A stretch of 34,886 nucleotides of DNA from Gemmatimonadota bacterium (GTDB lineage Bacteria; Gemmatimonadota; Gemmatimonadetes; Gemmatimonadales; GWC2-71-9). This document shows, one piece after another, positions 1 to 34,886 of this stretch. The stretch lies in the NCBI GenBank assembly GCA_016209985.1, contig JACQVB010000028.1, positions 1 through 34,886 on the forward strand, in the 5' to 3' direction. Each line of letters starts with the position of its first letter. Within the stretch, counting starts at the first letter, position 1. Both the position numbers and the translations under genes were made by a program. The notes under the pieces were generated by a model. The model did no database searches. It saw nothing but the letters and a program-made list of their open reading frames with translations, and was not told the DNA's origin.

Positions 1-1
1 C

Positions 2-1813
2 AACCTGATCCCCAATCCCACCAGCAGCCCGATCGAGCCCAAGCTGGAAATCTGGTCGGTGAGTGTTGCGGGCGGAGCGCCGGTTCGCCTGGCGGAAGGT
101 GACAAGCCCAAGGCGTCGCCCAGCGACGACCGAGTCGTATTCGAGAAGGGACGCGAACTGTGGGTGGTGCCGGCGGACGGCAGCAAACCGCCAGCGCGGT
201 TGTTCTACGCGCGCGGGAAAAGCGAATCAGCCGAATGGTCACCGGACGGCTCGCGACTCGCGTTCGTGTCCGCCCGAGGCGACTACAGCTTCATCGCGAT
301 CTACGCCGGAGATTCCGTCCCCCTCACGTATCTCGCCCCCGGCACCAGCCTGGACGGGTCCCCCCGGTGGTCACCTGATGCCAGCCGCCTCGCGTTCGTC
401 CGCCAGCCCGGCCGGGGAGGCGCGGAAACACCTCCGCTGCAACTGCGACCCCGCCCCTGGAGCATCTGGGTCGCCGACGTTGCGACCGCAACCGGCAAGG
501 AAGTGTGGAAGAGCCCGGAGACGCTCCGGGGTTCCACGCCCGGCACGCTGGGCGGACCCAATCTCAACTGGGGCGCCGACGGCCGCCTGCTTTTCGTGAC
601 CGAGCTGGATGGTTGGCCGCATCTGTATTCGATGGCGGCCTCGGGCGGCGCGCCGTCCCTGCTCACGCCGGGAAACTTCATGGTGGAGTTCGTCGCGGTG
701 GCGCCTGACCGTCGCAGCGTGATCTACAATGCGAACACCGGTTCCGATCCCGACGACGGGGAGCGGCGCCATCTGTATCGGGTCCCCATCGACCGGGCCA
801 CGCCCACGGCGATCACGAGCGGATCGGGAATCGAATGGGCACCGGCGGTGACCGGTGATGGATCCACGCTCGCCTACATCGCCTCGGATGCCGGAACACC
901 GGGTCTCCCGCGAGTGCAGCCCCTCGCCGGCGGTCCCGCCCGGACGCTAAATCAGGGCGCCCTCCCATCCGATTTTCCGGCCTCCCGACTGGTAGTCCCT
1001 CAGCACGTCACCTTCAAAGCGCCCGATGGCGCGACCATTCATGGCCAGCTTTTCAAAGCTGCCGGCGGCGAAAGCCGCAGGCCCGCCATCGTGTTCGTGC
1101 ACGGCGGCCCGCCGCGGCAAATGCTGCTGGGCTGGCATTACATGTTCTACTACACGAACTCTTACGCGATGAACCAGTATCTCGCGAGCCTCGGCTACGT
1201 GGTGCTGTCCGTCAACTACCGCCTCGGCATCGGCTATGGCCGCGAGTTTCAGAATCCCCCGCGAGGCGGGGCGCGCGGCACGCAGGAGTATCTCGACGTG
1301 CTGGCAGGCGGGAAGTATTTGCAGTCGCGTCCCGACGTGGATCCAGCTCGCATCGGCATCTGGGGTGGCTCGTACGGCGGCTTTCTCGGGGCGATGGCGT
1401 TGGCACGCAATTCCGATGTCTTCGCCGCCGGCGTGGACTTTCACGGCGTACACGACCGGGTTTCACTCCCGTCCGAGAACCTCGAGATCGCCGCCCGCGT
1501 GGGGGACGGCATCGGCGAACACGACCTCGAGGAGTCGGTCGAGGCCGCGTGGACTTCTTCTCCCTCCAAGTGGGCGGCTCGGTGGAGATCGCCGGTGCTC
1601 CTGATTCACGGCGATGACGACCGGAACGTGCGGGTGGAGCAGACCGTCGATCTGGTGCAGCGTCTGCGAAAGTACGGGGTCTCCTTCGAGGAGATGATCA
1701 TCCCGGACGACATTCACGACTTCCTGCTGCATCGGAACTGGGTGCGCGCGGATTCGGCGACGGCGGCGTTTTTCGAGAAGACGCTCAAGGCGAAGCGGGC
1801 GGCGACGCGGTAG
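2..1813 (+). CDS. S9 family prolyl oligopeptidase-like peptidase with beta-propeller (5' end outside window)
   Basis: Predicted secreted or periplasmic serine peptidase that cleaves short peptides. The reading frame is open to the left edge: codons before the GTG at 59 read on as IWSVSVAGG, a typical propeller strand. The gene is therefore 5'-partial and 59 is not the start. The first ~300 codons are PD40/WD40-like repeats (EWSPDGSRLAFVS, RWSPDASRLAFV). The C-terminal ~260 residues form the alpha/beta-hydrolase domain. Its triad is visible as Ser in GGSYGG (codon 1370-1372), Asp in HGDDDRNV (1613-1621) and His in DDIHDF (codon 1715-1717), with the oxyanion region at VHGGPPRQ. The domain order and triad are those of family S9 (DPP IV/acylaminoacyl peptidase type). 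Any signal peptide lies outside the window. The gene converges on the MFS transporter with only 27 bp between stop codons. Confidence 0.93.
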   Translation, partial: NLIPNPTSSPIEPKLEIWSVSVAGGAPVRLAEGDKPKASPSDDRVVFEKGRELWVVPADGSKPPARLFYARGKSESAEWSPDGSRLAFVSARGDYSFIAIYAGDSVPLTYLAPGTSLDGSPRWSPDASRLAFVRQPGRGGAETPPLQLRPRPWSIWVADVATATGKEVWKSPETLRGSTPGTLGGPNLNWGADGRLLFVTELDGWPHLYSMAASGGAPSLLTPGNFMVEFVAVAPDRRSVIYNANTGSDPDDGERRHLYRVPIDRATPTAITSGSGIEWAPAVTGDGSTLAYIASDAGTPGLPRVQPLAGGPARTLNQGALPSDFPASRLVVPQHVTFKAPDGATIHGQLFKAAGGESRRPAIVFVHGGPPRQMLLGWHYMFYYTNSYAMNQYLASLGYVVLSVNYRLGIGYGREFQNPPRGGARGTQEYLDVLAGGKYLQSRPDVDPARIGIWGGSYGGFLGAMALARNSDVFAAGVDFHGVHDRVSLPSENLEIAARVGDGIGEHDLEESVEAAWTSSPSKWAARWRSPVLLIHGDDDRNVRVEQTVDLVQRLRKYGVSFEEMIIPDDIHDFLLHRNWVRADSATAAFFEKTLKAKRAATR

Positions 1814-1818
1814 CGACC

Positions 1819-1934
1819 GTCAGCCATCGGCCATCAGCCATCAGCCATCAGAATGTGGTGCGACGGTGGGTTTGGCGGTGGGTGACACAGTTGCCACCGG
1901 CGCGACTGAGGGCTGAGGGCTGACGGCTGATGGC
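1819..1934. repeat. Inverted arrays of a 7-bp tandem repeat at a convergent gene junction
   Basis: Left arm 1819-1851 is about 4.7 units of ATCAGCC (variants GTCAGCC, ATCGGCC). Right arm 1906-1934 is four units of the opposite strand, CTGAGGG, CTGAGGG, CTGACGG, CTGATGG. Positions 1830-1851 and 1913-1934 pair at 20 of 22 positions, which would give a long hairpin with a 61-nt loop. The left arm holds the stop codon of the MFS gene, and the right arm lies inside its C-terminal codons. It could act as a bidirectional terminator or be a short mobile or slippage-derived repeat. Confidence 0.8.
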
Positions 1935-3214
1935 CGCATTTCCATCCGCGTCCGCAGCGGCTTCAGCACCAGCAGGGCCATCGCGGCGGCCACCAGATTC
2001 ATGACGCTGGCCGCCACAAAGACACCTTGCCACGCCGCCGCGCCACCACCCGCGCCGCTCATCACATTGGCGAGGGGAACTAGCAACGCGGCGGTCCCCT
2101 TCGCGGTGTACAGCGTGCCGGCATTCGCCGCGGCGAATCTCACGCCGAACGTATCGGCGCAGGTGGCGGGGAACAGGCTGTAGATCTCACCCCAGGCGAA
2201 GAACACCATGCCGGTCAGCAGCACGAACGCCGCCGGGTTCCGGCCGAACTGGCTGAGCAGCAGGATGCCCGCACCCTCCAGGAAGAACGCGATGAACATG
2301 GTGTTCTCCCGACCGATCCGGTCGGACACCCAGCCGAAGAATGGGCGAGTGACGCCGTTCAGGACGCGGTCGAACGAAAGCGCGAACGTGAGCGCGGGCA
2401 GCGTGAGACCGAGGATGCTCACCGGAACATCCGCCACCTGGAAATCGCGCGCGATGGGGGCGAGCTGTGCGGTGGCCATGAGCCCGCCGGCCGCCATCAG
2501 CACGAACATGAGATACATCACCCAGAACACCGGCGTGCGCGCCATTTCCATCGGCGTGTGGTCGCGGGCGATGGCCGGCTTCGAGACGCCGGGCATCGCC
2601 GGGATGCGGAAGGCGCTGGAGGGCTGCCGCAGGAACCAGCCGAGGATGAACACCACCAGCCCCTGCCCGATCCCGAAGCGCAGGAAGGTCACTTCGTAAC
2701 CACTCGACTTGATCATCGAAGCGATGGGCACCACGGTAAGCGCGGACCCTGCCCCGAACCCCATTGCCGTCAGACCGGCGGCCAGGCCGCGGCGATCGGG
2801 GAACCATTTGAGGGCGTTGCCGACACAGGTTCCGTACACCGCGCCCGCCCCGATCCCGCCGATGACCGCAGCGACGTAGAGCGCGGGGAGGGATTCCGCG
2901 AAGGAATTCAGCACCCACGACGCGGCGACCAGCACCGACGCGACGACCACGACCAGCCGGGGACCGAACCGGTCCACCAGGTAGCCTTCGACCGGCACCA
3001 ACCAGGTCTCGGTGAGCACGAACAGAGTAAACGCCACCTGAATGGCGGCCCGGCCCCATTGATGCTTGTCGTTGATGGGATTGACGAAGAGGGTCCAACC
3101 GTACTGCAGGTTGGCGATCATGCACATGCAGGTGATGCCAATGACCAGCTGCCACCAGCGGCCGCCGGTCGGGGAGCCTGTATCCTGCACGGAAATGGTC
3201 GCCGTTCCGGTCAT
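1841..3214 (-). CDS. MFS transporter, oxalate/formate antiporter (OxlT) type
   Basis: Inner-membrane major facilitator protein of 457 residues, close to the usual length, with about 12 hydrophobic segments. The N-terminus (WWQLVIGITCMCMIANLQYG, then WTLFVNPI) is characteristic of the OxlT-like subfamily, which exchanges small carboxylates such as oxalate and formate. The MFS loop signature is seen as GYLVDRFGPR and, in the second half, GWVSDRIGRE. The ATG at 3214 follows AGGAGA at a 6-nt gap. The last ~30 residues are rich in Pro, Ser, Ala and Val, are encoded by the heptamer repeats, and look like an acquired tail. Subfamily membership is by recognition. The substrate is not proven, and no oxalate decarboxylation genes are nearby. 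Confidence 0.88.
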   Translation of the reverse strand: MTGTATISVQDTGSPTGGRWWQLVIGITCMCMIANLQYGWTLFVNPINDKHQWGRAAIQVAFTLFVLTETWLVPVEGYLVDRFGPRLVVVVASVLVAASWVLNSFAESLPALYVAAVIGGIGAGAVYGTCVGNALKWFPDRRGLAAGLTAMGFGAGSALTVVPIASMIKSSGYEVTFLRFGIGQGLVVFILGWFLRQPSSAFRIPAMPGVSKPAIARDHTPMEMARTPVFWVMYLMFVLMAAGGLMATAQLAPIARDFQVADVPVSILGLTLPALTFALSFDRVLNGVTRPFFGWVSDRIGRENTMFIAFFLEGAGILLLSQFGRNPAAFVLLTGMVFFAWGEIYSLFPATCADTFGVRFAAANAGTLYTAKGTAALLVPLANVMSGAGGGAAAWQGVFVAASVMNLVAAAMALLVLKPLRTRMEMRPSAVSPQPSVAPVATVSPTAKPTVAPHSDG

Positions 3215-3339
3215 CAGGACTCTCCTGGCTGGGGCCGCAGGATACTAAGCGCGAAAGAAGGCTCAGGCCAGCAGTGCAGCCGCCTTGGCATCGTCCGGCC
3301 GGCAAGGCATCTTGGATGCTCCCACGCCCGCGACGCGCC

Positions 3340-3852
3340 ATGGACCTGGAAGACGGCGTTTCACCGCTGCCGTTTTCCGCCGAGGAAGCCGATGCCATCT
3401 GGGAGCGGCTGCGGCGGCGGGACTCCTCGCTGTTTTGCCCCCGCTGCGGAACGATTCTCGAGACGGTCGCTCCCATTGCGGGCGGCGGATCGATGGCCCT
3501 GATCTGGGAGTTGCGCTGCAAGCCGTGCAACCGCGCCATGATAGCGGGCCAACTGCTGGATCAGCTACTACCGCGCGCGGCGCCAAGGGCTTCCGAGCAA
3601 GACCGCGCAGCCGCCCGCTGGATGCCGGAGGAATACCTCAGGCTCAGCGGACCGGCGGTCCAGCGGGTAATGGACTTGATCGATCGTCACTGGCTCTCCT
3701 ACACCGAGCACGATCGCCGGGAGCTGGCTCAGGTCCTCCTCATGGCCCTCTCGGGACTGGACCGGCCGGATGCCCCGATCGGGCCGGAGCTGAAGGATAT
3801 CTGCGAGCGCCTGGTGGTGAACTGGATCGAGAAGCGCCGCTCGCCCTCGTGA
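3340..3852 (+). CDS. Hypothetical zinc-ribbon protein
   Basis: A 170-residue soluble protein of unknown function. Two CxxC pairs, C33-PR-C36 and C60-KP-C63, separated by about 24 residues, make a plausible zinc ribbon. The rest is charged and helical with no other recognised domain. The start is uncertain: ATG 3340 and ATG 3316 are both in frame and neither has a clear ribosome binding site. It ends 6 nt before the SDR gene and is probably cotranscribed with it. It is divergent from the MFS gene across ~125 bp in which I see no clear promoter. It could be a regulator or a metal-binding accessory protein. Confidence 0.68.
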   Translation: MDLEDGVSPLPFSAEEADAIWERLRRRDSSLFCPRCGTILETVAPIAGGGSMALIWELRCKPCNRAMIAGQLLDQLLPRAAPRASEQDRAAARWMPEEYLRLSGPAVQRVMDLIDRHWLSYTEHDRRELAQVLLMALSGLDRPDAPIGPELKDICERLVVNWIEKRRSPS

Positions 3853-3858
3853 ACCGTC

Positions 3859-4713
3859 ATGACACGTGAAGCGTTCGTGGACCAGGTCGTGTGGATCACC
3901 GGAGCATCGTCGGGCATTGGCCGGTCCCTCGCGGTCGCATTCCGTCACGCCGGCGCCCGGCTGATACTGTCCGCCAGGCGCCCGGATGCGCTCGAGGAGG
4001 TCAAACGCGCCTGCGCCAACCACCCGGACGTTCACATCCTGCCGTTGGACCTCTCCCGGCTCGAGACGCTGCCCGCGAAGACCACCGAAGCGTTGGCGAG
4101 CTACGGCAGCATCGACTACATGGTCCACAACGCGGCCATCGCGATGAGGGACCGCGTCGTGGATACCAGCCTGGGCATCGATCAGCGGGTCATGGCCGTC
4201 AACTACTTCGGGCCGGTCGCCCTCACCAAGGCCCTGCTTCCCTCGATGCTGGCGCGCCGCTCCGGGCGCTTCGTGGTGATCAGCAGCCTCTCCGGGAAGT
4301 ACGGAGCGCCGCAGATGTCGGCCTACGCCGCGTCCAAACACGCCTTGCACGGCTTCTTCGAATCGCTTCGTGCCGAGGTCCATCCCGACAACATCCGCGT
4401 GACCATCGTAGTACCGGGCTTCATCCGCACTTCGATTCTGCAAAGCGCGGTGACCGGCGCCGGGGGGAGCTACGCCAGGAACCTTGCCATACACGAGCGC
4501 GGCATGGAGGCCGACGAATGTGCCCGCCGGATCCTCAAGGTGGTCGCCCGAGGAAAGGAAGAAGCCCTGGTAGGAGGTCCCGAGATCTACACGGTGCACC
4601 TGCAACGGCTGTTCCCCTCCCTGCTGACGCGCCTGGTGAGACTCCACCCGATGCGGCTCCGTGACCGTCTGTTTCGCTTCTTGTCACTCGGGACCAAAGA
4701 GGCAGACCGCTGA
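3859..4713 (+). CDS. Short-chain dehydrogenase/reductase, DHRS7-like
   Basis: Classical SDR of 284 residues that would use NAD(P)H to reduce a ketone or oxidise an alcohol. The Rossmann motif TGASSGIG is at residues 14-21, the structural HNAAI motif follows, and the catalytic Ser is in VISSLSGKYG. The YxxxK pair is Y156/K160 in SAYAASKHAL. The C-terminal ~60 residues are basic and amphipathic (LVRLHPMRLRDRLFRFL), as in membrane-associated DHRS7-type SDRs acting on lipids. Mammalian DHRS7B has been linked to acyl/alkyl-DHAP reduction, but substrate transfer from it is speculative. The gene lies 6 nt after the zinc-ribbon gene and meets the radical SAM gene tail to tail with a 5-bp gap. That places it physically with the lipid block, although no 11-bp box was seen upstream. 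Confidence 0.9.
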   Translation: MTREAFVDQVVWITGASSGIGRSLAVAFRHAGARLILSARRPDALEEVKRACANHPDVHILPLDLSRLETLPAKTTEALASYGSIDYMVHNAAIAMRDRVVDTSLGIDQRVMAVNYFGPVALTKALLPSMLARRSGRFVVISSLSGKYGAPQMSAYAASKHALHGFFESLRAEVHPDNIRVTIVVPGFIRTSILQSAVTGAGGSYARNLAIHERGMEADECARRILKVVARGKEEALVGGPEIYTVHLQRLFPSLLTRLVRLHPMRLRDRLFRFLSLGTKEADR

Positions 4714-4718
4714 TCGCC

Positions 4719-6164
4719 TCAACCTGCATGCATCACCGGTAAGGCATGCGACGCGCGGGCGCGGCGCTGCTGCAGGGCATCGGCCACTTCCGCACGGTTT
4801 CTCCTGCTCACCTGGTACACTTTCTGCCGGGCGTGATCCCGCTCGAAAAGTGATACCTGCAGGAAGATGTAGGAGACCAGAATCGACCGGATGAACCGCA
4901 TCCAGCCCCTGCCCCTGGCGACGTAGGTCGACACCAGCCGCCACCACCGGAGCGCGATACTGCGCCACGAATAGAAGCTCCGGTTGAGTCGCTCATAGGC
5001 ATCGAACACGTCACCCGGCGCGACATGGCGTGGGGTGAAGACCAGGTGATCGCCCTCGTAATGCGACACATCGCGATCGAAGATCCGGCCTTCCCTCTCG
5101 ACTTCCTGGTGAAACGGGGTGCCGGGAATCGGAATGGAAATCGAGAGGAGAATCGCACTGGGATCGACTTCCTCGATCCGCTGCGGCAGGGTCTGGTAGT
5201 ACTCGGGCGTGTCCTCGTCCAGGGCAATCATCATGCCGGTAAACGACATGATCCCTCGCTCGCGAAGCTTGGTGAATTGCTCCCGATACTCCTCGACTTT
5301 GTTTTGCCGCTTCTGGACCGCGCGCAGGCTCGGCTGGTTGAGTGACTCCAGGCCGATGAAGGCCATGGCCCCATGCGCCTGGTGCAACAGGTCCACGAAT
5401 TCGTCGTCCTTCAAACAATTGAACGTGAACTGGAAGCCCACCGCCCAGAAGTCGAGCCTGGCGATTTCCCGCAGCAGCTCCTTCGCGTACGTCATGTCAC
5501 CCGCGAAGTTGTTGTCGTAGAACATCGCCATCTTCCGCTTGTGGAACGGGAGGCCCGCGGTCGCCGTCAGGTCGCGAATCACCTGCTCGATGGGCCGGCA
5601 CCGATGCGGCGTGGTGCGGATGTTGAGCTGGCAGTAGGTGCAGCGGAAGGGACAGCCACGGGTGGCTTCCAGCACCATCGGGGCCGTGAAAACCGGCTCG
5701 GCCAGGTCGTAGCGCGGGGTGCCGACCAGCTCCAGTGAGGGGGCGAACGGCGCCTGATACAGCTTCTTCGCCTTGCCGGTCACCAGATCTTCAATCACCC
5801 GCGCCCATATAGGCTCGGCCTCGCCCACCACCACCACATCGAAATGGGGGAGCACTTGGTGCGGCGCGGTGGAGGGATACCGGCCCCCGGCAATGACCGT
5901 CTTTCCCAACGCCCGGAACCGCGCCGCCACGCGATAGGCGTGCGGCGCGCAAAAATCCATGAAGCTGAGCGCGATGAAATCGGCGTCGGTGTCATAGTCG
6001 ATCGGCCGGACCATTTCGTGCAAGACCTCGACGTCCACCAGGTCCGGGGTGAGGCCAGCCAACAGCAGGCCGGAGAGCGGCGGCGCCGGGCAGCGCGCGA
6101 AGTACGGCTGCTCGTCTCCCAGGTTCTGGAAGAGCACGATGATCTGGAGCTTGGGTCTAGGCAT
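4719..6164 (-). CDS. B12-binding-domain radical SAM protein, HpnP-like architecture
   Basis: Protein of 481 residues. Residues ~1-130 form a Rossmann-like cobalamin-binding region (ALSFMDFCAPHAY, then VIAGGRYPSTAPHQVLPHFD and VVVGEAE). The radical SAM core follows, with the 4Fe-4S ligands C171, C175 and C178 in RGCPFRCTYCQ. The order of elements, the phrase FYDNNFAGD, and a basic C-terminal region resembling DUF4070 recall lipid-modifying enzymes such as the hopanoid C-2 methylase HpnP. I do not see a DxHxxG motif, which is common in this subclass. Methylation or C-C bond chemistry on a lipid is the likely role, but the substrate is unknown. The ATG at 6164 overlaps the upstream SDR stop by 8 bp (CTCATGCCTAG), so the two genes are translationally coupled. 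Confidence 0.88.
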   Translation of the reverse strand: MPRPKLQIIVLFQNLGDEQPYFARCPAPPLSGLLLAGLTPDLVDVEVLHEMVRPIDYDTDADFIALSFMDFCAPHAYRVAARFRALGKTVIAGGRYPSTAPHQVLPHFDVVVVGEAEPIWARVIEDLVTGKAKKLYQAPFAPSLELVGTPRYDLAEPVFTAPMVLEATRGCPFRCTYCQLNIRTTPHRCRPIEQVIRDLTATAGLPFHKRKMAMFYDNNFAGDMTYAKELLREIARLDFWAVGFQFTFNCLKDDEFVDLLHQAHGAMAFIGLESLNQPSLRAVQKRQNKVEEYREQFTKLRERGIMSFTGMMIALDEDTPEYYQTLPQRIEEVDPSAILLSISIPIPGTPFHQEVEREGRIFDRDVSHYEGDHLVFTPRHVAPGDVFDAYERLNRSFYSWRSIALRWWRLVSTYVARGRGWMRFIRSILVSYIFLQVSLFERDHARQKVYQVSRRNRAEVADALQQRRARASHALPVMHAG

Positions 6165-6975
6165 GAGCCACCTGCTCGCTGGTGTGGAGATGCGCCGCGA
6201 TCGCGACCATGAACCGGCAGACCAGCCGTGGAACGACGCCGCGCAATGCGAACAAGGCGCGGCCCGACGCGGAGAGCACCACCTCTTCCTCTTCTTTTTC
6301 CATAGCCGTCACAATGCGCCGGGCCACGACATCCGCAGTCACATACCCGCCAGAGGGACGGCGAGCGCCGCCCAGCTTCTTTTCCCGGTCGAATAGCGGC
6401 GTACGGGTGTATCCCGGATACACGGTGGTCAGGCGGATCCCGGTGTCCCGAAGCTCCGCCCGCAGACTCTGCGCCAGCGCGGCAAGGGCGGCCTTGCTCG
6501 CACTGTAGGCCGCCAGGTAGGGCACGCCGTGCAATGCCGCAACCGATGCCACGTTGACGATCACGCCCGCGTGCCGGCGCCGCATGAGGGGAAGCACTTC
6601 CATGGTTGCCGAGAGCGCGCCGAAGAAATTCACGCCCATGACGCTGCGGAAATCCTCCACCGAAGCGCGTTCGGTCCCGCCATAGATGGAGACACCGGCA
6701 TTGTTGATCAGCGCGTCAACCCAACCCAGCAGCTCCACGGCGCGGGCCATCATCTGCTGCACCGCCGCGGCGTCGGTCAGGTCGCACGGTATCACGTAGA
6801 CCGCCGAAGGGCCGGGAAATCGATCGGTAAGGCCCAAGGCCACGTTCTCCAGCCGGCGGCGATCCCGGGCCACGAGAACCAAGCGCGCTCCTCTTTGCGC
6901 CAATTGCTCCGCCAGCGCCAAACCGATCCCCGACGATGCGCCGGTGAGGATGATCCGCCGGCCGTCAACTCGCAC
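6157..6975 (-). CDS. Short-chain dehydrogenase/reductase
   Basis: SDR of 272 residues. TGASSGIG is at residues 11-18, NNAGVSIYG follows the fourth strand, catalytic Ser is in NVASVAAL, and Y157/K161 are in AAYSASKAAL. The C-terminus is hydrophobic (FALRGVVPRLVCRFMVAIAAHL), suggesting membrane contact. The chosen start is GTG 6975, 4 nt after GGAGG, and it gives the usual short SDR N-terminus. ATG 7011 is in frame but has no ribosome binding site. It is the first gene of a two-gene operon with the radical SAM gene. It diverges from the UbiA operon across a region with paired CCGTCAA boxes, so the two operons are probably coregulated. Its substrate is unknown. The neighbours point to a lipid or isoprenoid alcohol or ketone. 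Confidence 0.9.
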   Translation of the reverse strand: MRVDGRRIILTGASSGIGLALAEQLAQRGARLVLVARDRRRLENVALGLTDRFPGPSAVYVIPCDLTDAAAVQQMMARAVELLGWVDALINNAGVSIYGGTERASVEDFRSVMGVNFFGALSATMEVLPLMRRRHAGVIVNVASVAALHGVPYLAAYSASKAALAALAQSLRAELRDTGIRLTTVYPGYTRTPLFDREKKLGGARRPSGGYVTADVVARRIVTAMEKEEEEVVLSASGRALFALRGVVPRLVCRFMVAIAAHLHTSEQVAHA

Positions 6976-7102
6976 GAGCCCTCCGCAACCGCCGCAGTAT
7001 CGCGCGCGCATGGATCATCGGACCCACCCACCGGAACAGCGTGCCTGGAAGCGATCCCATGAAAACCGTCTCCGTTCGAGTCGAGGGCAGTCTCGCCGGA
7101 GC

Positions 7103-7146
7103 CCGTCAAATGACCGTCAAGCCAGGACCTTGACGGTGCCTTGACG
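7103..7146. promoter_or_regulatory. Paired 11-bp-spaced CCGTCAA boxes, site 1 (divergent promoter)
   Basis: CCGTCAA at 7103-7109 and 7114-7120 (11 bp apart), then the inverse TTGACG at 7130-7135 and 7141-7146 (again 11 bp apart). This makes two direct pairs facing each other with 9 bp between them. The site lies between the divergent SDR and UbiA operons. Direct hexamers at an 11-bp period are typical of OmpR/PhoB-family response regulator dimers, so a regulator of that type is inferred. No such regulator gene is in the window. Confidence 0.68.
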
Positions 7147-7190
7147 ACCTCCTGCCAGATTCCCGCGCGTCTCACAGAGGGAGCGATGCC

Positions 7191-7649
7191 ATGCATCGGG
7201 AGAGCAATCCAGCAATCAGGAAGTGGTTGGGGCTGGCCACCTTGGCCGGCGGACTGCTGGTCGTTCTGTACTGGATTCTCTACCTCACCGGCGTCCTGAC
7301 CGGTAGCTGGAATGACGATCCAGCACGGAGTTTCGAAGGGGCCTTTCCGCTGGCCGACACGCTGCTCGCGGTCGTCCTGTTCTCTGCCAGCCGCGCCTTG
7401 TTCACGGGACGGCCTTCGGGACCGTTCTTGCTGGTCTGGGCCGCGGCGATGACGCTCTACCTGGGACTGCTCGACCTGCTCTTCTACTGGCAGGTCGGGC
7501 GATATACCCCGCTCGGCGCGATGGGATTGATCCAACTCCTGATCAATGCGTTGTGCATTGGCGGTGGAGCCACGGGACTCAGATTCGGCTGGCGTCTCGG
7601 GGACCTTCAAACCGTCGTTCGCCATCAACCCAAGAGGCTGGCAGCATGA
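7191..7649 (+). CDS. Small four-helix membrane protein of unknown function
   Basis: A 152-residue protein with four hydrophobic segments (approximately residues 12-36, 51-70, 80-103 and 108-132) and a short basic cytoplasmic-looking tail. No family recognised. ATG 7191 follows GAGGGAG at about 8 nt. Its stop overlaps the start of the UbiA gene (ATGA, 4 bp), so it opens a tightly coupled four-gene operon 45 bp downstream of the box cluster at 7103-7146. It may be a partner or chaperone of the prenyltransferase or of lipid handling in the inner membrane, which is inferred from position only. Confidence 0.8.
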   Translation: MHRESNPAIRKWLGLATLAGGLLVVLYWILYLTGVLTGSWNDDPARSFEGAFPLADTLLAVVLFSASRALFTGRPSGPFLLVWAAAMTLYLGLLDLLFYWQVGRYTPLGAMGLIQLLINALCIGGGATGLRFGWRLGDLQTVVRHQPKRLAA

Positions 7650-8629
7650 GCGCCGTCGCTCCCATTGCGGCTCCCACCCCGGTCGCGACCGCGCGGTTTG
7701 CCCGGGCCTACGTCGTCACGATGCGTCCGTACCTGCTGTTCGTGTCGGGCATCACCGGTCTTGCCGGAGTTTCCCTCGGTCCGGACATCGGGTTGGCGAA
7801 GACCCTCATTCTCGCTCTGGCGTTTTTTCTGTCGTATGGGTTCGGGCAGGCGCTGACCGACTGTTTTCAGCTCGACACCGACGCGCTCTCCTCGCCTTAC
7901 CGCCCAATGGTCCAGGGGGCCATCCGGCGGCGCGACGTTCTGATCGTCAGTCTGACGGGGCTCGCCTTCTGCGGCACGGTGGTGGTGGCGTTCTCGCGGG
8001 CCAACCTTTTCCTGGCAGCGCTCACGGTGATCGGACTGGCGACCTACACCCCATTCAAACGTCGCTGGTGGGGTGGGCCTATCTATAACGCCTGGATCGT
8101 GGCGCTGCTCGTGCCCATGGGCTACCTGGCGGCCGCGGGGACACTGGACCTGCAAGCTGTGGACCGACTCACCTGGTGGAAGATCGTTGGAACCATTCTC
8201 ACGACATTCTGGGCCTATGCCAACTTCGTCCTGTCGGGATACTTCAAGGATGTCTCGGCGGACCGCACGACCGGATACCACACTTTGCCGGTACGGTTCG
8301 GCTGGCGGTGGTCGGCGGCGGTCAGTCACGCATTCGCGGCGCTCAGTGTGGTGAGTTGCACGTGGACCATCGCGCTGGCCGACTCCTGGACCGCATTGCC
8401 GTTCCTCGGCGCTGGAATCTTTGCCACGGCACTCGGGCAGATCCGCCTTCAGGCAGTGCGCCGGGAACGGGAAGCGCATCGCGCCATTGCACCCGTCGTG
8501 CACGGGTTCGTCCTTCTGGAGAGCGCCATCGCCGCGGCGTTCAGACCGGAGTGGACGCTGATCCTGGTTGCTTTCTACACGGTCTTCTGCCTGGTGATGG
8601 AGCACCGTCCATCCGAGGCGCAGATCTGA
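7646..8629 (+). CDS. UbiA superfamily prenyltransferase
   Basis: Integral membrane protein of 327 residues with about 8-9 TM segments. UbiA enzymes transfer a polyprenyl group from its diphosphate to an acceptor. The first Asp-rich motif is TDCFQLDTDALSSPYRP, which aligns with the NDxxDxxxDAxxxPYRP of the chlorophyll synthase/DGGGP synthase group, except that the first Asn is Thr and the third motif residue Asp is Gln. The second motif is KDVSADRTTGYHTLPVRFG, with DxxxD intact. The start ATG 7646 overlaps the upstream stop (ATGA). A longer frame from 7553 lies inside the upstream gene and is rejected. The stop overlaps the lipid kinase start by 1 nt (TGATG). The acceptor is unknown. The neighbours suggest a glycerol or other lipid head rather than chlorophyll. 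Confidence 0.87.
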   Translation: MSAVAPIAAPTPVATARFARAYVVTMRPYLLFVSGITGLAGVSLGPDIGLAKTLILALAFFLSYGFGQALTDCFQLDTDALSSPYRPMVQGAIRRRDVLIVSLTGLAFCGTVVVAFSRANLFLAALTVIGLATYTPFKRRWWGGPIYNAWIVALLVPMGYLAAAGTLDLQAVDRLTWWKIVGTILTTFWAYANFVLSGYFKDVSADRTTGYHTLPVRFGWRWSAAVSHAFAALSVVSCTWTIALADSWTALPFLGAGIFATALGQIRLQAVRREREAHRAIAPVVHGFVLLESAIAAAFRPEWTLILVAFYTVFCLVMEHRPSEAQI

Positions 8630-9558
8630 TGCTGGTCCTCTTGAATCCGCGCGCCGGCGGTGGCGCCGCATCCACCCGGTTCAACTCCATCGCGTCCCAC
8701 CTGAGCGACCTGATCGGACCATATGCGGTGCGCTCCTGCGGAGGTCCGGATGCCCTGCTTCGAGAGATAGCAGAGGCGCTGGCCGCGGGTGAGCGATCGT
8801 TTGTCGCGGCGGGTGGGGACGGTACGGTAAATCACGTGGTCAACAGTCTGATGAATGTGACCGCACCCGCCCTTCGTGCTACGGTCAAGCTGGGCGCTAT
8901 CGGGTTGGGCTCCAGCAATGATTTTCACAAACCGATTCAGCAGGATCACCGGTGGGCCGGCCTGCCGTACCAGCTGGGGTTTTCATCCGCGACGCCGCAC
9001 GACGTCGGCGTGGCCAGCTACGAGAGTCCGGACGGGTGCATCCAGCGGCGACATTGGTTGATCAACGCTAGTGCGGGAGTCACGGCAGAGGGGAACCTGC
9101 TCTTCAATCAACCGGATGCCATCCTGCGGCGCTTCAGGCGACGCTCGTCCGGTCTGGCAATGGCGTACGCTGCCGTCCGGGCGATCCTCCGGCATCGACC
9201 CCGCTTCATGACGATCACCACAGACGATGGACCTTCGCTCCAGCTCCCGGTCACCAATCTGAGCATCGTCAAGAATCCACATTTCACGGGATCGCTGCGC
9301 TATCCCACGCCTCACGAGCCCGACAGTGGCCGGTTCTTCGTCCATCTGCTCGAGGGAGCCCGGCTCTGCCGGCGGATGCGTGCGCTGGGTGGTCTGGCTC
9401 GCGGGCGATTTCACGGACCGGGTATCCACACCTGGCCGGCTCGCCGGGTCTCCGTAATGACCGAAGAGCCATTCCCGCTGGAGACCGACGGCGAGATCAT
9501 GATGGCCAGAAGCGCGTCCTTCACGCTCATCCCGCGGGCGCTGCAGGTGTGCCAATGA
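8629..9558 (+). CDS. Diacylglycerol/sphingosine kinase-like lipid kinase (DagK/YegS family)
   Basis: Protein of 309 residues. It begins with the family's NPRAGGG motif (residues 6-12) and has the ATP-binding GGDGT at 62-66 followed by VNHVVNSL. It then has LGSSNDFHKP, equivalent to the GTxNDFAR element. The C-terminal beta-rich domain ends with PFPLETDGE, matching the family's conserved xQxDGE element. The expected reaction is ATP-dependent phosphorylation of a lipid hydroxyl at the inner leaflet. ATG 8629 shares one base with the UbiA stop, and the gene overlaps the next one by 4 bp. The operon position suggests that it acts on the UbiA product or its lipid acceptor, which is inference. Confidence 0.9.
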   Translation: MLVLLNPRAGGGAASTRFNSIASHLSDLIGPYAVRSCGGPDALLREIAEALAAGERSFVAAGGDGTVNHVVNSLMNVTAPALRATVKLGAIGLGSSNDFHKPIQQDHRWAGLPYQLGFSSATPHDVGVASYESPDGCIQRRHWLINASAGVTAEGNLLFNQPDAILRRFRRRSSGLAMAYAAVRAILRHRPRFMTITTDDGPSLQLPVTNLSIVKNPHFTGSLRYPTPHEPDSGRFFVHLLEGARLCRRMRALGGLARGRFHGPGIHTWPARRVSVMTEEPFPLETDGEIMMARSASFTLIPRALQVCQ

Positions 9559-10718
9559 CTGCGGCGATGTTGCCCCGTGAGGTGGCGTTGATCGAGCGTC
9601 TGGCGGCCGGCTTTGCCCGTTCGGGCCTCCAGCTGAACGGCCGTCATCAGAGCGATGCGGAGCTGATTTCGCTGCCCGGCGGAGCCGTGCTCGCCCTCAC
9701 CACCGACTCGATCGTGGAGGAGATCGAGACCGGACTGTACCAGGATCCGTTCCTGATCGGCTGGATGACGGTGACGGTAAACGCGAGTGATCTGGCGGCA
9801 GTGGGGGCGGCTCCCCTCGGAATTCTGCTGAATCAGACGCTTACGCATGATACGGACGCGGATTTCCTTGCACGGATGCAGCAGGGCGTGGCCGCGGCCT
9901 GCGCCGCCTGCACGCTGCCGGTGCTCGGTGGAGACACCAACGTGGGTTCACGTCTTCAAGTGGGAGCGTCCGCCGTCGGCCTGATCCAGGAGGGCCGCCC
10001 GGTCACGCGGCTCGGCGCGCGGCCCGGCGACCACCTGTTCGCCTCCGGCCGGCTGGGATCGGGGGGCGGCTACGCCCTGGCCCGGATGGAACCGCTAGGG
10101 ATGCTCTGCCCGAGTCGCGCGGCGGGTCCCGGAGGACGCGTCAGTGAGCCGTACCCCGAGTTACCAGCCTCCCCAACTCGCCAACTGCAGCGGACGACGG
10201 GACCCACCGCGCCACTTGTGCAGAGGTTTCCTGGAGGCGTTTCTGCCGTTCCCTTTCGGCCCCAGGCACGCTTGCGCGAAGGTCAGATTCTTCGGTGTTA
10301 CGCCAGCGCCTGCATGGACACGAGCGACGGTGTGATCCCTACGCTGGACGAGCTGGGTCGTCTGAACCAGGTGGGTTTCACGCTCGACCCTGACGCCGCG
10401 TTCGATCCGGCGGCCTTGGCACTCGTCTGCGAGGCGAACCTGCCGGCTTGGGCTTTGCTTGCCGGGCCGCACGGCGAATTCGAGCTGCTGTTCACCGTTC
10501 CGCCGGATCGGCTGGGTGGCTTCGAGCAGGCCGCCGCGGCCGCACACTGGACGCCGGTGCCGCTGGGGCGCGTGCTGCAGGACCCCGGTCTCCTGCTGCG
10601 AGATCAGGGCAGATGGAAGTGGATCGATACTCGCCGAGTGAGAGACCTCTTTAGCGACGTGGGAGGCGACGTCACCCGCTACCTCGCCGGGTTGTTGGCA
10701 ATCAGTAATACCAATTGA
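9555..10718 (+). CDS. ThiL/PurM-like ATP-binding enzyme with internal insertion
   Basis: Protein of 387 residues of the AIR synthase-related superfamily (ThiL, PurM, SelD, HypE). The N-terminal half has TTDSIVEE, VNASDLAAVGAAP and LGGDTNVGS, like the metal- and ATP-binding loops of thiamine-monophosphate kinase. The second half has the DTSDG element (MDTSDGVIPTLDEL). Between them, at roughly residues 180-225, sits a Pro/Arg-rich low-complexity stretch absent from ThiL, encoded by about 10100-10250. ThiL is usually ~320 residues. ATG 9555 overlaps the kinase stop (ATGA). A true ThiL would be expected near thiamine genes, and none are here. A kinase or phosphate-transfer role in the lipid pathway is therefore a better guess. 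Its 3' end overlaps the convergent barrel gene by 17 bp. Confidence 0.8.
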   Translation: MTAAMLPREVALIERLAAGFARSGLQLNGRHQSDAELISLPGGAVLALTTDSIVEEIETGLYQDPFLIGWMTVTVNASDLAAVGAAPLGILLNQTLTHDTDADFLARMQQGVAAACAACTLPVLGGDTNVGSRLQVGASAVGLIQEGRPVTRLGARPGDHLFASGRLGSGGGYALARMEPLGMLCPSRAAGPGGRVSEPYPELPASPTRQLQRTTGPTAPLVQRFPGGVSAVPFRPQARLREGQILRCYASACMDTSDGVIPTLDELGRLNQVGFTLDPDAAFDPAALALVCEANLPAWALLAGPHGEFELLFTVPPDRLGGFEQAAAAAHWTPVPLGRVLQDPGLLLRDQGRWKWIDTRRVRDLFSDVGGDVTRYLAGLLAISNTN

Positions 10719-11868
10719 GAGCCGCAGAGATGTTGGTGTCCCACCGGGGAGCGAGCAAGGGCTCCCTGGTGCTGTTTCCGGTAAAGACGCGCCCTTCGAG
10801 GCCCAAGGACAGCGATGACGAGAGCCGACGGCTGGCCTGAGCCGATACCATCACGTTCCCGGTCACACGATCAACGATCACTCCACTGGCAACCTGCCCA
10901 TCCTGATACAGCAGCCTGGTTCCCAGAAACAGATCATGCTCCAGCGAGGTCGTGGCTAGCGGCCCGCGGGTATCGTGCAGGTATTCCGCGAAGAAGCTCA
11001 GGTAATCAGCCACCACGTATTCGATCCCGGCCGCCAGGGCCTGATGCGCGCCCAACTTCCGACGGTCATTCACCAGCTCCAGTTTCCACAACACCGGCCC
11101 GCGGGTCCACTGGAGATCGAGGCTCGCGCGACTGCCAAGCTCATAGCGAGGGATCAGAACAGCGGCCCCGGCGGCGGCGGTCTCGAGGGAGAAGACCGGA
11201 TCCCGCTCGGTACCGCGGAAGTAACCGGCGGCGATGTCCAACGGTCCCCGGGAGATCGCCCACCGGGCCGCCCAGTCCACATGTCTCTGCGCCTGCGGTG
11301 AGTCGAAGGTCGAGGTCGCGGCGGTGGGGTTCGGTGACCACAACCTTCCCGCTCGACCGCGAAAGGGTCTGGTTCGAAAGCCGGGGAGAAGGTAGACGTC
11401 GAACGTGCCCCACCATCCTTGGAGTGCCGCGTTCACCATCGGCTGGCCGAGCTTGATGTCGCCTTCGGCACCGGCGCCGGTGACGCGCTGGTTGATCACG
11501 TCGACCACGTGGGCAGCTTCGGTCACGCCCCAGGTGACTTCCCCCACGCCGGCGCGCACCGCAACATGCTCGCTTCCGAAGCGCCAGCTCAGATCGTCGA
11601 TGTCGAACAGCGTCTGGGATCCATCGGCGGGGTTGACCTCCAGCGACGCAGCCAGGGACACCTGTTGCGCGCCGTGCTGCCATTGGAGTTTCCAGCGAGC
11701 GCTCCCAAAAACCGTCGGTTCGTGCGCACCACCGGGACCGCCGGCGGGTCTCTGCGCAAAGACGCGTTCCCGCACCCGGAGCTGACCGGCCCACTGCGCG
11801 ACGGCCGGCGCATGAAACGTGGCCAGCAGCAGCGGTAGCAGACTCAGCGTGCACCAAAGCCGGGACAT
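10702..11868 (-). CDS. Outer-membrane beta-barrel protein
   Basis: Protein of 388 residues with a Sec signal peptide (residues 1-25, LLPLLLATFHAPAVAQ), then alternating polar and hydrophobic strands rich in Trp and Tyr. It ends NISAALNWYY, an aromatic C-terminus expected of BAM-inserted barrels. It resembles the DUF1302-type proteins found beside RND/MMPL and LolA-like genes, but I cannot confirm the family. ATG 11868 is 3 nt after the stop of the LolA-like gene, so it is the last gene of the RND operon. It probably receives or presents the lipid carried by the other two proteins, which is inference. The 3' end overlaps the convergent ThiL-like gene. Confidence 0.83.
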   Translation of the reverse strand: MSRLWCTLSLLPLLLATFHAPAVAQWAGQLRVRERVFAQRPAGGPGGAHEPTVFGSARWKLQWQHGAQQVSLAASLEVNPADGSQTLFDIDDLSWRFGSEHVAVRAGVGEVTWGVTEAAHVVDVINQRVTGAGAEGDIKLGQPMVNAALQGWWGTFDVYLLPGFRTRPFRGRAGRLWSPNPTAATSTFDSPQAQRHVDWAARWAISRGPLDIAAGYFRGTERDPVFSLETAAAGAAVLIPRYELGSRASLDLQWTRGPVLWKLELVNDRRKLGAHQALAAGIEYVVADYLSFFAEYLHDTRGPLATTSLEHDLFLGTRLLYQDGQVASGVIVDRVTGNVMVSAQASRRLSSSLSLGLEGRVFTGNSTREPLLAPRWDTNISAALNWYY

Positions 11869-11871
11869 GCG

Positions 11872-12672
11872 CTATTGGCTGCGGGCCAGGACCGCCGGAT
11901 CGAAGTCACGCTCCGCCAGACCCATCCTGAACCGGTAATCGCGCCACTCGATGACCGTGGTCGCGCCGGTTCGGTGGTTCACCATCCGCAGCTCGTCAGG
12001 GCGCCAGTACCGCTCGCCGTAGAGCCGGTAGCCCACGAATCGCAACGTCTTCAGGGGCTGGTCATTCCGATCGAAAAAGTCGATCCGCAACAGCCGGTGA
12101 TGATCCCGGTCGATCCATACGACCTGCCGCCCATACTGCGAAGCTGGATCGAGCGCGAGGCGCTCCACCCGCCAGGCGGCCACGCCTTCCAGGCTGTCCT
12201 CGCCGATCCATCGGTGGCGATAGCGACCGACGTCCGGCAGCGCGATGTCTTCATAGGAGAATTCCGTCCCCATGAATGAGCCGGAGCGACTATGTGAGGC
12301 GATCCGTTTCACCCGATTCATGGCGGGGAGATAGAGCCACTGCTCGTCTTCCGCTCCCGGACGCGTGACCGTCAATAGTGCGGTCCCCCGCACATCCCGA
12401 GGCTCCTCGAACACCACCAGGGTCCGCTCGCCTCCACCCCTCGGCTCGATACTGCGCCATCGCACCGACCGCCGGCGCTCCTCGTCTCGACCATTACCCA
12501 CGATGATCGTGAGCCGGGCGGTAGCGTCGCCGTAGCCGGTCAGTTGGCGATACGCATCTGCCGCGAGCTGTCTGCCCCGCTCATCATCCGGGCTCTGACC
12601 GGCACTGACGGTCACCACGCACGCCAGCATGAGCCCGGCAACCATTGCGCTCCTCATCCAGTTGTATGTCAT
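11872..12672 (-). CDS. LolA-like periplasmic outer-membrane lipoprotein-sorting protein
   Basis: Exported protein of 266 residues with a signal peptide at residues ~1-26 (MRSAMVAGLMLACVVTVSAG). The body has the fold signature of the 'outer membrane lipoprotein-sorting protein' family: WLYLPAMNRVKRI, SFMGTEFSYEDI, and repeated beta strands such as RIDFFDRNDQPLKTL. Family members are half-open barrels that shuttle hydrophobic cargo and are commonly encoded next to MMPL/RND permeases. ATG 12672 overlaps the RND stop by 4 bp (ATGA), so coupling to the transporter is strong. It is the likely periplasmic lipid carrier between the RND pump and the barrel protein. Confidence 0.88.
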   Translation of the reverse strand: MTYNWMRSAMVAGLMLACVVTVSAGQSPDDERGRQLAADAYRQLTGYGDATARLTIIVGNGRDEERRRSVRWRSIEPRGGGERTLVVFEEPRDVRGTALLTVTRPGAEDEQWLYLPAMNRVKRIASHSRSGSFMGTEFSYEDIALPDVGRYRHRWIGEDSLEGVAAWRVERLALDPASQYGRQVVWIDRDHHRLLRIDFFDRNDQPLKTLRFVGYRLYGERYWRPDELRMVNHRTGATTVIEWRDYRFRMGLAERDFDPAVLARSQ

Positions 12673-14993
12673 GCGACTTTCTCCGCGACAAGTGGAGCCG
12701 TGAGAGCCGGCCGCCGGCGCCACGCCAGTGCAAGCAAGGCCGGCAACAGAAACAGATCGGCTGCCAGTGCAGCCACCGCGCTGATCACGGTCATCGCTCC
12801 GATGAGGAAGAGCACCTGGAAGTGGGAGATCAACAGCACGGCGAACCCCGCGATGACCACCACTGAGGTCAGCACCATCGCCCGACCGGCTGCCTTGAGG
12901 CTGGCCTCCAAAGCCGCCTCGGGTGTCGCTGCCGATCTCGCTACTTCCAGAAACCGGCTCAAGAGATGAATGGTGTTGTCCACCGCCATTCCATACGCGA
13001 TGGAGAAGACTAGGATGGTGGACGGCTTGAGATCGAATCCACCGATTCTCATGGCGCCCAGCAGCACCAGCAGGGGAAACACATTCGGCACCACCGCGAG
13101 GAGTCCGACCCGGACGGACCGGAACATCTGCATCATCACCACGCTGATCAGAACGATGTCCAGCAGGACCGATGGCCCGAGGTTGGCCAGCAGCCGCGCG
13201 GTAAAGCTTTGAATCATGACCGGGGTGCCCGTGACCGTTGCCTCGACGCCGGACAGGGAATGGCTCTTGACGTAGCTCTCCATTCGCTCGAGGAACGGCT
13301 GCAGAACCACCGACCCGGTATCCCGAATCGCCACGATCACCTGCGCTTCGCCCTGGTCCTGCCGGTAGAGAGCGTGGACCACCGCGGGATCGCTCATCTC
13401 GGCCATCAGCACGAGCTCCGCCGCTTCCTGTTTCGTCGCCGGCAGTTCGTGGGTGGACGAGCTGCCGATTACCGACGATCGGATCGGCGTGAGCAGATCC
13501 GGCAGGGCAACCGTCTTCTGAACGATCGGTTCCCGCTCGGCGACCCGCCGGAACTCCTGCATCCAGGCAAGCACGGCGGGGTCGTGGAGCGGTCGCTCGC
13601 CGGTCTGGCGCAGGTGCACTGACAACTGGAAGAGCGCGAACCCGTGCCGCTCGATCCAGCGGATGTCGCGCATCACCGGGGTTTCTTTCTTGATGTCGTC
13701 AATCAGCAGGGTGTTGATGCGGAGGCCGCTGCCCAGGGCGATGGCGACCAGGCTTGCCGCCCCGAAGAGTCCGAACGTTTGCCAGCGTCCCATGCGTACT
13801 CGGCGGGCGGCCGGTCCGATGACCTTCCCCAGCCAGACTGCTTCCAGGCCGCGGTCATCGAAGGTGCGACGGCGAGTCAGGCTCAACAGGGCGGGTAGCA
13901 GTGTCATGCTGAACCCGTAGGTGAGCATGATGGCCACCGCGGTGTAGACCCCGAAGTCCACCACGATCCCGATGCGGGTGGTAGCCAGCCCACCGAAGCC
14001 GATGGCGCTGGTAAGCGAGGTGTAGAAACAGGGCACGGCGAGAGAAGAAAACGTCGTCGCCACGGCGCTCGGGATGCTGGCGGTTCCGCGCAATCGTCCC
14101 CGGAACTCCGCGACGAGGTGCACGTTGTCGCACATCCCGATGACCAGGACGACCACCGGGATGAAGCTGGTCAGCAGGCTGATGGGTTTGCCCAGGAATC
14201 CCATGAGGCCGAGCGTGCAGAGGTAGGCCGGCGCGATGGAGGAAATCATCAGCAGGACCTGGGTGGGATTGCGCAAGAAGTACAGCAGCACCAGCGCCGC
14301 CACCATCACGGCGGCGCCAGCCAGAAACCGCAGGTCCGCGGCCAGGAGCTTGGGCGCGCGCGATCGGGCCACCGGAAGGCCACCCAGCACCAGTTCGGCC
14401 TCATTGATTCCGAGGCCGGCGATGCCGCGAGTGAGTGACTCCTCCACTGCCCGACGACCGGCATCGTGGTTCTGGCTTGGTTCGATGTAGCCGTGGATAG
14501 CGAACACGGTTTGCGAGCTGTCCCACAGAAAGCCTTGGAGCAAGGGATCGTGACGGTGGCGCGTCAGGGCGGCTGCCAGGTCGCGGTCATCCTTCTCCGG
14601 ATCCATCAACAGTTGCAGCGATAGGTCATCGGCTCGGTCGCCGCTTGCCTGCTCGGCTATCTGCGCATTTCCGATCCAGCGGATGTCGTGCAGGCCTGCC
14701 CGCTCGAACAGCGCCGCCGCCCGCTCCATGTCCCGGTACATCGCTTGTCCCGGCGACCGCTGGTCTTTCCAGAAGAGGGTGAATTGAGCGTCCTCGTTCG
14801 GAAAGGAGCGCCGATACCGCTCGAACGCTTCTCGTTCAGGGCCTGAAGGCAGAAAGAATTGTTCGACGCCGTAATCGACCCGCGTGTGACGCGCGCCGAT
14901 GGCGGCGACGCCCACGAGCACCACGCTGGCCAGCAGCACCCGCCATGGGTGCGCGACGATGCGATGGAAGTAGATGGCGATCCGGTCGTTCAT
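12669..14993 (-). CDS. RND/MMPL family lipid transporter (HpnN-like topology)
   Basis: Inner-membrane protein of 774 residues with two repeats, each having one TM helix, a large periplasmic loop and five TM helices. The core motifs of the two halves are GMCDNVHLVAEF and AYGMAVDNTIHLL, with the proton-relay-type Asp in each. MMPL/HpnN-type members move lipids such as hopanoids or mycolates. ATG 14993 gives MNDRIAIYFHRIVAHPWRV, a standard N-terminus. The open frame runs on to 15206, but that extension is Arg/Pro-rich and overlaps the small-protein gene, so it is rejected. No good ribosome binding site precedes ATG 14993. The gene sits in an operon with the LolA-like and barrel genes. A boxed site (15017-15034) lies 24 bp upstream. 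Confidence 0.9.
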   Translation of the reverse strand: MNDRIAIYFHRIVAHPWRVLLASVVLVGVAAIGARHTRVDYGVEQFFLPSGPEREAFERYRRSFPNEDAQFTLFWKDQRSPGQAMYRDMERAAALFERAGLHDIRWIGNAQIAEQASGDRADDLSLQLLMDPEKDDRDLAAALTRHRHDPLLQGFLWDSSQTVFAIHGYIEPSQNHDAGRRAVEESLTRGIAGLGINEAELVLGGLPVARSRAPKLLAADLRFLAGAAVMVAALVLLYFLRNPTQVLLMISSIAPAYLCTLGLMGFLGKPISLLTSFIPVVVLVIGMCDNVHLVAEFRGRLRGTASIPSAVATTFSSLAVPCFYTSLTSAIGFGGLATTRIGIVVDFGVYTAVAIMLTYGFSMTLLPALLSLTRRRTFDDRGLEAVWLGKVIGPAARRVRMGRWQTFGLFGAASLVAIALGSGLRINTLLIDDIKKETPVMRDIRWIERHGFALFQLSVHLRQTGERPLHDPAVLAWMQEFRRVAEREPIVQKTVALPDLLTPIRSSVIGSSSTHELPATKQEAAELVLMAEMSDPAVVHALYRQDQGEAQVIVAIRDTGSVVLQPFLERMESYVKSHSLSGVEATVTGTPVMIQSFTARLLANLGPSVLLDIVLISVVMMQMFRSVRVGLLAVVPNVFPLLVLLGAMRIGGFDLKPSTILVFSIAYGMAVDNTIHLLSRFLEVARSAATPEAALEASLKAAGRAMVLTSVVVIAGFAVLLISHFQVLFLIGAMTVISAVAALAADLFLLPALLALAWRRRPALTAPLVAEKVA

Positions 14994-15016
14994 ATGACGG
15001 TGAGCTTGGCCGCGCA

Positions 15017-15034
15017 CCGTCAAGCCGCCGTCAA
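15017..15034. promoter_or_regulatory. 11-bp-spaced CCGTCAA pair, site 2
   Basis: CCGTCAA at 15017-15023 and 15028-15034, 11 bp apart, 24 bp upstream of the RND start and overlapping the last codons of the small-protein gene. A weaker opposite-strand ATGACGG lies at 14994-15000. It could be an internal operator of the RND operon. Part of its conservation may be coding. Confidence 0.5.
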
Positions 15035-15220
15035 ACGTGGGGCGGCGTGTCTCGGCGAACGGACGCGCAGCCCTCCCTGCCGCTCCAGACGGGCGAGGGC
15101 GCTGCCCACCCGCGCCAGGATCGCGATGAACGTGATCAGCAACAACCAACCTGTGAGATGAACGAGCACCCGCTGCGTGAAACGCTGCAGGCGGTGGGTG
15201 CTGCAACTCGTCGACCTCAT
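15020..15220 (-). CDS. Small single-TM membrane protein upstream of RND operon
   Basis: A 66-residue protein with a basic N-terminus (MRSTSCSTHRLQRFTQR), one strong TM segment at about 18-39 (VLVHLTGWLLLITFIAILARVG) and a basic tail. ATG 15220 follows a near-perfect ribosome binding site, AGGAGGAGCGG. The frame stays open upstream to 15280, but that start has no such support. It ends 26 bp before the RND start, so it is probably the first gene of that operon. Possible roles are an accessory subunit of the RND transporter or a leader peptide. It matches no family I recognise. The TM segment and strong ribosome binding site favour a real gene. Confidence 0.6.
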   Translation of the reverse strand: MRSTSCSTHRLQRFTQRVLVHLTGWLLLITFIAILARVGSALARLERQGGLRVRSPRHAAPRLTAA

Positions 15221-15273
15221 CCGCTCCTCCTCGTGGACATTGCGATGGATCTCGCGAGGATGGTGCGTGCGTG

Positions 15274-15313
15274 GTGTCAAGCAGCCGTCAAACGTCTTGA
15301 CGCCTGCTTGCCG
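15274..15313. promoter_or_regulatory. Paired 11-bp-spaced boxes, site 3 (RND operon promoter)
   Basis: GTGTCAA at 15274-15280 and CCGTCAA at 15285-15291 (11 bp apart), followed by the inverse TTGACG at 15297-15302 and TTGCCG at 15308-15313 (11 bp apart). This is the same two-pair face-to-face layout as at 7103-7146, with a 5-bp instead of 9-bp centre. It lies 54 bp upstream of the small-protein start. Read on the minus strand, the proximal half-site is TTGACA, a consensus -35 hexamer, so the boxes may overlap the promoter. Confidence 0.68.
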
Positions 15314-15556
15314 TCCGGGAAGGAAGCTGGGGGTGATGATTCCCGTAGTCGTCGTGGCGGCTGCCGCGGCGTCCTTTGACCCTTGCGGATCGTGCTTTCG
15401 GGGTTGGGAATTCTGAGCCCGACGAGGCCTTGGCCCCCGTCAAAAGTCGGATCGCCATCCACCACACGGTCGACATTTTCGTGCACGGGAGGGGCCGCGA
15501 GAAAGTCGGAGTCGCCTTCTCGAGCTTCCTCAGGCTTCCCGGCCTTCAAGTGCCGG
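15314..15556. other. Intergenic region, no gene recognised
   Basis: About 240 bp between the box cluster and the stop of the 15557 gene. Open frames exist on both strands but are Arg/Pro/Ser-rich without ribosome binding sites. A lone CCGTCAA lies at 15437-15443 with no partner at 11 bp. No hairpin terminator with a U-tract was seen. Confidence 0.5.
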
Positions 15557-15961
15557 TTAGGGTGGGTTCTTCTTCCTCGCTGAGGCCTTCTTTGCCCGGC
15601 CCGCCGCCTTTATTGCTGACTTGATCTCAACGATGGTTACGGTGCCCAGCTCGGGAGAAACCCAGGTGATGTCCGACTTTGTCAGTTGGAGGGCCTGGAT
15701 CGCATCTCGCAGCTGGCGACGGGCATCCGACAAGGTACGCGCCTTGACCCAGAGCTGAGTGCCAGGTTTTGGGGAATGCACGTGCCGGATGAGGGCCATG
15801 ACATCTCCGGATGGCCCTCCGAAAACGCTCTCGTGCAGTGAATCGAGATCGTCTTCCCCGGCTTCAAAGATGAGGCCGTTCTTGTCGGCAAGCTCGTCTG
15901 GTTCCAATCCTATGACTGCTATTGGAGCGTATCCAGACCAATCCACTGCCTGTCGATCCAT
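15557..15961 (-). CDS. Hypothetical protein with Lys/Ala-rich tail
   Basis: A 134-residue acidic protein with a basic tail (AIKAAGRAKKASARKKNPP). No family recognised. The body (GLEPDELADKNGLIFEAGEDDLDSLHESVFGG) has balanced composition, unlike a shadow frame. ATG 15961 follows AAGGA at 5 nt and is preferred. ATG 16003 is in frame, has no ribosome binding site and would overlap the upstream gene by 25 bp. It is probably cotranscribed with the hypothetical gene at 15979-16272. The patch is less GC-rich in appearance than its surroundings, which may indicate acquired DNA. Confidence 0.65.
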   Translation of the reverse strand: MDRQAVDWSGYAPIAVIGLEPDELADKNGLIFEAGEDDLDSLHESVFGGPSGDVMALIRHVHSPKPGTQLWVKARTLSDARRQLRDAIQALQLTKSDITWVSPELGTVTIVEIKSAIKAAGRAKKASARKKNPP

Positions 15962-15978
15962 ATGGATCCTTATCCGGC

Positions 15979-16272
15979 TCACTTCTGGAGATTTCTTACC
16001 CATCGTACCGACAATTTGGCAAAGCCGTCCTCAATTACAACCCCGGGCCGCGGTCGCCGCCACTCCGCGTGGCCGGGTGGACTTCCAGGTTCGGGTGGTA
16101 CATCCGTGTCGAACTCAATCCCTCGCAGCCCGGGCGGCAAACGCCCCACGTACGCCTTGACGGCCGGTGGACCGCCGTATCGAGACTCTTTTCCCCAGAT
16201 CTCACGACTCTGCTCCTGCTTCAGAGCAACTTCTGGAGTCTGAGTCGTCGAAGCGAGGCGATGAAAGATCAT
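15979..16272 (-). CDS. Small hypothetical protein
   Basis: A 97-residue frame with ordinary protein composition (VKAYVGRLPPGLRGIEFDTD, then VPPEPGSPPGHAEWRRPRPG and VVIEDGFAKLSV). It reads like a compact beta-rich protein, and I do not recognise a domain. ATG 16272 has AGGG 5 nt upstream. It ends 17 bp before the preferred start of the next gene on the same strand, so the two look like a small operon. Several other frames are open across the same DNA, so the call is moderate. Confidence 0.45.
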   Translation of the reverse strand: MIFHRLASTTQTPEVALKQEQSREIWGKESRYGGPPAVKAYVGRLPPGLRGIEFDTDVPPEPGSPPGHAEWRRPRPGVVIEDGFAKLSVRWVRNLQK

Positions 16273-16450
16273 CCGACCCTAAGGCGAGGATTCTGGCCCC
16301 GATGGGAAGCCGCACGTCACATACAGGCACAAGCACCTGGTGCAAAGACATGCCTGAACACCAATAAGCTCCGACCATCAACTGGCGCTCAACACGTAAT
16401 TTGAAATTCGCTCGTGCCTGCCCTCCCCCACTGGCGCGCCCCTCTCTGCG

Positions 16451-16495
16451 GTGTCCCCAGACGCGCGGCCCTTGCGCACGGCATGGAGGGGACAC
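16451..16495. repeat. Hairpin with 8-bp inverted repeat GTGTCCCC/GGGGACAC
   Basis: GTGTCCCC at 16451-16458 and GGGGACAC at 16488-16495 are perfect inverted copies separated by 29 nt, with a smaller GCGC/GCGC inside. GGGGACACATACC resembles ends of palindromic units associated with IS200-type (RAYT) transposases, but no transposase is present. It lies 33 bp upstream of the YbaK-type start. Confidence 0.4.
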
Positions 16496-16528
16496 ATACC
16501 TAACATGAACCCCCATGCGAGAGGACCC

Positions 16529-16990
16529 ATGCCCGCCCAACAGTTGAAGCGCTTCCTCGACGACAACCAGGTCAAGTACGTCACCCTGTCTCACTCCAAG
16601 GCGTACACCGCCCAGGAGCTTGCCACGCTCGCCCACGTGCCCGGGGAGGAGTGGGCCAAGACCGTGGTGGTGAAGCTGGACGGCAAGCTGGCGATGGCAG
16701 TGATACCCGCCGGACAGAGAGTGGTGCTCGATCTGGTGAAAAAGGTCGCCGGCGCAAAAGACGTGGCACTCGCCACGGAACACGATTTCGCGGCCTCCTT
16801 CCCCGACTGCGAGCTCGGCGCGATGCCGCCGTTCGGCAACTTGTATGGCCTGGACGTCTACGTCGCGGACGCGCTTGCCGATGATGAGGAGATCGCCTTC
16901 AATGCCGGCTCCTTCAGTGAGACGGTGCGGATGCCCTATCGGGACTTTGAGCGGCTGGTGCAACCGAAGGCGGCCAGGATTTCGGCGTAG
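16529..16990 (+). CDS. YbaK/EbsC-family aminoacyl-tRNA deacylase
   Basis: A 153-residue cytoplasmic protein matching the YbaK/ProX editing fold, which hydrolyses mischarged aminoacyl-tRNA (commonly Cys- or Ala-tRNA-Pro). Visible family elements are YTAQELATLAHV, EEWAKTVVVK with the conserved Lys, MAVIPAGQRVVLD, GAMPPFGNLYG (the conserved GxxPPFG loop) and FNAGSFSETVRM near the end. Length is typical. ATG 16529 follows GAGAGGA at 3 nt. ATG 16505 is an alternative eight codons upstream. It stands alone between the hypothetical patch and the convergent BTAD gene. Which tRNA it edits cannot be told from sequence. Confidence 0.9.
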   Translation: MPAQQLKRFLDDNQVKYVTLSHSKAYTAQELATLAHVPGEEWAKTVVVKLDGKLAMAVIPAGQRVVLDLVKKVAGAKDVALATEHDFAASFPDCELGAMPPFGNLYGLDVYVADALADDEEIAFNAGSFSETVRMPYRDFERLVQPKAARISA

Positions 16991-17071
16991 CGCCGAGAAG
17001 TATCTCGCCAGCGCTCGTTGTGGGCGTGATTGGCACCGGCGGGTGCGACCAGATCGAGGGCACGGCGCAAG

Positions 17072-18976
17072 TCAAGGCCGATCTACCGCCTCAACTATCC
17101 TTTGCCGCTGCCCCGCCGTGATCATGTCCCGCTCCACCACCTCCCTCACGATCCGCGCCACGAACGCGTAGCCCCGTGGCTCGGCCACTAACCACCGCCG
17201 CCACTCCAGCTCGTCCAGCGCCGCGTTGAGAGCCTGGCCCTCCAGCCCCGTCGCTCGCCCGATCAACTGCGCTTCGACCCGGTCGCCCAGTACCGCGGTT
17301 GCGGTCAGAGCGGCCTGCGCCTCGCGGCTCAAGCGCCGAAAGCCAACCCGTATCGCCGCGACCATCGTATCGGGAAGCTCGCCGGGGAGAGTCTGATCGA
17401 GAGTCCGCAACGGCTGGGGCCAGGCGCCACTGGTCGCGTTGAGGTCGAGTCCCGCCGCGACCGCGTGGCAGATCTCCACCGCCAGTAGCGGAAGTCCAGC
17501 GGAGTCGGCCCCGATTCTCCGAGCCAGCCGGTCGGCCTCCTCGGCCGAATACGATGGCAAGGCCCAGTGTGCCAGGGCGCGAAGCGAGTCGGCCCCGAGA
17601 GCCGAAAGCGACACGCTGATACCCGGAATGTCTCGCCCGATCCGGGTGCGAAGCTCCCCCAGCTTGGAAGCGGACGGCTCGGAACTGGTCCCGAAAAGAA
17701 TCAGAATCGGCGCGCCCGCGAGATCGCGTGCGATCGCTTCGAGAACCTCGTAGGATGGCTCGTCAACCCAGTGCGCATCGTCGATAATCATCAATACCGG
17801 CCGCTCGACGCTCGTCGCCCGCAGGATTTCACTAAGGGCGGGGCCGGGTTTCCAGGGGTCCTCATCGCGTGCGGCCTTGGGAAAACGTTCCGCCCACTCC
17901 GTGATCTGGCCGGTGAGTGCGGCCAGCGCGGACGGATGAGTACCGGCCACCCCCGGCGCATCGAGCAACCCGCCACGCGCCAGGCCGAGCACCGCGCTCA
18001 ACGGGTGATCCAGATCGGCCGCGACCGCGCGCATCGAGAGACAGGTTCCCCCTTCCAGTGCCACTCGCGCGATCACCTCTTCGGCAAGTCTGGTCTTCCC
18101 CGCCCCGGCATCGGCCTCGATCACGACCATTCCGAGTCGCCCGGAGGCGGCCTCTCGCCACTGTTCCAGGATTGCCGACAATTCTCGCTCCCGACCCACC
18201 AACGGAGCGCGCTTCCAATCGACGCCTCCGCCGTCACTGAGCGCCTCTTGTGGCAGGTGCCATTCCCGGGCGGCCCGCAGGCGATTCGCCAGGGCCTCGG
18301 TTTCCGGATCGATGTGCCCATCCCGTTCCTTCTTTGCGCTGGCCGAGAAGTGAGCGAACAGATCCAACGCCGCCGACCGGTCGCCGGCCAGTGCCAAACC
18401 GCGCATGAGGGTGCGCACCGCGCGATCGGACAGGGGCTCGAGCTTCAGGGCGCGACGCGCCGGCTCCTCGGCTCCGGCAGTATCGCCCGCCGCCAACCGC
18501 TGCTCGGCGCAGCGCACCAATGCGTCGATCGCTCGCATCCGCCACTGCAGCCGCTCGGCGGTGAGCCAGTCCTCGAAGGGGGATGCGTCCGGCACGCTGA
18601 ACCCTTCGAGAAACTCACCGGCCACTAGTCGTGCGGCACCCGCCCAATCTCCCGCCTTCGCCAGGTGATCGAAGCGGTCGGTGTCCAGCTCTATCGTGCC
18701 ATCCACCAACTGGATCTGATCCCCCTCCGCCTTTACCTGTGACTCCCCGGCTAACCGGCGCAGGACCCGAACTGCCTCGCGCAACGAATGCCGGGCGGCC
18801 GACTCGTCCTTTTCACTCCACAGCAGGCCGATCGCATGGTCGCGGGTGCAACGGTGAGTCGAGGCGCGGGCAAGGTACAGCAGCAGCGCGAGATTCTTTT
18901 TCCACAGCAGCTCGGGCGGCGCCGGCGCCTGATCCACCGATACCTCCACCGGGCCCAGCGTGCGGCAGTAGATCAT
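17072..18976 (-). CDS. BTAD-domain transcriptional activator with AAA ATPase module
   Basis: A 634-residue regulator. Residues ~3-95 form a winged-helix DNA-binding domain of the SARP type (LLLYLARAS, IGLLWSEKDESAARHSLREAV). Residues ~98-240 form the helical BTAD domain. Residues ~258-600 form an AAA_16-type STAND ATPase with Walker A ADAGAGKT at 288-295 and Walker B-like VLMIIDDAHW. No C-terminal TPR or LuxR domain follows, so the protein is short for a STAND regulator. ATG 18976 overlaps the kinase stop by 4 bp (ATGA), and the six residues before it in the open frame are dismissed. Coupling implies that the kinase may phosphorylate or signal to this activator. Targets are unknown. Confidence 0.88.
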   Translation of the reverse strand: MIYCRTLGPVEVSVDQAPAPPELLWKKNLALLLYLARASTHRCTRDHAIGLLWSEKDESAARHSLREAVRVLRRLAGESQVKAEGDQIQLVDGTIELDTDRFDHLAKAGDWAGAARLVAGEFLEGFSVPDASPFEDWLTAERLQWRMRAIDALVRCAEQRLAAGDTAGAEEPARRALKLEPLSDRAVRTLMRGLALAGDRSAALDLFAHFSASAKKERDGHIDPETEALANRLRAAREWHLPQEALSDGGGVDWKRAPLVGRERELSAILEQWREAASGRLGMVVIEADAGAGKTRLAEEVIARVALEGGTCLSMRAVAADLDHPLSAVLGLARGGLLDAPGVAGTHPSALAALTGQITEWAERFPKAARDEDPWKPGPALSEILRATSVERPVLMIIDDAHWVDEPSYEVLEAIARDLAGAPILILFGTSSEPSASKLGELRTRIGRDIPGISVSLSALGADSLRALAHWALPSYSAEEADRLARRIGADSAGLPLLAVEICHAVAAGLDLNATSGAWPQPLRTLDQTLPGELPDTMVAAIRVGFRRLSREAQAALTATAVLGDRVEAQLIGRATGLEGQALNAALDELEWRRWLVAEPRGYAFVARIVREVVERDMITAGQRQRIVEAVDRP

Positions 18977-21753
18977 TGGCTGGAGATTCCGCACCCGAGT
19001 CGAATGGTCCGCTCGCGAGCGCTATCGGCGCGTGCCGCGTACGGCGGGGCGCCCACGGCCCAGTGGCGTGCGACCCCCTGGTACGCCGCGCATGATTCGC
19101 CGCGCTGGGACGCTCCATCGAGCAACCGCCCCAAACGCCAGCGCGCCAGCGTACCGAACGCCCAATCGACTTCGGCCGCCTGTGGCAGGCCGGTCGGCAA
19201 TCCCATGAGATCGGTGTGCTGGTACCAGCGCAGCTCCCGGCTCGCTCCCTCGATGTCGCCCAGCCGCCCGCGCCATTGGGCGCGCTCCAGCCGCGCGACC
19301 GTGCGATAGAACGGATCCACATGCCGCGCGGTTGAATCCACCTCGATCGCGTCCGTCCGCGCCAATGCTTCCCTGAGCTGACCGGACGCCGCCAGCGAAT
19401 CGGCCTGGAGAAATAACAGCAGCGGCAAGGCCTCCTGATTCTCCCTCAGCACCGAGTAATCGCGGCCTGGCGTCGAACGAACGGGCGAACGGTGGATCAA
19501 CAGAGTGCTCATCCATATCGCGCGCCAGCGAAGAGGCTCCGCAGCACCCGGAGCGGCGAACCGGCCGAGCGCGTCCGTCGCGGCCTCCACTGAAACGGCG
19601 CCGGGATCGAGCAAGGCGATGGCGCCTTCCAGCTCGGCGGTGAAGAGTGCGATCTCGGCCTCGGGAGAGAGGTCTGCCAGGCGCCGCGCGGTTTCCCGCG
19701 CTCGTTGCAGCTGCCCCGTCGCGACCAGTCCCAGCACTTCGGCAATGAGACCGGAGCGTCGAAGATCCTGGGATGCAGCCGACGAGGAGATAGCTCGCCC
19801 CAGCGCGATCGCGCCGCGGGGTGCGTCGAACGCGGGGAGCAGTCGCGGGCCTGCGCCGAAATCCGGGTAGTCGCGCGAGGCAGAATCGGTGAACAGTCGT
19901 TCGTTGCGGAGCGCTGCCTGCTCGGCAGAGAGGAATCGCCAGGCAAAACCAAGATCCAGCAGCGACCGCAGGACTCGAGTGAAGGGATCGCGGACCACAC
20001 CGCGACGATCGAGCGCGGCGAGCGCGGCGACGGCTCCCGCCGAATCGCCTTCGGCAGTGAAAACCCACGCGAGATGCTCCCATGCGGGGCCGAAGTCGCG
20101 ACGCAGCCGGACCGCGGTTTCGAACGGCGCAATGGCCTCAGCCCGCCGGCGGCCCACGAGCGGTCCCCGGTGAAACAGCTCATCACCTTCCTGGAACCAC
20201 GCGAGCAGGAACCTGGGCGACCGCTCGGTGACGCCGCGGAGGGTGTCGAGACGCGGCGCCAGCGGCAGTTGCGTCGCCCGTATCAGACCTTGATACCAGG
20301 GAGGAAAGGAATCGATGTGCGCCAGGAACCGCCGGACCCGCGCCGGGTCGTGCTGCTGGCTCAGCCATCGCTCTATGTCATTGACCCGCCAGGAGCAGAG
20401 CCAGCAGGTCGAGTCGGTGGCCTCGGCCAGCAGGTACGCGCGGTACGCCTCGCCCCACTTGGCCGCTCCCACCAGTTGCTCCGCTTCCAGAAACCGCGCC
20501 AGGCCCGGAGCGCTGCGGGGCAACGCCCGCGTTGGGAGGGATGGTGCCAGGGGGCTGCGCGCGTCCCATACCGCGAGGAGGATGCGATAGGCCAGAGAAT
20601 CCGCCAACGCGGTCCAGGCATCGAACGGAACCGCGATCTCCGCCGCGTCGATCCTCCCGGCGGGGTGAGACAGCCTGGCGCGTATGGCACCGTCTCGTAT
20701 CTCGACCCGAACCGCAGCGTTCACCGAAGGAGTCATCTGGAACAATGCGCGCGACTCCGCGACCCGGAAATCCGGATGGCCGCTCAACTCCGCCCGCAGC
20801 CGACTCTCCAGCGAGTCACCGATCCAGCGGTTTCTGGGATCTCCGACGAATGCAATGCTGGGAACGGCGACGGCGACGGCGCCCGCGGACGCGGCCGGTG
20901 GACGTACCCGTGCAACGGTGAAGGAGGCGGCTGCTCCCGCCACCAGGCCCCCGAGCGTAAGCAGGGCGGCGCGCCCTGCGTAGCGCCTGGCGCGAGTCCG
21001 CCAGAGCGCGCGACGAAAGCTTCGGGCATCGGGCCACCGGTCCTCGGGTAACGGCGCTAATGCGCGACGGAGAACGCGAGCCACCGAGCGGGGAACGCGA
21101 CTCCAGTCGGTCTTCTCTCCCAGCGCCGGGGGTCGCACTCCAGTGTGCGCCTCATAGAGCAGCAGCCCGACGGCGAAGATGTCGGATTGAGGGGTGACGG
21201 GACCCCCCGTCATCTGCTCGGGGGACATATAGGCCGGTGTGCCTTGGCCCGCCGAATCAACCGAGGGCGGGCGGGCAATCCCAAAATCGGCCAGCAGGGT
21301 TCGATGACCCAAGAGGAAAACATTGGCGGGCTTGATGTCTCGATGGACCACCCCGGCCTGGTGCACCGCCTCCAAACCGTCCAACAGGTCACGCCCGAGT
21401 TTGAGCGCATCAGGCGGGGCGAGCGGGCCGCGACGTAACCGGTCGTGCAGCGTCTCGCCCTCCACCAGCTCCATGATGTAGTAGAAGAGTCCCGCCGCTT
21501 CCCCTGCCCGGTAGACCGTCACGATATGGGGATGCCGCAGGCTGGCGAGGATACGCGCTTCGCGGAGAAAGGACTCGGTCGCCTGAGCCGTGGCGAGCTC
21601 CGGGCGGATGATCTTGACCGCAACCAGGCGATCGAGTGTCAAGTCGCGGGCCAGGAACACGATCCCCATGCCCCCGCTGGCGAGCTCTCGCTCGACGCGG
21701 TAGTCCGGCGACAGCGCTTCCTGCAACCGTTCGAGCAGCGGAGAAGGCGTCAT
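18973..21753 (-). CDS. Membrane Ser/Thr protein kinase with extracytoplasmic TPR-like region
   Basis: A 926-residue Hanks-type kinase. The glycine loop is ASGGMGIVFLA (~25-35), ATP-anchoring Lys is K47, catalytic HRD is 137-139 (HRDIKPANV), DFG Asp is D156, and the activation segment is GTPAYMSPEQ. One TM helix (~261-281) follows. An extracytoplasmic region of ~640 residues contains alpha-solenoid/TPR-like repeats rather than PASTA domains. Starts at ATG 21753 and GTG 21768 are both possible with weak ribosome binding sites. ATG 21753 gives MTPSPLLERLQEAL, a common opening for such kinases. It is the first gene of an operon with the BTAD regulator. It diverges from a truncated nuclease-like gene whose missing 5' end coincides with the kinase start. 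Confidence 0.92.
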   Translation of the reverse strand: MTPSPLLERLQEALSPDYRVERELASGGMGIVFLARDLTLDRLVAVKIIRPELATAQATESFLREARILASLRHPHIVTVYRAGEAAGLFYYIMELVEGETLHDRLRRGPLAPPDALKLGRDLLDGLEAVHQAGVVHRDIKPANVFLLGHRTLLADFGIARPPSVDSAGQGTPAYMSPEQMTGGPVTPQSDIFAVGLLLYEAHTGVRPPALGEKTDWSRVPRSVARVLRRALAPLPEDRWPDARSFRRALWRTRARRYAGRAALLTLGGLVAGAAASFTVARVRPPAASAGAVAVAVPSIAFVGDPRNRWIGDSLESRLRAELSGHPDFRVAESRALFQMTPSVNAAVRVEIRDGAIRARLSHPAGRIDAAEIAVPFDAWTALADSLAYRILLAVWDARSPLAPSLPTRALPRSAPGLARFLEAEQLVGAAKWGEAYRAYLLAEATDSTCWLCSWRVNDIERWLSQQHDPARVRRFLAHIDSFPPWYQGLIRATQLPLAPRLDTLRGVTERSPRFLLAWFQEGDELFHRGPLVGRRRAEAIAPFETAVRLRRDFGPAWEHLAWVFTAEGDSAGAVAALAALDRRGVVRDPFTRVLRSLLDLGFAWRFLSAEQAALRNERLFTDSASRDYPDFGAGPRLLPAFDAPRGAIALGRAISSSAASQDLRRSGLIAEVLGLVATGQLQRARETARRLADLSPEAEIALFTAELEGAIALLDPGAVSVEAATDALGRFAAPGAAEPLRWRAIWMSTLLIHRSPVRSTPGRDYSVLRENQEALPLLLFLQADSLAASGQLREALARTDAIEVDSTARHVDPFYRTVARLERAQWRGRLGDIEGASRELRWYQHTDLMGLPTGLPQAAEVDWAFGTLARWRLGRLLDGASQRGESCAAYQGVARHWAVGAPPYAARADSARERTIRLGCGISSQ

Positions 21754-21802
21754 GTGATGGCGGTCCACGCAAACGTGCGACTTCTGCGGACCTTCGGCAA
21801 GC

Positions 21803-22453
21803 CGGGCTTACCGGTTTGCCGCCACGGTGAAAAACATCGAGGCTTCGCCGGTACCCGGCATCCGGCTCATCGACTACGACGCTCTTCTGGTGGACGCCAC
21901 CCGCGTCACGGTCCAGGATGCGGGCGGCCAGAACTTCGCGGTGAATCTGGGCGTAGTGGCGCCGGGCGTGGAGCTCAAGCGGGGATGGGTTTGGGCCAGC
22001 ACCATTATCGATGGCCAACCCTACTTTTTCGCCAGCACCCATCTCGAGGGTAGCGCTCCCGGCATGCCGGAGTTACTGGCCGCCCAGGCTTCGGAGTTGG
22101 CCGGGTTCGTTCCGACTGACGTGCCGGTTATCGCCCTGGGGGACTTCAACGACAAACCTGGCTCGCTCATGTACCGAGCGATGACGGCGAACGGCTTCAC
22201 CGATGGGTGGCGAGACCTGCGTCCCGGTGTTGCCGGGTTTACCTGCTGCCATCTGTCGGATTTGACTGACCACGTGGCCGACTTGATCCAGCGGATCGAT
22301 TACGTGTTCACCCGAGGAGTGGGAACCGCCAGGACCGGATTGCAGGGGAACATCGGACTGATTGGCGAGGTCCCTGCCGACCGCATTGCCGGGTCGCTGC
22401 ACACGATTTGGCCGTCGGATCACGGCGGCCTACTGGTGAGTCTGCTGAACTAG
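21803..22453 (+). pseudogene. 5'-truncated endonuclease/exonuclease/phosphatase-family remnant
   Basis: The frame encodes the C-terminal two thirds of an EEP-fold secreted phosphoesterase. It has RGWVWASTIIDGQPYFFAST with HLE (active-site His), ALGDFNDKPGS (Asp/Asn) and SDHGGLLVS (Asp-His). The N-terminal part, which carries the metal-binding Asn and Glu and would include a signal peptide, is missing. Homology-like sequence begins about 21803 (AYRFAATVKNIEAS). Just upstream, another frame continues in style (LLRTFGKPGLP), suggesting a frameshift near 21800. The first in-frame start is GTG 21827, without a ribosome binding site. The break falls at the kinase gene start, which suggests a rearrangement. 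A residual short protein from 21827 cannot be excluded, but it would lack essential residues. Confidence 0.65.
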
Positions 22454-22462
22454 GGCCTGAAC

Positions 22463-22560
22463 GTTGTGAGAGTTGGAAGCGTTGAAAGGGTTGAAAGGAG
22501 GTAAGGGCTACAACGGAAGCGACCCTTACAACCCTTATGACCCTTGCAACCCTTACAACC
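22463..22560. repeat. Inverted arrays of a 9-bp tandem repeat at a convergent junction
   Basis: Left arm: GTTGTGAGA, GTTGGAAGC, GTTGAAAGG, GTTGAAAGG, AGGTAAGGG (22463-22507). Right arm: CCCTTACAA, CCCTTATGA, CCCTTGCAA, CCCTTACAA (22523-22558). The opposite strand of the right arm reads TTGTAAGGG units, the same theme as the left arm. The element fills the whole gap between the EEP remnant stop (22453) and the stop of the convergent gene (22567). It can form a hairpin and may terminate both transcripts. Confidence 0.8.
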
Positions 22561-22566
22561 TGTTCC

Positions 22567-23184
22567 TCAGCGAATCGGCACCACTTTGAACTCCGAAACC
22601 TCCAGATCGAGCCCCGCGTCGAGCTTGAGCCCCATGACGCCTTCAGCGCGCACCGTTGCCCGGCTCATGCTGTGTACTTTGACGTCGTTCACGAAGTAAT
22701 CCAACCGGAGAGGATGGACCTCGAGTCGCAACCGATAGGTCACCACCTCCCCCGCGGTAGTCGTGATCGCCGGGTGGTACATCCAGGGGACCAGCCCGTG
22801 CTCTTCGCGACCCTCATGCAGCCCTACCAGGAAGCGGCCGTCAGGTCGAATCTGAAACGTGAGATACGCGGGACGCTGTTTCTCGAGGTCGCGTCCCCCC
22901 ACAAACATTCCGAATCCGTTTCTCGCGGCGCCGGGAAGCAAAGTGGCCTCCAGAGACACGCTGAAGGCTTTCTTTTCGACCATCGTCGTGTCCCACCAAA
23001 GACCGTTATCCGTGGTGGTGACGTGCCAGCCACCAGGCGTGACCCAGATCTGCGCGGTCGTGTCGGGCCCGCCGTTCAAGAGCCGGGACTTCCAGCCTGG
23101 CGGGCTGGTTCGCGGGGCGCCCTGAGCGGAGGACACGGAAGGGACGGCGAGGATCGTGAGGATCAGCATGGCGGTGGAGCGCAT
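22567..23184 (-). CDS. Secreted protein, possibly jelly-roll (DUF1080/LamG-like)
   Basis: A 205-residue exported protein with a signal peptide at 1-20 (MLILTILAVPSVSSAQ). The mature part alternates beta strands: AFSVSLEATLL, FGMFVGGRD, AYLTFQIRPDGRFLVGLHEG, VVTYRLRLEVHPLRLDYFVNDVKVH, then GVMGLKLDAGLDLEVSEFKV at the end. This order matches the concanavalin-like fold of DUF1080 (3-keto-disaccharide hydrolase) and LamG proteins. I see no catalytic residues to assign, and binding of a sugar or polymer is only possible. It lies 59 bp after the TPR gene on the same strand and ends at the 9-bp repeat element. Confidence 0.78.
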   Translation of the reverse strand: MRSTAMLILTILAVPSVSSAQGAPRTSPPGWKSRLLNGGPDTTAQIWVTPGGWHVTTTDNGLWWDTTMVEKKAFSVSLEATLLPGAARNGFGMFVGGRDLEKQRPAYLTFQIRPDGRFLVGLHEGREEHGLVPWMYHPAITTTAGEVVTYRLRLEVHPLRLDYFVNDVKVHSMSRATVRAEGVMGLKLDAGLDLEVSEFKVVPIR

Positions 23185-23243
23185 GGCGAAAGATCGTTGC
23201 TGGTACAGCCATCCGCATCCTGCCTCGCACGGGGGCGCGGAGA

Positions 23244-24242
23244 CTAGGACGCGATCTCGGTAAGCAGTTCGTCGAGACGGCGCACTTCGACCACGGCACC
23301 CAAGGTCTCGAAGCGGCTGCGAGCCCGGCGGGCGAGATCTTCGGCTTCGCGGTCGCGCTGGCGGTCGTGCAGCAGGCGGGCGAGATCACGCTCGGCCTGT
23401 GCCGCGAGCAGCGGACGATTGAGCTTGGTGGCGCGCCCGATAACGTCCCGGAGGGTAGCCTCACCCTTCGTCAGCTCTCCGAGGGACACCATCGCCGCTG
23501 CCAGAACCCGTAGATCCTCCGCCTCGGCGGCGACGTCGCCCAGGTCCCGGTGCACGGCCAGAGCGCGTTGCACTCCTACCATCGCGACGTCCGCGTCACC
23601 CGCGAGGAGCCGGATCTCCGCCCGTCCGCTCTCGATAGTCGCCGCAAGGGCGAGGTCTCCCGCCGCAGTAGCTTCCTGGACAGCTCGCTCGTCGGTCTCG
23701 AGCGCGGTGGCCAGATCGTTCTGTTCGCGGTAGGCCATCGCAAGGTTCTGCAGCGTCTCCGCGACCCCGGTCCGATGTCCCACTTGCTGGAAGGCCGCCA
23801 GCGCCATGGTGTGCGAGCCGACGGCCCTTCCGTACTGGCCGCGCAGGGACGCAATCGCGCCCAGGTTATTGGAACAGCGGCCCACCGTGCCGCGGTCTCC
23901 CAGGCGCTCCGCCTTGGCCAGCCCCCGGGTGAAATACCCAAAGGCCTCTTCGACCTGACCCTGTTCGAACGCGATCGCTCCGAGAACGTTCAGCGCCCGC
24001 GCCTCGATGGTCTGATCGCTGCGCGCGCGCGCCGCCTCCAGGCCCACGGTCACCCACCGCTTTCCCAACTCGTGCCGCCCGACGCGCGCCTGCGAAATGC
24101 CGAACAGCAGTGCCAGGGTCGGAGACTGCTCCAGCTCCTCGACAGGCAGTGCACCCAGTTGCTCGGCGACCGCGGCGTGACGGCCGGTTTCAGCGAGCTT
24201 TTGGATCCCGTTTAGCATTTCCAGCGAGGCCCGGGCACCCAT
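23244..24242 (-). CDS. TPR-repeat protein
   Basis: A 332-residue soluble protein made almost wholly of tetratricopeptide repeats. Examples are ARALNVLGAIAFEQGQVEEA, GRCSNNLGAIASLRGQYGRA, AETLQNLAMAYREQNDLATA and the C-terminal AERDLARLLHDRQRDREAED, each with the small-Gly/Ala-Tyr pattern of TPR helices. No enzymatic domain or signal peptide. TPR arrays of this kind mediate protein contacts in regulatory complexes. ATG 24242 shares a base with the lipoprotein stop (TAATG), so translation is coupled. The GTG two codons upstream is less likely. It may be a partner of the lipoprotein or of the regulators around it, inferred from position. Confidence 0.85.
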   Translation of the reverse strand: MGARASLEMLNGIQKLAETGRHAAVAEQLGALPVEELEQSPTLALLFGISQARVGRHELGKRWVTVGLEAARARSDQTIEARALNVLGAIAFEQGQVEEAFGYFTRGLAKAERLGDRGTVGRCSNNLGAIASLRGQYGRAVGSHTMALAAFQQVGHRTGVAETLQNLAMAYREQNDLATALETDERAVQEATAAGDLALAATIESGRAEIRLLAGDADVAMVGVQRALAVHRDLGDVAAEAEDLRVLAAAMVSLGELTKGEATLRDVIGRATKLNRPLLAAQAERDLARLLHDRQRDREAEDLARRARSRFETLGAVVEVRRLDELLTEIAS

Positions 24243-24931
24243 TACCACGAAACCGTGTAACCTGAAAAGTGTTTGAGGTTGGCCGCCAACAGGCGACCGG
24301 AGAGGTTCTTTCCGGCCGGGACCGCGATCCAGGGATCGCCCACCTGTTCCTGCACCCAGACACCCAGCAGTGCTTGCTCGATGTAGGAATCGGCATCGTC
24401 GATTATCCCGTTCGCGTCGAAATCGCGATTGGCACCGGTGTACCAGACCTTGAGCTGTGCTGGTGCGGCATCGTTGAAGGTGAGCCCGGTGGGCTCCAGC
24501 CGCACGGTGAGCTGCGTGGTATCAATCGAGGCCGTGATCAGGATCGAGTCGGTTCCCGCCAAGAGGGCGCCGTCGGGGCGGCGAAGCAGCGAGCCCTTGG
24601 GGATTGACAAGACCAAGTAGGGCTGCCAGCTGCTATCGCCCGCTCGGTAATCGATCTCAATCGATCGATCTTTACTGGCGTGGGCCCAGAAACTCAGCGA
24701 GTAACTCGAAAGCAACGGCGGAGTGGACGGCGCCGCTGCCGACAGGTCGGTGCCTCCCGAGGAACGCCGGGCGACGAACTCTCTGGCAAGACTCGGCGCC
24801 CACACCACCTGATGGAGCGGCCGATCGGTGAGACGTGGCGGGTCCTGCACTCTCGGCGGACCCGTGTTGTCGGCACACGCGCTCGCCCAGAGCGCTGTGC
24901 CAAGCAGGAAGAGAGATGTCGTTTTGCCCAT
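24242..24931 (-). CDS. Lipoprotein with EF-hand/dockerin-like loop
   Basis: A 229-residue exported lipoprotein. The N-terminus MGKTTSLFLLGTALWASACA has a lipobox-like WASAC with Cys19 as the expected acylated residue. A beta-rich domain (VLSIPKGSLLRRPDGALL, DTTQLTVRLEPTGLTF) resembles ZU5/Ig-like modules of Gemmatimonadota surface proteins. Then DFDANGIIDDAD fits DxDxNGxIxxxD of a calcium-binding EF-hand/dockerin loop. ATG 24931 is preferred. The longer open frame from 25207 runs through Arg-rich shadow sequence. The stop is fused with the TPR start (TAATG). Its function is unknown. Surface anchoring or sensing is a guess. Confidence 0.78.
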   Translation of the reverse strand: MGKTTSLFLLGTALWASACADNTGPPRVQDPPRLTDRPLHQVVWAPSLAREFVARRSSGGTDLSAAAPSTPPLLSSYSLSFWAHASKDRSIEIDYRAGDSSWQPYLVLSIPKGSLLRRPDGALLAGTDSILITASIDTTQLTVRLEPTGLTFNDAAPAQLKVWYTGANRDFDANGIIDDADSYIEQALLGVWVQEQVGDPWIAVPAGKNLSGRLLAANLKHFSGYTVSW

Positions 24932-25088
24932 AAACCCGCCCCTGGTTGCGCGGACCACGCTGCGAATCGATTCGCCTGGGATCAGGGCATATGGCGTACC
25001 TTCTTGCCCCCGTTTCCAAGTGTGCGCTGCTGCGTGATTTGGCAGGACCGGGCCGAGCCGCCAGCTGGAACGCACTGCCCCACCTGGG

Positions 25089-26519
25089 TCAGCGTGTGCC
25101 AGTTGCCGGGGATGGCTCGCGCGACTCGCCGTTGGGCTGCACCAGTCGCCGAAGCCGACGCCGAGAAACGTTGAGGCGCCTGGCCGCCTCGCTGACGTTT
25201 CCTTCACAAGCTTCCAACATGGCGCGGCCCGCAGCCGCGGCGATCGTATCGAGGTGCGCGGGGAACGGGATCACGCCGGCTGCGGGGTGGTTCTGCGCGG
25301 CGGCAGGCAGGAGCTCGGTCAGACTGAGCTCGCCCGGCAGCGAAAGTAACAGTGCCCGCTCCAGCGCGTTCTTCAATTCCCGAATGTTTCCCGGCCAGGC
25401 ATGCTCCAACAGCGCCCGACGCGCGTCGCCGTTGAAGCTCGGGACGGGAAGGCCATGGCGTGCGGCGAGTGATGCCAGCAGGTGGTCCGCGATCAGACCG
25501 ACGTCTGCCCCCCGTTCTCTGAGCGGCGGCAGTACCAGGGTCACGACGCTGAGTCGGAAATAGAGATCCTGACGGAAGGTTCCCCGCTGCACTGCCCCCG
25601 CGAGGTCCTCGTTCGCGGCAGCGATCACCCGGACATCGACTTTCCGTGATTTGGTACCGCCCACCCGCCGGATTTCATGGTCTTCGAGGGCCCGGAGCAG
25701 CTTGGCCTGAAGATCCACTGGAAACGCCGAGATTTCGTCCAGCAGTAACGTTCCGCCGTCGGCGATCTCGAATAGGCCGGGCTTCGCGGCATGGGCATCG
25801 GTGAACGCTCCCTTCTCATGCCCGAACAACTCCGACTCGATGAGATTGGCCGGTAACGCCGAACAGTTAACCGGCACGAAGGGCGCTGCCCGACGAGGCC
25901 CACCCTTATGGATGGCCCGCGCGAGCAGCTCTTTGCCGGTGCCGGTTTCACCGACGATCAGGGCGTTCCCATGCGCGTGCGGCAGCAGTCGGGCCGCGCG
26001 CAGGAGGACTGCCTTGAGGGACGGACTTTCCCCTACGATCTCGGTGAAGGCGTTCATTTCATCTTCTGAGTTCCCCATCGGATCGTGGAGGCTTTGTTGG
26101 CGATGACGGGCCACCGCCGCACCGATGGCGTTACGAAGGATCTCGATATCCTCGGGCAACGCGAAATAATCGGCAGCGCCGTGACCCATGACTTGCGCGG
26201 TCATCCGGCGACCGGGATCTGCCCCCACCACGAAGATGGGAACATCGGCACAGGTGTCGTGCCGATCGAGCCAGTCCAGCGCCTCACGCTCCGCGCCGCC
26301 TGCTGCGAGCAGCACCGCTGACACCGCGGGTGGCACGCCGTGGGTATCCGCGGCAGGAAGGATCTGCACTTCGGCGTCGAGCCCGGCAGCTAGCTGATGC
26401 CAAACGTCGGCAAACGATTCCGAGAGACGTACTACTACGAAACGAACCAAGGCGCCTCGCACGTTGGGCCCTTTTGAACCAAGTAGTACCCAGGTTCCAA
26501 AGACTGCTGTGCTCTGCAT
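25089..26519 (-). CDS. Sigma-54-type (NtrC family) activator with degenerate receiver and GAFTDA loop
   Basis: A ~476-residue regulator. The N-terminal ~130 residues have the length and strands of a receiver (VPIFVVGADPG, GAADYFALPEDIEILRNAI), but the phospho-acceptor Asp position is in SAVLLAAGGA and is not acidic, so it is probably a pseudo-receiver. The AAA+ domain has Walker A GETGTGKE, Walker B GGTLLLDEI and the sensor region DVRVIAAANEDL. The sigma-54-contact loop reads GAFTDA rather than GAFTGA. A Fis-type HTH closes it (NVSEAARRLNVSRRRLRRLV). The start is uncertain: ATG 26519 or GTG 26543. It is divergent from the HD-GYP gene, which carries a -24/-12-like element, so it may control that gene. 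Confidence 0.88.
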   Translation of the reverse strand: MQSTAVFGTWVLLGSKGPNVRGALVRFVVVRLSESFADVWHQLAAGLDAEVQILPAADTHGVPPAVSAVLLAAGGAEREALDWLDRHDTCADVPIFVVGADPGRRMTAQVMGHGAADYFALPEDIEILRNAIGAAVARHRQQSLHDPMGNSEDEMNAFTEIVGESPSLKAVLLRAARLLPHAHGNALIVGETGTGKELLARAIHKGGPRRAAPFVPVNCSALPANLIESELFGHEKGAFTDAHAAKPGLFEIADGGTLLLDEISAFPVDLQAKLLRALEDHEIRRVGGTKSRKVDVRVIAAANEDLAGAVQRGTFRQDLYFRLSVVTLVLPPLRERGADVGLIADHLLASLAARHGLPVPSFNGDARRALLEHAWPGNIRELKNALERALLLSLPGELSLTELLPAAAQNHPAAGVIPFPAHLDTIAAAAGRAMLEACEGNVSEAARRLNVSRRRLRRLVQPNGESREPSPATGTR

Positions 26520-26570
26520 CACATTCCCAACTTCCGATACCACAGGCCATTAGCCCGTCATGGCACACCG

Positions 26571-26587
26571 CTGGCCCCGGGCTTGCG
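26571..26587 (+). promoter_or_regulatory. Candidate sigma-54 (-24/-12) promoter of the HD-GYP gene
   Basis: CTGGCCCCGGGCTTGCG keeps the diagnostic GG and GC dinucleotides separated by 10 bp, plus CTGGC and TTGC of the consensus YTGGCACGrNNNTTGCW. It lies 62 bp upstream of the HD-GYP start and beside the divergent sigma-54-type activator gene. It is one sequence match only and untested. Confidence 0.5.
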
Positions 26588-26649
26588 CTATCTCCCCACG
26601 CCAAAGCAGCGCGGGTCCGGCGAACCACTCGCATGGAGGTCAGGAGTCG

Positions 26650-27591
26650 ATGGGCGTAAGTGTCGCACCAGCAATCAGTCACGGCGACGCGAAGCATCCC
26701 GCTTGGGCTTCTGCCCTCTCGCATCCCGGCTGGCTCAAATCGACTCAGCGGTATGGCCAGCGGCGCGCTCTCTTGGGCGCCGCGGTGGTCGCGCTCGAGC
26801 GAGCGATACAAGCCAAGGACCCCGACACCATGGGCCATTCGGCTCGGGTGCGACGCCTCGCGGTCGCCCTGGCGCGCCGGTTGGCCGTTGGTGAGGCCCT
26901 GCTCCAAGAGATCGCCATGGGCGCCGAACTGCACGACATCGGAAAAATCGGCGTGCCGGATGCGCTACTGCACAAGGCGGGATCCCTCACGCCGGACGAG
27001 CGCCGCCGAATTCTCGAGCACACGGTGATTGGCGAGCAGATCTTGGCACCGCTGCTGCGCGACCAGCCGGTGATCCTGGCGGTGGTTCGTTGGCACCATG
27101 AACGGGTGGACGGGAGCGGGTACCCGGACGCCCTGCGGGGAGAGCAAATACCTCTGGCGGCTCGGATCGTGGCCGTCGCGGACGCGTTTGACGCCATGAC
27201 CAGCGAACGACCATACCGACCGGCCCGGTCGAGGCCCGAAGCGGTCCGGGAGCTGCTCCGCTGCAGCGGGAGCCACTTCGATCCGGTGTGCGTCCGCGCG
27301 CTACTCGAGGTCTTTCGCGAGCTCGCGGAGAACCGGCCTCGCGCGGCGCCTGACCAGCGGTTCGAGATGGGTGCGGCATCGCGGTGGCCCGGGTCGCGAC
27401 CGCGGAGGTGGAGGGGTAGTGGCGGAGAACGCGGTCCGCCTCCCTTGGAGTCGCGGATTCATGAAAGGGAAGGCCCGCCTACTCCGGGATCACCGGCAGC
27501 AGGAGGTGCGATGCTCGAACGGCCGAGTGATAGACCAGGTTCCGGACAACCAGCCAGGAGGTCTCGTCGTAATTGTTGCCGCCGGTGTTGA
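26650..27591 (+). CDS. HD-GYP domain cyclic-di-GMP phosphodiesterase
   Basis: A 313-residue protein. HD-GYP enzymes hydrolyse c-di-GMP. The metal and catalytic residues are visible: H63, the HD pair H95-D96 in ELHDIGKIG with K99, H124, H149-H150, and the GYP motif in HHERVDGSGYP (157-159). RIVAVADAFDAMTS follows. No sensor or receiver domain precedes it, only a ~50-residue leader. ATG 26650 follows AGGAG at 4 nt. The open frame from 26560 overlaps the promoter and is rejected. The last ~85 residues are Arg/Pro/Gly-rich and disordered. The final 113 bp overlap the convergent S15 gene, so the tail may result from loss of an earlier stop. Confidence 0.9.
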   Translation: MGVSVAPAISHGDAKHPAWASALSHPGWLKSTQRYGQRRALLGAAVVALERAIQAKDPDTMGHSARVRRLAVALARRLAVGEALLQEIAMGAELHDIGKIGVPDALLHKAGSLTPDERRRILEHTVIGEQILAPLLRDQPVILAVVRWHHERVDGSGYPDALRGEQIPLAARIVAVADAFDAMTSERPYRPARSRPEAVRELLRCSGSHFDPVCVRALLEVFRELAENRPRAAPDQRFEMGAASRWPGSRPRRWRGSGGERGPPPLESRIHEREGPPTPGSPAAGGAMLERPSDRPGSGQPARRSRRNCCRRC

Positions 27592-29368
27592 GATTGCGGT
27601 CGAATCGCGGAAAGTTACTGCTGGAGACTTCCACCCGGATGCGATGCCCTGGTGCGAAGTAATTGCTGGTTGCCTGCAGGTCGATTCGGAGCTGGTACAC
27701 TTCGCCCGCTTTCATCCACACCTTCTTGTCGTATCCCTCGCGGTAGCGTGCCCGGAGGATCCCTTCCTGGACGTTGTAGGCTGTCCCGTCGGGATAGACA
27801 TCGACCAGCTTGCCAGTGAAATCGGTGTCCTTGCCGGATGAGGACACGTACAGCACCAGCTGGATCGGCCCGGTGACTTCGACGCCCCGCTCCAGAGCGG
27901 GAGTGCTATACACCAGCACGTCGGGCCGCTGCTCGACGTCCCGCTGATCGAACGAGCCTTCCGGCGCGTCCGGCGTACCGGTGCAACAGATCGGCCCGCC
28001 ACGGGATGGGACCGGATCCTTGGGGTCATAGGTAAAGCTGTCCGGCGGCTCGCTGCGGGGCGCGGCGGGGGATAAGGTGCCGGCGCCGGCGCTGCCGTTG
28101 GCCTTTCCATCGGAATGCAGGTAGTACTTGGTAAAGCGAGTCCGCGCGAGCGGCCACTCCTGCTCGGCGCGCCACCGATTCCTGCCCATGACATATATCT
28201 GCAGCTTGGGCATCGATGTCACTCCGTTGTCGACTCCCTTCAGCCAGTACTCGAACCATTTCCCGTAGGCACCCCAATGATCGAACTGCGCGTCGCCCAC
28301 CGGCCGCTCCCCGACGACGGTGTTCGCGGTGGTTCGCTCCGAGCTGCAGTGGGTGGTCGGCGAGATGATGGCGTACTGATGATCGCGGCCGCGAGGACTC
28401 TCCGCGTTTTCCCGCATCAGGTTGAACTCGTAGAGCGTTTCGGTCACGCCAAAGTCGTACCAGGAATTGATGTGCAGGGCGGGCGTATCGAATCGCTCCG
28501 TCCCCTTGAGGTAGCCGAACTGATCCCACCAGGGATCGTTCAACTCGCGGGTGTTGATATCACGCCAGTTGTTGGGCGGCGCGCCCGCGCGGTCCATCAT
28601 GTCGGCGATGGGCAGCGTGAGCCAGAGTGCCTTGAAGTCGATCGAGGGGACGGTGGGACCGATATTGAAGTAACCCGCGACACGGTTCCATTCCTCGCGT
28701 GACATCCAGGCGGGGGGCTTGAGGTACACCTGGCTCCCGGAGCTCCGGAACCAGCCGAACCCCGCCGCGATTTCGACCGCTCCTCCATTTCGGGCGCCGA
28801 AGTAGTGGTAGCGAGTTCCGCCGCGGCCGATCGAGCTGCCGGCCGACTGGGGGATCATGGCGGCCAGCGCCGGATGCCGCAGCGGCGCCTGCATGATCTG
28901 CACGTCACCTCCGTAGGAGCACCCGATGGTACCGACCTTCCCATTAGACCACGGCTGCCTGGACAGCCAGTCCACCGTGTCGTAGCCGTCCTCCGGATCG
29001 CCACCCTGCACGTTGTATCGTCCTTCGGATTCCCACTTCCCGCGAACATCCTGCACCGCCACCGCGTAGCCCTGCCCAGCCCAGAAATACGCGGCCGAGT
29101 TGGCCCGCCGGTTGGGAGCCTTGTTGTAGGGCGTCCGCATCAGGATCACCGGGAGCCGATCTCCCGCGCCGCGGGGGACGTAGAAGTCGGTGGAGAGCCG
29201 GACTCCATCGCGCATCGCGACCATCGCGCTGGAATCGACCCGGATCTCCCCGTAGCGGGCCACCGGACGCGGATAACGCGGTGCCTGGCCTGCCACGCTT
29301 GAAGGATTCAGCAAGGCCGCACCAATCGCCACGAGGGCGACCGCTTGCCTACTCCGCGAAGGGGTCAT
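27479..29368 (-). CDS. CocE/NonD-type S15 family secreted hydrolase
   Basis: A 629-residue exported alpha/beta-hydrolase with a signal peptide at ~1-28 (AVALVAIGAALLNPSSVAGQ). It shows the CocE/X-Pro dipeptidyl-peptidase order. The catalytic domain has VILMRTPYNKAP, VAVQDVRGKWESEGRY and nucleophile Ser151 in TIGCSYGGDVQ. A helical cap follows, and a C-terminal jelly-roll includes SSSGKDTDFTGKLVDVYPDG. Acid and His candidates are INSWYD and SPTTHC. Members hydrolyse amino-acid esters, peptides or amides such as cocaine or cephalosporins. ATG 29368 follows AGGAGA at 6 nt. It sits 50 bp after the BKACE gene, at the end of a catabolic operon. It could release the operon's substrate outside the inner membrane, which is inferred. 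Confidence 0.92.
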   Translation of the reverse strand: MTPSRSRQAVALVAIGAALLNPSSVAGQAPRYPRPVARYGEIRVDSSAMVAMRDGVRLSTDFYVPRGAGDRLPVILMRTPYNKAPNRRANSAAYFWAGQGYAVAVQDVRGKWESEGRYNVQGGDPEDGYDTVDWLSRQPWSNGKVGTIGCSYGGDVQIMQAPLRHPALAAMIPQSAGSSIGRGGTRYHYFGARNGGAVEIAAGFGWFRSSGSQVYLKPPAWMSREEWNRVAGYFNIGPTVPSIDFKALWLTLPIADMMDRAGAPPNNWRDINTRELNDPWWDQFGYLKGTERFDTPALHINSWYDFGVTETLYEFNLMRENAESPRGRDHQYAIISPTTHCSSERTTANTVVGERPVGDAQFDHWGAYGKWFEYWLKGVDNGVTSMPKLQIYVMGRNRWRAEQEWPLARTRFTKYYLHSDGKANGSAGAGTLSPAAPRSEPPDSFTYDPKDPVPSRGGPICCTGTPDAPEGSFDQRDVEQRPDVLVYSTPALERGVEVTGPIQLVLYVSSSGKDTDFTGKLVDVYPDGTAYNVQEGILRARYREGYDKKVWMKAGEVYQLRIDLQATSNYFAPGHRIRVEVSSSNFPRFDRNLNTGGNNYDETSWLVVRNLVYHSAVRASHLLLPVIPE

Positions 29369-29370
29369 CG

Positions 29371-29400
29371 CTGTCTCCTCTGCGCTCTCCGCGTTCTTGC
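29371..29400. repeat. Short purine-rich GCGGAGA/GCAGAGG repeat upstream of the S15 gene
   Basis: Read on the minus strand, the spacer between the BKACE and S15 genes contains AACGCGGAGAGCGCAGAGGA. This imperfect run of G(C/A)GGAGA-type units resembles dispersed intergenic repeats seen in several soil bacterial phyla. It supplies the AGGAGA ribosome binding site of the S15 gene. Confidence 0.4.
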
Positions 29401-29418
29401 CGCGAGATCCTCCACGCA

Positions 29419-30387
29419 TCACGGATACGCCGTGGGCGTTTGGGACAACCCGAGCATTTGCCTGGCCTGCGCCGGCGTGGCGATCTCACGATTCAGCTCA
29501 TGCGCGACCCGGACTGCCCGTTCCACCAGCTGCGCGTTGCTCTTCGCCTTTTCGCCTCGGCGGTAATAGACGTTGTCCTCGAGCCCGACCCGCACGTGTC
29601 CGCCCATCATGGTCGCCAGCGTGGTCATCGGCACCTGATGGGGACCGATCCCGGAGCAGAGCCACACGGAGCCCGCCGGCAGCTCCCGCAGCAGATGCCA
29701 AACGTTGTCCACCGTGGGCCAGCTCGAGGTCTGATAGCCCATGACCGTCTGGACCCAGTAGGGTTTGTCGATCTTCCCGCCCTGAATCAGATCCAGTAAG
29801 ACCCACACCCCGCCCGTATGGTACGTCTCCAGTTCCGGCTTGATGCCCCGCTTTTTCATTTCGTCGGCGAACTGGTTCACCACTCGGTAGGAAAACGGTA
29901 TACAGTCGTCGTATACCATGGCGGGCCGCGGGTCCGGGAGCGGCGCATTGCGCTCCTTGATGACGAACTTGCTCATGTCCGGCGTCAGATTGAGCGAGGC
30001 CACTTCGGGCCGGGCAGCGAGACAAGAGAGCCGTTCCTCCATGGTCATGTCGGGCCCGCCGCCGGTCGTGTCGTTGATGATGATATCGGGACAGCGTTCC
30101 CGGATCTTGCGATTCACGTCGTACCAGACTTCCGTCGTCGTGGCCGGGCGCGTGGGTCGCTTCGGGTCGCGCGCGTGGACGTGCACCATGGCGGCCCCCG
30201 CGCGGTAGGCCCGGTGCACCGAGTCGGCGATCTCGTCCGCCGTCTCGGGCAGGTTCTCGTTCGATTCCTTCCCCTGGACTCCCCCGTTGCAGGCAACACA
30301 GATGATCAGTGGCGGCATGCCCGAACGAACCTGCTCCATGTACTGATACGGATCAGCGTAGTTCCACACGTCATCGAACGACGTCAC
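29419..30387 (-). CDS. Beta-keto acid cleavage enzyme (BKACE/Kce, DUF849)
   Basis: A 322-residue enzyme. BKACE proteins condense a beta-keto acid with acetyl-CoA and cleave it to acetoacetate and a new acyl-CoA. The zinc-binding HxH is H69/H71 in MVHVHARD. Further family elements are INDTTGGGP, the LETYHTGGVW strand, SGIGPHQVPM and the Glu-bearing RVGLEDNVYY near the C-terminus. Length is typical. GTG 30387 has AGGAG 6 nt upstream and begins 1 nt after the dehydrogenase stop, so coupling is strong. The best-known substrates are 3-keto-5-aminohexanoate and dehydrocarnitine. The actual substrate here probably comes from the neighbouring aminotransferase or dehydrogenase. Confidence 0.92.
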   Translation of the reverse strand: MTSFDDVWNYADPYQYMEQVRSGMPPLIICVACNGGVQGKESNENLPETADEIADSVHRAYRAGAAMVHVHARDPKRPTRPATTTEVWYDVNRKIRERCPDIIINDTTGGGPDMTMEERLSCLAARPEVASLNLTPDMSKFVIKERNAPLPDPRPAMVYDDCIPFSYRVVNQFADEMKKRGIKPELETYHTGGVWVLLDLIQGGKIDKPYWVQTVMGYQTSSWPTVDNVWHLLRELPAGSVWLCSGIGPHQVPMTTLATMMGGHVRVGLEDNVYYRRGEKAKSNAQLVERAVRVAHELNREIATPAQARQMLGLSQTPTAYP

Positions 30388-30388
30388 G

Positions 30389-31351
30389 TCACGCTCCTGG
30401 GTGCTGGCTCTTGAGTGCCCGGATGCGGCGAATCATGTCGTCACGCCAGCGCAGCAGATCCGCCACGGTCGCCCCACCGACCAGCCCTTCGGTCGCCGTG
30501 CTCAACCGGTCGATCATCTCCCCGTCGAACGCGGGTGCGGCCGGGTCGAGCGCCTGAATCAGCGCGCGGTACGACGAGCCATACCGGCCGTAGTACTCCC
30601 GCAGGCCGCCGTCCGCATTGGTGTGGCCGGTCACGAACGGCCCCATGATGGCCCAGCGCAGGCCGAGCCCTTCGCGGACGATGGTGTCTACCGCCTCGAC
30701 GTCGGCCACACCACTCTCCACCAGATCGATCGCTTCCCGAACCAGCGCCGCCTGGAGCCGGTTCAGCACAAAGCCGAAGGTGTATTTCCGCAGCAGCACC
30801 GGCACCTGGCCGGCCTGGCGGAGGAAATTCATGGTCCGGGACACCACCGCCGGATCGGTGGAGGCGCCCGGCAGCACCTCCACCGCCGGGATCACATGCG
30901 GAGGATTGGTAGGATGGGCGACGATGCAGCGCGAGGCACCGGCCAGGCCGTCGGCGATGACTGTCATGTCGAACGTCGACGTGCTGCTCGCGAGAATGGC
31001 CGCGCTGGGCGCGGACCCATCGAGCGCCCGGAAGAGCTCGCGCTTGGCGTCGAGGCGTTCCGGCCCACTCTCCTGAACGTAGTCCGCTCCGGCCAACGCG
31101 TCCTCCAGCTCCGAGTGAGTGCTGACGCGCGAACGGATGCCGTCTGCTTCCCCCGCCCCCAGCCATCCTCCCGCGACACTGAGATCCAGATCTTCGTCGA
31201 GCCACGCCAATGCCCGATCGATCTGCGCCTGATCCCGATCGTGAATCCGCGTCTCACAGCCGGCCCGCGCGAACACCTCGACCCAGCTCCGACCGATGAC
31301 GCCGGTGCCTATGACGGCGACCCTCCCGATGGTCTGTCGAGCGTCCGTCAC
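30389..31351 (-). CDS. 3-hydroxyacyl-CoA dehydrogenase-family NAD enzyme (carnitine/gulonate dehydrogenase-like)
   Basis: A 320-residue NAD-dependent dehydrogenase. The Rossmann signature is VAVIGTGVIGRSW near the N-terminus. The catalytic region includes QESGPERLDAKRELF, ILASSTSTF and IVAHPTNPPHVIPAVEVLPG with the conserved HP-NP element. The C-terminal helical domain has LNRLQAALVREAIDLVESG and WAIMGPFVTGHTNADGGLREYYGRYG, as in L-carnitine 3-dehydrogenase and L-gulonate 3-dehydrogenase. It oxidises a 3-hydroxy acid to a 3-keto acid. GTG 31351 is preferred because ATG 31414 would overlap the permease. Ribosome binding site support is weak. Adjacency to BKACE matches carnitine-type pathways, though an aminotransferase and a permease here point to a wider or different substrate. 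Confidence 0.88.
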   Translation of the reverse strand: MTDARQTIGRVAVIGTGVIGRSWVEVFARAGCETRIHDRDQAQIDRALAWLDEDLDLSVAGGWLGAGEADGIRSRVSTHSELEDALAGADYVQESGPERLDAKRELFRALDGSAPSAAILASSTSTFDMTVIADGLAGASRCIVAHPTNPPHVIPAVEVLPGASTDPAVVSRTMNFLRQAGQVPVLLRKYTFGFVLNRLQAALVREAIDLVESGVADVEAVDTIVREGLGLRWAIMGPFVTGHTNADGGLREYYGRYGSSYRALIQALDPAAPAFDGEMIDRLSTATEGLVGGATVADLLRWRDDMIRRIRALKSQHPGA

Positions 31352-31370
31352 GGTTCGGTCGCGGCCTCGC

Positions 31371-32849
31371 TCACGCCGCACTCGAGCGGCCCGCCTCAAT
31401 ACTCGGCGATGCATGCTCTCCCAGGATCAACCGGCGTCGCTCGCTTTCCGACACGCGCTTCCGGATCCCGCTCGCGGCCAGCCAGAACAGGCCGCCGAGG
31501 ACGGACCATCCGAGCAGCACTTTCCATTCGATGGGAAACGTACCCTTGGAGTCGACCCATGGCTGATAGAGGGCCAGCCCCAGCACGAAGATCGATCCCA
31601 GGACCGCGAGAACCGCCATCCGGGTACCGCCGGGCATGCGATACGGTCGTGCCTGAGCCGCGCGGGTGCGCCGCAGCTTGATGGCGGTCAGGCAGGTAAA
31701 GAGAAACGCCACGGCGAACCCGAGGCCGGCCACGCTCACGATGGGCAGGATCGCCTTGCGGCCCAGGATGATCCCGAGGCTCGCCACGATTCCGGTGAAC
31801 CACACCGCTACCGATGGCGAGCCGAAACGGGAGTGAACGGTCGCGAACCGGCCATCGATGATCCCGGCCCTTCCCAGTGCGAAGATCACGCGCGCCGCCC
31901 CGAGGTACACCGGATTCCAGGTGGTGATGATGCCGAACAGGGCGGCGAGGAGCACCACCTTTGCCAGGATGGGCGACCCCAGCGCCCGCTCGAACGCCGC
32001 GGCAACCGGCAGATCGAATTGCAGCAGTTGCTCCCACGGCATGCTCAGGGACGCGCTGAGAATCGCGAGACAATAGAAGAGAACGGCCACCGCGAGCGCC
32101 AGCAGCATGACCTTGCCCGCTCTGCCCAGCGCAACGCCGGGGGCGATTTCCTCCAGCGCCTGCGGCACGATGTTGAATCCGGCGTAGAAGAACGGCGTCA
32201 TCACCAATACCGCCGCGAAGCCACCCCACACGCTACCCGAGCCCGAGCGCCGGAAGAGCGGCGCGAGATTGGCGACGTCTCCGGTCGCAAGGCCGGCCGC
32301 CATGAAGACTGCGGAGAAGAGCAGCAGGGCGAACGTCGCGAGGTCCTGAAATCGAGTGGCCGAGCGGGCGCCCCGGTAATTCAGGTACCCGAGGTAGGCT
32401 GTTCCGCCGACGCCGATCAGGACGGTGCTGAGCCGGACCGGCTCGCCGAGGAAGCCGCGATAGAGAACCGGCCCCTCACTGCCCGGGATCAGGACGCCGA
32501 CGATCCACGCGGCCGAGATCGCCTCGAAAGCCACCGTGGCGATGTAGACCAGGGCCAGCAGCCAGCCGACGACAAATGCTCCCCGCACCCCGAACAGCTC
32601 ATAGCCATAGGCCAGTTCGCCTCCGCTCACCGGCAGCAGGGTGCTGACTTCGGCATAACACAGAGCAACCAGCGCCATGATAAGGCCGCCGCCAAGGAAA
32701 GCGGTGATGGCGCCCAGCGGGCCGGCGCGGTCGAGCCAGAAACCCATCACCGTGAGCCATCCGGTGCCGATGATCGCCCCGAACCCGAGGGTGAAATACT
32801 GGCGGAGTCCCAGTTCCTTTCGTAGCCGGGCCGGGGCGGGTTCGGTCAC
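31371..32849 (-). CDS. APC-family amino acid permease
   Basis: A 492-residue inner-membrane protein with about 12 TM helices. The N-terminal FTLGFGAIIGTGWLTV is the substrate-binding unwound TM1 of APC transporters (GAIIGTG), and LPVSGGELAYGYELFG and FFYAGFNIVPQALEEI are family elements in TM3 and TM6. It probably imports an amino acid or related amine. GTG 32849 overlaps the aminotransferase stop by 4 bp (GTGA). The much longer open frame to 33308 is a shadow within the aminotransferase. Linkage to the aminotransferase suggests that it carries that enzyme's substrate. Confidence 0.92.
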   Translation of the reverse strand: MTEPAPARLRKELGLRQYFTLGFGAIIGTGWLTVMGFWLDRAGPLGAITAFLGGGLIMALVALCYAEVSTLLPVSGGELAYGYELFGVRGAFVVGWLLALVYIATVAFEAISAAWIVGVLIPGSEGPVLYRGFLGEPVRLSTVLIGVGGTAYLGYLNYRGARSATRFQDLATFALLLFSAVFMAAGLATGDVANLAPLFRRSGSGSVWGGFAAVLVMTPFFYAGFNIVPQALEEIAPGVALGRAGKVMLLALAVAVLFYCLAILSASLSMPWEQLLQFDLPVAAAFERALGSPILAKVVLLAALFGIITTWNPVYLGAARVIFALGRAGIIDGRFATVHSRFGSPSVAVWFTGIVASLGIILGRKAILPIVSVAGLGFAVAFLFTCLTAIKLRRTRAAQARPYRMPGGTRMAVLAVLGSIFVLGLALYQPWVDSKGTFPIEWKVLLGWSVLGGLFWLAASGIRKRVSESERRRLILGEHASPSIEAGRSSAA

Positions 32850-34210
32850 GCGAGGGCAGTCAACGCCGGTGCGACCGCCAACGGCTGCACTTCCGCGAGG
32901 GCGTCCCCGAATTGGGCGATGGCAGCCCGGATTTCGGGTTCGGCCATGGGGGTGGAGACGACGAATGACCCGCGCGGCGCAACGAAGATCCCGCGATGGA
33001 GGAGGACGAGATGCAACCAGCGCCACACCGTGCGCTGCCCGGCCGCCGCGCTGCGGTAATCCCGCACCGGTCCTTCGCAGAAATGGACATGAGCCAGCGA
33101 TCCGGCTCCGGTCACCTGCCCGGGAATGCCAAGGCGCGACAGGGTGTCCTGGAGCCCCGCTCGCAGTGTATCGCCGAGCCGATTGATGCGGGTGATCGCA
33201 TCGTGCGTGAGCAGTTCCAGCGCGGCGAGTCCCGCCGCGAGCGTGAGCGCATTGGCGTTGAAGGTGCCCGCCTGGCCCACGAATCCGCTGCGCCGCGGAT
33301 CGAAACACGCCATGATGTCCGCGCGCCCGCCGAACGCGCCTACCGGTAGCCCGCCCCCAATGATCTTTCCCAAGGTCGTCAAGTCCGGCTCGATCCCGAA
33401 GAGCTCCTGAGCGCCGCCGAAGGCGAGCCGGAACGTAAGGACCTCATCGCAGATCAACAGCACACCGCACTCGCGGGTGATCTCGCGCAGCCCCCCAAGA
33501 AACTCCGGTTCGGCGGGAATCATGCCCGCCGCGCCGAGCATCGGTTCGACGATGACGGCGGCCAGCTCGGCGCGGTGGCGGCGTACCACGTCACGCGCGC
33601 GATCCAGGTCATTGAAAGGAGTGATCAGGACCTCACCCGTGAGGCCCGGCGAGAGACCCGGCCCCTCCGGGCGCCCCAAGGGGAACGCCGGCGGATCGGC
33701 ACCGGGATCGACGCTCACCTCGGCGGCGTCGTAGGTCCCGTGATATCCCCCTTCCATCTTGAGGATGCGAGGGCGTCCGGTGAACGCGCGCGCGGCGCGG
33801 ATCGCGTTGAGTACCGCCTCCGTGCCGGAGTTCGCGAATCGGACCTGGGCCAGCGACTTGACCCGTTTCGTGAGCGCTTCGGCAAGCAGAACCTGCAGTT
33901 CCACCGGTGCGCCATGCGCGGTGCCGAGTGCCGCTTGCGTCTGGATAGCCGCCAGGATGCCAGGGTGGGCGTGGCCATGCACCAGGGAGGTGTAGTTCCC
34001 CAGGAAATCGATGTAGGTGTTGCCATCGATATCCTCCAGGCGGCACCCTTGCCCGCGCGACATGAACGCGGGATAGGGCTGGTAGAAGACCGAGGTCCGG
34101 CTATCACCTCCGGGCAAGCTCTGCAGCGCGCGTCGGTAAAGCGCTTCCGATCGCGGTGTGCGGCGGCGGTAGGCGGACTCGATGGCAGCGCTCAGTTGTT
34201 CGGTGCTCAT
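32846..34210 (-). CDS. Class III PLP aminotransferase, beta-amino acid type
   Basis: A 454-residue fold-type I PLP enzyme related to glutamate-1-semialdehyde aminomutase. PLP Lys is K282 (TLGKIIGGG), with ICDEVLTFRLA as the Asp-bearing motif and ANSGTEAVLNAIRAAR as the phosphate-binding helix. The N-terminal DSRTSVFYQPYP (R38) and C-terminal VAPRGSFVVS match, from memory, the two substrate-carboxylate Arg positions of beta-phenylalanine aminotransferase of Variovorax (R41 and R398 there). That favours a beta-amino acid substrate giving a beta-keto acid. ATG 34210 follows GGAGGGAGG at 7 nt. It is the first gene of the five-gene operon. A HemL role is unlikely given the lack of porphyrin genes, but cannot be ruled out. 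Confidence 0.87.
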   Translation of the reverse strand: MSTEQLSAAIESAYRRRTPRSEALYRRALQSLPGGDSRTSVFYQPYPAFMSRGQGCRLEDIDGNTYIDFLGNYTSLVHGHAHPGILAAIQTQAALGTAHGAPVELQVLLAEALTKRVKSLAQVRFANSGTEAVLNAIRAARAFTGRPRILKMEGGYHGTYDAAEVSVDPGADPPAFPLGRPEGPGLSPGLTGEVLITPFNDLDRARDVVRRHRAELAAVIVEPMLGAAGMIPAEPEFLGGLREITRECGVLLICDEVLTFRLAFGGAQELFGIEPDLTTLGKIIGGGLPVGAFGGRADIMACFDPRRSGFVGQAGTFNANALTLAAGLAALELLTHDAITRINRLGDTLRAGLQDTLSRLGIPGQVTGAGSLAHVHFCEGPVRDYRSAAAGQRTVWRWLHLVLLHRGIFVAPRGSFVVSTPMAEPEIRAAIAQFGDALAEVQPLAVAPALTALA

Positions 34211-34238
34211 CCCACAGCCTCCCTCCTGCCTCTCCTGC

Positions 34239-34256
34239 CCCTCAGGCCCGTGAGGG
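34239..34256. terminator. Short hairpin between the FN3-PPC gene and the aminotransferase
   Basis: CCCTCA at 34239-34244 pairs with TGAGGG at 34251-34256 around a 6-nt loop, about 80 bp past the FN3-PPC stop. The stem is only 6 bp and has no U-tract, so a terminator role is tentative. Confidence 0.3.
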
Positions 34257-34334
34257 CTTAGGGCACGAACACGGGCGTCAGTGGAACAGTCATGGTCCCG
34301 CTGCGGCAGCAGCGATCGTACGTCATGGGATTCA

Positions 34335-34886
34335 CTAAGGCGTGTAGGTCGCCGTGAGCGACACTCCTGAATAGTCGGAAAATCCACGAATCATGATGTG
34401 CCAGGTGCTAGCGGCCGGGCTCGGGAACGTGCATTGCTCGTTGTTCCCTCCGACGTAGGGGCGGCAGTCATAGGTCGACTGGGTCGGCACGCTTCCCGCG
34501 CGGACATATAGGTCAGCATCACCCCCGAAGGGCCCGGCAATCGTGACGGTGAGCTGGCTCTGAGCGGCAGGGACGTCGATGACATAGTAGGTTTCGCTCC
34601 CTGCGGCACCCGCCAGATCGCTAACCGTCACACCGTTTTGGAGCGGCACTGCGGCGGCGGTGGTAGCACTCGCGGGCCCGGCATAGGTCGAGTTGCCACT
34701 CGCGTTGTACGCGCGGACCTGGTAGCGGTAGGTCGTGCCGGCCGCCAGCCCGGTGTTCTGGTAGCTCATCACGTTGGCCCCGACGGTGGCGATCTCGCTG
34801 AAGACGGTGCAGCCGGCGCCGGTGCAGCGCTCGATGTGGAAGCCGGTCTCGTTACTCGCGTTGTCGGTCCACGCCAGGTTGATCTG
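34335..34886 (-). CDS. Secreted FN3-PPC domain protein, C-terminal part (5' end outside window)
   Basis: An open frame of 183 codons that continues beyond the right edge. Residues 1-~70 are a fibronectin type III domain (INLAWTDNASNETGFHIERC, then GLAAGTTYRYQVRAYNASG). Residues ~85-183 are a PPC (bacterial pre-peptidase C-terminal) domain (TYYVIDVPAAQSQLTVTIAG, GGDADLYVRAG, CTFPSPAASTWHIMIRGFSDY) ending TATYTP. Such tails occur at the C-terminus of secreted proteases and adhesins. The catalytic part would lie outside the window. The stop is TAG at 34335-34337. Confidence 0.9.
   Translation of the reverse strand, partial: QINLAWTDNASNETGFHIERCTGAGCTVFSEIATVGANVMSYQNTGLAAGTTYRYQVRAYNASGNSTYAGPASATTAAAVPLQNGVTVSDLAGAAGSETYYVIDVPAAQSQLTVTIAGPFGGDADLYVRAGSVPTQSTYDCRPYVGGNNEQCTFPSPAASTWHIMIRGFSDYSGVSLTATYTP

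Follow-up and report, generated by a model that had tools for sequence, protein, structure and literature searches.

Described lipid pathways related to the locus

The bacterial ceramide/sphingolipid pathway has been described in Caulobacter, Bacteroidetes and Porphyromonas (PMC11324152, PMC9045371), and in Porphyromonas a SphK-type kinase related to the DagK-like kinase of the present locus phosphorylates dihydrosphingosine (PMC9045371). An oxoamine synthase of the serine palmitoyltransferase (SPT) group, an acyl activation enzyme, a candidate reductase, a candidate sphingoid/ceramide kinase and a predicted outer-membrane lipid are the points of likeness between this pathway and the gene cluster considered here with its related loci. 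In contrast to the ceramide pathway, the cluster adds a UbiA-family protein, a ThiL-like kinase and a B12-radical SAM enzyme, its UbiA operon contains no N-acyltransferase (ceramide synthase), and no SPT was detected in its genome (95% complete), in which only a KBL-type oxoamine synthase was found. The ceramide-locus GNAT protein was also sought in that genome and not found. The SgaAB sphingolipid cluster, in which a long-chain base is likewise made by an oxoamine synthase, consists of a polyketide synthase and oxoamine synthase pair without the UbiA/DagK/ThiL trio (PMC12134224).

The solved structure nearest to the cluster UbiA protein is the archaeal digeranylgeranylglyceryl phosphate (DGGGP) synthase 6m31, at 41.6 bits only, which acts on a phosphorylated lipid acceptor. 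The cluster protein, unlike this synthase, carries Thr and Gln in place of the Asn and Asp of NDxxD, and its operon has no archaeal lipid genes. The ThiL-like protein shares with ThiL (thiamine-monophosphate kinase) the fold family, most conserved acidic positions and possibly the conversion of a monophosphate to a diphosphate, whereas it has ESDAEL instead of the GDDAA-type motif and no thiamine genes alongside. An MMPL transporter adjoins lipid genes in known export systems as well (mycobacterial MmpL, HpnN, aryl-polyene exporters), and a LolA-like carrier accompanies some lipid-exporting MMPL systems. The module described here differs from the known MMPL exporters in having a barrel of no known family and in being common to two different lipid loci. 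A literature search for the gene combination found no described pathway with such a set within the searchable literature, in agreement with a preliminary description of this DNA.

Organization of the gene cluster

The window is the whole analysed stretch of 34,886 nt from a Gemmatimonadota bacterium (contig JACQVB010000028.1); coordinates are positions in it, and family calls were made with Pfam and NCBIfam models.

3859..4713, plus strand: SDR1, an SDR oxidoreductase (Pfam adh_short)
4719..6164, minus strand: B12-binding and radical SAM enzyme (Pfam)
6157..7011, minus strand: SDR2, a ketoreductase-type SDR (Pfam)
7103..7147: divergent-promoter operator made up of two facing tandem pairs of 11-bp-spaced GTCAA/TTGAC boxes
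7191..7649, plus strand: small protein with four transmembrane segments (4-TM protein), no family match
7646..8629, plus strand: UbiA-family transferase (Pfam UbiA, E=3.6e-24)
8629..9558, plus strand: DagK/sphingoid-kinase-like lipid kinase (DAGK_cat and YegS_C)
9549..10718, plus strand: ThiL-like ATP-dependent kinase of the PurM superfamily (AIRS/ThiL-like)
10702..11868, minus strand: putative outer-membrane barrel, 388 aa with signal peptide, no family match
about 11872..12672, minus strand: predicted LolA-like periplasmic lipid carrier with signal peptide (LolA_like PF17131, E=5e-58)
12669..14993, minus strand: MMPL/RND transporter (Pfam MMPL)
15018..15034: operator box pair, 25 bp upstream of the MMPL start
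15020..15280, minus strand: small ORF with one transmembrane segment, no family match
15275..15313: operator boxes upstream of the small ORF (box search)

ATGA overlaps join the 4-TM protein to UbiA (at 7646) and LolA to MMPL, the UbiA/DagK junction is TGATG (8627-8631), and the DagK-like and ThiL-like frames overlap by 10 nt and those of SDR2 and the radical SAM enzyme by 8 nt. The likely ATG of the small ORF lies at about 15222 and is preceded by a strong ribosome-binding site. The domains, ATGA overlaps and boxes of the preliminary description were all recovered from the sequence and family models, and so was its arrangement of convergent synthesis and export operons (stops at 10718 and 10702) with a common operator motif.

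The operator and its candidate regulator

The operator takes the form GTCAA-N6-GTCAA or TTGAC-N6-TTGAC and occurs at 7105, 7130, 15019 and 15276. Four such 11-bp-spaced repeats are observed in the window against 0.015 expected from shuffled sequence, and CGTCAA-N5-CGTCAA occurs exactly four times genome-wide, three times inside the window. One or both box pairs of the divergent-promoter operator are also present in related loci (L025-L028, L033, L104, L130 and L136). The window-type operator lies upstream of the MMPL-LolA-barrel module in genomes G056 and G074, and in G067 upstream of a paralogue of the radical SAM gene, which is accompanied by oxoamine synthase, YegS-like, GNAT and MMPL genes. 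The operator is conserved and common to the synthesis and export operons. An exact box on contig C205 adjoins unrelated frames and was dropped as a further site.

Histidine kinase and OmpR-type regulator genes adjoin six trio loci in other phyla, and their domains were confirmed at three of these (L131, L103 and L128). The binder of the 11-bp repeats is probably an OmpR/PhoB-type response regulator; a homology search for the cognate sensor/regulator in Gemmatimonadota matched only the generic kinase core. Binding by CarH/LitR, the B12 light regulator, was rejected because no such MerR protein with PF02607 was found in the genome, where the single PF02607 match falls in a 729-aa frame.

A conserved synthesis unit

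Genes for the UbiA protein, the DagK-like kinase and the ThiL-like kinase occur together as a conserved trio at 27 loci, distributed over genomes of Gemmatimonadota, Bacteroidota and the Eisenbacteria and Aminicenantes types. A search of genome contigs found the trio, the radical SAM gene and an SDR kept together at 18 loci, and 8 further trio loci were added from Bacteroidota and Aminicenantes-type genomes. The radical SAM protein, a frequent companion of the trio, is 50-74% identical to its relatives at trio loci and co-occurs with UbiA in the sampled family genomes (Fisher p=2.4e-5). SDR2 orthologues (49-61% identical) adjoin the radical SAM gene in L104, L030, L031, L035 and L039. Relatives of the 4-TM protein occur at most Gemmatimonadota loci and at one Aminicenantes-type locus, and in L026 this protein is fused to an SDR. 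The synthesis genes are one conserved unit across phyla. SDR1, which the preliminary description had counted in the system, has no orthologue adjoining UbiA genes at other loci and probably lies outside this unit.

Within the unit, the radical SAM protein has a CxxxCxxC motif (C171, C175, C178) invariant across 10 relatives of 50-70% identity and a predicted N-terminal B12-type domain, a combination indicative of a cobalamin-type enzyme; its AlphaFold model resembles AprD4, MgmA, TsrM and CysS. The UbiA protein retains motif 2 as KDxxAD, and motif 1 reads TDCFQxDTD in place of NDxxDxxxD. The GGDG nucleotide motif and the DGE motif of the DagK-like protein are invariant in 11 sequences and, together with matches to DgkB, YegS and SphK1, place it in the DAGK/sphingosine kinase family. 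For the ThiL-like protein the nearest solved structures are ThiL 5dd7 and 5cc8, and the kinase motifs of both proteins are intact. Scores under the cut-offs led to rejection of membership in the ThiL (166.2 bits against 184.15 for the thiL equivalog model) and quinone UbiA families; membership in the ebo cluster (EboC) was likewise rejected (31.6 bits against a cut-off of 250).

Proposed product and pathway

At 17 of the 19 trio loci outside Gemmatimonadota, the operon includes or neighbours a gene for an alpha-oxoamine synthase of the serine-palmitoyltransferase superfamily, which makes a sphingoid-type lipid the probable product. The nearest solved relatives of the synthase are the serine palmitoyltransferases 3a2b and 8guh, and in the tree it groups outside the KBL clade; its scores are under the SPT equivalog cut-offs. 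In Eisenbacteria-type loci, the run of genes that holds the trio also encodes a FadD-like acyl-CoA ligase. The preliminary description had proposed a prenylated or glycerol lipid; the linkage of the oxoamine synthase favors the sphingoid-type product, and prenylation is still compatible with the gene set. The main weakness of the sphingoid reading is that no SPT was detected in the window's genome. SPT is present in 91 of 101 family genomes, and in Gemmatimonadota the oxoamine synthase is located only elsewhere in the genome, not beside the trio. No oxoamine synthase accompanies the trio at L134 or L135, the latter locus being truncated by its contig end.

In the proposed pathway, an acyl-CoA and an amino acid would be condensed into a 3-keto long-chain base, which would be reduced by an SDR and phosphorylated at its primary hydroxyl by the DagK-like kinase. 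The second phosphate would come from the ThiL-like kinase. ThiL makes a diphosphate from a monophosphate, and a sequence of two kinases seems well adapted to producing a lipid diphosphate, which the UbiA protein may take as its donor. Alternatively, the UbiA protein may prenylate the phospho-lipid, as DGGGP synthase does. The radical SAM enzyme and its SDR would modify the chain or the head group by methylation or deoxygenation, and the MMPL transporter, LolA-like carrier and barrel would carry the product to the outer membrane. We infer this chemistry, including both kinase steps, from the encoded families. The altered motif 1 of UbiA weighs against it, and so does, for the donor step, the normal requirement of UbiA enzymes for an allylic diphosphate, since a saturated base would not yield one.

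The preference of UbiA relatives for allylic prenyl diphosphates is accommodated by isoprenoid-alcohol salvage, in which both kinases would rephosphorylate a prenol and UbiA would attach the prenyl group to an acceptor, the oxoamine synthase either providing this acceptor or being incidental. Two kinases with UbiA parallel the salvage of phytol in plants, where phytol kinase is followed by phytyl-phosphate kinase, and the trio does occur without an oxoamine synthase (L134 and the window's genome). However, the linkage of this synthase at 17 of 19 loci in other phyla opposes salvage, as does the range of DAGK-fold kinases, whose known substrates are diacylglycerol, sphingoid bases and ceramide and do not include prenols; salvage is thus rather unlikely.

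The putative export module

The barrel assignment of the 388-aa protein is putative, combining a signal peptide with an all-beta AlphaFold model of low confidence (mean pLDDT 51, 3 homologues only). Barrel homologues adjoin LolA/MMPL in L025 and L136, where the LolA-like carrier is 56% and 47% identical, respectively. In L025, the ThiL and MMPL frames overlap and are followed by LolA and barrel, so that the export genes are joined to the UbiA operon; export genes are thereby physically tied to synthesis genes in two genomes, those of the window and L025, in different gene orders. In G056, which lacks a window-type UbiA, MMPL-LolA-barrel lies behind the window-type operator inside a different phospholipid locus containing CDP-alcohol transferase, CarS-like, UbiA-type and PSD genes.

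The preliminary description had treated synthesis and export as a single pathway whose UbiA and RND operons should co-occur in relatives. The physical ties and the common operator uphold this in part, whereas the MMPL operon is not obligatory: MMPL orthologues are present in three of eight UbiA-bearing Gemmatimonadota genomes and absent from five, so linkage to the UbiA unit is supported for synthesis and only partly for export. Gene distribution indicates that MMPL-LolA-barrel is a separate, optional export module. The same counts, close MMPL orthologues in two genomes without a window-type UbiA, and an MMPL-UbiA co-occurrence that is not significant on its own in the family sample (Fisher p=0.12) would also suit two independent lipid modules that are simply adjacent, the export genes serving the lipid of the host locus or an unrelated one. 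This explanation is unlikely in view of the single joined operon in L025, the convergent neighbours with a common operator in the window and the window-type operator upstream of the module in G056 and G074. A drifting together of ordinary quinone, ether-lipid or thiamine-linked genes is highly improbable even though every family has well-known members, since no cluster protein reaches the equivalog cut-offs for UbiA, ThiL, DGGGP synthase or the named radical SAM families and the linkage holds across phyla. The reading of the cluster as a conserved set of lipid-synthesis genes, to which export genes are an optional addition and which a single dedicated operator governs, has about even chances on the sequence evidence.

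Implications

The cluster suggests that several poorly studied phyla have in common a branch of outer-membrane lipid synthesis not yet described in bacteria, and its UbiA enzyme is a tangible example of one whose substrate may be supplied by dedicated kinases. MMPL, the LolA-like protein and the barrel represent a portable, putative lipid-export module with testable partners, and the conserved operator is a handle for finding more lipid loci, having already yielded those in G056 and G067. It is doubtful, though conceivable, that the product belongs to a new lipid class, with a long-chain base pyrophosphorylated by two serial kinases, UbiA-fold transfer with a rewired metal motif and MMPL-LolA-barrel export under the same operator; if true, this class would represent UbiA chemistry with a non-isoprenoid donor.

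Conservation of the synthesis genes

Domain searches recovered all the domains named in the preliminary description within the window, which forms the entire contig C264 of a draft genome (4.64 Mb, 289 contigs). The genes under discussion are as follows:

3859-4713 (+), first SDR
4719-6164 (-), radical SAM enzyme
6157-7011 (-), second SDR
7191-7649 (+), small 4-TM protein
7646-8629 (+), UbiA
8629-9558 (+), DagK-like kinase
9549-10718 (+), ThiL-like kinase
10702-11868 (-), putative barrel
11872-12672 (-), LolA-like carrier
12669-14993 (-), MMPL

Across genomes, the synthesis genes are conserved as a unit. When 84,980 species genomes were scanned with UbiA as a query, 18 loci were recovered, with Gemmatimonadota as the nearest relatives of the window; 8 new loci came from sampling two additional phyla, giving 27 with the window. 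The UbiA, DagK-like, and ThiL-like genes (the trio) are adjacent on every sufficiently long contig, with the exception of L040/L103, where UbiA was matched in part only. The best-conserved member is the radical SAM enzyme (50-74% identity), whose gene is divergent and precedes the trio in Gemmatimonadota and follows it in Eisenbacteria-type loci and three Bacteroidota loci. UbiA is present in 4 of 101 sampled genomes of the window's family; a close radical SAM orthologue was found in three of these four and in no genome without UbiA (Fisher p=2.4e-5), and the locus of the fourth, G036, starts at a contig end. Because the spread over phyla is patchy, horizontal transfer of the unit is suggested. 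The second SDR is common to the window, genome G030, and Eisenbacteria-type loci (49-61% identity), and the 4-TM protein occurs at most Gemmatimonadota loci and one Aminicenantes-type locus. At locus L026 (8580-9857), the 4-TM protein is fused in one frame to another SDR, a hint of its working partner. The first SDR, previously counted as a cluster member, lacks conservation in the setting of the UbiA gene.

Elsewhere in the window, the frame of a BTAD/AAA transcriptional activator adjoins that of a 931-aa Ser/Thr protein kinase with a 22-nt overlap (17072-21768), and a run of S15-type peptidase, BKACE, 3-hydroxyacyl-CoA dehydrogenase, amino-acid permease, and class-III aminotransferase genes (27479-34387) is perhaps an amino-acid degradation cluster.

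Export module and operator

The proposal that all these genes form a single lipid system is well supported for synthesis, whose genes are linked across loci, and partly for export. As described previously, the synthesis and export operons converge in the window, the MMPL, LolA-like, and barrel genes facing the trio; at locus L025, they are contiguous with it, and the ThiL and MMPL frames overlap. Close MMPL orthologues were sought in eight Gemmatimonadota genomes that carry UbiA (G000, G030, G036, G055, G101, G102, G103, and G107) and found in three, namely G000 (window), G101 (L025), and G102 (L026), the last without an adjoining LolA or barrel gene. None was found in the other five; several drafts are incomplete, so that single absences are weak and the five jointly less so. 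The MMPL gene also occurs in two family genomes without UbiA. In G056, MMPL-LolA-barrel genes lie amid CDP-alcohol transferase, CarS-like, UbiA-type, phosphatidylserine decarboxylase, and P450 genes with a window-type operator in front, and in G074, the operator immediately precedes MMPL. Therefore, the exporter is a module common to lipid loci and not a fixed part of the UbiA-trio pathway.

The operator, consisting of GTCAA/TTGAC repeat pairs spaced by 11 bp, proved genuine: the window contains four GTCAA-N6-GTCAA pairs (or the reverse) versus 0.015 in shuffles, and three of the four exact CGTCAA-N5-CGTCAA pairs in the genome. An exact repeat pair lies in the radical SAM/4-TM promoter or its equivalent at L025, L026, L027, L028, L033, and L104, and another precedes the UbiA run at the Bacteroidota locus L130; the pair at L029 has one mismatch, and genome G067 carries a pair before a radical SAM paralogue. 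Direct repeats with this 11-bp spacing are characteristic of regulators of the OmpR/PhoB type. Large histidine kinases and one or two response regulators adjoin six trio loci in other phyla (L103, L128, L130, L131, L132, and L135); HisKA, PDZ, and Trans_reg_C domains were confirmed for L131, L103, and L128, with PDZ in the L131 histidine kinase. A search of the window genome for the regulator of the operator found none. Two other loci lie behind the same operator, L136/L149 (a second lipid locus, with divergent arms, on contig C202 of G056) and L150 (on contig C176 of G067):

L136/L149, one arm: AMP-ligase, class-III-type aminotransferase, ACP
L136/L149, other arm: PPDK-like, MMPL, CDP-alcohol transferase, CarS-like, UbiA-type, PSD, LolA, barrel, P450, GNAT-like
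L150: radical SAM paralogue, second (HpnR-like) B12 radical SAM, oxoamine synthase, GNAT, alcohol dehydrogenase, YegS-like, MMPL, desaturase, P450

Proposed chemistry

Alignment showed intact DAGK-type catalytic motifs in the DagK-like kinase, and the ThiL-like protein, although below the thiL cut-off, retains most conserved acidic positions of ThiL. Because ThiL is among the few kinases that convert a phosphate monoester to a diphosphate, and diphosphates are the substrates consumed by UbiA enzymes, the most economical reading is that the DagK-like and then the ThiL-like kinase would act in series, feeding UbiA with a diphosphate. Alternatively, UbiA would prenylate a phosphorylated acceptor in the manner of archaeal DGGGP synthase, which fits the closest solved UbiA structure being that enzyme (6m31). 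Motif 1 of UbiA reads TDCFQxDTD in 12 of 12 aligned sequences, a departure that could change donor use. The predicted model of the radical SAM enzyme resembles AprD4, MgmA, TsrM, and CysS with moderate scores. As AprD4 is a diol dehydratase that pairs with a reductase partner, the overlapping SDR/radical SAM pair may catalyze deoxygenation or methylation, which is offered as a lead only.

Probable relationship to sphingoid lipid synthesis

An alpha-oxoamine synthase is encoded in or near the gene run at 17 of 19 distinct loci outside Gemmatimonadota, and Eisenbacteria-type loci additionally encode a FadD-like acyl-CoA ligase. The closest solved relatives of these synthases are serine palmitoyltransferases (SPTs); in the tree, they form two clades apart from 2-amino-3-ketobutyrate ligase, the deepest forks being weakly supported, and the Bacteroidota-type synthase scored nearer to BioF by NCBIfam. 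The combination of synthase, ligase, SDR reductase, and sphingoid-type kinase is similar to the sphingoid lipid synthesis core (PMC11324152), and dihydrosphingosine is a substrate of a SphK-like kinase from Bacteroidetes (PMC9045371). In the window's relatives, a ceramide-type SPT locus flanked by GNAT-like and epimerase-like genes lies separately; it is found in 91 of 101 family genomes, including the same-genus genome G034. A search of the window genome found neither a ceramide-type SPT nor its GNAT protein, and its sole oxoamine synthase falls with E. coli Kbl in the tree. For this organism, the sphingoid reading is weakest in the missing SPT, which would be due to either an assembly gap or true loss. 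A literature search, with many subscription papers outside its reach, found no description of the UbiA/two-kinase/radical SAM/export combination. The synthesis unit is probably a sphingoid-type lipid synthesis pathway to which a branch with UbiA and two kinases has been added.
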